Assembly (NCBI RefSeq): GCF_021134715.1 | Contig: NC_060026.1 | Span: forward strand, 16,049,001-16,113,000 | Length of the DNA: 64,000 nucleotides | Source of the DNA: Daphnia pulex | Lineage: Eukaryota > Arthropoda > Branchiopoda > Diplostraca > Daphniidae | Direction: 5' to 3' | Shown: piece by piece, positions 1-64,000 of the stretch | Layout of the letters: every line of letters starts with the position of its first letter | Position numbering within the stretch: the stretch's first letter is position 1 | The notes under the pieces: model-generated | Database searches by the model: none | Told to the model about the DNA's origin: nothing | Seen by the model: only the letters and a program-made list of their open reading frames with translations | Program-made: the position numbers and the translations under genes

Positions 1-359
1 GTAGTCATATGAGTTTCTTGGTGATGCCAAAATTAAGTCCTTAGGGCGGCTGACCCACTTATCCCGTTCGGTTACATCAACTCTGTGATGCCAGATGGCC
101 CTACTCTCTCCTACAACCCAATATTAGAATTGCCCAGCACCAGCCACGCCTTGCACCTCAACTCCCAGCTTATGTGTACCCCCTCCCCACCCCCACAATA
201 AACGCCGTAGTCGTCTCCAAAGGAGGCGCTGTGTGATCCCCCGCTGCAGTTCCCGCCTACTTCAAGATGGCCCTGGCGTCACATCATTCACTATGGAGCA
301 GTTGGACATCCTGCGTCAACTTCAAGATGGCGCCGACGTCACATCCTCCACTATTTTAA

Positions 360-830
360 AATTAACTTAACAGGAAGTTATGAGTTTGCTCGCACGTACA
401 ATTTGTTAATTGTAACAAACTGTACGGGCTAGCAAGTACTCCTTTCCCATTAAGTTATATATATAAAAGAAGCAGTGCTGGGAGCTTGTCAGCTTGAGCT
501 TGGGCGAAAGCTCAACAGAAAATGGGGAATACAACACACTAGTCGTAGATCTTAACTGAAAAAAGAAGAGAAAGAAAAAAGGGGCGTGCCACCTCAACTG
601 TAGCGAGCTGATTTGCTTAGTCGCTGCGTGGGCGGGGAACGGTTCATTCTATAGCCAACCGTGGTCTTAGCTGATGTGCTGTAAAGTATATTTCGCTCCT
701 TTACCGGGTGATGGGTAGGGTTGGGACCGAAGCGGCTCCTGCGCTTTGGTACAACATCACTAGGGTGCCAACCGCTGACGCGCGGCAACGTCCTTGACGC
801 GTGGTATAATAAAGCCAAAAGCGTGAAATA
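360..830 (+). repeat. LTR-like promoter remnant with hairpin
   Basis: A hairpin lies at about 388-435, where the arm gctcgcacgtacaa is mirrored by gtacgggctagc. It is followed by a strong TATA run (tatatatataaaag, about 457-472) and an AATAAA-type signal near 806. Upstream, at 263-335, two copies of a 'cttcaagatggc...cgtcaca' motif carry an AAGATGGC core and a CGTCA core. The order hairpin, TATA, poly(A) signal without any ORF is what an LTR looks like. I cannot find a second LTR or matching ends, so this could equally be a dead promoter. Confidence 0.3.
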
Positions 831-868
831 TGTTGAATGATTTATTATAGTTTGGTCATTTTAGCTTT

Positions 869-2262
869 TTTACCTCAAACAATTAGTAATTAGTAATTTT
901 TTTAATGAGCACTATTTCTACTTACTTTTTAAGGAAGCGTATAAAATAATTTTAAAATCGTACCGTGGGATCCCATATAAATTTTCTTCTAAAAACTAGA
1001 AAATAAGAAATGGGGGACTAAATTTAAATATTTTATTATTTTTAGTACATTTTATCAAACTTTATACGTCAATAAACGTGTGTTGCAAATTTAAATGTTT
1101 TTGGTGTAGTATAGTCATTTTAGCCGAAAAAGGGGGGTGTACCTCAAACAATTAGTAATGTGAAGTTTTATTAATGAGCACTATTTCTACCTTTTTTTTA
1201 AGTAAGTGTGTAAAAAAATTCAAAAATCGTACGTAGGGATCACATATAAATTTTCAATTAAAAATTAGAAAATAAGAAATGGGGGTCTAATTTTAAATAT
1301 TTTTTTGTTTTTATTACATGTAATCAAACTGCATGTGTTAATAAACGTGTGTTTCTAATTTAAATGTTTTTTGTGTAGATTTACTATTTTTTTTTAATTT
1401 TAAAGTTACTGAAATTGGTTTCCGCGTCGAAATTTTTTCGCCGTGTTTAACACGGCGCTTATGGCGCTACGCGTCTTGTTAAAATTGATGCTACATAAAA
1501 ACGAAATAACCTAAAAATCCCCAAATAGTCTAGTTTTGTAGCCAATATAACCTAGTTTACTTTTTATTAATGAGATGTTATGAAAATAGCATAGCAGAAA
1601 AGTTATTCACATTTAAAAAAAAACTACCCTTTTTGGGCTTTTTCCAAATTCCGCAAAATTCCAATAGGTTTTACAACACACCCGCCAGGTTGACATTTTG
1701 GCAGGGGCCGCTGCAACTTGGTGCCAAAACTTGTTGCCGAAACCTATTGGAATTTGGAAAAAGGGTAGTTTTTTCTAATGTAAATAACTTTTCTGCTGTG
1801 TTATTCTCATAAAATCTAATTAATACAAAGTAAACTAGGTTATATTGGCTACAAAACTAGACTATTTTGGGATTTTTAGGTTATTTAGTTGTTATGTAGC
1901 ATTAATTTTAAGAAGACGCGTAGCGCCATAAGCGCCGTGTTAAATACGGCGAAAAAATTTCGACGCGGAAACCAATTTCAGTAACTTTGAAATTAAATAA
2001 AAAATAGTAAATCTATACCAAAAACATTTAAATTTGCAACACACGTTTATTAACACATACAGTTTGATAACATGTACTAAAAAAAATAAAATATTCAAAT
2101 TTAGTCCCCCATTTCTTATTTTCTAATTTTTAATTATATGTGATCCCTACGTACGATTTTTGACTTTTTTTACACACTTACTTAAAAAGTAGGGAGAAAT
2201 AGTGCTCATTAATAAAACTTCACATTACTAATTGTTTGAGGTACAACAGCTACAATGACTAT
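869..2262. repeat. Long near-perfect inverted repeat (foldback element)
   Basis: Two arms of about 570 bp mirror each other around a centre near 1690. The left arm starts at about 1108 (gtatagtcatttt...) and the right arm ends at about 2262 (...atgactatac). Landmarks shared in reverse complement are the acctcaaacaattag block (1141 and 2230), the gcgccgtgtt/aacacggcgc block (1440-1475 and 1915-1955), and the aaaactaccctttt block (1620 and 1765). A second partial copy of the outer left arm lies in tandem at 869-1107. The small ORFs inside are by-products of the palindrome. No transposase is visible. It is probably a non-autonomous foldback DNA element; the family is unknown. Confidence 0.85.
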
Positions 2263-2269
2263 ACTACTA

Positions 2270-2475
2270 TACATATATAGGCCTATTAGGCCTACTCTTC
2301 TCTCTATTAGAGACGTCACGTGCTGAGACAATATAACATCAAGTACGCCACGAAAAATACAAAAGTCAGCATTGCTTAGGCCTATGTATAGGCCTACCAT
2401 GCAAGCAGCAGCCTTTTTTTGTTTGATCTGTTTGATGTGGTCGTTTATTGGTTGCCGATAGGCCTAATACGAAAA
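2270..2475. repeat. Cluster of TAGGCCTA palindromes
   Basis: The palindromic octamer TAGGCCTA, or one-base variants, occurs at about 2278, 2287, 2378, 2389 and 2458. Isolated copies also lie at about 2849, 5341, 44637 and 44693. No gene overlaps this cluster. The function is unknown; it may belong to a dispersed repeat. Confidence 0.5.
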
Positions 2476-4730
2476 ATGACTGCTGGAACGAGTGCTCGTT
2501 TTCCTTGGTGGTGTTCGACCTCTCCTTTAAAGTCTTTTAAAAACTAAATTTTGATTTTTGGGGAAATTCCCATGAGTGCAGAACACCAACACCCTTCGCA
2601 GAACACCTGCACTTTGACCTTTGCACACTCTCTATAAAATCTTTACATATGCCGCACTTTCGGTAGGTTTCATCATCCAGCTGGGGCAATCAAACAAAGG
2701 AAGCCAGACTTGGGCTTGCTGAATAGGCGCTTGCTGGTCTAGAAGGGAAAAGAAGCGGAGACGAAGAATAAAACTACTTGCTGGTTGGCAAAAAACCAAG
2801 CTCCTTTCATTTAATTAAATTCTAATGTGGGAGAAAATCAGGACATATAGGCCTATAGGGTATTTTACATAGTCGTGTTTTTATATACGTATATTATCTT
2901 CACATCACAGAATCGCAGAATGAATGAGTTGTATGAACTAAAAAAACGTTTTAGATAATTATATTGTTATCATCGTTACACATTTCTGCTGGATTATATT
3001 GCCTATATGAGAAATACATGTATATGCTGAAACTTCTGTGAAACGGCTTGTTAGCGGAGTTGTTGGTTAGTGAACTGCACATTATTTGATAACGAGATCA
3101 AACCTCTCCCACTCAATTGTTTTGCATCTGTTTAAAAATAAACAATGAATTATATTTTGAAAACAACATTTAGAAAATATTTTTTCGAACGCACACAAAC
3201 CTTTCACGGTCTTGGCGATCGCTTCCACCATCAAGAGACAAAATTGACTCCAGCCGCTTCCGCTTGTGTTGCCCCAATAACGCCGCATCCAGCCGCAGCG
3301 TTTTATATTAAATATAGGCTAGGCTTCGGTTTATCCCCAGCGATTAATTCGGCTGCCGTTTGATTATAATTATACGTCGTCAGCATAATATTCAGCCATT
3401 TTTCGCAATCTATGTAACATACGATGAACGTCTTGGCGAGTTGTTTTCAACGATATTTTTAATACCGCACATGCACTTGTCCTTGAGATTCTTTATTCCG
3501 ACTGCGCCCAAGACTGCGCCTCAGCGAAGGCTCCAATTACAATGATAAGATAACTGGGGTGTGAACTGTGAAGTGTTTCAAAAGCCCTTTGGGGGAAAGC
3601 ATCTCGTATTTCACTTTTCAAATTCTTATACAGTCAGGCAACAACTTTTTTAAGGCTTTGAAGAAAGAAAGATTCTATGCTGCTTTAAAACCTGTACAAA
3701 AATATTCATATAATAATAAATATTTTCAAATGGATTTTGAATTGAAATGAAGATGAACAAATTTTATATTGCGCTTCTCAAAATATTTAAATTTATTGTA
3801 GGATTTGGTTGGTTTGAAATTTAAGGGGGGGGGGAGAATAATTTTTGTCCATTTTCTGTGTAGAGCTATAAACGGCAACTAGGGTATCCATCGCGCTATG
3901 CGTGTTAGAACGGAGGGGAACGTTTATTGCCACTTGGTCGTCGCCTCGTCGGTTACTTGATCCGTTGTTGTTTTCGCTTTTTATTTCGTGTGAAACTTGA
4001 AACAATCCTCGGAGAGCTCTGCATTCCTGGCCACTCGGTTCATTTTTTGGGAGAAATCTGTGTGACATTTCTGCACTGCACAGGAAATCAAAATTATAAA
4101 ACGAAAACAAATGAATGTTGCAGGTATCAAATAACACACAGCACGGACCTATAGGACTATATACAATACAGCTAGATGTATATAATATGAATAATGAAAA
4201 GAACTTTAAGCCTAGCATAATATACTTTGAGATTTTCCTTAATATTATTCATGAAATCAGCGCAGCCACTGATTCGCTTTAAACAGGAATAAAAAAAAAT
4301 TTGGGTCCTTATGACGTATAAAACAACGTACGGGCCGGGGCTCGTATGTCTGACATCCGCCCAGCAATAAGCCTTTCAAAATAAAATAATATCGCCGTTT
4401 AAATGTCGCGCCCGTTCAAGCCAGCACATCCATTTTTGAAACTCCGAAGGGCGACCGCTCTTTCGTATTGATTCTTTTGGCGGCCTGCATCAATACATCT
4501 AATACGGCTAATCAAGTAATCAATACATTTTTTTCGTCTCTGGTATTTTTAGAAACACCTTCTTTAATTAAGGTTTTTAAATCATCATCGCTAGATGGCT
4601 CTGCATTCTCTTGTTTTTATTTAAAAAATTTTACTCGGAAATCGAAAATAGTCTGCTCTGCCATTCGACTAAGTTATTCTTTTTTATTTAACTCGATACG
4701 ATTCAATGAAGTCACTCTATTTGAAACTCT
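2476..4730. other. Stretch without a recognisable gene
   Basis: No ORF here has a recognisable domain or a convincing exon structure. A TATAAAA at about 2633 followed by gaataaaact near 2764 resembles the core of another LTR, but no matching partner was found. The 142-codon minus-strand frame at 3793-4218 has no family-like features. The rest is AT-rich intergenic sequence. Confidence 0.5.
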
Positions 4731-4736
4731 ATTGTA

Positions 4737-5568
4737 GATGCAGAGAATTTGCTTTTGCCGATCGATCGATCCTTCATATTCAACGAGACACAAAGGGCAG
4801 TCCTTCCGTGTCGCCCTACTCATCCCGACGTCTTAGTTTCCCTTAAAATAGAAGGGACATCCGGTCGTGGCAAGGAAAATATTGTAAGAAATTTAGACTG
4901 TTTTATTGAGAATTCTTTTAATTGTGTATCATTCCTAATACCACTTCATATGCAGACACTGTACCCACTGGACAATGACAGGGGTAGAAGTGGTGATTGG
5001 TTGTACAGCAAGTTTCAAGGCTTCCAAACAAAAAAGAATGCCAGCAGGGCCACTGCAGGTCGGAATTACCTTTGCAAGCCTAGTACCAGGTTTGGAAAGG
5101 AGAATAATCGTTTCATTGACATAATTGTTGCAGGTCAGTGATTATAGTGTTATCAAACCTAATATAACCAATCATTCAATAATAATTTTCTTCATTTCTA
5201 GATATCAAATTATATGTTATACGCAATCCTAGTAATCCGGCTGCTATTGTGCATGGGATGTAACTCAATTGTGATACATATCAAGCCCCTTCCCTCCATG
5301 ACTTGGTCAAAGACGAATGATCACAATTGATTCTCAAGAGTAGGCCTATCCAGCTGGTATTAACTGTTTTGAGAAGTTTACTAGCTATTTAATTAATATT
5401 AACGAATTGGATTGATTTATAAGGGACGATAAGGGATTTCAAATGTTTATCAAATACCAAGTAGAGTACAGAGATTCCATACGCCACCGAACCGAACAAG
5501 GAAAGGACGCCAAACTCGAGTGTCACTTGGAGGAAGGTGCTCCTTTACCTACAGTCTCCTGGTGTAAG
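4737..5568 (+). pseudogene. VEGFR/PDGFR-like receptor Ig-domain fragment
   Basis: Three exons can be read: about 4737-4883, 4956-5133 and roughly 5425-5568. The first two are separated by a 72-bp intron (gtaaga...tgcag) and join in frame. The peptide has an Ig-type start (VLPCRPTHPDVLVSL), then YSKFQGF and the second cysteine (YLCKPSTRF), as in the second Ig domain of VEGF/PDGF receptors. The third exon begins another Ig domain with DAKLECHLEEGAPLPTVSWC. No signal peptide exon is visible upstream, and no further Ig, membrane or tyrosine kinase exon downstream, where the C1q gene starts on the other strand. The acceptor of exon 3 does not match the phase of exon 2. I read it as a truncated remnant; a gene whose other exons lie elsewhere is less likely. 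Confidence 0.6.
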
Positions 5569-5967
5569 GTAAAAGATGAATTTGACTTGATGAGATTTAA
5601 TCTTACAATGTTTTGTGGGGATTTTATTCAGTAGGGCCTACAATAACGTTCTCCTTGATAATTCGACACTTTTCCGCATCCAGCAAATTTGCCCTCTGGA
5701 ATTTGGATTTTCACAAGATAATTAATTAAAGTAAATTTACTTTAGCCTCAATATTTTTTCTCCGTTGCTTCACTACATTTTTGACATTTAGATTGAATTA
5801 AAACAGAAATTGACTTCAATTACTCACTGTTAGCTGATCATTGCTGCAAGTTGCTTGACATTTTTCACTGGAAATCGAACTTGATTCTCGATGTAAATTA
5901 ATTGGCATAAATAAATTTGTATTGAAATAGTTTCATAAATAGCAACTCGATTCATTTTACAAGACAA

Positions 5968-8051
5968 TCAAAGTGACAATGAAACATCCTCATCCAACAT
6001 CCAACCAGTGAAGTGAGTAAAGTGGCGGAAATCGTCAAACAGGAGAACCGATTTTACAACCGAAGGAAGCTGACGAGGGATTTGTGGTTCAATAAGTGGC
6101 GATACGGTGTCAATTTGCAACCAGATTTCGTCGCCCTGTTTCAACTTCAGTGTCGTTTGAAAACTCAACGGACTGTATTGCCCGGCCACAGTGTTGACGT
6201 CTTCAATAAAAGTCCGCCCGGTCAGTTGTCCATTCAAATAAAGATCCACCCCTATGTAGAGTAGACCGGAGAATTTTGGGAATTCGGCCAATCCTGAGAA
6301 CGCGAAGAAATAACTTCCCGCCCTAGGAGCAGTGAAAATTCCCGTCGTCAAATTAATAGCGTTCCCGATGTTGACAAGTGCCATATTAAAGGGGATGGAA
6401 ACGTTGACTTTGGAGAAACGTTCACTTCTCTGCACGTAAAAGTAGGTGGGCACAGATTTGACGTCGGCGTACCCGATCCACTTCTGGAATCCTGCGGTTA
6501 ATAATTTCAACAATTAACTGGATCACTATGCACTTAACGGTATGTTTGTAAATTACCTGGATCCTCGGGGAGTTTTGTAAAGTCGCAGTAAACACTTTCC
6601 ATCATTGCAGATCCCACGACAGAGTAGACGCCATTGAGGGAGTGTCCAATACGCCAAAGATCCTCGCAGGATTTTGGCATTCCCGAGATGGTCACCTGTC
6701 CAGAACATTGGAATCGGCCGAGTGTATGGACTCCGGATGAAATTTCAAAATGTGTTCGGCCAAAATTCAAACGAGTGATGGGCAAAAGTTTCTTATCGCT
6801 GATGGTACCTGGCAAAATGATAAAACCCATGCAGGTAATTTAATTTTTAATAAAATAATTTCCTATTTATTTACCAGCGTCGGTCAGTTGCATTGGTGAA
6901 ATCGAGTCACAGTTGCATTTAGCATTTGCGTCAACGCAATTTTGATCAATGCTACACTGACAGCCATGGCCTTCCGACATATTTCCGGACCAATAGTAAT
7001 GCGGGTTTCCATTTCTGTCATTCCACCAGGCATAAGGGACGTTGTTGAACTCGAAGGGGGCGTAGTTACAGTCGTACTGCAAAAACATTTTACATTCAAA
7101 ATTAATTATTTGACCATTTATTCAATTTTATTGTATCTAATAATTGTGGAGGAGAATTTGACTTACTGCAATCGATTGGTGACATTCGGTTGATAATTCA
7201 GCCAACGCTGACATTTGTTTACTAGTTGCGTTGTAATTGATTGCCCTGGAATAACATCCGGGTTCTACGCAATGGCCCACATTCATCGGCGACTCGCTGT
7301 CGTGAAGAACCGAAGTCGTTCCTATTTAAAATCCCCACACAACACCACAGGAAATGAGAAAACAATTTACCGAACAATGTCATATTATTAGCAGGTTACC
7401 TGTCGTCATGTCGCAGTGGACGAAGATGGCGTCATCTCCAACTCCCTGGCCATCCGGATCGATCCAGTACATTCCGGATGGGAGAGAAAGATCATTGGAA
7501 CGAATTTCTCTGCACGTTCTCAATCCGCTCGCTTTGACATATTGTTGGGCAACTTCCAAATTGTCCAAGTCCAATTTCGGGAAAATATTTGGCTGCATGG
7601 ATTGAATGGCCACAAGCATTTCCTTGTGTTTATGCACATTGGATTCCAGGTGAACGATTTTGGTCGATAAATCTTCTTTGATCAAATCAATTAAATTCCT
7701 CTTCGAATTTTAGATAAGAAATTGTTTCAATTTCAATCAAAGGATATGATATAGGTAAATTAATTAATTATACTTCGACCAGTCCTTCGAGTCGAATGAG
7801 TTTGGTTTCCAGTTCAGCCACTTTTTCTTCCAGTTTAATTTCTTTCGCTGCCGTTTCCTCTTTGAATTTAATCTTTGAATTTTGCCAATGAAACTAATCA
7901 ATTTTAAAAAGTTCTTTAATTGAATCAATTGTTTTCTTACGAAATTGTTTCTTAGCTGCTGCAGTTGGTCCTCGAGTGAAACTGCGCTAGAAGCCGAAGT
8001 CCAACAAGCGAAAACCAACAAGACACCGATGATGAAAAATTGACGAGCCAT
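5968..8051 (-). CDS. Secreted coiled-coil, fibrinogen-like and C1q-domain protein
   Basis: Seven exons (8051-7941, 7872-7774, 7700-7400, 7321-7167, 7076-6875, 6808-6557, 6491-5968) join in frame to 547 residues. The start at 8051 puts a signal peptide (MARQFFIIGVLLVFACW) first; an in-frame upstream ATG would spoil it. Residues about 25-130 are a heptad-type coiled coil. A fibrinogen-like, Caspr-like module follows, with SGMYWIDPDG and VHCDMTTG near 145-170 and a cysteine-rich part (HGCQCSIDQNC). Next is a short module SCEDLWRIG...VYCDF near 340-370. Residues about 385-525 are a C1q domain (VPTYFYVQRS, GIFTAPRAGSYFFAFSG, LKQGDEIWLQ). C1q domains trimerise and bind ligands, so a secreted lectin-like or immune recognition role is plausible but inferred. 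The SCEDL-C1q part is shared with the pseudogenes at 45 and 48 kb. Confidence 0.88.
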
Positions 8052-10427
8052 TTGCTGGTCGACTCTGATATTAGTCTCGGATGACGTCTCTTTCCCAACT
8101 GGTTGTTGCATCACAAATTGGGTTCGCTATTTATTTAGCGGTCACCGAGAAAATGAAGCGCTCCATATGTGAACCCTTCACCTCTACAAGAAATCACTTC
8201 CTTATGGTAGCGCCCGTTTCCCAGGTACCCAAAGTTCCATTTACCTACATTCTCTGTTCGTATTGTTCTAGGGTCATGGCACCTAACGGTGTAAGGCTCA
8301 TCACCTCGGCTAACAGGCAATTAAACTTAAAAATAGTGGTCGTCAATCATTTGTTAATAGATGACATCTTGTGGTCATGCCACCTGTAGTACTTTCATTT
8401 TATTTTCGAGAGTATTGGGTCCGACAATTCGATGCGCAGTCAGTGGTTACGTTGTCGTTGACTTTTGAAGTCGTAAACTATCCACGAGTCCAGTCCCAAA
8501 CAATTCTGACATTTATGTTGACACCTTGCAGCTATTTACCACACGTTACATTCGTACAACGGGGGCCTGCAGGCAATTTCATGTAATTTGGGACTAGGGT
8601 AATGAAAAGAAATTGTCCAAGGTTAATTTTGTTCGGCCATCTTCGTAGGTTGCAATTTTAATTCAACAGACAAAATGGAGGATGAAAGAGGGAACGCAAA
8701 TTGACATAATTATACGTTGTTTAACATCAGTTGGAGACCCAGGTAACACAACGAATTGGTTGCAACACGATAGGTGTGCAACGTTCGGAGTCACGCGGGC
8801 ATTGCCCAGCGATTCGTTACGTTCGAGAAACAGGCAATTTGGTTTATTACCTGTGAAATCTACCGTAAATCCTTTCGACGTCCGGGTACGGATTACTCGA
8901 GGCAGGAATTCTGCGAAATTTTACAGCTACCGATGAATCAGCCGCAAATCAAGCGGCACCCAGTTAAAATAATATGTATTCGCTAGCTTGTTATCGATAA
9001 TGTGTTAAATTAATGTGGGTTTAATATATTTGGCTTAATCATTCCCTACAAATTGTTCATACGAAATTGTGGTTATTATGTAATTGATTGATAGATGCTT
9101 TTAGCAAATCGTTAGCGCATTGACGTGATGACGTCATTTGAAAGGAAACAAGGAAAGTACAGCCATCTAGCGGTAAATCTTACAACTTTTTGAAAAACCG
9201 ATCGTGACGACGGCGATCTGGCAACGCCAATCAAAATGATTCTGCAATGTAGAAAAAGACTAAAGAGTGGAAGAACAAATCACCTGAGCAGAGGGTTACG
9301 GAAACAAGTAAAGTTAACTTCTCGAAAAATTCGGTGGAAATATTTTTTAAAAACTGGCTGCTTAAAGGGCTGATTTTCTGTTTCAAATGTTTTGACACGT
9401 CTTTTGTTTCAACGCAGTTACGGAAGTATTTAAAGACTTATAACAACTCGGGGAAGAAAATAGATTTCTTGGATTTTGCACCTTTCTTTATGTTTACTGG
9501 CTGGTTGCACTCTCATAAAGGGGCTCTCCAATCTGGAGGTCAATTGCCTTGAGGTAGGCTCTCGTTTTTTTTCGTCCACTCGTTTTTATTGCTTATTGTC
9601 TTTAATCAGACTGTCAAACTTGTATAATATGGGATATTGTTTACAGTGCTGCTGCAAGTTTTAGTTGAGTTCCCAGGGATTGTCATTTATCAAACCCCGA
9701 GTGATGTAACACAACAAATGCAGTTGCCACCAGGTGAATCTTCTCAAGATGTTTCAGTGTATCGGTGAAACAGCTGTGCATTTCTTGATGCCGTTACCAG
9801 GCAGACCTGAAAGCTGCAGTGTGTTGTGATCGAAGGAAGTTGCTTAGCCTGCTGTGGTGCATAATATTGATTGCTTAACCTCATTTTTGTGGTGGAAGCT
9901 AGAAGTTATCAAATATGCCAGTACTTTCTCCACCGGTGAACCAACATTGCATGAATTAAGTTGATTTTTAGTGAAATGCCCTTCTCTTTGACATTTGGGA
10001 ATCCAACATCTGTCTTTGGTATTGACGTTGTAACACAAGAGTGTTGTTTGACAAGGGTGTTTAGGGGAAAAGTCAGTCCAGAGTTTGCACAGCGTGACAA
10101 GTCTCCTAATATGGCCATATTGACTTATTGATTCAGCATGAAACCTCAAGGTGATTGTTGATGAAGTGCTGTGGTGGACTGGGTGTGAGTGTGTGTTCGT
10201 GTGTGAGCCGCATCACATGTGCCGTACACAATACGGAAGTGAAAGCGGAAGTCGAGGGTTTTTTAGCCAAGGGAAGGGTTCAGAGGAAGTGGTGTGGACT
10301 CGTTCTTCAGGGTTTCCAGCAATCGATACTATACATAGAAAGAAAGACAAAATAGTGGTCTCTTCCTGTCGTCGATTTATTGCCAACATTTCACGATTGT
10401 TTTCTTTTTTTATTTATTATTTACAGT
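8052..10427. other. Intergenic region between C1q gene and trc
   Basis: No supported gene. Short ORFs at 8081-8986 and 9334-9664 lack domains and splice partners. On the minus strand a taaataaatag element near 8135 could serve as TATA box for the C1q gene. Promoter and 5' leader sequence of trc must lie toward the right end. Confidence 0.5.
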
Positions 10428-10663
10428 AGTGATTCAATCGGTACGGACGTAGTTGCAGTGGGTCATCCCTGTCACCCTCCCAACTCTACAAAGGAGTTAT
10501 CCTGGATTTTTTCTGGTGGTGGTTGCGTCAGAAGGGACCGGGACCCAGTCCCCGACGTCGGTACCAACAACAACAGCAGGAAAAGTCTCAACATCGTCAT
10601 CGATCAAAGATCCAACGTTCCATCGGGACGAGCCATCACAACAACAACAACGACGAGAACAAC

Positions 10664-12550
<1,887 letters not shown>

Positions 12551-13660
12551 TAAGAAATTCTTAAAACGAAAAGAGAAAAAAATCCCGCCCCCCTACCCTA
12601 CCCTTTTCCTCTTTTCTTGGCTATCTGAGATATAAAAGAAAAAAAAACATATTTGTTGTTGGTTAACGGTTTTTAAAACGAACGATCCACTTGCACTTTG
12701 TACCGTCTTATGAAACGAAATTCAAAAAAATTTCTTTTTGCTGCCCTCCTTCTCTTATCTCCTTCTACTTTTGGATCCATTCGACTTGTGTAGGGAAAAA
12801 CTAAACAAAAATTTAAAAATTCACTTCCCAGTCTAAAAACATCTTTTTTCAACATTTCTCTGTTTTCCCCCTTTTCTCCTCTTCCCACTGTGTCTCGATC
12901 TCATCTTTATTATTATTTTTTTCCGAGGGTTTTTTTCCGCTGAAGGGAAAAGAAAAGACAAATTACGAAAATCAACAAAAATAGCAACCAAAACCAAAAC
13001 ATGATTTGTACATAGATATTAAAAATTCTCCTCCTCTCCCTCCTACTACTTTACCGTCAGATCTGCTATCCACCTTCTCCATCACCTCTTTTTGGCATTA
13101 CTCCTCCTCATCACCTTTTCGATAGAGAGTTATTCTACTACTTCCCACAGAAATATTCAGAATTCAGTCCTCGTTGGTTAAAAGACAAAAGATAAAAAAT
13201 ACAATCTTTGTTCCTGGTGTAAATGTAATAATAACAGCAAATATATGATCATAGCATATTAATTATATTTGGTAGTTTCTTTTTTTTTGTTTGTTGATTG
13301 TTTTGTCCTCCGTAAAAACTAAAAAAACGATTGCGTCAGTCGAAAAAACGGGAGATGGGGAGGGGGGCTATGCAGAAAAAGGCACACGGTTAGCGTTCAG
13401 GTTTTCCCGTCATCAAGTCACAAATTGGCACGGATATTTTACCGTATTAAAACTATAGGAAAAAATCAAAGATTAACGTCCTGGGGAGGTAAAAAGGAGC
13501 TGAGATAGTTAATATAGCGAAATTGTTGCGTGGGGTTTTGTGTGTGTGTGTGTGTGAAACGTAAGGCAGTGTTACGCGATGAATCCGATTGGAAGGCATT
13601 TGTGGGTTGTTTTGACGGCGTTTGTTTTGCTTAGCAAATTGTTGTTTGTTTTCAAAATCA
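12551..13660. other. 3' UTR region between convergent trc and ILK
   Basis: AT- and CT-rich sequence without ORFs, presumably the two 3' UTRs. It contains a (TG)n microsatellite at about 13539-13555 and a g-rich run (ggagatggggaggggggct) near 13350. Confidence 0.6.
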
Positions 13661-15420
13661 CTATTGTAATTTCATCTTTTCGAGAATGGGAGTTATCATC
13701 TCAAAGTTGGGCCTCTTACCGGGATCTTCGTTCATGCAGATGCGGATCAATTTGGCCATGTGAGGACTCGAGCCAGGGGGTATCGATACCCTCAATCCTT
13801 CAAGGGCGATCTGAATCCGAGAATGGAATTCAAGAGGTAAAAGTGAATATGTGACTAATCGTTGAAGTAAGGCAACGTACCCTGAGGCCAGCTTCCATGG
13901 GAGATAGTTCAGCGAAAGGTACTTGTCGAGTGGCCAGCTCCCACAATAGAACAGCAAAGCTCCACATATCGGCCGACTTGACGTTGATTTCTTTGCCTTT
14001 CTTCTGAAGAGCTTCTGGAGCTATCCACTGAGGACTGTAGCAACGACCCTTGTCCTGGAAGGAGAACTTGGCGTCCGCCATGCTAATGCGAGCAGAAAGG
14101 TCTTCGTCGATCTAAAGGGGGAATACAACAATCAGGTTATTTCAACGTTCTCTTTGTCAAAAAATACTATCGAAACTCATTACCATAACGTGCTTGCTGG
14201 ACAGGGTGAAATTGGGCAACTGTTTCTCCAGCGAATGGAGGAAGGCCATGCCTCGAGTCACGTCCAGGGCGAAGCGAATGGCTTGTGCAGTGTCAACCAC
14301 CAGACCTGTGCCTTGATGGAGAACGGCGTAGAGCGATCCGTGGATCATGTACTGGTTGATGACGATTAGATTTGGGGGGTCGTTGCAACAGCCGATGACG
14401 GGCAAAACGTTTGGATGAGAGAAGATGCGCAGCCTGGGAAATTCCTCGTTAAAGTCTCGCGAAATTCTCGGCGTGCATTGGCGGACGGCCAGAAATTTGG
14501 CCACGATATCGTTGCTCTGCCACGTTCCACGCCACGACTCGCCGGAAGGAGTGACTGCCAGCTTTTTGTGAAGCGACAGCTCTTGGATGTTGATACCCTT
14601 GTGACGTGATAGAGTCGCATCGCCTATTTCAATTTAAATACTTGTTTATTTTCCGAGGTAATTATAGAAACTTGGTCAACACTTACGGCTCCTAGTCTTT
14701 AGTCCTAACCAACTTTGATCCTTGAAACCGATCCGCTTCAAGTCCTGTCCATTTTCAACCGCCAATTCTAGTTGATTAACACAAACGACAAATCAATAAA
14801 GCTCGACAAAAATGAGATTATCCTGTGTGGACTTACCGTGCAGTTGTTTGGCAATGACTCCGCTACACTTGTCCAAGGGGATTTCCCCGTATTTGTTGGC
14901 AACAGAGACGTAGGCCCCATAGTTGACCAGATCTTCTGCAATGCTAGAGTATGCCCAGAAGCAGGCATAATGCAAAGGTGTGTTGCCATGTTCGTTGACA
15001 AAATTGATGTCAGCTTTGTTCTTCAACAACTGCAGAACGAAATGAAATCATTGTTTGATGAAGCGATTATTTTCGCTGTGTAATGCATACCATTCCAACG
15101 ATTTCTCTGTGACCGTGGGCTGTGGCCAGGTGGAGAGGAGTGTCATCGCCCATGTTGGTGGCGTTTACTCTAGCACCTCTCTGGATCAGCAAAGTCACCA
15201 AGTTCAAGTGCCCCTCCTTGGCAGCCCAGTGCAATGGGCTGAACCCATGGTCGTCACTATGTAGACAAAAGCGTATGATGGTTAGAAGGAAAAATTTTAC
15301 ACACCACACTGAGTGATTAGTTATAAATTACCCTTGATTCATGTCATGTTCAGTGTCATCCAGCCAGACACGAACCTGCATGGCATTGCCTTCCCTGCAC
15401 CAGTGGAAAATATCCTCCAT
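13661..15420 (-). CDS. ILK: Integrin-linked kinase (pseudokinase scaffold)
   Basis: Seven exons (15420-15332, 15256-15091, 15029-14837, 14767-14687, 14623-14184, 14111-13881, 13810-13661) give 449 residues, against 452 in human ILK. The start [12 protein letters not shown] is typical of ILK. Ankyrin repeats follow ([41 protein letters not shown]), then a linker and a kinase-like domain. The catalytic loop is degenerate: where an active kinase has HRD, this reads [11 protein letters not shown], and the DFG position is changed ([16 protein letters not shown]), as in known ILKs. In the family, ILK links integrin beta tails to PINCH and parvin at muscle attachment and adhesion sites, acting as a scaffold. 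It is divergent from WBP4, with about 440 bp between the two start codons. Confidence 0.97.
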
Positions 15421-15857
15421 TGTCGTCGTCTCAGGTCTCTTGAGCGACTAAAACCTATTTCCAGTCCACGGTCTTGTTATTATTGCGTGGGTTGAAAACG
15501 TTCAAGAAAGCCATAAATACCTTGTAATGTTTATAATACACGATCGAACTGATTTCAGTTGAGCGCACTATCTATCCTTCAATTGCTGGCAAAGTTGGTA
15601 GGTAAATAACTATAATCCGTTGTTTCGATTTCTACACAATCGCATGAAATAAAGCAGCGCAAATGAACACAAATCTTGAGAAATTACTTTTGGGCGATGG
15701 CCCCACTTCCTTTCTATCGCAAATGTTTCGTCTTGGCCTTTTTTGGGCATTTGTTTTGGTGACTCAGTTTCGGAAATCGCGGCTAGATGGTGTCTGAAAT
15801 TAGTCCGTCCTCGGTCGGCAAAATATGTGAACTAGATCGAATTCATCAACAGTCAAA

Positions 15858-18800
15858 ATGTAAGTGTCACGACTCACGATGTTTCATTTTTAATCGATGT
15901 AATTTATGACAAATATATTAATACACTTTCCGATTTGACAGGACGGAATACTGGAAATCATTGCCGAAAAAGTACTGCGATTTTTGCAAATGTTGGATCA
16001 CAGATAACAAAGCGGTATATAGCTGACAAATTTGTATGCGATTGGGCATCACGATTTCAAGTTCCATGTGTATTTTTGTACAGAGTGTTCAGTTTCATGA
16101 ACGAGGTGAAGGACACAAGGCCCAGGTGGCTCGCCGGCTGACCGAGCTTACCAGGAAGGGTGAGATTTGTTGATATAGAAATTAACACGTGAACCTGTTT
16201 GCTGCAAAGAACGCTTTGTATTGCTACTCGCCTAGCCACAATCGTCAACAGCACTGAGTCCCCCTCTCTTATTCCTTTGTCTGGGTAGGTCCTTCTCCCC
16301 CTCTCTTCTTTCCTGGCTATCCTGCGTTGCCGCACTGTCCAGTTTGTTTATCTTTTATACTCAACACCTCCCCTCAAACTGGACCCCCAAAAATAAACAT
16401 GAGCACAGAATACACAGCATATTTGAATCAGACATAAATACTAGGTTCAGTGTCACAAGACAAATAATAAGAAAAGAAATATCAGCCTCCTTTAACTCTT
16501 CAGTTACACCTCCCCTACACCCCGAACGCCAATCTTGTCACGGAGATACTTGAAGCGTGGAGCAGCCAGGGGTTTCGTGAGTGCATCGGCCAGTTGCTCC
16601 TGGGAGCTTACATAGTTTATCATCTCTTCTGTCATGTCGATCGTAACGCTTCCTTTTTCTGTCCGCTTCTTCTCCTTCTCTCTCACGCCGGCGTTTGTAT
16701 TGACGGCATTGAGCTCTAACATGCGTAGTGGAGTTGCACTCCCAGCATGTTCTCGGTATACCAGCATGTTGACTGGAAGGGTGGCTTTTTCCTTTGTTCT
16801 GACCGTACTGGGCAGGAAGTGCTTGCTCTTTGTGCTGTGATTCATCTCTGTTCGGCTTACTGAGATAGGCAGTATCAGATGTCGATTTTGCTTCTTCGTC
16901 GTTGCGCAGGCTCTTGTCCAATGCTATAAGGCGAGTAGTCAGTTTCTTGAGAGTTTTCTCTGCAACAGGCGTGCTGTCCCATGCAAAGGCAAAAACACGG
17001 AACTCTGGAGGAAGCGACATGAGTATCTTTGCCATTATTTGATTATCATCAATAGCTATGTTGAGGCTCTTCAGACGGAATGCTATCTGTTCCAACTCAG
17101 TCAGGAAGCTTGATACACTTTGGCTTGGTCGAAATGTGCATCCATAGAACTTTGTCCACAATAGAGGTGCATTGTCTGCGGCATCTTCTTCATACTCAGT
17201 CTCCAATTTCATCCACATCTCTTGGGCTGTGCTACAAGACATCAGGATCCTTGATTGGTCTTCTTTGATGGCGCCAAATATGTTCTGCATTGCCGTGGTA
17301 TTTCTCTTGTTCCAGTTGGTTATATCAGCTGCATTTTCAATCACCTGGTCAGCATTGCGTCTCTGATTGTGGTAACAAAACGAGAAGATGGTTAGGTTTG
17401 TGATATCCATGGCAGCCTCACATTATCTCAATGTGGAATCTCCCTCACATCATCTCGATGTGGAATACCTCTCACATTATCTCAATGTGGAATCTCCCTC
17501 ACATCATCTCGATGTGGAATACCTCTCACATTATCTCAATGTGGAATCTCCCTCACATCATCTCGATGTGGAAAAACACTCAGCTGTCTCCTAGATGCTT
17601 GCAACTCTAGCACACACTTGTCCACCATCATATGATGGAATTTAGCCAGAGTGACCAAACAGATTGAGAAAGAAACACAAAAAAGAGAAATGTCCAGCAA
17701 ACACAAACACACAAAAAACAAAATCAAGTGGCAGAGATTAAGCACTCACGCCGGGATCTAAGTTTGTCAATTTAATAGTTGGTACCACGCCACAGATAGG
17801 CATCTCATATCGCGTTGTTGTCAGGCACGGATCACACACATAAAGAAAACAATAAATCATCAATAAACTTACTTCAGCAGGTTGCCGTTGAGTCCCGTTC
17901 ACGACTTCCCAAAGCTCAACACTTTGTAACGCCAGCTTCATTCCAAATTTCCAAGACGCGTAGTTTTTCCCATTCAGACACCATACAACATGGCGGCGGC
18001 CATCTTTCTCCATCACTCCAGAAAAGAATTTCTAATTTCTTGGGAACAGTTAGCCGGGGACACACACAAAAAAAATAATTGTTCAGACAGAGTAGCTGTT
18101 AGCTGTGCGTACAGCTGGGCCCATAACCTGTTGATATAGAAATTAACACGTGAACCTGTTTGCTGCAAAGAACGCTTTGTATTGCTACTCGCCTAGCCAC
18201 AATCGTCAACAGCACTGAGTCCCCCTCTCTTATTCCTTTGTCTGGGTAGGTCCTTCTCCCCCTCTCTTCTTTCCTGGCTATCCTGCGTTGCCGCACTGTC
18301 CAGTTTGTTTATCTTTTATACTCAACAACCAGGAAGGGTGAGATTGAATATAGACAACAGCAGCAAGTCAACACAGATCTCCAACGAATGGAGGAAGCCG
18401 CTCTGAGGGCATATCACAAAGATTTGACCAGTAATCCAGATCTCAGTGCAAGGGTAGGTTTTACCTTTGTTTTTATATCAAATGTGAGTTTTAATACTTG
18501 ATTTTTCAAAAATATGGTAGAGCATGGCAAGTCAACACTCCCATGTAGCAAAAGTAATTGAAAAAGCTGCTGCCAACCCCAAAAGTCTGATGTCTGGAGA
18601 AGCTGCAGCACTCCAAGCTGCAGCTAATTTTGTTGGTTGTGGCCCAGGTCCTTCGATGCCTCTTTTACCAGCTCCCAAAGTTTGGCATGAAGCTCTATCC
18701 CCTGAAGGATATTCTTACTACTGGAATGTGGAGACAAATGGTACAGTAGTAATAATGACTTTTTTCCTACAAGGGCATGACGTGACAATTATCTTTATTT

Positions 18801-19395
18801 TTAATGAACAGAAACATGTTGGGAGGCGCCTGCTGAAGGCTTTGTAACACTTATGGAGCAACAGCTGGAGGAACTCAAGAATGCAACAACTGACACTAAG
18901 GAAACGTCGGCTGAACCGGTCATTACTAAGAAGAAGAAGAAAAAGAAGAAGAAGAAGGAAATGGAAGAAGAATTCTATGAAGATTATGAAGAAGAATTTC
19001 AAGGAGAAGAAGAAGCGGCAGCAGAGTCCGCTGCAGCCAACCCTTACGGACAATGGGAAACTGTCCAAAAAGCGTACTAGACTATTCATTTCTTGGCTAT
19101 CGATCAACATTTAATATCCTATTTGAATTCACTATGTAGAGCTGAACCTGCCCCACCTGTCAACTTACAGTTACCGAAAATCAATTTCTCGAATGCTGCA
19201 AAAGCCGCAGCAGCCATTGTTGTTCCGGCAGAGCCCAGAATTCGATTTACTGAGAAAACTGCTGCTCCATCCTCTTCCGGATTAATAGGCTCTTTAATAA
19301 AGCGAGAGCCGGGCGAGTCGGAATTCAAAAAAAGGAAAATTGGCGAAGAGGGTGTCAAGAAGAATTTGCGAACAAGAGAATCAAATGACGAATGA
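15858..19395 (+). CDS. WBP4: WBP4-like spliceosomal WW protein, exon split by a Copia element
   Basis: Coding exons: 15858-15859 (only AT of the start codon), 15942-16014, 16084-16167 continued at 18346-18453, 18521-18740, 18812-19073, 19140-19395. With the insertion removed these give 334 residues in frame. The N-terminus MTEYWKSLPKKYCDFCKCW plus FHERGEGHK is the U1-C-like matrin zinc finger. A WW domain follows (WHEALSPEGYSYYWN...CWEAP); only one is visible where vertebrate WBP4 has two. Then come a run of ten lysines, an acidic stretch, and a conserved C-terminal tail (RIRFTEKT, FKKRKIGEEG). The family works in pre-mRNA splicing. The third coding exon is interrupted at 16168 by an LTR element; reading into it meets TGA after one codon, so this allele should be null unless the insert is spliced out. 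Confidence 0.93.
16168..16366 (-). repeat. 3' LTR of the Copia element
   Basis: 199 bp, identical by reading to the copy at 18129. On the minus strand it starts TGTTGAGTATAAAAG, so a TATA box stands very near the LTR start. Confidence 0.93.
16504..16660 (-). pseudogene. C-terminal end of Copia pol (RNase H tail)
   Basis: In a different frame from gag, the minus strand encodes INYVSSQEQLADALTKPL followed by APRFKYLRDKIGVRG. This is the standard C-terminus of Copia polyproteins. The rest of pol is deleted, with the junction near 16650. It has no start of its own. Confidence 0.85.
16538..18013 (-). CDS. Copia-type gag with an internal intron
   Basis: Exon 1 (18013-17882) encodes the gag N-terminus with LNGKNYASWKFGMKLALQS and LWEVVNG. 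Exon 2 (17362-16538) continues with ADQVIENAADITNW, the capsid-like part (AQEMWMKLETEYEE, LPPEFRVFAF) and a CCHC zinc knuckle, CWECNSTTHVRAQC. The exons join in phase 0 across a 519-bp intron with a perfect donor (gaa|gtaagt) and acceptor (cacaatcag|agacg). The intron carries a 54-bp minisatellite. The joined product is 318 residues. The last 50 or so residues are Arg/Lys-rich and end out of frame with the pol remnant. Gag packages element RNA into virus-like particles. An intron inside gag is unusual. Confidence 0.85.
17417..17573. repeat. 54-bp minisatellite in the gag intron
   Basis: Three copies of a 54-bp unit, each made of two related 27-bp halves. Each half can form a small hairpin (cacat...atgtg). 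The array lies wholly inside the 519-bp gag intron. Confidence 0.9.
18112..18128 (-). promoter_or_regulatory. tRNA primer-binding site
   Basis: On the minus strand the bases next to the 5' LTR read ggttatgggcccagctg. From family knowledge, Drosophila copia has nearly the same sequence here and primes from an initiator-Met tRNA half molecule. This supports Copia membership and orientation independently of the gag protein. Confidence 0.8.
18129..18327 (-). repeat. 5' LTR of the Copia element
   Basis: 199 bp, identical by reading to the copy at 16168. The primer site follows directly on its minus-strand 3' side. Confidence 0.93.
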
Positions 19396-20193
19396 TTATA
19401 AAAAAATTAATCGCTCTACATCGCTGTGTCGTTTTAATCATGCCAATAACGTGTTCTATACAATCTTTTTCGTATGTTTATTTTTTTATTTGATTTTCTA
19501 AGATTGTTCAAGGTGGACTAAAAAAACAATTAAAGTTAATTGCAACTTTATCAAGTAACACAATCATTACTTTCTTAGAAGAAACAAAATTTTCAAATTT
19601 GATTGCAGGCCGATTGAAGAGGAATATCGATCCCTTTTTGGGAACCTCGCAGCCCATAGCCCTACTCCTAACAATATAAAAAATCTAGATTTATGTAGTA
19701 ATTCCATGAAAAATTGCATTTTTGATTTGAATTATTTTGACCCGAGTTAAAGACTAGTTAAGAGCTTAAATGAGCCTTTTAAGACTTTCCAACTTAGATG
19801 GCGTTGAACTTGAACGCTCACGTAGAGGTAAAGAAGTTAGAGCTTAGAGCAGTTTTTCGAATGTTTTCTCACCGACGATAATAAGATAAGTTAATAAAAT
19901 AAAATAAATAAGAAAATTTTTAAAATGTAACATCATTTTAAAAAGACATTAATTTATAATTGCTGAGTGATTACTGATTACTTCCCACCTTCATCCAACC
20001 TTCTGTTGTCAACGTTACGGCTGTCGTCTGCTGCGTGTAACCGTGTACTTTCATGATCTAATATTTCTTATTAATCAGTGTTTAGGGTGTTTATCCTGAC
20101 TTGTTTGACGATTTGAACCGTAGGTAACAATATGTTTACTAATTGCCAGTTAAAAAATATATTAACTTTCATTCATTAATACAAGTCTAGACA
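19396..20193. other. WBP4 3' end and MICOS gene leader
   Basis: No coding sequence. AATAAA-like signals lie near 19893-19910. A likely non-coding 5' exon of the next gene ends at the donor ccgtag|gtaaca near 20123, and its acceptor tctag lies just before the start codon. Confidence 0.5.
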
Positions 20194-21631
20194 ATGAATT
20201 CATTCATGATGCTTTCCTCAGCTGCCTTTGCACTGCCGGTCGTTCATGCTAAAGTTGCTGCAAACTCAGCCGATAGTGTCGATTCAAAAAATGGTTCAGC
20301 AAAGGTTAAGGTGTCATCTATTCCTCTTTATCCAGAACCAGTGAGGTAAAACTTAGATTACATTATATTGGTTTATAACTCTATTATCATCAGTGTTAAA
20401 ACAGTTGGGAATATTCAGCAAAGCCAGCTTCCCAGCTTGAAGAACTTGTCAAGAAAACACGTATTGAGGTAACCAATACCAAAGCTGAATACCAGCCTGT
20501 TTTAGACAAGATAACACATGTTGTGGAAACCGGAATTGCACACACAAATCGTAAATACCTATGAAATACTTAAGTTAACTTTGGTCATTTAACAAAATCT
20601 TCATTTTATCAATTATAGAAGCACTTTTCCAGGTCAGGAATGACACAACAACCAGAGTTGGAATTATGGCATTAGGAGGAATGGTTGCTGGTCTGGTTGC
20701 AGCTAGGAGAAGAGGATTATACAATAAGATGACAGCTGTCTTGATTGGTGTAGGAGGTAAATTTGCAGAAATTTATGTTATTCATTTTGCTGTTTATGTT
20801 CTTGATAATTATTTAAATTATGCCAGGTACTGGAGTGTTGTGCTATCCTGATCAAGCTAAAGTTTTGGCTGGAGATGCAGGGAAATTGGCTGTTAAAAAT
20901 GCCCGAATCGCTTACCACTTTATTGTTGGAGGTATTAAAAATAGATTTTTTTTTAAATTATTATTATTATTATTTAGCTTCTTTTAGTTTTTCATTCAAA
21001 AATTAATTTCTTCAAAATTCTTTATGCAGCCAGGCCCCCAATCCAAAATGAAAACGGCAAACCTTTCGAAAGAGTCATGGGAATGACCTCTGATATTGGC
21101 AAATGGGGTTTCAACCTTTTCCAAAAAAAGAATCCCACTAATGTTGAATCAGAAGTCATCACGCCAGAACCTGCCCCAGAGAGCCAACAAGAAGAAAGTA
21201 AACCATTAGAAAAATCTGACTCAACTGATGAAGCTCCTGCACCAGCAGAAGTTAAAGAAAATGCACCACCAAGTGAAATCATTGACGAAACATCGATTGA
21301 TTCAACTACTTCCGAAACTAATGGAGAAGTCGTTGTCTCTGCAGTTGAAGTAGAAGTTTCTCCGCCAGCACCGGAATCCCCCCAAAACCATGAAGAAAAC
21401 ATTGAATCAGCACCGAGCGCTCCTTCAACTACTACCTCTTGTCCAGATACTGTGCCTAGTGAAGATGCGCTGATCCCTGAAGCTGAAACGACTGCGCCAA
21501 TTGAACAGGAAATTCCGGAAGAACCGAAAAACGAAAAATTAGAAACCGCTCCGGCAGCAACAACGGTTTACGAAGGTGATTTAGGTCAAGGTAGTTTGGA
21601 AGATAAAGAATTGTACACCACTCGCGAATGA
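20194..21631 (+). CDS. APOOL: MICOS subunit MIC26/MIC27 (apolipoprotein O-like)
   Basis: Five exons (20194-20345, 20405-20550, 20619-20756, 20827-20931, 21030-21631) give 380 residues. The N-terminus is short and hydrophobic (FMMLSSAAFALPVVHA). The family core follows: WEYSAKPASQLEELVKK, a glycine-rich membrane segment (IMALGGMVAGLVAARRR, then MTAVLIGVGGTGVLCYPD), and YHFIVGARPP. The last 180 residues are an acidic Glu/Pro/Ser-rich tail. From family knowledge the protein sits in the mitochondrial inner membrane at cristae junctions, and the glycine-rich segments help shape the membrane. It reads in the same direction as NUDT8, which starts 240 bp after the stop. MIC26 and MIC27 cannot be told apart here. 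Confidence 0.9.
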
Positions 21632-21870
21632 TTAGTTTTAAAAACAATTTGTTAGCAGTCTTGTAAAAACACAAATAATGTTAGCTGGGAAACTGTTAAT
21701 AAAATTTATTGATCCATTGATTGACAAATCCAATGAATTTATGCGTGATTGTGAATTTGTGATTTGTGGAGATGCAACCGTATTACTAGCTAGTAGAGTC
21801 TTCAGGACATCACTTTTTCAGACGACAAAACAACAGCAAAATTAGTCCGTCCGTTCTGATATATTTACAA

Positions 21871-22875
21871 ATGTTACCTAGAAAGATTTTACGATTAGCC
21901 AGTAGAGGTTATTGTACTCATTTGACTAAAGAAATATTTTCTCAGCAAAGAAAAGTTGCACTACAAGATAAAGTATCAAAATTACATAGGGCACGACCGG
22001 CCTATACTACTCGAGGAGTAATAGATGAAGATAAAGTAGGACTCCTGAAACGAGCGGCAGTATTGGTGCCTCTTGTCTTGGTTAACAACGAACCGAGGTA
22101 AGTAGTAGAACAGGTTATTAATTATACTATATTTGAGAGGAAGATGGATTAAAATTTGTATGGCTTTTTTGTTTAACTCTACAGCTTCCTCTATACAGCT
22201 AGGTCATCTAATTTAAGATCCCATGGTGGTGAAATAAGTTTTCCTGGTGGTAAATTTGACAGTGTGGATAAAAATGCTGAAGATGCTGCCCTACGAGAAA
22301 CAGAAGAAGAGTTGGGTATACAGAGACATTCATTTGACATTTGGGCTCAGTTACCCTCTCTCCAGGGAAGAGATGGCAAAACAGCCATCACACCGGTTAT
22401 TGCTTTATTGAAGGTATTAATGAATTTAAAGTAGTTGTTTAATTGAATTTCATATGCAGAAAAATTTATTTCATTAAATTTTAATTCAAACCATAGAAAA
22501 TGTAAACTGATATAGCAATATTTTTTTGTGATTTAATAATTAACTTAATAATGACTTTGAATAATAATTTTCTTTATTGTGTAGGAACCATTGGTGTTAT
22601 CTGACTTGAGACCAAATTCTGAGGAAGTTTCTAGTGTCATTATTTGCACCGTAGCCGAACTGTGTCAGGAAAAGAACCAAGCTTTCACACAGTTTGGGTC
22701 TGGATACACTTTGCCAATATATTTCGGTCAGCAGACCCACATAAACATCAAACCAAAAATTTGGGGATTAACTGCCATTATCACGCACTTAACTCTTAAT
22801 GCGCTTATACCAGAAATGTACAAATTAAAATTACCTTTCGTTAAAAAAATCCGGGTTTCGAATAAACTGAAATGA
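21871..22875 (+). CDS. NUDT8: Nudix hydrolase NUDT8-like (mitochondrial CoA diphosphatase)
   Basis: Three exons (21871-22097, 22185-22413, 22585-22875) give 248 residues. The basic N-terminus (MLPRKILRLASRGYC) looks like a mitochondrial presequence. The CoA-pyrophosphatase signature is visible (YTARSSNLRSHGGEISFPGG) and runs into the Nudix box, with REtEEELG as its metal-binding part. Asp stands where many Nudix boxes have the first Glu. Family members cleave CoA and its esters to phosphopantetheine and 3',5'-ADP. Confidence 0.92.
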
Positions 22876-23311
22876 GCCACCGCCCACCGGGTCATTCGGT
22901 GCGTTATATCAATCTTAGTGATTTTTAATTACTGTATGTTTTCGCTCAATAAAAAAATCCTTGTTGATATTACCCTTTTTATTCTACAAAATTCAAACAG
23001 AAACTTTTTTCATTTAATTTTCTTTATATTTATTTTTATTTTTTGAAATTTTCCGATCAAACAACAAAAGGTCTTCAAAGATTGCGCCATTTCCCTAGCG
23101 GATAAATTTGGAACTGTGTAGCGTGTACAGTTGCCGTCACGGGGCGTTTATCGATCTGAATGTTCTGCAGTTGCTGGCAGGTGTGTATAAAGTGTCATAT
23201 ACATCCTACTTCCTCATTGTTGCCCAACAATATTCGTTTTCTTCAGTAAGTATCTAAAGCTTTACTTTTATGCCTATTTCCTGACTTATAAACTGTGACA
23301 TGATAGAAACA
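22876..23311. other. NUDT8 3' end and clathrin light chain leader
   Basis: AATAAA lies near 22948 for NUDT8. A likely 5' UTR exon of Clc ends at the donor ttctTCA|gtaagt near 23246, with a candidate acceptor before the ATG. Confidence 0.45.
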
Positions 23312-24392
23312 ATGGACGCTTTTGGTGACGATTTCACGGGAGTTTCTGAAGTTGCTGATGTTGATCCGGCTGCCGAATTTCTGGCAAGAGAACACGACCA
23401 ACTTGCTGGATTAGAAGATCTCATTCCCGAAGTTTCACAACCGGAACATGTTGAAACTATTCAAGGTTTACTAATTACTTGTTTATCAATGACACAACTT
23501 TGTCATCATTTGTATTTAGAGAAAGTTTTGTCTCAATAATCTTGAATGGTGTTAGAATTGACAGTTTCTTGAATTTAGATGATTTCATGACCGAAAATGC
23601 ATTTGAAGTCCAAGCTAGTGAAGCGGCTGTAAACTATGAGCTGGATGCCTTTTCAGAAGTTGAAGTTGACAATGGTGGGGAAATCAACAGTAAAATGATT
23701 GATCAAGAGTTGTTTTTCAATTTTTAAGTTTCAGGTCTAAGTAATCAACTTTCTGGCATGGGATTAAAGGAGAATGGCTATTCAGCACCTCAAATGATGT
23801 CTTCCATTCCACGAGAGGAACCTGAAAAGATTCGCAAGTGGAGGGAGGAACAGAAATTGCGCTTGGAAAAGAAAGGTACAATCCATATTGAAGATTTGCT
23901 TGCATGGTTTTCATTGTTGTATTTTTCAACAGATGAAGAAGAGGAGCGAAAGAAACAGGAGATGAAGGAAGCTGCCAGAAAGGAACTAGAGGACTGGTAC
24001 AAACATCACAAGGAGACAATTGAGAAAACGCGTTCCGCCAATAGGTTAGTAATAAACATTCTTTTCCTTTTCTTCATATGCTTTATCCATTTCCATTTTT
24101 TAATGCAACCTAATCTTTAAGGGAGGCAGCCATGTAAGTTTTGTCATATGCAGATGTTTATCTTGCTTGCCAACTGCACAATAATAATCAAATTAATTTT
24201 TCTCGCAGAACGGCAGAGAAGGAACTGATTGGCACCCCAACAGAGTTGGAGCCTGGCCAGGAATGGGAAAGAATTGCCAAGCTTTGCGATTTTAACCCGA
24301 AGGCGAGTCGCAACAGCAAAGATGTATCTCGCATGCGTTCCATTATTCTTCAGCTGAAGCAAAATCCGTCGGTTGCTGCCGCTGGGCATTAA
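23312..24392 (+). CDS. Clc: Clathrin light chain
   Basis: Exons 23312-23465, 23579-23689, 23735-23875, 23933-24044, a 12-nt microexon 24122-24133, and 24209-24392. They give 237 residues with the microexon and 233 without. Seen: the acidic N-terminus (MDAFGDDF), the conserved heavy-chain regulatory segment (REEPEKIRKWREEQK), a long charged coiled coil (EEERKKQEMKEAARKELEDW) that binds clathrin heavy chain, and the C-terminal part (PGQEWERIAKLCDFNPK). The light chain regulates clathrin coat assembly in endocytosis. Tim8 ends 155 bp away on the other strand. Confidence 0.96.
24122..24133 (+). other. Clc: 12-nt in-frame microexon of Clc
   Basis: The bases ggaggcagccat stand between the acceptor tctttaag and the donor gtaagt. 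Including them adds four residues (EAAI, after NR) and keeps frame. Skipping them joins NR directly to TAEKEL, also in frame. Both products are therefore possible. Vertebrate light chains carry tissue-specific inserts in this part of the protein; whether this exon is regulated here is inference. Confidence 0.6.
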
Positions 24393-24546
24393 ACGTTTTC
24401 ATTATTTTTTTACCACTCATTATCAGTTTTGTTGAGAAATTTAGAAGTTCATCTTTTCCATTTACAACATGAATGTCTTAGCATTGTAAGGAATAAACCA
24501 AGTTACGCTACCAGTATTTTATTCTTTTTGCAACTTGTACACTGGA

Positions 24547-25036
24547 TTAGAAGCCACCATTTTGTTGGAGGATTTGGGCAAACCTCTGAGCACAAAGAAG
24601 GTTCAAATCTATGAATCTGTTGACACAATTTACTATACATGTTTCTGTCTTATTATCCATCTTACTGGTAGGTTTATCAATGCAAGTCTCCCAGCATATA
24701 TCATTAAATTTGTTGATCTAAAAGAGACAACTCAGTTAAAGCTTTATGAAACTTTGTAACAAGGTTTGTGCTTACTTGCTGTTGAAACTGTGCTCGTTGT
24801 TGTTCTCTCATAAGGATCCTCTGTGGACAACACAAATTTTCAATTGCAAATGATAGTATACCTTAATGAAAAATATTTCAAACCTGTAGCTCTGCATCTT
24901 CAGAAGCAGAAGATGAAGATTCCATAAAGTTTGAAGAACTGATGGAGTGGGCATTACTGGGCCCAGAGTCAAGCTCTACGGAATAGTCAGGTGCCGGAGC
25001 AGGTTCTGGTGTACTCTTGCTTCCAAAACCAAACAT
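24547..25036 (-). CDS. Tim8: Small TIM chaperone Tim8 with extended N-terminus
   Basis: Three short exons (25036-24884, 24820-24776, 24717-24547) join in frame to 122 residues. The core shows ELQRILMREQQRAQFQQQ, then the twin CX3C motif (CWETC and CIVNC) with the family spacing, and the end RFIDLNLLCAQRFAQILQ, all characteristic of Tim8. The twin cysteines form two disulfides. With Tim13 it escorts hydrophobic precursors across the mitochondrial intermembrane space. About 35 residues (MFGFGSKSTPEPAPAP onward, Ser/Pro/Ala-rich) precede the usual start, where Drosophila Tim8 is about 88 residues. A 5' UTR intron probably ends at ttctag before the ATG. Confidence 0.88.
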
Positions 25037-25800
25037 TTCTAGAACAAAAATAAACTGACTTTATGATAAATATCATTACAACAAGATTCTGACAACATAA
25101 TGTAAGGTCTCGATGGTAAAGTAGAATAAGTAAAGTTTACTCGACGGGCTCCAATAACAGGTCTCAAAGAAGTCTTTACCTTGGGCTTCACAATAACAAC
25201 AATGAATAAAGATTGATGTTTTAATATTCGTTATCAACTGGGCTTTAAATCAAGCAGCGTTTGCTGTACGTGAGGACTTACAGCGTGAAAATTACAGCTT
25301 ATTTTTATAAATTATGAAAATATCACCGGTTTTGCCAGGTGTTAGTCATTTGTTTCCACAGGACTTCGGTCTTTCGTCTGCAAGCTGTTCGTCTACTCGT
25401 GGTCGTGGGTACTGAATCTATTGGTTGTCACTAGGTGGCGTTAGCCAAGCAGCACCGTGACTCCGTCGTTAACAGCCGTTTTAAACTAGTGTAGTGTGCC
25501 AAGATTTAAGACCATACCATTGCGTAGACGGTAAGGCCAGTTGATACACTCATACATTTTGATGTTTTGCTGCAGACCCATTCCAATCCCTAGCAACGAC
25601 CCCTTCTCCCCCAAAGTCAACCTTCAGAAGGAAAGCCCAGTTTACATTTCCTTTGCTTGAAGGTCACGGTGATCATTACGTAAGTTAAACGTGTCATGCA
25701 GTGGTGTAGAGGTTGGGTGAGAACGACACGTGTTTCATCATTATCAAGCAGATAGAATAGCCGCTAGGCTTACGGGGTGAGTCAGGGTGAGAAAAAGTCG
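25037..25800. other. Divergent promoter region Tim8 / Tyr-rich gene
   Basis: No coding sequence. It must contain the non-coding first exon and promoter of Tim8 (minus) and upstream control sequence of the Tyr-rich gene (plus). Confidence 0.5.
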
Positions 25801-25838
25801 TATAAAAGGAGAGAGAAAAGGCGATAGAAATCAGTCGA
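25801..25838 (+). promoter_or_regulatory. TATA box and initiator
   Basis: gtataaaagga at about 25799-25809 is followed about 30 bp later by the arthropod-type initiator atcagtcg. It precedes the first exon of the Tyr/Thr repeat gene, which starts about 90 bp further on. Confidence 0.75.
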
Positions 25839-25922
25839 ACGAGTATCTCCGACACGGCAACAACTGCAGCGCACAATCTGTCACCAACTGCATTCTTCAT
25901 CGTATTAAATCAGTTCGCAATC

Positions 25923-27220
25923 ATGGGTAAATATTTATTTTTAATTCAATTCGTGAATCAATTCCATTTTGTTCCTAGTTGTTTATTTGACTTGTAATTT
26001 TTGAAAATTAATTGTCATATTGTATGTCGTCTACAGTTAACTATGGCGTCGTGCTGCTGTTGGGTGTCGTATCGTTGATGGCTGGGTCGACCACTGGTGT
26101 ACCGATGTCTCCTGGGTATGGTGGATACCAAGCAACAGCAGCGAAAGAATACTACCCCACGCCGCCGCCCTACTACACAACAATAACATACGCTACACCG
26201 ACCTACTACACCGAGGCCCCAAAGTACTACACCACCAAGGCACCGGAGTATTACACCACAACGTACGCTGCCCCTAGCTACTACACCGAAGCGCCAAAGT
26301 ATTACTCTGCCCCGAGCTACACCACGAAAGCGCCCGAGTACTACACGACTGCGTATGCTGCCCCAGTTTACTACACCGAGGCTCCCAAGTATTACACTAC
26401 TACCTACGCTGCCCCAACTTACTACACCGAGGTTCCCAAGTACTACACCAACAAGGCACCCAAGTATTACACTACAACCTACGCTGCCCCAGCTTACTAC
26501 ACCGAGACTACCACGTATTACTCTGCTCCTAGCTACTACACCGAGGCTCCAACTTACTACACCACCAAAGCGGTGGAATACTACACCGAAGCGCCTAAGT
26601 ACTACACTACAGCCTACCTTCCCCCAGCTTACACCACCAAGGCACCGGAGTACTACACCACCAAGGCACCGGAGTACTACACCACCAAGGCACCGGAGTA
26701 CTACACCACCAAGGCACCGGAGTACTACACCACCAAGGCACCGGAGTACTACACCACCAAGGCACCGGAGTACTACACCACCCCGAGCTACACAACCACA
26801 ACTAAGGCGGTCAAGTATTACTACACAGCGGCTGCCCCTTCGTACTACGTTGAACCTAAATACTACACTGATGCTCCAGTTTACTACACCACAACTTACT
26901 CAACACCTAGCTATTACACCGAAGCCCCCAAGTACTACACCGACAAGGCCGAATATTACACAACCCCTTATGCTGCCCCAGTCTACTACACCGAGGAATC
27001 TAAGTATTACTCTGCTCCAAGCTACTACCAAACAGAGGCTCCTGTTTACTACACCACCAAGGCCCCCGAGTATTATACAACTACTTACGCTGCTCCCACC
27101 TACTACACCGATGCTCCGAAGTATTCCTATGCCCCGAGTTACTACACCACGAAGGCACCTGAATATTACACCACAACCTACGCTTCTCCAGCTTACTACA
27201 TGGAGGCTCCTAAATACTAA
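25923..27220 (+). CDS. Secreted Tyr/Thr/Pro repeat protein (cuticle- or adhesive-like)
   Basis: Exon 1 is only ATGG (25923-25926). Exon 2 is 26037-27220. The total is 395 residues. The signal peptide is NYGVVLLLGVVSLMAGSTTG. The rest is low-complexity sequence of blocks such as APxYYTEAPKYYTT and KAPEYYTT; Tyr, Thr, Ala and Pro dominate and there is no cysteine. Six perfect 24-bp copies encode KAPEYYTT. Such Tyr-rich secreted proteins are known as cuticle, eggshell or adhesive matrix proteins, cross-linked through tyrosines; which applies here cannot be seen. The tiny first exon that encodes little beyond the start is common in arthropod cuticular genes. A TATA/Inr promoter lies upstream. Confidence 0.85.
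26639..26782 (+). repeat. Six perfect 24-bp coding tandem repeats
   Basis: aag gca ccg gag tac tac acc acc repeats six times without a mismatch, while the flanking blocks vary. This points to recent expansion or homogenisation, and probably to length polymorphism. Confidence 0.95.
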
Positions 27221-29450
27221 AGCCGAAATTTCAGTTTTATTTAATTATGTTCAGATTGGTCGGTCATATCTTAATAGTTACTTTGGGAATTGATTGTTGA
27301 TCTTAAATGAGATAATACAAATTTTAATGTGGGTAACTATCTTGTAATACTACTCTTAATACCTCCAGAAATTTCGAAATTGCAACAGGTGTTCTTATTT
27401 TTTATGGATCTTGGAAGTGACGAAGTGGTTAGACGAATTTATTTTTCATGATAATTTATGAAAGAGACGTCTGTTTGGTATTTACTCTAATTTTTTTTGA
27501 CATTGATAGTTCTGTTTTCGTTCTGTTGGCGTAACAAATGGGTTCATGGCAAATATTGTGTTTGGCTCTTCATAGAAATTCATTGAAACAAAGGAGATAA
27601 TATTAGAGAGATTTTTCACGTCTTATTACAAAAATGAACAGCTGATTATTTATAAGACACAATGAACAAAAACATTGAAAGGAATTGCTGTATCTGTATT
27701 GTCTACATTAGAACTTCAACGACATTAGAACTCCAAAGACATAATGAGTTCTACTGTCGAGCACTTGAGTTCTATTGTCAGGAATTTTTAATAATATTTA
27801 AAAAAGGAGTTCTTGTGTCTTTTGAGTTCTATTGTCGCATACAAAGACATTTTTATAACTTATTTAAAATATTGGGGTTCTATTGTCGGTGGAGTTCTTC
27901 TGTCTTTGGAGTTCTACGGCGATGGTTCAGCCTTAAGGTATAAAATTTACCAGATGTTGAGTCCAAAGAGTTAATATTTCACAATGTAGGCTTTAAATTA
28001 TTTGTCAAATTGATTGTATTTGCAATTTTCAAATAACTTTCAGTTTTGTTATTACAAGAGGAAGGATTTGATTGCATTGCATTTGCCGCCTGATACAGGC
28101 GATTGTATAGCATCTAGCGGAGAAATTCTTTACTGCTTATCTGCCATTGCCATTCATCGTCTGCTACTTAATTTCTTCATTTCTCACGTGGTCGGAGTGG
28201 AGACGGTCGTCTGGTCGCCATTTTCCTGGATTTTGGAAATTCCTTGTCTAGTTGGTTATCTCTCTTCTAATTACGCTACTATTAAAGTATTGTTTCATAT
28301 TTTTTGTAGTCATTTCGTTTTCATTAAACATTTCTCTCTGAGTCGCTGTCAAACAGTTGTTCTTCATGCCCAGCCCAGCTTTTGATTCTTTGCTCAAAGC
28401 AACTTTCATATTGAAATTTTCCAAAAATAGTTTTGTTCTGGTTGATTTAAGTTAGAATAGTTAATGAACCTAAACATTATTTGTGTTAATCTGTCTATTT
28501 TATTCAGATTCCCTGACTTCAGAAGTTGGTGAGGTGTTCAGGAGACGGGGATATGTTTAGAGATCTGCCCAGAGACCAGGACTCGTGTTCATCACCAAAT
28601 TATTTCATGTAGTAATTTACCTGTTAAGTGAACACTAAGATTATATTGTGATTCTTTTTCCTAAGTTTAGACATCACAATTTTCACAAAAGGTTTTTTTT
28701 TTGTGTTAGGATTCATTTTTGACAGGAATATCAATTCAAAGATTTTTTTTGTGGGGGGGGGGTGTACTTTGGATTCTTTAATTTTATTTCTGAGGGTGGG
28801 CGAGGTGGCAAGATTCAAAGTTAAATGTAAATTCCTTGACCCTTATTCCGTGGTGTTGGAGGACAGCGTCATTTTGAGGTGACAGAATTTTCGAGTATTG
28901 TACATTTCTTATGTTCATGTTCCCAGAAAATTGACTCTTTTAAAGGTTTCAGCCATGTCAAGTGATTTCGTAATGAATGGTCTCAATTAGATATTGTTTT
29001 TTATTAGCTTGACTTTACTTCTCCCCGAGATTAGTTGTTCCCGAGTCCTGACTAATATTGCTATTTTCCGTATCGACTTATTCCTAATAGTAATTGCCGC
29101 AATCTTCTCCTGACTGAATGTTGATGCAGTTTTATCACGGCCATGTTTACAGTTTGACTGATCGGCGATTTCACGTAGTCACACAGACTGGGATAAATTT
29201 TGTTTTTTTATTTGAAGACATTTCTAAAAAGATTTTCCGAATATCAATCAGCTCTTTCTCATGCTAAATAAACTATGTATATTCGTTTACGCTATGTAAT
29301 GTGTTTAAAAGTATTGATTCTTAAAGTTGAAATGTGAAATAAAAAACAGAAATAAATAGTTGGAATTGCATTTATTTTCCCACCTCCGCCCACAATTCCA
29401 CCACATTTTACAATCACACACATTATACATACATACATACATACACTTAA
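27221..29450. other. Intergenic; dispersed GAGTTCTATTGTC motif
   Basis: No supported gene. Between about 27700 and 27920 the phrase gagttctattgtcg or close variants occurs about seven times, with the inverse form agaactccaaagac at 27729. G-rich and T-rich runs lie near 28690-28770. A (ACAT)n microsatellite is at 29428-29445. Confidence 0.55.
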
Positions 29451-29455
29451 GTTAA

Positions 29456-29788
29456 CCCGTTGGCTGCCACGCCATACAACCCGTAGGTTGCTCTCTCTAC
29501 TACTCTACGCGCCATGTCTGAAGGATCCATGACCAAAGTGGGACTTGCCATTGCTGACAAGTCCGGGCTGACACGGTGATAGGAGAAGATGGAATGCACA
29601 ACCTCTAGAATCCATCACCGTATCGACAAGGGGGGAAGTCCCTATGGTGCATTGCCTAACAGGGCCTTTCGGCCAAATCTGGGGCTGGTGCGACTGTCCG
29701 ACCCCGCGGCATGTAAACCACGAGACCGAACAGCGCGGCCCGTGCTAAGGAGCTAACATGGGGGAACAAAGGCGTGGCAGCCAACGGG
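29456..29788. mobile_element. piggyBac-like MITE
   Basis: 333 bp with perfect terminal inverted repeats cccgttggctgccacgcc / ggcgtggcagccaacggg, flanked on both sides by TTAA (29452-29455 and 29789-29792). A TTAA target and CCC at the ends are the signature of piggyBac-type elements. No transposase is inside. One end of the same element recurs at about 43017-43032. Confidence 0.85.
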
Positions 29789-29839
29789 TTAACTAACACA
29801 AAACATATTACCAACAACAAATGATGATCCGCAGCTGAC

Positions 29840-31195
29840 AGTTTTGACACACTGGCGACGTTTTTGGTGTCGGTCTTCTCAACGTCTCCTCTGCATATAA
29901 ACCTGAAAAACAAAACAATAATCATTAAATGACATGGCAATTAAAGTTACACATTGGTACAAGGATCAGATTTTTTGCTCTAAACTTAAACAGTGCACTA
30001 ATATTTGATTAAAATCTGGCTGGCAATATCGAGAAATGTACGCAGAACAAAGCTCACTTGCTAGATTCATGCAAATTTTCCGGAACTATACCGGAAGTAA
30101 GCGATAGCGACTTAACCATTGAGCTCCCGTAAAAATAACCCAGATATTCGTGATCTCCATGAAATTTGGGGTCGATTAGGTGTGATATAAACGAAATCCA
30201 AAATTTGGCCAAAATCGAGAATTTTCCTGAACTATAGTTCAGGAAAATTTTCGAAACCGGAAGTACGCGTACGTAAAAAAGATAACATGAACTTTACCAC
30301 AAATTTGATGAGGATCACGAATATGTGGTTCTTTTGTGCGTCGAATCAATATTTACTGAACTACTGACTAAAATGAGTAAACCGGAAGTAAAAAAAAAAC
30401 ACATATAAAAAATCTAACAAGTGAGCTTTGTTGGAGGAAGAGTTATAGTCAGTTTTCACTAAAAAATTCCACACAACAGCTGCCGATAAATGTTTAAAGA
30501 GATTTGCAAAGTAACTGAAACTGACTGTTTTGACAGCTGAAAATGATCGAAAAGTCATCTAGCGTTAGAAAAAAGAAACGTCTAAGTAACATACTAACAC
30601 TTCTTTTACGCGCAAGAAGGGCCTGATTTTGAAATTATTACACAGACAGAGAGTTTAACGCAAATAGATTACTAGTAGATATAATCTAGGAAAATAAGTG
30701 AATTGTACCTGGCCATAATCCCTTGGTGAGTGACTGCAGGTTTGTCACAGCAACTGAAGTGATCCACTCGCCAGTGAAGCAAGAAAAGTTGACGTGTAGC
30801 AGCATAAGAAGCGCTGAAGCAGCGAAGCTGTATGAGCGTACGTCTTGAAGATAAGAATGGAGCAGAACGTTGGTGGGAGTCCCTCTTCTGTCAAGGACAA
30901 TATCCAGCATTGACTCTAGGATGTCCGTGTGGATCTTGCGTGCTTTTTAAAAAAAATGTTTTACATTAATGAAAACATAAAAATTAAAAAAGCATTTCAA
31001 TCTTTACCTTTTCCAAGAAGCACACTGAAATGTTCATGATGAAAACCCGTAATAATCGCTGCATTACTCCTCAGGTGGGATAAATTTCCTGATGCTAAAG
31101 AAAGTGTTATGAAGTATTGCAGTAGTGTGGTGATAGGTGATATTGATGCTTACCTTTATCATCATATAGGTGATGATTTAGTAGCCCTAAGGCAT
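29840..31195 (-). CDS. Exons of an unrecognised gene
   Basis: Consecutive minus-strand exons close in phase: one ending at the donor at 31154 (start near 31195), then 31094-31008 and 30942-30709, with a possible further exon at about 29893-29812. The peptide runs ...DALGLLNHHLYDDK / SGNLSHLRSNAAIITGFHH / KIHTDILESMLDIVLDRRG / LQDVRSYSFAASALLMLL, and the last possible exon reads PVCQNCQLRI. It looks helical and HEAT-like, but I do not recognise the family. No start or stop was found, so it may be a fragment. A decayed copy of 30930-31660, with a stop in the second exon, lies at 43.07-43.88 kb. The MITE lies to the left, beyond the last possible exon. Confidence 0.45.
30220..30249. repeat. Perfect 30-bp palindrome
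   Basis: aattttcctgaact followed by atagttcaggaaaatt reads the same on both strands without a spacer. It lies in an intron-like gap of the unrecognised minus-strand gene, among several ccggaagt motifs (30065, 30090, 30258, 30381). Confidence 0.9.
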
Positions 31196-31913
31196 CTGAC
31201 GTGGTGTGGTTGGTGTGGTAGCAGTAATTGGAAAATACCTCATACCCGCACATTTATATTCCACTATATGTGTGCTTCAAACATGAGTTTAAGGCTTTTG
31301 ACAGCATGAGGATTTAATGGATGGAAAGTGACTGAGTGCTAGAAGTCAACTTGTTGGAATGACTGACAGTAGCTAATTAGCTATGCATCTAATAATTGAA
31401 GAAATAAGTTGGTATAATATGAAAATAAGGAAACTAGGTCAAGATAAACCTACACAAGATACGAAGATCCATTTGGTATTTGAAATCACAGGAATATAAG
31501 TATAATTAGCAACAATTTGTTTTGTTTAGCCCATTTTTTCGTCTCGTTTCATGACATGGGGACGTAAACAACAAGAGCGACAGTGGCGACATCTAGTAAT
31601 GAGTTTTGAATCTTGTGTTAGTTGCACAATCACAGTAGCGTGAGTGCGTGACATTAACAGGCCGAGTCGTAACTTTCAAAAGTTCCTTCAAAACAAATTA
31701 AAACGTTAAACAACGGAGATCGGATTATGAGGTTACTGTTTTTAAGTAATAGATAACACAATCCTTAGCTTATGATTCTTACTGCATTCTTGACTAAATG
31801 TTTTCAATAGTTTCAGGTGAAGTTTTCGTGTACCTGGCCCAGACCTGGCCAACTAGGTGCTTGTGACAATAGAAATAAAATTGTCTAATTCCAATAATGC
31901 AAGTTCAAGAGCT

Positions 31914-32137
31914 ATGTCTTCTGAAGCTAAACAATTTCTGTTGCAAGGTAGTTATTTTACCAAAATTTATCTGGTGTTCTTTCTCTGTTCTTAAAGGTTT
32001 ATAATGTTCACATGAACTTTTCCCTGTCAAGATTTTGTAAATCTTCAAGATATTGATGCCTTCGCCAGATCCAATTCTTTGCTGCTATCTATTTTGCGGC
32101 ACCACAGCAAGAAAATGCTGCCAATTAAGATTTTGTG
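31914..32137 (+). CDS. Possible two-exon start of an unknown gene
   Basis: ATG at 31914 opens MSSEAKQFLLQ, ending at a donor at 31947. An exon at 32032-32137 continues in frame with DFVNLQDIDAFARSNSLLL and ends ILRHHSKKMLPIKILW at a donor. No convincing third exon was found. It faces away from the unrecognised minus-strand gene. It may be a fragment. Confidence 0.3.
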
Positions 32138-32351
32138 GTAATCGTCACTTAGTTCTAATGTAGGAGGACAATGTAAGATTGATAGATTCGAGGTATTGCT
32201 TTCTGTCACGACAACATGGTTTGAAAATCTAAATAATTAAACATAATCTCCTTTCAGGTTAATCCCTATCCTCTGTTTTGGAAACCTACAAGAGATTACT
32301 GGAATTGAAGACTGATAATTTGTGAAGGTGTAGATAAAACTGATAAATTAA

Positions 32352-32600
32352 AAGTGTATATCTGGGCTCCCTTCTTTTCTGTGGCCCGTTTCCCTAACTA
32401 ACCAGGTCAATCACCCTCTGTGATAACCAGGAGGATGAGGAGGGCTCTGGTCGAACGGGGACTTGGAAGGTGGATTATCTGAGAAAAACTTTTGGAGGGT
32501 CATGAGGAGTCTATCCGGAAATCCTGCTATGACTAATCGCTCCCTAGCAAAACTGGCCTCGTACTCTTCTCTCTCCTTCACCGGCCAGGTATTCTCCCTG
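32352..32600 (-). repeat. Arm 1 of an inverted repeat
   Basis: This matches 33475-33725 in reverse complement, for example cagaaaagaagggagccc, ccccgttcgaccagagccct and gaccctccaaaag. On the minus strand a frame reads TLQKFFSDNPPSKSPFDQS, and the plus strand of the other arm TLQKFSSDHAPSKSPFDQS. A coding origin, perhaps from a mobile element, is possible; I do not recognise it. Confidence 0.7.
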
Positions 32601-33474
32601 GTCGCAGACAATCCAGGCAGTATCAGATACTGATTTAAGGGTTAACTCTTGAAAACAATTAAGTTACGCTAATTTGTCTTTTCAAAGAGCATTTCCATTG
32701 ATGCTGAAGATTAATTCATTTTATTTTGATTCTAGGTGTTGTTTATGTTCCTGTAATTGCTGTCCGAAGGTGCACGTTGTTGCAGCCTATGCTGGTGAAA
32801 GCTCTTATTGCATGAACTCAAACTGGCTGTTCCTTGGTCCTGCTGTCATGTTATGGAAATTGCATAATTATTTTGTTAAATTGTCATCGTCACTATGTAG
32901 TTTACCGTTAATATGTTAAGAAGGAACAAAAAAGAAATATGGGGATTTTTATGTCAAACAAGTAATAAACATGTTTACGGGATTGGGAAAGGAAAGTGGA
33001 GGATGTTGGAGGGAGGGATGTTTCAAGTTTGGATAAAAAACAGTTAATTTATAACCCTACAAACATATCCCTACCAATTAATCTCCAAACCCCACAAACA
33101 TATACCTTCCATTCCTTCAAACCCCGAAAACATACACCTACCAACCCTTAAATCTATACCCTTAACCCTATAAACCAATGTTAAACCTTAATCACGTAAT
33201 ATCTGAAATAAATAAAAAAAAATACACCATATGAACTAATTTTTATTTTCTTTTTAAAATGTTCAAAAAATTCAATAAACAGAGCGGCCGGTTCAAGACG
33301 TATTTCTTCTGTACGAGTTGAACGCAAACCCGCCACCACCGCTGCGGCAATGAGACAAAAAGCAATGGTAGATAGCAAGTAATAAACCATGGCTTTTTCT
33401 TTCATTGGGTAGTGGGTTGCTTTGTTTAACTCGCACATGCTGTTATAGGAAATGTCTACGGCCCCCAGAGATAT

Positions 33475-33725
33475 TTATCTGGACCGAGAAGAAGAGAGAA
33501 GTACGAGGCAAGTTTTACTGGGGAGATGTAGTCATACTAGGCTTCCGGGATAGACACATGACCCTCCAAAAGTTTTCATCGGATCATGCGCCTTCCAAGT
33601 CCCCGTTCGACCAGAGCCCTCCCCTCCTCCTGGTTTCACAGCGGGTGAGTGACCACCGGCGGGCGTTGGTTAGTGGTTAGTTAGGGAAACGGGGCCACAG
33701 AAAAGAAGGGAGCCCAGATATGCAC
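33475..33725 (+). repeat. Arm 2 of an inverted repeat
   Basis: Partner of 32352-32600, about 80% similar by eye and in opposite orientation, with 0.9 kb between them. Both carry the same short open frame. Confidence 0.7.
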
Positions 33726-35698
33726 TTGTAATTTAGCAAACTACAAAATTTATCGGTCTTGAATTACAGCATTCTCTCGTCGGTTTTCACCAATGGTTGA
33801 AGTCCACGAAGGAGTTACCCTGTAAGCAGAATGAACATTTATTTGGATGACAGTAATATTCAAACAAGATTGTAGCAACAGAAAGCAATACCTCCAATCA
33901 AGAGGGCCTGTGTAAGGAAGTAATGGGGAGATTCAAGGGTAGCACCCGACGAGTTAGCAAACAAGGAATCTTGATGACTAAGTCCTTGTCCATTTTCTTG
34001 AAAGGACATGACTTATTCTCATAAAGTCTGTAATGCCAAATTAGAAACCTGTAAATTAAAAAAATAAGTCACCTTATTCATAATTTGTGTCATCAATGTG
34101 CTTGACGTCTATGATCGAAAAGAATTATTAAACAGTAATTAAACATCACTTTACACTCCAAATCATCTCTTAAATTTGAGGTAGACGTCAAGAGATTTAG
34201 ACAGAAGTCAGATCAATACTTAAAATACTTATTAGACTGCAACAAAGAAAGTTCAGTGACATGACAAGTATACTTACACATGAAACCACCAATCAGTTAT
34301 CCAAGGTTCTCTAGAAGATGGAATGATAGACTGGTCCGTGCTGGGGTTGGTGATCTAGGAAATCCAATATAAACAGCAGATAATTATGATGAATTCTAAT
34401 AAAAGATGAGAAGATTACATGTTTCAGCAATACTGTAATAAAGAGCTAGTGTTGGTTGTTACCAGTATCATTTCGATGGCACAATCAGTAAAATTCAATG
34501 ATTTTGAACAAAATAGTTGACGGTAGGCTGCACACTTTCAGGTTTCCTCCTGTAAGTTGATGAAAAACATCAAGGTTAAATATTTTGCATTTGTTCACTC
34601 TTATAAACTTTGTTTACAACTGTTAATACTTAATAGAATACAGAAGATAGAAGACTTTACACAGCCTCAATCATTCAATTCTCCTCTCACACAGACTGTT
34701 CACTGTTAAAAAATCAAACACTCATGTGGAAATAGATGAGAAGAAATACAAATACAAAGTATTATTCAACTGGGCAGAAAACATTATGTAGGAAAATACG
34801 TCGTGACTTTTCTTCTGGTAAACACTTAGCTTAGCACCCACTTGAACTGAGTTTACTTCAAATATGTTGGCAGCACCAGCATGGCTCACTAATTCACTAT
34901 TTTTGCAACTTGCATTCTTCTTTTCTTCAGGTTCAGTTGTTTCAACGATTTAACCACGCTTTAACTGGACCACTTATACTAAAATACCAGCACGACACAC
35001 ACCACTAAGAACTACCAGGCAACTAATCAATGTGGGGAATGCCGGAATGGCAGCCATTGTTGTTGTTATTTAACTGCAGTGGCACCTTGTGGGGGATTCC
35101 TGAAACTTTTATTTCCTCCAATCCAAAGTGTTAAAAAACATCGGTTTGAAAATATTGTGCTTACGAATTTCAGCAACCTTAATAAATGCTCCTTCATCTT
35201 TAAATAAAAGTTCATCAAAGCAGAGTCAACAGATGTATTCTAGACAAATCAGCAATGTCACAAGGATACACAGATGCAGCCGCTGTAATACATGTTTTGG
35301 GGGTAGGACCATCCAGAATTCCAGACAAATCCATGCGAATTTATTGGAATCCTCGGACGGACAAGTTACGGTGTCGAGGCAGACGAATTTCTGCAAGAGT
35401 GCCAAAAGAATTGTACAAAAGTGCATCAATGAAATTTTAAAAAGTTTTAAAACCGGAAGTAGAAAAAAAAACACATTATTAAAAATCTAACAAGTGAGCT
35501 TTGTTGGTGAAATAGTTATCGTCAGTTTTGACTAAAACAATTTCCACACAACAGCTGCATTCATCTATACCGGACATGTAGAGAAAACAAAAATATAGTT
35601 ATTGATTAGTCGAGTATATATATGTGCCCCTCGGTCCCCTCCCCATACAAAAAATTATTAAAGCGACTATTAAATGATTAAACGAAAATTAAAAATTT
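33726..35698. other. Intergenic, with a second copy of a 30.4-kb segment
   Basis: No supported gene. The stretch 35455-35565 (ccggaagtagaaaaa... to ...ccacacaacagctgc) is a copy of about 30380-30485 in the same orientation. The 121-codon frame at 35128 overlaps a competing frame and has no domain. Confidence 0.5.
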
Positions 35699-38288
35699 TT
35701 AGGTTGATGACTGATCTTCATCATCCAGAACGTAATTTTCCCTGAGGAATTCGTCTCGTTCGATCTTGATGGCCAGAACTTTTTCCACTTGGATCTTCTT
35801 CTGTTCTTTGCTCAACTTCCGTCGACCGCGTTGTTGTTTCTCAATTTCCAGTTCGGTTTTCCTGCGCAGTAACTCGATCTGTCTCCGTTTCACTGGATCC
35901 AAGAAGGCGAACTCTTTCTTGATCTGGGCTGTACGCTGTTCGATTCTGTGGAGGATTTTCTTCTTATCAGCAACAATGAGATCGACGATGGATTTCGAGT
36001 CCCTTTTGCACTGATCCAGCAGTTTTTCACGCTCCATAGTCGCTTTCCGGGGATCCGTTATGATCTTCTTGCTCAGACTGGACACGACCGGGATGATGTA
36101 TTTTTCAGAGACGCTGACGTAAGTTTCAGCCATGTCGTTGACGAGCGATGTGGCCTGTGTGGCTTTCAAGGCCTTGGCGTACAGCTTATCGATGACTAAT
36201 TTCTTGTAAATGTTTTTCAATTGCAAACTGGTCGTCTCGATGTGGTTGGCGAAATCATCAATGCTCTGAGCAGCCACTAATTGCACGGTATCCGCAATTT
36301 TCTGGAAGAACCGAACCAGTTTGGTCCACTGCTCCTTGAAGATGGTCAGCTTTTCCAGGCCTTCTTTGAGCACCTGGATGAATTCATCGTAGCGAATCTC
36401 TTCCAACTTGAGGTTCTGCTGTTCAGTCAACAGTTTGATGGCTTCTTCATTGTGTTGAATCATCTTCGCTATGGTTCTCTCCATCGCCTGGCGAGTGTTC
36501 ACCAATGTAGCCTGCGCCAAATAGGCACGATTTCTACTAGAGGCAAGGGCCTGTTGACTGGCCCAACCTTTAGAATTGCTTTTCTTCCGGGCCTGCGACA
36601 ATAGTGGCGTGTTAATGGGGACAGCTTGCTGATTGGCCATCATCATGTTTTTCAGATTAGTGGTCGAGAAACGAAATTTAACTCCAGTCAACTCTAAAAC
36701 ATTTTCCAGGTCAGACTGGCGATCCTTTTTGAAATGTTCTTCGGTGACGTTCTTCGGTTTCTGGCGACGAGCCACTCGTGAAAGTTCGTCGACGAACTCC
36801 AGACCTTGTCTGACGATTTCTGCCACGGGAGAACACATTTCCACTTGGGAGGCGATTGCGTTCAATTTGGACCTGTCGCCATCAGGATTGTATAGTCCTC
36901 TGGCTGAGTCAATCGACCCTAATTCCTTGTAGGATTCCCGCAACTATTTCAAGAGAACATCACATTAATTCAAACCTATCTGTTGTTTAATCAAATAATA
37001 GTTTCGATTGACTTACGTGTCTGGATATCCCATCCATTTCCAAAATGTTTTTCCACTGCTGGATGATGCACGGGTCCCATTCAATGTCAGCTGGCGGATC
37101 GGTTAACTGCGGCTGCTGTTCGCCGGAATCATGGGATTCTGTGAACGTGTCTTCCTCGAGGGTAACGAGTGTACCTGCCATTAATCCTTCGACCCTATTG
37201 TACGCCAAGGAGGTAATGGTTTGGAAACCGGCCGTCAACAAATTGCCAAGGGTTTGCACAAAATCCATGGCAATCATTTCCCATCCACTGGGCATTTTCT
37301 GCAAGGCTTTTCTCATGTCTTCTTCGGCTCGTTCGATAACAGCCTGATCTTTGGCGATGGACGAATTCAGCTGCTCAACCATCTGCTGGAATAACGGCAG
37401 AGTCAAATTGACTCTTTTCTGTTCCCGGGTGGTTTTCTCCAGTTTGGCTTCCTGCAGGCCTTTCTCGCTGGTGCACATTTCCAACACCTCGGCCGTCAAA
37501 TTGATGACGCGTTCAAACTGCCAGACGACGGCCATGGACAGAGAGACGCTGAAGTTTGCCGCTTCCCGGATGCGGATCATTGGCGCTGGCAAGTACCGAG
37601 ACACCAGCTCCTCGTCGCCCGTCACCAGGATCTCCGTAGCCTCTTTCATGTAGTCTGGAACGCCTGCAGTCAATAGCCGGATCTTGTCCATGTGATTGTG
37701 GGCTACCATGAAGGCCGTTTGGGCTTCGTTGCCGATTTGGACCAGCGTTGCCCGGAAGCTTTTTGGATACTTGACGTAGAGGATGCCACGAAGAGGAACG
37801 TTCCCATCGATTGGAAAATCCTTCGTCTGCGATGACAAGATCATCAAGTCGCCCAGCAATCCGATGCTGATGGGCGCAAGAGATAGGGAATCCTCCCAGC
37901 TGGAATAGGCGCTCAACTGGTTCTTGAAATCTTCTTCAACATCTTCTTTACTGGACACGGCGTTGCTGGCGGCCAGTAATTTGGATTTGGGAACATTCAC
38001 ACTGTACTGGGTCGCATTGGTTGCTTTCTGCACTTTTTTCACTAAAAATAAAAACAAAATCAAAAAGGTTTTATAATCGTGAAATATAAATTACTTGTAC
38101 CTGGTGCAGTCAGCGACTTTGAACTGGAAACGGACACCTTGGCATTCGTTGGTTTCTGCACTATTTTCACTGAAAATAAAAACAAACAAAATTAAATTGA
38201 TGCTATTAGAAGCGCGAAATATGAATGACTTACCTTGCGACGAAACGAACCCAACGGCCAAAATTATCAACAATATCAGAATTTTCAT
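35699..38288 (-). CDS. Large secreted helical protein, copy A (function unknown)
   Basis: Four exons (38288-38234, 38169-38101, 38041-37017, 36943-35699) give 797 residues. The signal peptide is MKILILLIILAVGFVSSQ. Exons 2 and 3 begin with near-identical stretches (VKIVQKPTNA and VKKVQKATNA), a small internal duplication. The mature chain is almost wholly predicted helix, with several heptad-rich segments (about 220-290 and 480-760) and moderately hydrophobic parts near 90-110 and 310-340 (MIAMDFVQTLGNLLTAG). Paired landmarks with the neighbour at 38858 are YMKEATEILVTGDEEL against YMKAALDILDTGDMEL, and LLDQCKRD against LLDACEKD. The C-terminus is very basic and then acidic. No known domain is recognised. 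Long helical secreted proteins with a hydrophobic segment include membrane-acting families, but nothing here proves that. Confidence 0.85.
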
Positions 38289-38857
38289 TGTTAACTACCA
38301 AACTGAGCATCGTACTGCTACTCTGCATCTGCGAACGCCAGTGGCATGGCAACCAGACTTATTAGTGGGGCTTGCTGCTATAGCTGAATAGTTTTATTGG
38401 CAAGCCACCAGAATTATGAACTCAATCTGGCTCACTTCCCTTCCCCTCCATTCCTCGCGTGTGGAATGAAAGACGCAGTTGTAAAAATTGATTTCAAAAT
38501 AAAATAAATTCATCTGGCGCCACGAATCTTGCTTGCTAATTTCTTCGCTGCTCGTGACCCTCCAATCTCAAAGAGTCAAGGGGTTTGTTCCACAGCGCAA
38601 TTTTTGTTTACAGTGGCACGATTGGATTTCGGTACGAGTGATGGGCCAGCATGACTCTACGTACAATATGTAAATAACTACCCAAAAAATGTCAACTTTC
38701 CCTTGAACTCTTGTGGCGATATGCGCAGTCCGATAACAAAAACTACTATGTACACTACACATTGAGATTTTTAAACACTCGACGCTTTCTCGAGTTCCAA
38801 GTCCACTTTATCCTCGCATTTTTAAAAGTCGGCCAGTTTCTTGAACTTCTAGACACC
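38289..38857. promoter_or_regulatory. Shared divergent promoter of the helical pair
   Basis: 569 bp separate the two start codons of the head-to-head paralogues, with no ORF of note. Both promoters must lie here, so joint regulation is likely. No clear TATA box was found on either strand. Confidence 0.5.
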
Positions 38858-41392
38858 ATGAAGACCGAGTCTTATTTGTTGGCACTGGTGATTTTCACGT
38901 TGCTTGTTCTGATCTCACCAGGGCATGCAGAAATTAAAGAAAAATCACGTAAGTTCTTTCTCGTTGCTCTAAATTTTATAGCAAAGCTAAAATTTTTCTG
39001 ATTGTCACGAAATAGCTCGGCCGAAGCAGCCAACAAAATTTAGCAACGCCAGCAATAATGTAATTAGCAATCCGCGAAAAGGAAAACCTATTAAAACTAA
39101 AACGACACCTGTTCCGAAACAAGGTAAGTGTTCCTTATTCAGAAGAGATTGTCCGTATTTTTACCTTCATAACGACTAGCTATGACGCATACAGGACGTA
39201 ACGGGAACGCGGAACGTCTGATTGCAAATTACGGTGAATATGCCAAGATCTTGGTTGAAACGAAAATGAAAATGGAATGGGACAAATTCCTCACCTCCGT
39301 GCTTACCATTTTGGGATTCCTGTCTACTTTAATGATGATGACAGTTGATCCGGCCAAAGATTTCCCTCTGCTGAACGCTCCATCCACAGGTGGAATCATG
39401 AACCATCCAGATAGTTTCCTCCTGTCTTTGTTTCAAATCAATCAGGAGAGTTACCGGGCCTTCCTGTGCGCCCACAACAACATCAACCGAATCCGACTGT
39501 CGACCCTAACGATTCCAGGTAAAAAGAGAAATGATGAAATTTTGAATTGACAAAGTTTTTTTAAATATTTAACATATACCTGCGATAGCCTACATGAAAG
39601 CGGCCCTTGATATTCTGGACACTGGCGACATGGAATTGATTGAGAGTCGCCTTCACTTGCCGTTAAAAGTCGTTCAGAAATCCATCGACAATAACATGAA
39701 ATGGTCCTCGGAGGTGGTTGCGGCTTTCGAGCGATTGAACCAATTGATCCAAGAAGTTCATTTGGCGGCCGTTGACCTCCAACGTGTCAAAACGGCTCAA
39801 AAGGAGCAAGTGGCGGCCAATAAAACAATCGAAGAATTGAAAAACCAAGACCTAGAAGAATACCTGAGCAACCGGAAGAAACAAGTGAAAGAAGACTTGG
39901 ATAAACAAAGCCAAACGGAACAAGATCTACTTGAGGCGTATCTTTCCATTCCGACAGACATGGATAGAATTTCATTGGACTTGGCTCAATTCCTCACAGG
40001 TAACTTTCTTTCTCTAATTCTTCTACTCGTTGACCTATGAAAACATGCTCTTTGTAATCAGGACTGTTGGCAAAGATGTTGGGAATCTTTTCGAATCAAG
40101 AAGCGAGTCAAGGATTGGACAATCTAATTGAGCCTGGCAATGGCACTCGGCCGACAATGGAACTAGACGATCCGTGCATTTACAACTACACTGACCAAAT
40201 ATTCGACATCTCGGCTAGAAGTCAGCAGTTGTTCGAGAGTTACACAACACTCGCTTCCCTCGATTCGACAATGGGAAAGTACGACGCTAACGATGACATG
40301 AGTCATTACCAGAAACTCCTGACGACTAACAACGCATCGATCGAATGTCCACCACTCCAACGAATCGTTGAAATGGGATTTGAAACTATCCAACAAATGC
40401 ATCAACTAGCCAATGTCACCAAGAAATCCATGCCTATTTTAAATTATCAACAGAATATGACGGAAAAAATGGATGAAAAGGCCATTTTTAACGAATGGAG
40501 AAACGCCCAGTTCGTCCAGAAGGTTCGCAAGGCCATCGAACGGTTCAATGAAAATGCGACACGTTTAGCCGCTATCACTAGCGGTCCACAGGCGCGGGAA
40601 GTGATGGGAAATTTAACTCGGCGCAACCTCAGCGAAAGTGAACGATTGACAGCCTTCGCTCATGAAAAAATCGCCATGTACACGGAATATGCCGAGGTTT
40701 TGAAAGCGAGACTGGACAATAACACAAGAGAAATCACGGAGAAGACGAGCCAATTCATGAGCAACTTGAACCAGATTCGCAACTGGAAGACGGAAGAAAT
40801 GGACCTGAAAAGGGCCATAGTGATGCTTGAAGTGGGACTGGCCGACATGAATGAAGTCAAAGGCAATTGGGCTCATTTGGGTAATTTCTTCGCGAGATTC
40901 TCGCAAATAATAATCGAAACAATCACCAGCAACAGTGTGGGCGATTTCATCCAGCAACTGAACACGACGATTGGCACTCCGTCGTACAAGAGAAACGAAG
41001 GCATCAAAGGTATCGAAATGAAGAAAATACGAGACAAAACGGTCAGAGTCAATAAAGTGTTGACCGTGGCTAATGAACTGGCGACGACGTACTATAACAT
41101 TTCGAGGGATTACCTGATGCCCAGAGTTCACCGACTGCAGTTTCTAATGGACGTCAGTACGGAGAATTCAAGTCACCTGGACAGTGAGAGGGGCAAATTA
41201 CTGGACGCGTGCGAAAAAGACGTCATCGCTATTCAACAATTGATTTCTGACGAGAAACGGAGGCTTTTGGAGAAGGTCAACGCTACTGTCCGCCAGATCG
41301 TCGAGTCGAATTACCGTTTCCTGCAGACCAACCGAACCGATACGAATCCAACAACGGTAGTGCCTAACCCCACCGAACAGTCGAGCGGTTGA
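38858..41392 (+). CDS. Large secreted helical protein, copy B (function unknown)
   Basis: Five exons (38858-38948, 39016-39123, 39195-39518, 39589-39999, 40062-41392) give 754 residues. The signal peptide is LLALVIFTLLVLISPGHA. A short Lys/Pro-rich stretch follows, then a strongly hydrophobic segment (FLTSVLTILGFLSTLMMM) near 105-125. Helical regions follow with the same landmarks as copy A, including DDPCIYNY against WDPCIIQQW and CPPLQRIVEMGFETI against CSPVAEIVRQGLEFV. Many N-glycosylation sites (NNAS, NVT, NMT, NLT, NNT, NRT) fit secretion. Identity to copy A is low, so the duplication is old. No known domain is recognised. Confidence 0.88.
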
Positions 41393-41583
41393 CGCATAAT
41401 GAATTGAAACATCTACACAGCTATTATTAATTTTACATCTCCTATCATACGCGGAATTAAATCGGATACCTTTCCAGGTCTGAAAAAATAAAAATGTCGA
41501 AAAAGAATCTATCGCTTGTTTGTTAGTCTGATTAAAATATGCTTCGTTCTTTAGTTCTTTCTTAGTTTAAGTTGTGTATAAAC

Positions 41584-42287
41584 CTGATTGTGTTGCCCCC
41601 CATCCAGTAGCGACGGCTGTCTTGTTCTGGTAAGTGCTAAAAGTTGATGAATTGGCTGGTTTCGTAGGAAGTGAGCTGACCGGATGTTTTTCACTGGCGA
41701 ACTCAAAACCACAATGGCGATGTCGTGATCCTAGGAAGATAATTAATTTTGTTGAAAAGATTTAACTTAAATGTGTCTACAGTATTAAGTCTAAAAACAT
41801 TTGGAGAACAGAAATAAAGAAAGAGCTTACAACGAGAAGGTTTGTGTGGACGTAACTTTCGTGCCTGATGAATTTGCTGGCATTTCTTTTGATTGTCGTC
41901 GTATCATTGCCAGGAATATTTAACCCGTTAATGCTTATTTTGAAATGTTTCAAATCTGCGGCAGTTGCACTGATTAACAAAATACATTAACAAAATGTCA
42001 GTTAATAAAATGAAAATGCACGAAAAAAGCGTTTTTCTTAAATATTTTTCTTTCCAAACTTACTTCTCTATGCAATGAGCTGCTGTTAATAGATGGGATG
42101 GCCCAATCAGAGTTGCACCACATAATGAGCTGCTTCCTACCAGTAAAGAAGCCTGAAAAACGTCGACATTCAAAAGAGGCTAATCAAATTTGAAAAACAG
42201 GTTTAGTTGTTGTGTTTACCATAAAAGGAAATTCCCCGGCGACAGCTGGAGTTCCTCCGTAAATCGAAATACTTGGCACATTACTTC
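41584..42287 (-). pseudogene. Trypsin-like (S1) serine protease remnant
   Basis: Exons 42287-42220, 42152-42064, 41969-41831 and 41730-41584 can be joined. They show the activation-type start (SIYGGTPAVAGEFPF), the histidine motif LTAAHC, the aspartate motif HDIAIVVL, and TAVATGWGATQ. Between HDIAIVVLSSP and the following SLPTKPANSSTF the frame shifts, near 41685. The exon with the catalytic serine (GDSGGP) is absent; copy B of the helical pair ends 190 bp away. It is therefore a truncated and frameshifted relic. Active relatives are digestive or immune proteases. Confidence 0.75.
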
Positions 42288-43015
42288 CTTTAATCGGATT
42301 TAAAAAAATTACAATTCGTCAGCGGTAGGACTTTGTAACAAGACCATCGTTAGTTATTAATTGAACACTAGATTCATTCTACGACGAACTTATTGATTCC
42401 CCACATCATGCCACCTTCGATTGCAACAGTTTGTCTTGCTTTGTTTTTTTCTTTTTCGTCACATTTGGTTATCAATTAGTCAAGTTCATCTGCAGCTTCG
42501 TAACTTTTAGGTCTTTTACACATGTATGATAAACTTGATTACTGATTATGAACAATGTGATTAACACAGGACACTAAGCTTAGACAATTATCAACTTCCC
42601 CATGATTTTCTTTTTTGTTAAATTAAAAGAATCCATGTCAATATTTACCTTAAATAAACATTCAAAATGTGCTGAATGTTATTGGATGTTTGGGGCTTAT
42701 GTATCTTCGATTCTATGGGAGAAAAATAAATTGTGTTTAGTTTAGACATCAGTCGGCTGTTGAATTATTATGAAAATGAACTGTGTTTGAATACTTCATG
42801 TGAGACACAAGATTAAAAAAAGAAATAGTTAATAGTATCACAAAGTACGTATGATAATCAAACCATTTTAACATCTACATGTTGTAGATGTCATGGGAAA
42901 AGGTATTCACAAGAAAACAAAATGTTGACCAGAGCTAGTATAGTAAGCAATATTTCCAGGATTTCATACCCTAAACACATATAAAATTCACTTACATGGA
43001 GAAGCAAATGGTAGC
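42288..43015. other. Intergenic, no feature seen
   Basis: AT-rich sequence without ORFs. A short palindrome acatctacatgttgtagatgt lies near 42872-42892. Confidence 0.5.
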
Positions 43016-43885
43016 AGCCAACGGGTTAACTAATAAAAATGAACAATACCAAAAATGAAGATCCACGATGGGGATCTTGCATGCTCTGTAAAAAATATAT
43101 TACAATTTACATGTAAAATTAATAAAGCATGTAAATCTTTACCTTCTCTGAGAAGCACACTGAAATGTCCATGATGAAAATACCATAAAAACAGAATTCA
43201 CAGCAACCAACAGCATTACTCCACCTTTTGAGATAAATTTCCTGATGCTAAAGTAAGTGTCATGAAGTATTGCAGTAGCTCGGTGATAGGTGATATTGAT
43301 GCTTATTACCTTTATCATATGGGTGATGAATTTAGAAAGGCATTTGACGTGGTGTGGTTGTTGTGGTAGCAGTAATGGGAAAATATCTTATCTCCACACA
43401 TTTGTATTCCACTGTATGTGGGCTTCAAACTTTTTAGGCTTTTGACAGCATGAGGATCTAATGGATGGAAAGTTTCTTGGCGCTCATCAGTAAAAACTTG
43501 TTGGAATGACTGACAGTAGCCTATGCATCTAGAATTTGAAGAAATAAGTTACTATGCTATAATATAATAATATGGAAACTAGGTCAAGATAAACCTGAAA
43601 AAGATACGAAGTTCAACTCGGTATTTGAAAACACAGGAATTTAAGTATAAATTAGAAACAATTTGTTTCGCCCATTCCGCCCAAACTTTGCCTCGTTTCA
43701 CGATGTAGGAACAACATGGCCGACACTGCCGACATCTAGTAGTCAAGTTTTGAATCTTAAGTTAGTTGCACTTGCACAGTCACAGACTCAGCAGTCAGCA
43801 TGCGCTCACAGTCACAGACTGACAGACAATATGACATTACAGATTACACGTCGTAACTTTCATAAGTTATAACTGATAACTTCAA
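43016..43885. repeat. Diverged copy of 30.93-31.68 kb
   Basis: The segment starts with one end of the piggyBac-like MITE (gcagccaacgggttaac). It then follows the 30.9-31.7 kb region in the same orientation, including the exon-like blocks (cctgatgctaaag, gaagcacactgaaatg) and the flanking gacatctagtag...gttttgaatctt block. The second exon here contains a stop after SGNLSQKVE. It is a decayed duplicate. Confidence 0.8.
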
Positions 43886-44519
43886 AACAAATTCTAAAAA
43901 GGGAAAAAAAAACTATTGGCCTCCGGATCCCGGGGGCCAATAACCATTTTAGCTGTTATGCTTTTAGCTGTATAGCTTGTAGCAAATTATGCATGAGTAT
44001 GAGTTGGCCTCCTATATTATGTTGTGTAACTGTTAAATAGTCCTAGTATGTGTAATTTTCTACTAAATACGGGAAAATAAACTAATTCAATCTGAAATTG
44101 TGCTTTCCTAAATTTCACTTTTGTATCTTACGGCTTTGCTGGAGCAAATCAAACCGCTAGGTGCTCTGCCTGCAGTCTGACGTTGCGCTATTCTTTTGCC
44201 TCTTGGTGTAGTATTGAATCTCCCGGAGCAACGTCAGCGGTCAGCCCCTTTCTACCCCATTTAATCATTTAATCATTTATGACTGCTGGGCTACTACCCC
44301 CGTCAGAGGCGCTGCGGCCAGATTGTTTTGGATATTCTTTTCTTTGACATTTGTGTCATTCGATTTTTTTCGTGCAGCGTGTGAATATGTTTGTGAGTGA
44401 TTCAGTGTGTGAATTTGTGACAACACATATTCGGATTTATTTATTGGATTCCTGTTTTACAGACACGTTAAACGGTGAGTTCCCTTCTTATTTTCTTATT
44501 CTTTTCTTCTTATAAAATA

Positions 44520-45660
44520 GATATTTGGGCATGTGTAGCTAATTTGCTTTAGATTTTTGATAGATGTGGCCGTTATATTAAAACATTTTTGGAACGACTT
44601 CATTGTAAACATGAAATGTGTGCAGACTTCAGAGGTAGGCCTAAATAAATTTATAAGTTCAACTTGATTTTCAAATCACTCATTTTTTTTATAGGCCTAC
44701 TGTTTATTTTCAGGCGGTGCAAATTTTTAGCAAACTTCTGATGTGGAGAAATGGTCGGTTAAAAAAGGAAATGCTTTCGGGTACTCAGGACGCGGATATA
44801 AAACGAGAAGGAGAAACTATTAAACAATCAAATCAAACGAAAGATGCGAATAAAAAACAAAATAAAAGATGACAAACGAGAAAACTGACAAGTCAAGAAA
44901 TAATTCAGAAGAACATGACAGAAAATCAGAGAATATAGAAAACATCCAACAACAATTACGACTCAAACAGTTGGGATGACGTGGATAGAATCAGTTCAAT
45001 CATTTCAGAGAAAATGGCAAACGATCCCGATGGTTCCAACAAGGTCAACATTTCTAAGGAAGACGCGGAGAAAATATTACAAGAAAGTAGAGACCACGTC
45101 CAATGGGACGGAGAGAAATTCGTGCCCAAACCGATGCAACTCAGCCCAATCAATTTGGCCAAATTTCGTGATTCCCCAATCGTTTCAGGATCGCAACGTT
45201 CGTGTCCGTTACACGACCGCTGAACTGTCGGCGCCAATCAAAATGATGGAACACACAGAATTGACTGTCACTCGAACCTCGTGTGAAGATCTGCAGAGAA
45301 TCGGACACAAACTGAGCGGATTCTATTCCGTCAAGGGATCGAAGAAGATGGAAACCGTTTACTGTGAATTCTATCCCAATCAAAATGGTACGGTGACGTG
45401 TTTTTCTTTCAATTGTCATTGTTTCATCTAAATCACGTTTGGTTACAGAGTAAACAGAAATGGATCGGATACACTGACGTCGATTCGGCACCCGTCCATT
45501 TCTACGTAAAAAGAAATTCTTCTTTTCAAACACGATGAACTCCGATTCCGGTCGATTTGGCGGTGGTGAACGAAGGTAATGCCATGAATTAGACATCGAA
45601 CTATTCTCTATTCTTGGCATTTCTTCTCATTTGCAGGAGTGGCGAAACTTTTACCTTCAT
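44520..45660 (+). pseudogene. Fragment 1 of a modular secreted protein (SCEDL-C1q type)
   Basis: This resembles the gene at 54518 (DVDRISSIISEKMAND, DHVQWDGEKFVPKP, SPINLAKFRDS) and then continues where that gene stops, with TSCEDLQRIGHKLSGFYSV, METVYCEF and a C1q start (KWIGYTDVDSAPVHFYV). It is broken: an extra C in ccccaat at 45173-45176 shifts the frame after FRDS, a stop follows the C1q start, and more stops follow near 45588. No signal peptide exon remains. About 1 kb of it is repeated in inverted orientation at 47.47-48.27 kb. Confidence 0.85.
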
Positions 45661-46729
45661 CTTGGACGATATTTGATTCTTCTCCTATTTTTTGAACAGG
45701 AATCGAATCGGGAGGAGTAATGTTGTCGAGAATAAGAGCCCTGTTGATCAATGGAGTCCGTTTACCCTCCCAGTCGACGCTGAATCCGGCGGAATCGCAA
45801 TCGAATCGAACGCTCAATTCCCGGATGCCGCCACCGGACGTCCTAGCAGAAAAATGGCGTGTCCGCCGAGACGAAAAAGGAAGGCAGCAAATTGATTGTG
45901 GTTGTTGAATCTAGAAAAAGAAAAAACACTTTGTTTACACAAAGTGGAAGTACCATCGGAAAACAAAAGAAACAAAAGGTGAAACAAGAAATAGTAAAAA
46001 CGTGATGTGGATGGCTATGAGGTCGAGAATGGAGAAACACATCGATTCGTGTACACAGAATATGATAATAGATTGTCGGTTGCGGGAGTATTTACGGGTG
46101 GTGGGAAAGGATGCCCTTGTGACCACAAGGGCACGCCCCAAACACAAAAGTTTTCTTGGCTCGAATTTGTATCGTGATCGTGCCGGCGGTTAATGGGACG
46201 TTTTAAGCCGGAATTTGGGCAGATTTTAATTGTTCATCATCCTCCCACTCACGTCAACTGTATTTGTCTGCTGGACCTTTTCCATCATCATTTTCCCGGA
46301 TGGCGGCGGATGGCGGTGGCGATAGGTGACTGAATGTTGCTGAATACAACACGACGACGACGACGACAACTCGTTTGACGTTTCATCAGCCGCACTTGCA
46401 GCTTGATTCTCACATGTATCCGATCCCGTTCAACACGAATGCTGTTGACAACTACCTCCTCCGTTGTAGCTACTCCCCGTACCCCCCAACTTAAATCCCT
46501 TCTAAAAGCAGACATGTCCATTGTGTGGGCATGGATGGATTCCGATAAGCGCATTGACTTTGTTGCGTTATCTCGAGCACATCAACTCATCCAATCATTC
46601 CCGCAAGAGCCAACGACTCCCGAGGTTATTTAATACCGACAATGTTCCCATTCCGCCACCCCAAAAATGAGACAAGGAGAAGAAAGTCGACACTCACCCT
46701 CATCTAAGCTGTCGAGATCGTCGTCACGA
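45661..46729. other. Spacer between the pseudogenes
   Basis: Overlapping ORFs on both strands, none with a domain. Some of it may be decayed C-terminal sequence of fragment 1. Confidence 0.4.
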
Positions 46730-46739
46730 ACTCCTCCCG

Positions 46740-47480
46740 CTGCAAGTCACGGCCGACCCAATATTTGCCTCCGTAGGAAGGTGAAGGGCTGCTGGTGCAA
46801 GAACGGCGACGGTGGTGTTTACAAAATCGGCCCGCATTTGGACCAACAGGACCAGGCGTTCCATCGACCGTCCACTACTTTTTTACAAGGGAGAAAACAA
46901 AAGTTCGTTACATCACCTTTGTGTTGGCGCATGGATAAAGAAACAACAACGAGTCGCTTACAAGAAACTATGACGTCATATGAGGCAGACAATGACGCTG
47001 ACGAGTACTGATTCAACAAGCTATAATGATAACACAAATTAACGACGCATTGGTTTCTAAATTAAACTCGGAAATGGGATCGGATGTGTAAATCTGACCA
47101 AAGACTCTGCGGCTTTTTTCAAGTTCATATTCGGCTCTCTGGCACAAAAAAACTACCAAAGTTAGACCGACAGTTCTATGTAACATTTGAGTGATGGGTT
47201 CGGGTCAGCGACCGAATCTCGGCGTTCGAGACTAACCAACAACTTGGCATACAAATGAGACGGTAAATAAAGTCCTCGAGAAAAGTGGAAAGTGGAAACA
47301 AGGACGAAGTGGATTCGATATGTTTAAGTTTACGGTCAAACTCTTTGTACCTGGACAGATGGAGGTGCAATCGCCTTTCTGGAAGTTGAAACCTGGATAG
47401 GTGCGGCCGGCGTTGAGCGGCGTTGGGTTCGTGCACAATCGAGTCCGTTTCTGAGTCCCGCAACCAGCAAGAGGTTGGTA
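46740..47480 (-). pseudogene. Thrombospondin type 1 repeat remnants
   Basis: Two exon-like pieces are seen on the minus strand. At about 47480-47355 it reads CGTQKRTRLCTNPTPLNAG followed by a Cys-x3-Cys end, and closes at a donor. At about 46862-46750 it reads DGRWNAWSCWSKCGP followed, after a frame change, by CKHHRRRSC. Trp spacing, CG and RxRxC match TSP1 repeats. The second piece is frameshifted. Both lie downstream of the C1q start of fragment 2 on the same strand, so the ancestral protein may have carried TSP1 repeats. Confidence 0.65.
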
Positions 47481-48270
47481 TGGCCGGAAATCGGAGTTCA
47501 TCGTGTTTGAAAAGAAGAATTTCTTTTTACGTAGAAATGGACGGGCGCCGAATCGACGTCGGTGTATCCGATCCATTTCTGTTTAGTCTGTAAACAAACG
47601 TGATTTAGATGAAACAATAACAATTGAAAGAAAAACACGTCACCGTACCATTTTGATTGGGATAGAATTCACAGTAAACGGTTTCCATCTTCTTCGATCC
47701 CTTGACGGAATAAAATCCGCTCAGTTTGTGTCCGATTCTCTGCAGATCTTCACACGAGGTTGGAGTGACAGTCAATACTGTGTGTTCCATCATTTTGATT
47801 GGCGCCGACAGTTCAGCGGTCGTGTAACGGACACGAACGTTGCGATCCTGAAACGATTGGGGAATCACGAAATTTGGCCAAATTGATTGGGCTCAATTGC
47901 ATCGGTTTGGGCACGAATTTCTCTCCGTCCCATTGAACGTGGTCTCTACTTTCTTGTAATATTTTTTCCACCTCTTGCCATTTCTCCAATTTTTTCAAAC
48001 ATGTCCGCCAGTTTTTCCGAGTTTCCCTGTCCGCTGTCCTCATGAGAAGTTTGCTCAAATATGCACCGCCTGAAAATAAACAGGATAAAAAAATGAGTGA
48101 TTTGAAAATCAAGTTGAACTTGTAAATTTATTTAGACCTACCTCTGCACACATTTCATGTACGAAAAGCAGTCGTTCCAAATCATGGCATCAGCTGAAAA
48201 TGTTTTAAAATAACGGCCCCCATCTATAAAAAAATATAAAGCAAATTAGTTTTACATGTCCAAATAATTT
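47470..48270 (-). pseudogene. Fragment 2 of a modular secreted protein (inverted copy)
   Basis: Reverse-complement copy of 44.52-45.55 kb, with the same extra base in the FRDS codons (ttggggaat, 47858-47866). The shared frameshift shows that the copy was made after the gene had broken. On the minus strand it reads an exon with DAMIWNDCFSYMKCVQ (about 48226-48144). Then follow GGAYLSKLLMRTADRET, EKILQESRDHVQWDGE, TSCEDLQRIG and the C1q start. The RISSII segment of fragment 1 is missing here. Confidence 0.85.
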
Positions 48271-49689
48271 TTCTATCAATTTTGTCTCTCATTTTTTTAT
48301 TTGTTCGATTCTAATGTTCATCCGCGTGTCTAAAGGAGATGAGCAGACGCAAGACGTTCCGATTTTCAGAGGGTGGAGTCGGATTGACTCCGACCGCCAA
48401 TCCGCAAGGTTTCTATTTGGATTTTGTTTCGGAATGTTATCTCACTTTAGTTGCTATACACAGGGTGCTCGACAATGGAAAAGAAACGGCTGGTAGACTC
48501 TATAGGGGTGTTTGTAGAGCTACTTTTTCTTGGGTTCGTTTCCTTGCCCATTTCATAACGACATTTTCCCGAAAAAAAAAATCGTCTAGAAAGATGCCGC
48601 GAAAAACAAACCGTTGTTTTGACTTTCCAATCTAATGTAGCGATATCGTAGAAAGTAGAAGTAGCTATAACAAGATCGTCATTTTTGTCCTCAGTCGCCC
48701 GGTATGACGACACATTCCTCTGCTGTTTATTGTATGCCCGACGGCCATATATCAGTAAGTCCGATACCGATAGAGCGTTGCACTAAATATATTTCTTCTC
48801 AACTTTGTAAGCTGTTTGTTCTACTTGTCTATTATTTGATTTATTTGTCTTCTCCTTGATAATTTCGGATGTTATTCAATCCATTCCTTTTACGAGATTT
48901 TCAACAAGGCGGAGAAGGCGAGCAAACAAAGACGACGACCTCTCATCTATACTCGTCACATCAAGAGGGAACAGCAAGTGGGCAAATGGAAGTCAAAAGT
49001 CCAACAACAGGACTTAATTGGATGACCAAAAAAGACCATCGATCGCCTTATCCATCCGTTTGGAAAATTGAAAGAAAATTAAAGAACCGACGGATGAGAT
49101 AAAAAGATGACGAAAAAGAAGGAAGCGATAAAGATGCAAAGAAATCAAAGATACAACAAGGATAGCCACTCATCATCCCCACTGGCAGACGCATTTTTAA
49201 ATTATACTCGGCACTCAATCAATTTAAAAAGAAAAGAGGATGAAAGGACTAATAAAACAGCACCCTTCCATGCTGTTGTCATGCGTCCTATTTCCGAAAC
49301 TTATGCTCTAACCTAGCGATTAATACCTAGTAGTTTAACCCCATCCTGCCCCCTCAGCCCTTTTCGAAAGACGTCGCCATCTTAAGTTCTTTGACGGATT
49401 CGATTCCGGGAAATCACAGTGGTGAAAGGAGTGAAAATGCAAACAACGTAGAGATAAAGAATAATATGTTTGATCGTTCCAAAGTTGAAAGTGATCATTC
49501 CGAACAGAAGCACCTTTTATTAATGCACAACAAAAAGTTGTTGCCCGGGTCCTTGTCCTTGAAAACGAAAACTGACGTTCGGCACGGCCACCGCGCCCAG
49601 CTTTTTTGACTCGAAAGGAATGTTGCGAATAAATTGAGCGGGCCGCCCCTCCTCCAGGAAGAGTTCTCAACTTTCCTTGACTCAAAAAA
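48271..49689. other. Intergenic, no gene recognised
   Basis: Short overlapping ORFs without domains. Nothing further seen. Confidence 0.4.
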
Positions 49690-51450
49690 CGCTCACGCTC
49701 TCTTTGATTCTTTTTCTTCTTCTTTCCCTACAGAGTTGTTTGATGACAAGAAAAAGAAAAAACGTCGTTTCTCAATCCTTGACACAAACAAACACCAGTG
49801 TTATCGCTGCTCCCAATCAAGCCCCAATTCCTATGATTCGTCAATCGAAAGGTTATCGTCAGGTTAAAAAAGTGATCATTACCCGGGCGACATCTGAATA
49901 TAAGACTCTGCCCATCCCACAAAACTAAAACAAATCAAAATAAAAAAATATAGTAAGACCATGAAGAAGAAATAGGAAAGTTATAAGACATGAGCGGCCG
50001 GAGCTGGTATGTTGACGTTTCTATCGCATCTGTCATGCTGATAATTTCATGTTCTGCAAAGCGAAATGGAATTTGAGATTTGAGCGTGATTCGACATCGG
50101 GGTGCGGTCAGGGAAACCAGCAGCCGAAATGACAACGACAGCAGCGGATGTCTTTTTTTTTCGAAAAAAAAAAATAAAAAATAAACAATTTCTCCTGCTA
50201 AAAGATATGGCAAGGGCAGGTAACATTCGCCCATGGCGAATACAAACCTTTAATACAAAAATAAAAAATGTCTCAAGGGCAAGGCGACGAGGTTGCACTA
50301 TCTCGCGAACTATATTTGTAGAACTGTAAAGGAATATTGGACGACAGCGGTGACACCCTATCCAGCAGCGTATATCGTTATCTAATTGCCTGTCTATCTT
50401 ATACGTCAGGCGAGTAAATGAGCGGGAGCATCAACTGTAACCCAATCCTTTTCAGTGGGTTGGAGGTTATATAGTCGGTCGGTTGCCCCCCGTCACGTTC
50501 GCACTTGGCAGCCAAATAAAACGCCAAAGTTCCAGGAGAAAATAAAAATAAATTCACGGCAGATGCATCAATATCACGCCATTTATCTTTCTTTCAACTG
50601 CAAAAGTCAACCAACCGTGATATGTTTCATTAACCATGAAACGAAGGAAAGAAAGAATTGAGAAAAAAAAAATTAATAATAAAAGGATGAGGGCGATAGG
50701 AAGTCGTGTAAAAAGACTATGTGCTAGTTGAATAGGAAAATTGTTTCGATGGAAATGAGACAACCGGTTGGGTTTTTTTTTTTCATTCCAATTCAAAGAA
50801 AAGAATAAAGAAAAAAACAAAAGATAACTTGTGTGATGTGCCATAAGAGGCCAATGACGATGCGCGTACTACGCGGCATTTCTGTTCTGGACGTTTCTTA
50901 TTTATAAAGATAAAAGGTAGATAAAAATAAAAAAATAAAAATGGAAAATTGAAAATAAATAAAAAAACAGACGACATTTGTAGGCACATGAACGATGAAC
51001 CTCCACATTGGCTGAAAATTTTTCTTTCATTGTGAAAAACAAAAACAAAAATTTGTGTGTTTTCTCACTTGACACATTTTCCCCGCTCGTTTGAATCTGA
51101 CGTTTGTGCAATTGACTCGATTTTGAATACCGAAGAAAGAATGACGAAAAGAAAGAAACGAAACTCTCAAATTTCACACACTCGCCAAGTGTAACCACCA
51201 CCACACGACACAGTTTTAAATCAGGTGTGGGGATTTATAGAGGAAACGTTCCCCGCGCATAGCGACAGTAAAAAGACCCGCTGACTTGTCTTTCAAATGT
51301 AAAATGGCCGTATTAATAAGTAGCGACTTACCTAATAGTAGCGGGACGTCCCATCACATCTCGTTTTCGGTTGTCTCGGAGAAGCTTCGTCTTGACCTCC
51401 AAAGATGAACGCAGGTCCTTGGAACAACCTAAATATTTAAAAAATGATAT
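49690..51450. repeat. Segmental duplication, copy 1
   Basis: Collinear with 56.6-58.8 kb in the same orientation. Blocks match nearly base for base, for example ccagtgttatcgctgctcccaa, gagcgtgattcgacatcgggg, cgacagcggtgacaccctat and ggttatatagtcggtcgg. The match includes a TATATAG box (about 50468) and 3' blocks such as cctccacattggctgaaaa. The copies differ by several deletions. No ORF is conserved across both, so the conserved parts are non-coding or regulatory. Confidence 0.85.
51332..51428 (-). CDS. Possible single exon of unknown gene
   Basis: A minus-strand exon with acceptor aatatttag and donor gtaagt reads CSKDLRSSLEVKTKLLRDN then RKRDVMGRPATIR. The copy near 58690-58780 has the same splice sites, but a base change and a shift break the frame. 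A further donor (aattg|gtgagt) lies near 52046. No start, stop or family can be given. Confidence 0.3.
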
Positions 51451-54313
51451 ACAAAAGATCAAAATAAGAACACGATCCAAATTCACCTTTGAGAGAGAAT
51501 AAAAGATAAAAAAACAAAGGAATGCCATCAAGAATGTCGTGAAAAATAGGGTGGATTAACACACACACACACAGCAAACGTACACACATACATTTCCATT
51601 TTGATCAAAGGTTCAGACTCGGTGCAAAGTCTGAAGTTATCTCTCGCCTATCTTGTTTGCCTCGTCGTTTGCTTTTCTCTTTACAAAACAGAAATGTCGG
51701 GGATTAAACATAAAGAGAACAAGTTGAGTGAACGACGGAGACATGGGCGATAACCTCCTAAGTTAATAAGCGTAATAATAGCGATAATCCCCTCCCGAGA
51801 GCAAACGCAATACACACACACGCGCGCGCGCCATTTGGAACTAATAAGCCACAAGACTCGCGGGTGGTCCCTCCTCCTTTTTCACGCATCCCATTTTGAT
51901 AATTCCCGGTTGTTCTGTTTTTCGTGTGTAACCCACGTCTATCCGAGGATAAAGCTAGCCGCTAGCGTGAAACCTCAACGTCCAATCCGCCCCAAACAAC
52001 AAACGCAATGTACAAATAGGCTGATGAAAAAGTGAAAAAAGACTCACCAATTTATGATAATCTCGAGCAGAAGATGAAGATAACGAAAGTTTCCGCAGAA
52101 AACCAAGGGAGTGTAGGAATAGAGGACAGCGGCAAATAATGAACGGACGAGCGATGAGAGCCCATCGTGAACAGTTTCACCGTTCACGATGGGCTCTAGT
52201 GACCGACTGAACTACGTAGCTAAAAAGAACGACGGGCTTTTACTAATACCTACTTGGAGCCCAGCCCTGACAGAAAAATAGTCGTGGGGACGATAAGAGG
52301 AGGGAAAATAAAATAAATGAGATAAAGAAAAACAAACAGACACACAACCAAGGGCTCCTTTCTGGATGAATATCGAAGACAGTGGCGCATGCGCAGCTCT
52401 CTCTCTTACGTCACACAATTCCTTCCCTTCTCTCCTCTAATAGGTGTGTACGAGTTCTCCCGCCAGCAAAGCCTGAGGTATAAAAGCAGAAAAAATAATC
52501 AAAAACTAAAACTTTTCTTTCTCCTTCTCTCTCCCGACATCTTTGCAAGTTTTTTAAAAATTTTCCCATCATTGGAGCACCAACAAAAGCCGATAATGCA
52601 GGGCAGCCATCTTTGAACGTACATAACCTTCAAAAAGTTGGAACACGCGCCGACTCTCTTGTTAACTTCCCCCATCCCCAATGCATACCGTATTCCGCTA
52701 ATTCGAACGCCCACATGCCTCTCACCGAACAATCAATTGACACAACACACACGACAACGTGCAGCCCCTATCAGTGGGATTTGGGAGCTTTTAAAAATGT
52801 GTTCCACATTACACGTTGTCTCAATCAGGGCTTCTTTACTACTGGATGGATTGAGTTGGACGCAGAGGTGGGCTTGGCTTTGACTTGGATGGTCTATCCA
52901 GACACAAATGACATGTTAGACAAGAACTTATTACACAAGCACATGTTTACCTCTGCTTCCTGGAAGTTTGCTGCATGCTTTTAGCTGGAAGTGGAAACCA
53001 TAGTACATCACTACTTGAGTAACACATCGTCTGCTGTGGAAGTACCAATTACTCAAGAGCCAAGAGAGAACCTGTAAAATAAAAGAAATACAATCATTTT
53101 GTTTTTAAGTTATTGTCATCAATGTTCTTAATGTGGTAGTAAAATAATAGTGTTATAGTGCTTATTACCTGTTGTATGCATCCAAAATTTAGGGACGTAA
53201 AGCCAATGTTTGGTAGCAAAAGCTGTGGCTGATACCTAATAGGGAAACAAAACAGACAAAATATCTAGAATCTAGGAATAGTAAAAATCATTATTCATCA
53301 TCAGCTGTCAATTTTGGCTAAGAAGATATAAAACGGCAATCGGTCGTATTTGAACGAATTAAATTCTAGTAAACACGCAGATATTCAAACTCGACTGTTG
53401 GCCTTTTTAAAAATGAGCATATTTGGGAAATAAGATGATCTGTTTTAATCAATGACCGTGTCAAGTCGCCTGTCGATAACCTCGACACGAAATTCAAGTG
53501 CGACGTGTTCGGTTTTCCACGCTGGGCGAGAGGCGAAGACGAAAGATAATAGTCACATAAATAGAACCAAAGTATCAAAGTCTCATGAGTTTCATTTCAA
53601 ACATGTTGGGAAAATGCCAGCATTTTTGAATATTTAATAGGATTTTTTTAAACAAAAATAGAAAACGGCGCACCTAATAAAATCATAAAATTCGAGCGAA
53701 TATCGTCTCAAGTGCATCTGATGTGCTCACATATTTTCATGCCCGTCTACACAGATAAGGTGACCTCTGTTTCATTAATTTGATGTGAATTGATTTCAAA
53801 CTTTCTTATTTTCTAATTGTCCGTGTGTTCATTATCAAATTCGTAATTATTCACATTCAAAATAAAAAGAGAAAAATTGAACGAGAAGAATAAACTGAGA
53901 CCCCCAAAAATCCACAGATATATAAAAGCAGTTCATTTTGAGCATCATATCGTGTGTCATTTCTAGGAATCCAGTAAAACATAACGAGCTAACAGGATTA
54001 TCAGACCATACGACGTGGCATGTGGGATGGGACCTTTGGATCGGGCGGATTTGGGCAACAATTAATCAACTAACCGGCAGTATAGAGAGCGGATTTGTTG
54101 ATCCACCCGAAATGTTATTACTCGTATCACTTGGCCAGGAATATTAAATTACATTTCTGTTGATACTAGTCTTTCATCCACTCGCTGCTGGATCGCGAAA
54201 ATCAATAATAAATAAATCAATAATTTAATCTGGGAACCTGACACACTTGCACACGCAATGCTGCCGAAACCCTACACAAAAACCCATTCGAGTGAATCTG
54301 CCCAATTTTTCAG
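51451..54313. other. Intergenic between duplication copy 1 and the 54.5-kb gene
   Basis: Contains (AC)n/(CG)n microsatellites near 51556 and 51812, and a palindrome around 52180 (gagcccatcgtgaac...gttcacgatgggctc, 52158-52197). A minus-strand exon-like piece at 53237-53171 reads VSATAFATKHWLYVPKFW and is joined in phase to a short end at 53072. That last block resembles 34.05 kb. No complete gene. Confidence 0.45.
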
Positions 54314-54350
54314 TATAAATACGCAGTCATTTGTGAATTCCTATTCAGTT
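54314..54350 (+). promoter_or_regulatory. TATA box and initiator
   Basis: tataaata at 54314-54321 is followed 31 bp later by the initiator ttcagttt. It lies upstream of the secreted gene at 54518. A 5' leader of about 170 bases would result. Confidence 0.7.
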
Positions 54351-54517
54351 TCAAACTTACACATCAACGTCAAGTCGTGTCAATATTTCTCGTTAATTCG
54401 TCGTTAATTACATCTATACATAAGGTAGACCTTTTTTCTAGTTTTATACAACGATATTGACTTCAAAGATTTGAATTTTTGTGAATTATAAAATTACCCT
54501 CCAGGCCTCCACCGAAG

Positions 54518-55943
54518 ATGACAAACATCCTCGCCATCATTTTGGCTTATTTGGCCGTTTACTGCAACTGCCAGTCAAACAACCCCGTTGCTTCATCTTC
54601 TTCCTGGGCGAAACTGAAAATCTCACCGGACACTTTAAGTTCCATGGAGTACGGCAACTTTCTCGTTGAAATTTACGAACGCGCCAATAATCACGAGGCA
54701 GCAATAACAGCCAGCCCAAAAAGGTATTTCTACTCTCCTCTCGCGCTATTGGACCACTCAAGTGCCGTTAGTTCTTACAACGTAGTGACGAAACAACAAG
54801 AGATGAGATTCCGCATTGTAATGTGGAGCAACAAAGTCCAAAAACAAGTCGTGAAATATTTGAACGAGATCGTCGGCCACGAAATTAAATCCGATCAAGT
54901 GAGAGTCCTCCCCTTGGAGAAGGTCCTTCTTACTAGTTACACACCCCCAGTGGATTTTTGGCTGAATCCATGGTGGACGTACTATGACAAGAGCAAAATT
55001 TTAAGTCTTTCTCTGACGTGTTATGACCGGAAAGTTTGCGACAAACTGGCCAATCTAATGCGGACCAACCCCGAACATTTAAACCATTTGAAACTCCTGT
55101 ACAGTTTGTCATCGCAGACGTCACAAACCAAACAGGCGTATATCACCATCGACAGTATCACTTCCGGTACATTGGTCTTGACTCTTTTAAAGAAATTTCA
55201 AATGACAAATCAGATTTATCTGACGGCCAACGACGAGAAGAAAATGTTGAAGGAAACAGCCACAAACATCTTAATGGACACATTTGATGACTCCGAGGTT
55301 TGGTCTAGAAACTCGGAAGTTCAAATTTTCAATATTTTAAAAGGTTTGCTGGTCACATCCAGGACGACCATCGAAGAAGAAAATGACAAAATGTGGGACT
55401 CTGTTTTCTGGGATGACGACAATTACCGGCCGGACAAGACGGCCAAAACTTTGAACGAAATCGTCAACAAACTGGACAAGGAAACTCAAAAGATATTGAC
55501 TGACATGTTTCAAAAAGCGGAGAAACATTCGGTCAATTCAAACAGTTGGAATGACGTGAATAGAATCAGTTCAATCATTTCAGGGAAAATGGCAAACGAT
55601 TTCGATTTCGACGACGTTAAAAAATTATTAGAAGAAAGTATTGACCACGTCCAATGGAACGGGGAGAAGTTCGTGCCCAAACCCATTCAACTGAGCAGAA
55701 TCAATTTGGCCACATTTCGTGATTCCCAATCGTTTCAAGATCGGAACGTTAGTGTCCATTACACGACCGCCGATCTGTCGGCGCCGATAAAATTTGAAGA
55801 ATTCGCAGGACTGACCATCGCTGATGAACTCACAGGTTTGGAAAAAAAAAATAAGCAAAAATTTTATTCAATTTGATTTAATTATTGGAGAAAAATTAAT
55901 TATTCTTCTGGTTAACTCTCGTTTTCTTATTACGACAGATTGA
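54518..55943 (+). CDS. Secreted protein of an uncharacterised family, short form
   Basis: The main exon 54518-55835 encodes 439 residues. A donor (acag|gtttgg) and an acceptor at 55938 would add one Asp and then TGA. Unspliced, the frame ends at 55876, so both readings stop early. The signal peptide is MTNILAIILAYLAVYCNCQ. The body begins FLVEIYERANNHEA and continues with RFRIVMWSNKVQKQVVKYLNE, QVRVLPLEKVLLTSYTPPV, CYDRKVCDKLANLMRTNPEH and TNILMDTFDDSEVW. The last part (DVNRISSIISGKMAND, DHVQWNGEKFVPKPIQLS, RNVSVHYTTADLSAPI) matches pseudogene fragments 1 and 2, but those go on into SCEDL and C1q modules that are lacking here. AATAAA lies at 56192. The family seems invertebrate and unnamed; the function is unknown. 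Confidence 0.88.
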
Positions 55944-56600
55944 CCACCGAACCCATTTCCCGGGTTTCATGTTGCAGAAGGAAATTGCCGCGTCCCTTTG
56001 ACTTTGAGCTTCAACATCATCATCGCGGCGACAAGATTCAAAATGCGACGTCAACACGGACATTTAGTGAAGGGAAATTTAAGGGGCTGGGAATATTATT
56101 GATATGATTTTAATTCATTAGGGGATAGGAATTTCTGTAGTAAAAATTTAATCGCCAGATATGAATATTTCTTTTTTTTTAATTTCGCTTAAATAAACAT
56201 TATGAAAAAAATACGCCTGCACGCCTCGTTTTTCTTTAAGGAAGTTTTTCACAGTTTCACTATTTTAATTTGACTTATTTCCATTTCATTATTTACTTTA
56301 CGGGAAAAAATTGGGGAAAATTGATGAATCACGCTCGATATACGGTGAATGATTGGCGCTGCAGATGGGCAACGTTTGGGATCTGTGATATGCTCTCGAG
56401 TCTCGACAGGTTCAATAACGTCCTGGGTGTTGAGCGTTGGCTCGGCAATGCGCTTTATTAAGTAAAACATCTCCTCGGCGAATTTAGTTGAATCGTGTCA
56501 CAGGTTGCGCCAAACAGCTAAACGGTGTCTTACAAAAACATCTTGTAAGTGTTGATCGTCTGCGTGATCGGAAGTGAGAGGAGATGACGGAGAGTCAAAA
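55944..56600. other. 3' UTR and spacer
   Basis: AATAAA at 56192-56197 probably ends the 54.5-kb transcript. No ORF of note follows. Confidence 0.5.
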
Positions 56601-58790
56601 ATCCCGCGAGAGAGGCTGTCACGAATCCGTCGTTTCTCAATTTTGGACACAAACAAACGCCAGTGTTATCGCTGCTCCCAATCAAGACCCGTCGAAGGAA
56701 TCAACGAAACTGAAAAAAAGGGAGGGGGGAGAGGTCGTCGTCATCGGGGATTAACGAAACCGGACCCAATTCCTACACGTCAATAATCGAAATGTCATCA
56801 TTTCAGCCCAGGCGACATCTCAATACTCTGCCCGTCCCAAGAAAATTAAAAAAATGAAATGAAAAACATGAGCGGCCGGTGCTGGACGTATGTTGACGTT
56901 TCTATCGCATCTGGCATGCTGATTACTCGATGACCCAAACAAATTCATGTTTCGCCAAGCGGATCAATGGCGACATGGCACCGCAAAAATAAAAATAAAA
57001 AATAGCAAATCAAACGAAAAGTGAGGAAAGAGAAGGGGGAAAAAATGTAAATCTAATTCATTTTTCCTTCTTTTCACTTTTCATTTTCGAACGGATGACG
57101 ACGACGAAACAGCACGAGTCCCGTTTCTTTTTTAATAGAGTATCGCCTGCTCCATTCTTTGTCCGTCAACATTTCTATCAGCCATGATGGGTTTAGAGTC
57201 GGGTTCAAGAAAAAGAAAACGAGATGGCCAGGTGATTGACCAAGTGATTGACCGACGTGTCCATCAATCCGATTTTTTGTTATCTTGATCAAAATCCTTA
57301 AGTGGTCGAAAGTGGTACAATATTTTTACCCGTGAACCTTTATTAGCCCGTCAGGCAAATGTGCAATTTCGCTACCTTTACTGATGCCTAGCTGAATGAT
57401 GAGCTAAAATGAATTCATTGCGTCCCCCATCCAAAAATAAATAAAATAAAAAGACTTTGGCTCTTTTCTAGCCATCGAGATTTGAGCGTGATTCGACATC
57501 GGGGTGCGGTCAGGGCAACCAACGTTCAACAGCAGCCAAAATGATAACGACATTGGATTTTTTTTTTAAACAATAAAAAACAAACAATTTCTCCTTATTG
57601 GTAGGGGTAATGTAGTAGCTAGAAGCTGTCACAAGGGCAAGGAGATAGGTCGCACTATCTCGCCAACTATATTTGGAGAACTGTAAGAGAATATTAAACG
57701 ACAGCGGTGACACCCTATCCAGCAGCGTATATCGTTATCTATTAATTGCCTGTCTATCTTATAAGTCGGGCGAGTAAATGAGCGGGATCATCAACTGCAA
57801 CCCAATCCTTTTCAGTGGGTTGGAGGTTATATAGTCGGTCGGATGCCCCCCGTCACGTTAGCACTTGGCAGCCAAATAAAACGCCAAAGTTCCAGGAGAA
57901 AAAAAAAAGAAAATTCACGGCAGATGTATCAAATTTCGTGCCATTTATCTTTCTTTCAACTGCAAAAGTCAACCAACCGTGATATTTCATTAACCATGAA
58001 ACGAAGGAAAGAAAGAATTGAGAAAATAAAAATTAATAATAAAAGGATGAGGGCGAAAAGGACGGCATGTAACAAGACTATACGTGCTAGTTGAGTAGGA
58101 AAATTGTTTCGATGGGAATGAGACAGCCGGTCGGTTTTTTTCCAATTTCAATTCAAAGAAAAGAATAAAGAAAAAAACAAAAGAAAACGAAGATAAGCGG
58201 CCAATGGCGATGCCCGTATACTATTACCGTATTACGCGGCATTTCAGGACGTTTCTTATATTAATAAAGGAAAAAGGTATTAGATCATTTAATTCCGTTT
58301 CTTTTCAGCGGCTAAAAGAGAGGGGAAGTGACCATAGAGTGGTTCCGAACGCAGACCACACACACGACAAAATTTACTCACGCATCGCAAACAAAAAACG
58401 GACGACATTTGTAGGCACATGTACCGCCACATTTGCTGAGAAACTTTCCGTTCATTGTGAAAAACAAAAACAAAAATTCACGCGTTTTCTCACTTGACAT
58501 TTTCCCCTCTCGTTTGAATCTGACGTTTGAGCGCGTTTGTGCAATTGTAGCAATTGCAATTGCAGCAATTGTAGGCTACGTCTACGTGGGGATTTAGTGG
58601 AAACGTTCTCCGAGCATCACGATTCACGACAATAAAAAGACTCGCTTACTTATCTTTTAACTATAAATAAGCGACTTACCTAAAAGTAACAGGACGTCCC
58701 ATCACATTTCGTTTTCGGCCGTTTCGGAGAAGCTTCAAATTGTCTTGGTCTCCAGTGAAGATGAACGCAGGTCCTTGGAAATGAAATCAC
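56600..58790. repeat. Segmental duplication, copy 2
   Basis: Collinear partner of 49.7-51.45 kb, same orientation, with an extra 0.6 kb inserted near 56.9-57.45 kb. The TATATAG box recurs near 57826. The gene at 54518 lies between the two copies. Confidence 0.85.
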
Positions 58791-60504
58791 CTCAGCTCTG
58801 GATGTTCCGTCAGGTCAAATGCTGGGCCTTGCTGCTGTTGGCGATTGAAGAGCCGATGATTGACTTGTAAGAGACGTCGTCTAGTAGAGAGGAGCTCTGG
58901 TAGATTCAAATCCAAATCGGAGACAAACAGTCGGAGTGAAACGCGGCAGATGTCGAAAGAAAAATTGAATCATTGATTCAACACCCAAAAAAAGGTTTTG
59001 ATGGCGCTCGTTAATTACTTCTCATGGCAGAAACAACCTAAATATACAAAATATACAAAAGAATAAAATGAGATTAATATAAATAACATTATTCTCTTTT
59101 CAAAACAGAAATGTCGGGGATAAAAATTAAGACAACAAGTTTAGTGAACGACGGAGACAAGGGCGATTTTTGGGGAGGAGCCTGTGTCTGTCACGAACAT
59201 ATTGGGGGAGGAGCTTATTCATGTCACAATGCGAACACGCTGTGATTGGTCATTCGAGTCGCTGCCCAAACATGCCCAAACAAATCACAACCAGAGATGT
59301 CTATAGCATCGCCGTGATGACGCAATGATTTAAATAATGACACGCAATGACACCTACTCTGCACGAACCTCCAGCGACGACAGGATCAGGAACGACAACA
59401 GGAGAACCAACAGAAAATGTGTATCATACCATTTACCCGAATCTGCCGCCGGAATATGAAAATCCCCCAAGTTACAGGGACTCGGTCATCCGCTATTTAA
59501 CGAGTTCGGAACATCTACCATCAATTGAGATTCGTATGTCATTAAAAAATGTTCTTCATGTCTGGATTTAAACGTATGACGATTGAATTTCTTCAAATAA
59601 ATTTCAAGTTCACTTCATTTCATGTTTCAATTATTTTAATTAAACGTAGTTTATTAGTTCTATAGCTCTAATTTCATGGTAGAAATCATTTCTAACAAAT
59701 GTCTAGTAACCTGATAAGGGAAACAGACTTTTCTGCAATCTTGCACCCGTGTCTCGACCTTTCAAACTTTACATTCAAACTTCACAACTTTTTCACAACG
59801 ACTTCACAAAAATAAGATAATCGAATTAAACAAAATTTCTTTTTGAACATTTTTCGAAATAAACAAATAAATTGGAATTCAATTAAAATAACAAGATTAG
59901 GCTTTTTAAAATGATAAATGCCTAAACAAAAGTGACCATCTATGAACCATTTTGAAATATTTTCGCAATCTCGATTTCGCAACCTCTGCAATCTTACCCG
60001 AGGCTTAAGTGCTTAACCAATCATCTACATACAAATCGACTTAACAAATATAAGATAGTAGCCCTGATCGAATTAAATGAAATTTCTATTTGAATAATGT
60101 TGGAAATAAATAAATAAATTAGAATTCAATTAAAATAACAAAATTTGGCAAGATTGAATTAATTTTCATGAAAGTTAAGATTTTTCGAATAATTTGATTT
60201 CTGGCCGATTTTTGATTAACTATTTCTTTTTCGAGAAGCCATCTATGAACCGTTTTTTAAACTAAGATTACGCAACCTCTTCTTGCACTTCTTGCACTCC
60301 AGTCTTGGCCCATGAAATTCATTCAAATCGAATTATTAAATTAAGATAATCGAATTCCATAAATTTTCTTCTTGAACAATGTTGGAAATATTTAAATGAA
60401 TTAGAATTCAATGAAAATAAGCAGATTTGGCTTTTCAAAATTACGAAAAAACTAACAAAAAGTGTCTTTGCAATCGTTGCCGCGTCGAAAATCTGATCCG
60501 AAGG
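58791..60504. other. Intergenic, AT-rich
   Basis: Between 59780 and 60430 three diverged units share aaataaataaattngaattcaatnaaaataa and ctatgaaccnttttnaaa phrases, a loose tandem repeat of about 250 bp. No gene apart from the small frame at 59347. Confidence 0.45.
59347..59571 (+). CDS. Small ORF with PPxY motifs
   Basis: ATG at 59347 opens 74 codons with YPNLPPEYENPPSYRDS. PPEY matches the PPxY motif bound by WW domains of Nedd4-type ligases, and PPSY is a second one. A donor-like gtatgt follows IEIR at 59533, so it could be a first exon. There is no signal peptide or membrane segment. It is a weak call. Confidence 0.3.
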   Translation: MTPTLHEPPATTGSGTTTGEPTENVYHTIYPNLPPEYENPPSYRDSVIRYLTSSEHLPSIEIRMSLKNVLHVWI

Positions 60505-60515
60505 TATATAGGGGG
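60505..60515 (+). promoter_or_regulatory. TATA box of the C2 gene
   Basis: ggtatataggg stands 66 bp before the ATG at 60571. This would give a leader of about 35 bases. Confidence 0.6.
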
Positions 60516-60570
60516 GCGACGGTCTACCTGAATTTATATCGTTTGAATCTCTGATTCCTCAAGCCTAGAC

Positions 60571-63500
60571 ATGTATACCCAAATGTTTTACATTGTTCTC
60601 GCGCTGCTCTTTGCGATTAGTCAGCTCGGCATACCAAAAGTGCTCTTTTTAATCGGCTGCCTTCGCTGGGGTGAATTTTGGACAGAGATTATCGCCTGCT
60701 ACAGTCTACTCCGTAGCTTGAACCCAGAATTGCTTAAAAATCAACCACAGGAAGCTATTCTTACCATTGGTAGTTTACCTGACGATGATCTGACGGCGAA
60801 AGATAATAAACTGGTAGCACCAGAGCCAGTTTTAGAACCCCAAGACATTATTTCGGCTGAAGTATCTCCATTCAAAGAACAACTTGAAACGGAAGAGAAA
60901 AAGTCGGTACAATTCGACACAAAAGTTGAAAAACCCAAAGAGATCCCGGCAATAGAACAACAACTTGAGACCGGTCAAAACAACCCGGAGCTCAAGAATA
61001 ACCAAACGCAGGAAGCTATTCTCACCATCGATAGCAAATTATTTGACGACAATCCAGAGCCACCAGTTTCTGAACCCGTAATAGACAATCCGACTGATAT
61101 ACCAGTAGACTGTAATACCGACTTTAATACTGACTATAATTCCGAAGTAATAATACCTCCGTCTAACGAACCACTTGAAATGTTGGACGAGAAAGTGCCG
61201 GAGAGTCTGTCGATTTTGCCTGAACCCATCGTCGACAGCACCGGAAATGTGACTAACAATGATCCGGTGCTGGGTGAAACTCAACTGGATGAAATCGCCA
61301 AAGAAACGATTATACCCGAGGAAAGTGAACGAGTTGAGGAAGACCCACTAGCAGAGGCTCAGTCTAATAAAATCACTGATGATAAACAATCAATGGATGA
61401 TGAGATGAGGAGAGTCAATCGAGAGTCTCGGCCGTCAACCGAACGAGACATCGTTGACGAGGTCTCAGCATTGAGCAAGTTGATGGTACCGGACGAAGAG
61501 ACGATTGTACCTGAGGAATGTAAACAAGTTGAGGAACAGCCAATAGCAGAGGCTCAATACATGAGCACTGCTGATGGCAATCAATTAACAGATGAGGATT
61601 CAGTCAATCGTCAGTCTCCTTTGCTAACGGAAGAAGAAATCGATGACGAGCCCACCGGATTGAGTAAATTGATGACACCAGACGAGCAGATGGAAGAGAA
61701 TCAGGAGGAGGAAAAAGAGGAGGAAAAAGAGGAAGAGGTGAAAGAGAACGAGGGGGACGAGGGGGGCGAGGGGGGTGAGGGGGGTGAGGGGGGCGAGGGG
61801 GAAGAGGAGGAGGAGGAAGACGAGGACTTGCTAACGGGAAATGAAAATCCGATTGAAGTCGTCAACACGCCAAAACGTGTCGAAATCAAAGTTCTTAGAG
61901 GCGCCAACTTTCCGAAAGCAAAAGATTCCGACAAATATTACGTGTCCGTGCTGGTCGAGGAATGGCACCGCAAAATCTGTTACCAGACAAAGAAATTCAA
62001 ATCCAAAACGATCCGCGGCAGCCAGCCGGAATGGAACAAACATTTTACCATCAAGACTCAACATCCTGAATCGTGTCTAATTACCATCAAAGTCAAAAAG
62101 TCGTCGATATTCGGATTGAAGAAGTCCACGGTCGGCTTCGTTAAAATGGCCGTGTCTGATTTGATGCACGAAGAAAACAGCCATGTCAGTGCGCTGAAGA
62201 TGCAACTGAACGACAAGTCCAACAATCCAGTGGGCGAAGCATATCTCGAGGTGGACATGAAGATCAGTGATTTGCCGGAAGTCGTTCCCAATCCGGCCGA
62301 GGTCAAAAGGCAAGAGCGCAAAGTGAAGGCTCACAAGATCATGAAGAGCCAAGAGATCCAGATACCAGATGGACCAAAACCCGATAGCGGTTCGACCGAT
62401 TCCCAAATTGAAACGGACGAGAAAAAGCAGGAGATTCCGTATCCGGGGAATATTGCCGAAACCGGAAATGTACCTAACGAAGAATCGGATGTGGTAACTA
62501 AATCAAAGAAGAAACTGGTAGCACCAGAGCACGTTTTAGAACTTAAAGACATTATTCCGGCTGAAGAAACTCCGTTAAAAGAACAACTTGAAACGGACGA
62601 GAAAAATCCGGTACAAGTCGACACAAAGGTTGAAAAACCCAAAGAGATCCAACTTGAAAAAGAACAGCAACTTGAGACGGGCCAAAACAACCCGAAGCTC
62701 AACAATAACCAAACGCAGGAAGCTATTCTCACCATTAATGGTAGCTTATCCAGCGATAATCCAGAGCCAGTTTCTGACCCCGTAGACATTCCGGCTGAAG
62801 TAAAAATACCTCCGTCTAACGAACCACTTGAAATGTTGGACGAGAAAGTGCCGGAGAGTCTGTCGATTTTGCCTGAGATAATTGTCGACAGCACCGGAAA
62901 TGTGACTAACAAAGATCCTGTGGGGGAAACTCAACTGGATGAAATCGCCAAAGAAACGATTATACCTGATGAGGAAAGTGAACATGTTGAGGAACAGCCA
63001 GCAGCAGACGAGGCTCAATCCAAGAGCACTGCTGAATCGCTAACTGAACGAGAAATCGATGACGAGGCCCCAGGATTGAGTAAATTGATGACACCAGAAG
63101 AGCAGATGGAGGAGAAGCAGGAGGAGGAGAAGGAAGTGAAAGAAGAGGAGGAAAAAGAGGAGGAGAAAGAGAACGAGGAGGAAGAGGACGAGGGGGGCGA
63201 GGAGGAGGAGGAAGACGAGGACTTGCTAACGGGAAATGAAAATCCGATTAAAGTCGTCAACACGCCAAAACTTGTCGAAATGAAAGTGGTGAGAGGGGTC
63301 AACTTTCCGAAAGCAAAAGATTCCGACCAATATTACTTGTCCGTGCTGGTCGAGGAATGGCACCGCAAAATTTGTTACCAGAACCAGACAAAGGAATTCA
63401 AATCCAAAACGATCCGCGATAGATGGAACAAAAACTTTACCATCCAGACTCAACATCCGGAATCGTGTCTAATGACCATCAAAGTAAAAAAGTCGTCGAT

Positions 63501-63915
63501 ATTCGGGTTGAAGAAGTCCACGGTCGGCTTCGTTAAAATGGCCGTGTCTGATTTGATGCACGACGAAAATGGCCATGTCAGTGCGTTGAAGATGCAACTG
63601 AACGACGAGTCCAACAATCCAGTGGGCGAAGCATGTCTCGAGCTGGATATGAAGGTCGGTGATTTGCCGGAAGTCGTTCCCAGTCCGGCCGAGGTAAAAA
63701 GACAAGAGCGCAAACTAAAGGCTCACCAAATCTTGTACCAGAGACACGAAGTAACACTGATGGAAGCGGCCAAAAAGAGACAAGAGAGGATGTTAATGAA
63801 TGTACCAAATTCCGTGAGCGGTTGGCGGAAGATGAAAAGGTTTCTCGTTAAATACGAATTCCTTCTCCCAGATAAAAGTTACACGAGTCGGCAGTACAAA
63901 TCTACGAAGTCATAG
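60571..63915 (+). CDS. Membrane-anchored acidic protein with two C2 domains
   Basis: Single exon, 1114 residues. The N-terminus is hydrophobic (MFYIVLALLFAISQLGIPKVLFLIG), a signal anchor or signal peptide. Then follow two homologous halves, about residues 75-585 and 645-1050. Each has a Glu/Pro-rich linker (LVAPEPVLE, VDTKVEKPKEI, NNQTQEAILTI, EMLDEKVPESLSILPE), a very acidic run (residues about 371-425 and 844-890; the first includes GGEGGEGG), and a C2 domain (EIKVLRGANFPKAKDSDKYY; PEWNKHFTI; SSIFGLKKSTVGFVKM; VGEAYLEVDMKI). The C2 domains start near residues 436 and 902. Only part of the usual calcium-binding aspartates is visible, so calcium binding is uncertain. The C-terminus is basic (KKRQERMLM, WRKMKRFLVKY). 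C2 domains bind membranes. I cannot name the family; reticulon- or E-Syt-like topology is possible. Confidence 0.88.
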   Translation: MYTQMFYIVLALLFAISQLGIPKVLFLIGCLRWGEFWTEIIACYSLLRSLNPELLKNQPQEAILTIGSLPDDDLTAKDNKLVAPEPVLEPQDIISAEVSPFKEQLETEEKKSVQFDTKVEKPKEIPAIEQQLETGQNNPELKNNQTQEAILTIDSKLFDDNPEPPVSEPVIDNPTDIPVDCNTDFNTDYNSEVIIPPSNEPLEMLDEKVPESLSILPEPIVDSTGNVTNNDPVLGETQLDEIAKETIIPEESERVEEDPLAEAQSNKITDDKQSMDDEMRRVNRESRPSTERDIVDEVSALSKLMVPDEETIVPEECKQVEEQPIAEAQYMSTADGNQLTDEDSVNRQSPLLTEEEIDDEPTGLSKLMTPDEQMEENQEEEKEEEKEEEVKENEGDEGGEGGEGGEGGEGEEEEEEDEDLLTGNENPIEVVNTPKRVEIKVLRGANFPKAKDSDKYYVSVLVEEWHRKICYQTKKFKSKTIRGSQPEWNKHFTIKTQHPESCLITIKVKKSSIFGLKKSTVGFVKMAVSDLMHEENSHVSALKMQLNDKSNNPVGEAYLEVDMKISDLPEVVPNPAEVKRQERKVKAHKIMKSQEIQIPDGPKPDSGSTDSQIETDEKKQEIPYPGNIAETGNVPNEESDVVTKSKKKLVAPEHVLELKDIIPAEETPLKEQLETDEKNPVQVDTKVEKPKEIQLEKEQQLETGQNNPKLNNNQTQEAILTINGSLSSDNPEPVSDPVDIPAEVKIPPSNEPLEMLDEKVPESLSILPEIIVDSTGNVTNKDPVGETQLDEIAKETIIPDEESEHVEEQPAADEAQSKSTAESLTEREIDDEAPGLSKLMTPEEQMEEKQEEEKEVKEEEEKEEEKENEEEEDEGGEEEEEDEDLLTGNENPIKVVNTPKLVEMKVVRGVNFPKAKDSDQYYLSVLVEEWHRKICYQNQTKEFKSKTIRDRWNKNFTIQTQHPESCLMTIKVKKSSIFGLKKSTVGFVKMAVSDLMHDENGHVSALKMQLNDESNNPVGEACLELDMKVGDLPEVVPSPAEVKRQERKLKAHQILYQRHEVTLMEAAKKRQERMLMNVPNSVSGWRKMKRFLVKYEFLLPDKSYTSRQYKSTKS

Positions 63916-64000
63916 TTCTGATGGTAAATTTGCAGGTTTTGTCTCAGTTGGGTAAGAGGAGAGAGCAGCAGGAGAATTTTAAGGAGAGAAGGGATAATAG
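63916..64000. other. Start of 3' UTR
   Basis: 85 bp after the stop codon, purine-rich at the end; cut by the window. Confidence 0.5.

Follow-up and report, generated by a model that had tools for sequence, protein, structure and literature searches.

C1q family members in the window

The stretch of Daphnia pulex DNA that we analyzed, here referred to as the window, is 64,000 nucleotides long (contig NC_060026.1, positions 16,049,001 to 16,113,000) and contains four members of a large C1q family, one of them apparently working and the other three damaged (Table 1). On the reverse strand, the gene at 5968 encodes a putative leader and coiled coil (approximately 8060-7560), followed by blocks of the fibrillar-collagen/fibrinogen-like front, COLFI (7520-6699), the cysteine exon SCEDL (6671-6579), and C1q (6477-5983). 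With the hand-joined translation as the query, Pfam matches were obtained for COLFI (E 2e-13; 50.5 bits against a cut-off of 26.2) and C1q (E 6e-13); the COLFI exon of this gene alone also exceeded the cut-off, and the C1q exon scored 52.6 bits against a cut-off of 23.7. The preliminary description of this gene, a SCEDL-C1q end behind a coiled-coil/fibrinogen-like front, is thus borne out.

Table 1. Features of the C1q family in the window (positions numbered from its first base)
Feature	Position	Strand	Basis
COLFI-front gene	5968-8060 (about)	-	Pfam COLFI and C1q, HMM matches; exon borders inferred
Relic 1: A3 segment of the head (split over two frames), then deletion junction, SCEDL (45279-45371) and interrupted C1q start (45464-45589)	44963-45589	+	HMM matches
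Relic 2: copy of relic 1 in inverted orientation	47484-47983	-	DNA match and HMM matches
Head A exon of truncated copy	54518-55835	+	open frame, 118 genome matches, HMM matches
Phase-1 splice donor CACAG/GT closing the head exon	55836-55837	+	G/GT codon shared by all 27 loci listed
Remnant of C1q exon 3' end and 3' flank	55895-56151	+	71% DNA identity to L006, E 4e-28

The gene at 54518 contains an open reading frame of 452 codons (54518-55876) that encodes a probable leader (hydrophobic N-terminus by Kyte-Doolittle) and a head of ~440 residues, denoted head A, consisting of the A1 (54596-55132), A2 (55139-55525) and A3 (from 55538) segments. This frame overruns the conserved phase-1 donor at 55836 that closes the head exon. 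Downstream of the first intron, the remnant listed in Table 1 also shows weaker DNA matches to loci L008, L005 and L007, and includes a stub (55921-55986) corresponding to positions 129-150 of the C1q model, with an HMM i-E of only 0.05; with this stub alone, 54518 does not qualify as a C1q gene. The same internal deletion is present in the neighboring copy L010, a stop-bearing sister. The dN/dS value for the 54518-L010 pair is 0.74, compared to 0.22-0.35 for seven of the eight other pairs tried; the value for L010-L011 is also high (0.59). Judging from these sequence features, 54518 is a shortened copy that lacks C1q because of an internal deletion. The open head stands as originally described, but the stub and the shared deletion lead us to reject a natural, alternative C1q-less architecture, and the apparent contrast within the window between the same front with and without C1q is due to deletion.

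Relic 1 was recognized by HMM matches to A3 (i-E 3e-36), SCEDL (2.5e-20) and the C1q start (2.6e-7), the latter broken by a stop. Positions 45060-45551 and 47976-47484 form a 493-base inverted duplicate with 97% identity. Both relics lack the exons that are found between the head and SCEDL in the head genes we read and, therefore, carry one internal deletion. The two relics, originally taken as separate observations, are a single event, with one relic duplicated in inverted orientation. In both (44963-45589 and 47504-47983), the last part of the head is indeed linked to SCEDL and the beginning of C1q, as had been noted, but this junction is the product of an internal deletion rather than the normal gene structure.

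The C1q family in the genome

The modular C1q family is real and large. We detected at least 193 C1q exon places, damaged ones included, in the 133 Mb genome, of which 112 are located on C10, the contig that carries the window and accounts for 12% of the genome. All 150 genome matches scored, out of 242 candidates, exceeded the Pfam C1q cut-off. Classified by position, the at least 193 places comprise 34 with a 54518-type head, 12 with a short relative of this head, 59 with COLFI and 88 with no detected front; in all six loci of the last kind that we read, putative coiled-coil exons were identified. Conversely, C1q lies within 5 kb downstream in the case of 34 long heads (out of 45) and 12 short heads (out of 15), among the C1q matches listed, and 59 of the 74 COLFI matches have a C1q within 3 kb. 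As initially proposed, one SCEDL-C1q cassette is combined with more than one front, and several fronts are distinguished in this position-based census. Chance similarity, which would have undermined that proposal, does not account for at least 150 SCEDL matches in the genome or for 118 matches to head A at E ≤ 0.001 (one of these being 54518 itself, and the best other one reaching 6.6e-206).

As read from the sequences, head genes usually seem to comprise a leader, the head, phase-1 stalk exons, the SCEDL cysteine exon and C1q. Among 30 head loci analyzed, the phase-1 donor of the head exon has the G/GT codon in all 27 that were listed, 54518 included; the donor between SCEDL and C1q is in phase 1 in 39 of 40 cases (scripted count), and the 5' border of SCEDL in head genes is in phase 1 as judged by eye. 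In all but one of 108 paired matches (107), SCEDL and C1q are separated by 105-165 bases. In L007, by eye, one base appears to be missing after SCEDL. HMM matches to the stalk repeat are present in head genes, and nine were found in the coiled-coil locus L047; the stalk exons show 3-4 heptad spacing by eye and probably form a coiled coil.

Head A has no convincing known family in Pfam or PDB. The short heads are only distantly similar to the long ones (14 of the 15 share 29-35% identity with them), and the two short heads that we read are 66% alike. A Pfam scan of 28 head members at E ≤ 1 yielded scattered weak matches, none convincing; the most common one, HSL_N (10 of 28, best E 0.00064), was judged to be due to chance, and COLFI was not found in head A among the Pfam families listed. 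A PDB profile search with the head produced no match at E ≤ 10, and none of the stretches matched in pattern scans for head relatives (91 in viral contigs and 55 in prokaryote contigs) was confirmed. The structure prediction suggested in the preliminary description, run with AlphaFold on single sequences of the window head (422 and 185 residues), gave models with very low confidence scores (pLDDT 34 and 38, respectively).

Probable exchange of C1q ends between fronts

Phylogenetic and recombination analyses support the exchange of C1q ends between fronts. A clade of long-head C1qs (main group) separate from short-head C1qs was rejected (AU p 0.00094, with four outlying head-A rows removed after tree inspection). 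The C1q exons behind the COLFI fragment of L008 and the coiled-coil front of L006 fall within the head-gene C1q clade, and their placement outside it, a test chosen after tree inspection, was rejected on C1q alone (p 0.0016), with p 0.063 when SCEDL was included.

The clearest swap is found in L008, where SCEDL is 90% like that of the COLFI-front L004, whereas C1q is 76% like that of the head-front L007 and only 57% like that of L004. A MaxChi-type analysis of L008 gave chi values of 73-95, with none of 500 shuffles as high for each of six parent pairs, compared to only 30-62 for L006. The four intended controls yielded chi values of 34 and 29 (0 of 500 shuffles as high for each), 13 (5 of 500) and 3 (306 of 500); one of them, L004, leans to the head type in C1q and is perhaps unsuitable as a clean parent. 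The L008 cassette lies in a damaged head gene, in which the head (L016) has a stop and the COLFI part is incomplete, so that it illustrates the process rather than a working hybrid. The breakpoint maps to the surroundings of the intron that separates SCEDL from C1q and of the first part of the C1q exon. Because the cassettes involved are homologous, the exchange resembles recombination or gene conversion among paralogs more than it resembles shuffling between unrelated genes. The exon shuffling invoked in the preliminary description therefore holds in part: same-phase introns at module borders and apparently moved ends are what is expected of class 1-1 modules, but the involvement of unrelated genes is not borne out by the clearest swap.

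Origin and likely role of the family

The explanation that we consider probable overall, the window members included, is a modular C1q family in which clustered copies swap ends and deletions give rise to head-only copies. A typical head gene would encode a leader and head A, followed by phase-1 stalk exons that vary in number, SCEDL and C1q; in other classes, the same SCEDL-C1q end would be preceded by a COLFI front, by a short head or by nothing but a coiled coil. The stalk might oligomerize the chains, with ligands bound by C1q and/or the head. The C1q ends would be swapped among clustered copies by ectopic recombination or conversion, as seen in one chimeric stretch and supported by trees for others, and head-only copies would arise by deletion, as in 54518 and its neighbor. 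We infer that the family members are probably secreted recognition proteins, the likely targets being microbes or particles.

It is possible, although we consider it fairly unlikely, that the family is instead structural (cuticle, matrix or hemolymph), with C1q serving for trimerization. COLFI domains are matrix-like. D. pulex genes down-regulated under predator cues are reported to over-represent C1q and COLFI, among other domains (PMC4514973). Nevertheless, a D. magna COLFI+C1q gene near Pasteuria resistance loci is reported to display trans-species polymorphism and to be up-regulated upon exposure (PMC11193740), and large C1q families of bivalves have been linked to recognition (PMC6835236).

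Under another, rather unlikely scenario, one ancient SCEDL-C1q gene gained fronts a few times and was then tandemly duplicated, the swaps being within-family C1q conversion that yields no new functional combinations. A single clade of all head C1qs together with L006 and L008 was not rejected (p 0.27), and, therefore, few exchanges may suffice. Furthermore, front labels cluster on the main tree (12 changes, where shuffled labels require 20.8 on average), in which the bootstrap had not settled and labels were assigned by position links for seven of the eleven head-A rows and all five short-head rows. Against this scenario, long and short heads differ, yet their C1qs intermix, and L006, with exons read by eye, looks like a gene that is open, has a coiled-coil front and carries C1q of the head type. 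The C10 cluster might also be a germline combinatorial recognition system, in which several head classes, stalks of different lengths and ~190 C1q ends are re-paired by recombination across shared phase-1 exons, a possibility that we regard as doubtful.

Finally, it is improbable that 54518 encodes a working protein made of the head alone, for example a short decoy or regulator: it has an intact frame with a probable leader, and 11 of the 45 head ORFs, 54518 and its neighbor included, have no C1q within 5 kb among the matches listed (so that some of these head-only assignments may be false), but the C1q stub, the deletion shared with a stop-bearing sister and the raised dN/dS argue against it. 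The head-only counts obtained with the first C1q query fell once a second one was added, and L026 (C3) was rejected as a C1q-less locus because a stop-bearing C1q piece lies ~2 kb downstream. In L028, homology to L029 persists just downstream of the head and then disappears.

Arthropods are generally regarded as using C1q rather little. Here, a crustacean C1q family approaches bivalve size, is concentrated on one contig, and combines a head domain for which Pfam and PDB offer no convincing family with visible exchange of ends. Given the trans-species polymorphism reported for the COLFI+C1q gene near Daphnia resistance loci, the relationship between end re-pairing and parasite specificity is testable. 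The combinatorial system, if real, would give a crustacean under coevolution with parasites a source of novel secreted receptors.

Comparison with known systems

Exchange between modular genes is known in FREPs and other modular invertebrate recognition families; FREPs contain domains other than those described here, and somatic diversification has been claimed for them. Large C1q families and COLFI+C1q proteins in Daphnia are already in print. The COLFI+C1q protein encoded by D. magna gene 11F-21.35 is described as having a COLFI front and a C-terminal C1q, like the 5968 gene (PMC11193740), and 172 C1q and 56 COLFI genes (by InterPro) as well as the 82-gene "Neurexin/Complement C1q" paralog family Omcl23 are reported in D. 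pulex (PMC4514973), sets that are large, as is the family analyzed here. The accessible portions of these two descriptions mention neither heads of the A class nor SCEDL or stalk exons, nor any exchange of ends (PMC11193740, PMC4514973). Likewise, the available parts of an immune gene survey of D. pulex (PMC2685406) and of PMC12102780 do not mention C1q. D. pulex XM_046606473.1 is said to contain a conserved domain that, in related Daphnia proteins, frequently accompanies C1q (a statement made in that source without presenting the data); this domain is possibly head A, a likeness by description only, in an account that, where accessible, states no architecture (PMC13322756). For the Cladoceran-specific protein family of the Pasteuria loci, a C-terminal transmembrane segment and a YXXC/STAT motif (type 1) are described (PMC9894429). 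In the literature searched (main texts, among the matches listed), we found no description of the head-SCEDL-C1q architecture. The bivalve C1qDC families are also large: hundreds of C1q genes, a C1q-like type II with a coiled coil and expansion by tandem duplication are described for them, with a coiled-coil tail in 55% of the C1q genes of the Eastern oyster; unlike those families, as far as the accessible descriptions go, the Daphnia family includes head A and the SCEDL exon (PMC6835236).

Gene architecture and exon borders

Genes that unite the long N-terminal head of gene 54518 (head A, A1-A2-A3), the cysteine exon SCEDL and a C1q end were found in the Daphnia pulex genome, as the preliminary description had proposed from two relics. 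In L012 and L024, A1-A2-A3, a stalk exon (a phase-1 repeat exon), SCEDL and C1q follow in that order (the C1q of L024 is cut by the locus end); in L029, L036 and L037, head, SCEDL and C1q were found, and the stalk repeats come up with another profile. Profiles were built from fetched loci, with head loci covered with 1.5 kb flanks, so many end short of the cassette (SCEDL plus C1q). SCEDL and C1q also follow blocks of the fibrillar-collagen/fibrinogen-like (COLFI) type in L003/L044, L004, L039-L043, L053, L055, L057 and the COLFI-front window gene, and a leader with coiled-coil exons in L006, L045, L051, L054 and L056 (judged by eye). L047 contains a run of stalk repeats, with nine repeat matches.

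With a SCEDL query taken from relic 1, the genome yielded at least 150 matches (the best 150 of 236 candidates scored). Among the 150 listed, 108 pair by coordinates with a same-strand C1q match, at a spacing of 105-165 bases in 107 pairs and 834 in one, and by this pairing at near-constant spacing SCEDL and C1q are adjoining exons of one cassette. A scripted check of 40 distinct stretches found that the intron between them begins with a phase-1 GT donor in 39; L058 has a GC donor with the phase unchanged, and L007, scored as having the phase-1 GT donor, looks one base short by eye. A phase-1 donor also closes the head exon in all 27 loci listed (of 30 head loci in the set), and G|GT in phase 1 follows 39 of 59 stalk-repeat matches, some genes being counted twice in overlapping loci.

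Genome-wide census

The window occupies C10:16049001-16113000 in a genome of 133.19 Mb (13 contigs). In that genome the 452-codon open frame of 54518 has 118 family matches; the long ones have open frames mostly of 450-650 residues and 43-74% identity. From these, 45 places with a long head and 15 with a short one were retained, after removal of same-gene fragments, four further tandem copies on C7, C10:13096485, other broken pieces and the relics. Compared with the first 200 residues of head A, 14 of the 15 short heads are 29-35% identical and the remaining one, C7:935490, 48%; the two that were read, L067 and L068, are 66% identical to one another.

At least 193 C1q places, some damaged, were counted: 150 Pfam matches (of at least 150; the best 150 of 242 candidates scored) and 43 places picked by eye among the 150 listed matches of a divergent C1q query. 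Contig C10 carries at least 112 of them (binomial against its share of length, P ~1e-51), 91 of these beyond 10 Mb. Linked by position rather than by transcripts, the nearest upstream front among the 193 places listed is head A in 34, a short head in 12, COLFI in 59 and none detected in 88. Conversely, at least 34 of 45 long heads and at least 12 of 15 short ones have a C1q no more than 5 kb downstream, and at least 59 of 74 COLFI matches have one within 3 kb. The 74 are what remains of 80 COLFI matches after six were dropped from two loci where the matches are long, probably fibrillar collagens.

Coordinates of features in the window and of further loci (contig prefix given outside the window)
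Feature	Coordinates	Strand	Observation
COLFI-front C1q gene	5968-8060	-	
Gag-like retroelement frame	16504-17422	-	Zinc-knuckle pattern, recognised by eye
Low-complexity ORF	26012-27220	+	YYTTKAPE-type repeats
Long protein, apparently helical	35699-38090	-	Opposite-strand pair with next; no Pfam match over cut-off found for either
Long protein, apparently helical	39173-41392	+	8 genome matches, including itself, the adjacent protein and two on C11 (near 2.39 Mb)
Relic 1	44963-45589	+	
Relic 2	47484-47983	-	
Direct repeat, downstream of relics	49763-50640		81-92% identical to next
Direct repeat, downstream of 54518 gene	56628-58000		
Donor of 54518 head exon	55836		Conserved; exon stops here
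L010	C10:16122937		Next copy after 54518
L047-L049	C10:614259-641294		Coiled-coil C1q genes in tandem, period ~10 kb
Head-A/SCEDL array	C7:2412313-2438265		Five tandem copies, period ~6.09 kb; stops within matched head pieces of each
Distant head relatives	C2:10772830, C2:11243972, C5:121179, C8:13012390		29-34% identity, frames of 478-506 residues

Within 5 kb downstream, the four distant head relatives have neither SCEDL nor C1q among the matches listed, and they are possibly free-standing head proteins.

Probable exchange of C1q ends

Trees were built from 38 distinct C1qs out of 45 near-complete matches, with front labels resting partly on links by position. In the SCEDL+C1q tree, whose bootstrap had not settled, head C1qs fall in several places, and those of long and short heads are intermixed within a clade with 100/98 support. 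Forcing the seven main head-A C1qs into one clade, after four outlying head-A rows had been set aside post hoc, gave p 0.00094 in the AU test. For all long and short heads as a clade, p was 0.0007 without L006 and L008 and 0.27 with them; for the main long and short heads without these two, it was 0.063, and 0.0016 on C1q alone.

The head gene that contains L008 carries a stop in its head, and its first C1q match halts at model position 61; the second cassette of L008 comes after incomplete COLFI blocks. The SCEDL of L008 is nearest to COLFI-front L004 (90%), and its C1q to head-front L007 (76%, versus 57% to L004). Sliding identity switches sides near the C1q exon start, inside a stretch conserved among the sequences compared. 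In a MaxChi-type test, six parent pairs gave chi 73-95, with none of 500 shuffles as high and breakpoints from ~90 bases before the C1q model to just within it. Four intended controls, one of them not clean, gave chi 3, 13, 29 and 34, values matched by 306, 5, 0 and 0 of 500 shuffles; the chi of 30-62 for L006 is therefore not decisive by itself. Upstream of the L006 gene lies a remnant of a head-type SCEDL. Both L006 and L008 look like cases in which a second front was placed ahead of a head gene's C1q exon. The partly positional tree labels and the unclean control slightly lower our confidence in the best overall explanation, a large C1q family whose clustered copies exchange C1q ends.

The truncated gene and the relics

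About 60 bases past the head-exon donor of 54518 begins DNA that resembles the 3' end of C1q, together with its flank, in L006 (71%, E 4e-28), L008, L005 and L007; the C1q stub itself (model positions 129-150) is a weak match taken alone. L010, which contains a stop, is 84% identical across this junction, and since the two copies share it, a single deletion came before the duplication. Splicing at the remaining acceptor-like site leads almost immediately to a stop (read by eye), so the protein would end after the head, spliced or not. The dN/dS ratio is 0.74 between 54518 and L010, 0.16-0.50 between 54518 and 26 other copies (the lowest pairs near synonymous saturation), and, among eight further pairs, 0.59 for L010-L011 and 0.22-0.35 for the other seven; this pattern indicates relaxed constraint in the truncated lineage.

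The relics are an inverted duplicate pair (97% identity); missing at their common junction are the last part of the head exon, the stalk and the 5' portion of the SCEDL exon. The direct repeats near the relics and 54518 suggest a larger tandem duplication (43001-58000 compared).

Putative function and relation to known families

In other animals, C1q ends bind ligands and trimerise. A heptad stalk ahead of C1q would fit an oligomeric secreted protein. Trans-species polymorphism is seen in a COLFI+C1q gene of D. magna that lies near the ABC/F Pasteuria loci and is described as up-regulated after exposure (PMC11193740), and another study places a COLFI+C1q transcript among differentially expressed unknowns (PMC4551569). 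Because of these two cases, the stalk and C1q ligand binding elsewhere, we favour recognition as the putative role of the family; the chief alternative is a structural role.

The literature passages searched yielded no mention of head A as a class, of a shared SCEDL exon, of a stalk of phase-1 exons or of an exchange of ends; a 2026 paper mentions in passing a conserved domain often tied to C1q in Daphnia, data not shown (PMC13322756). Large Daphnia C1q families and the COLFI+C1q combination are already known, with 172 C1q and 56 COLFI genes reported for D. pulex (PMC4514973).
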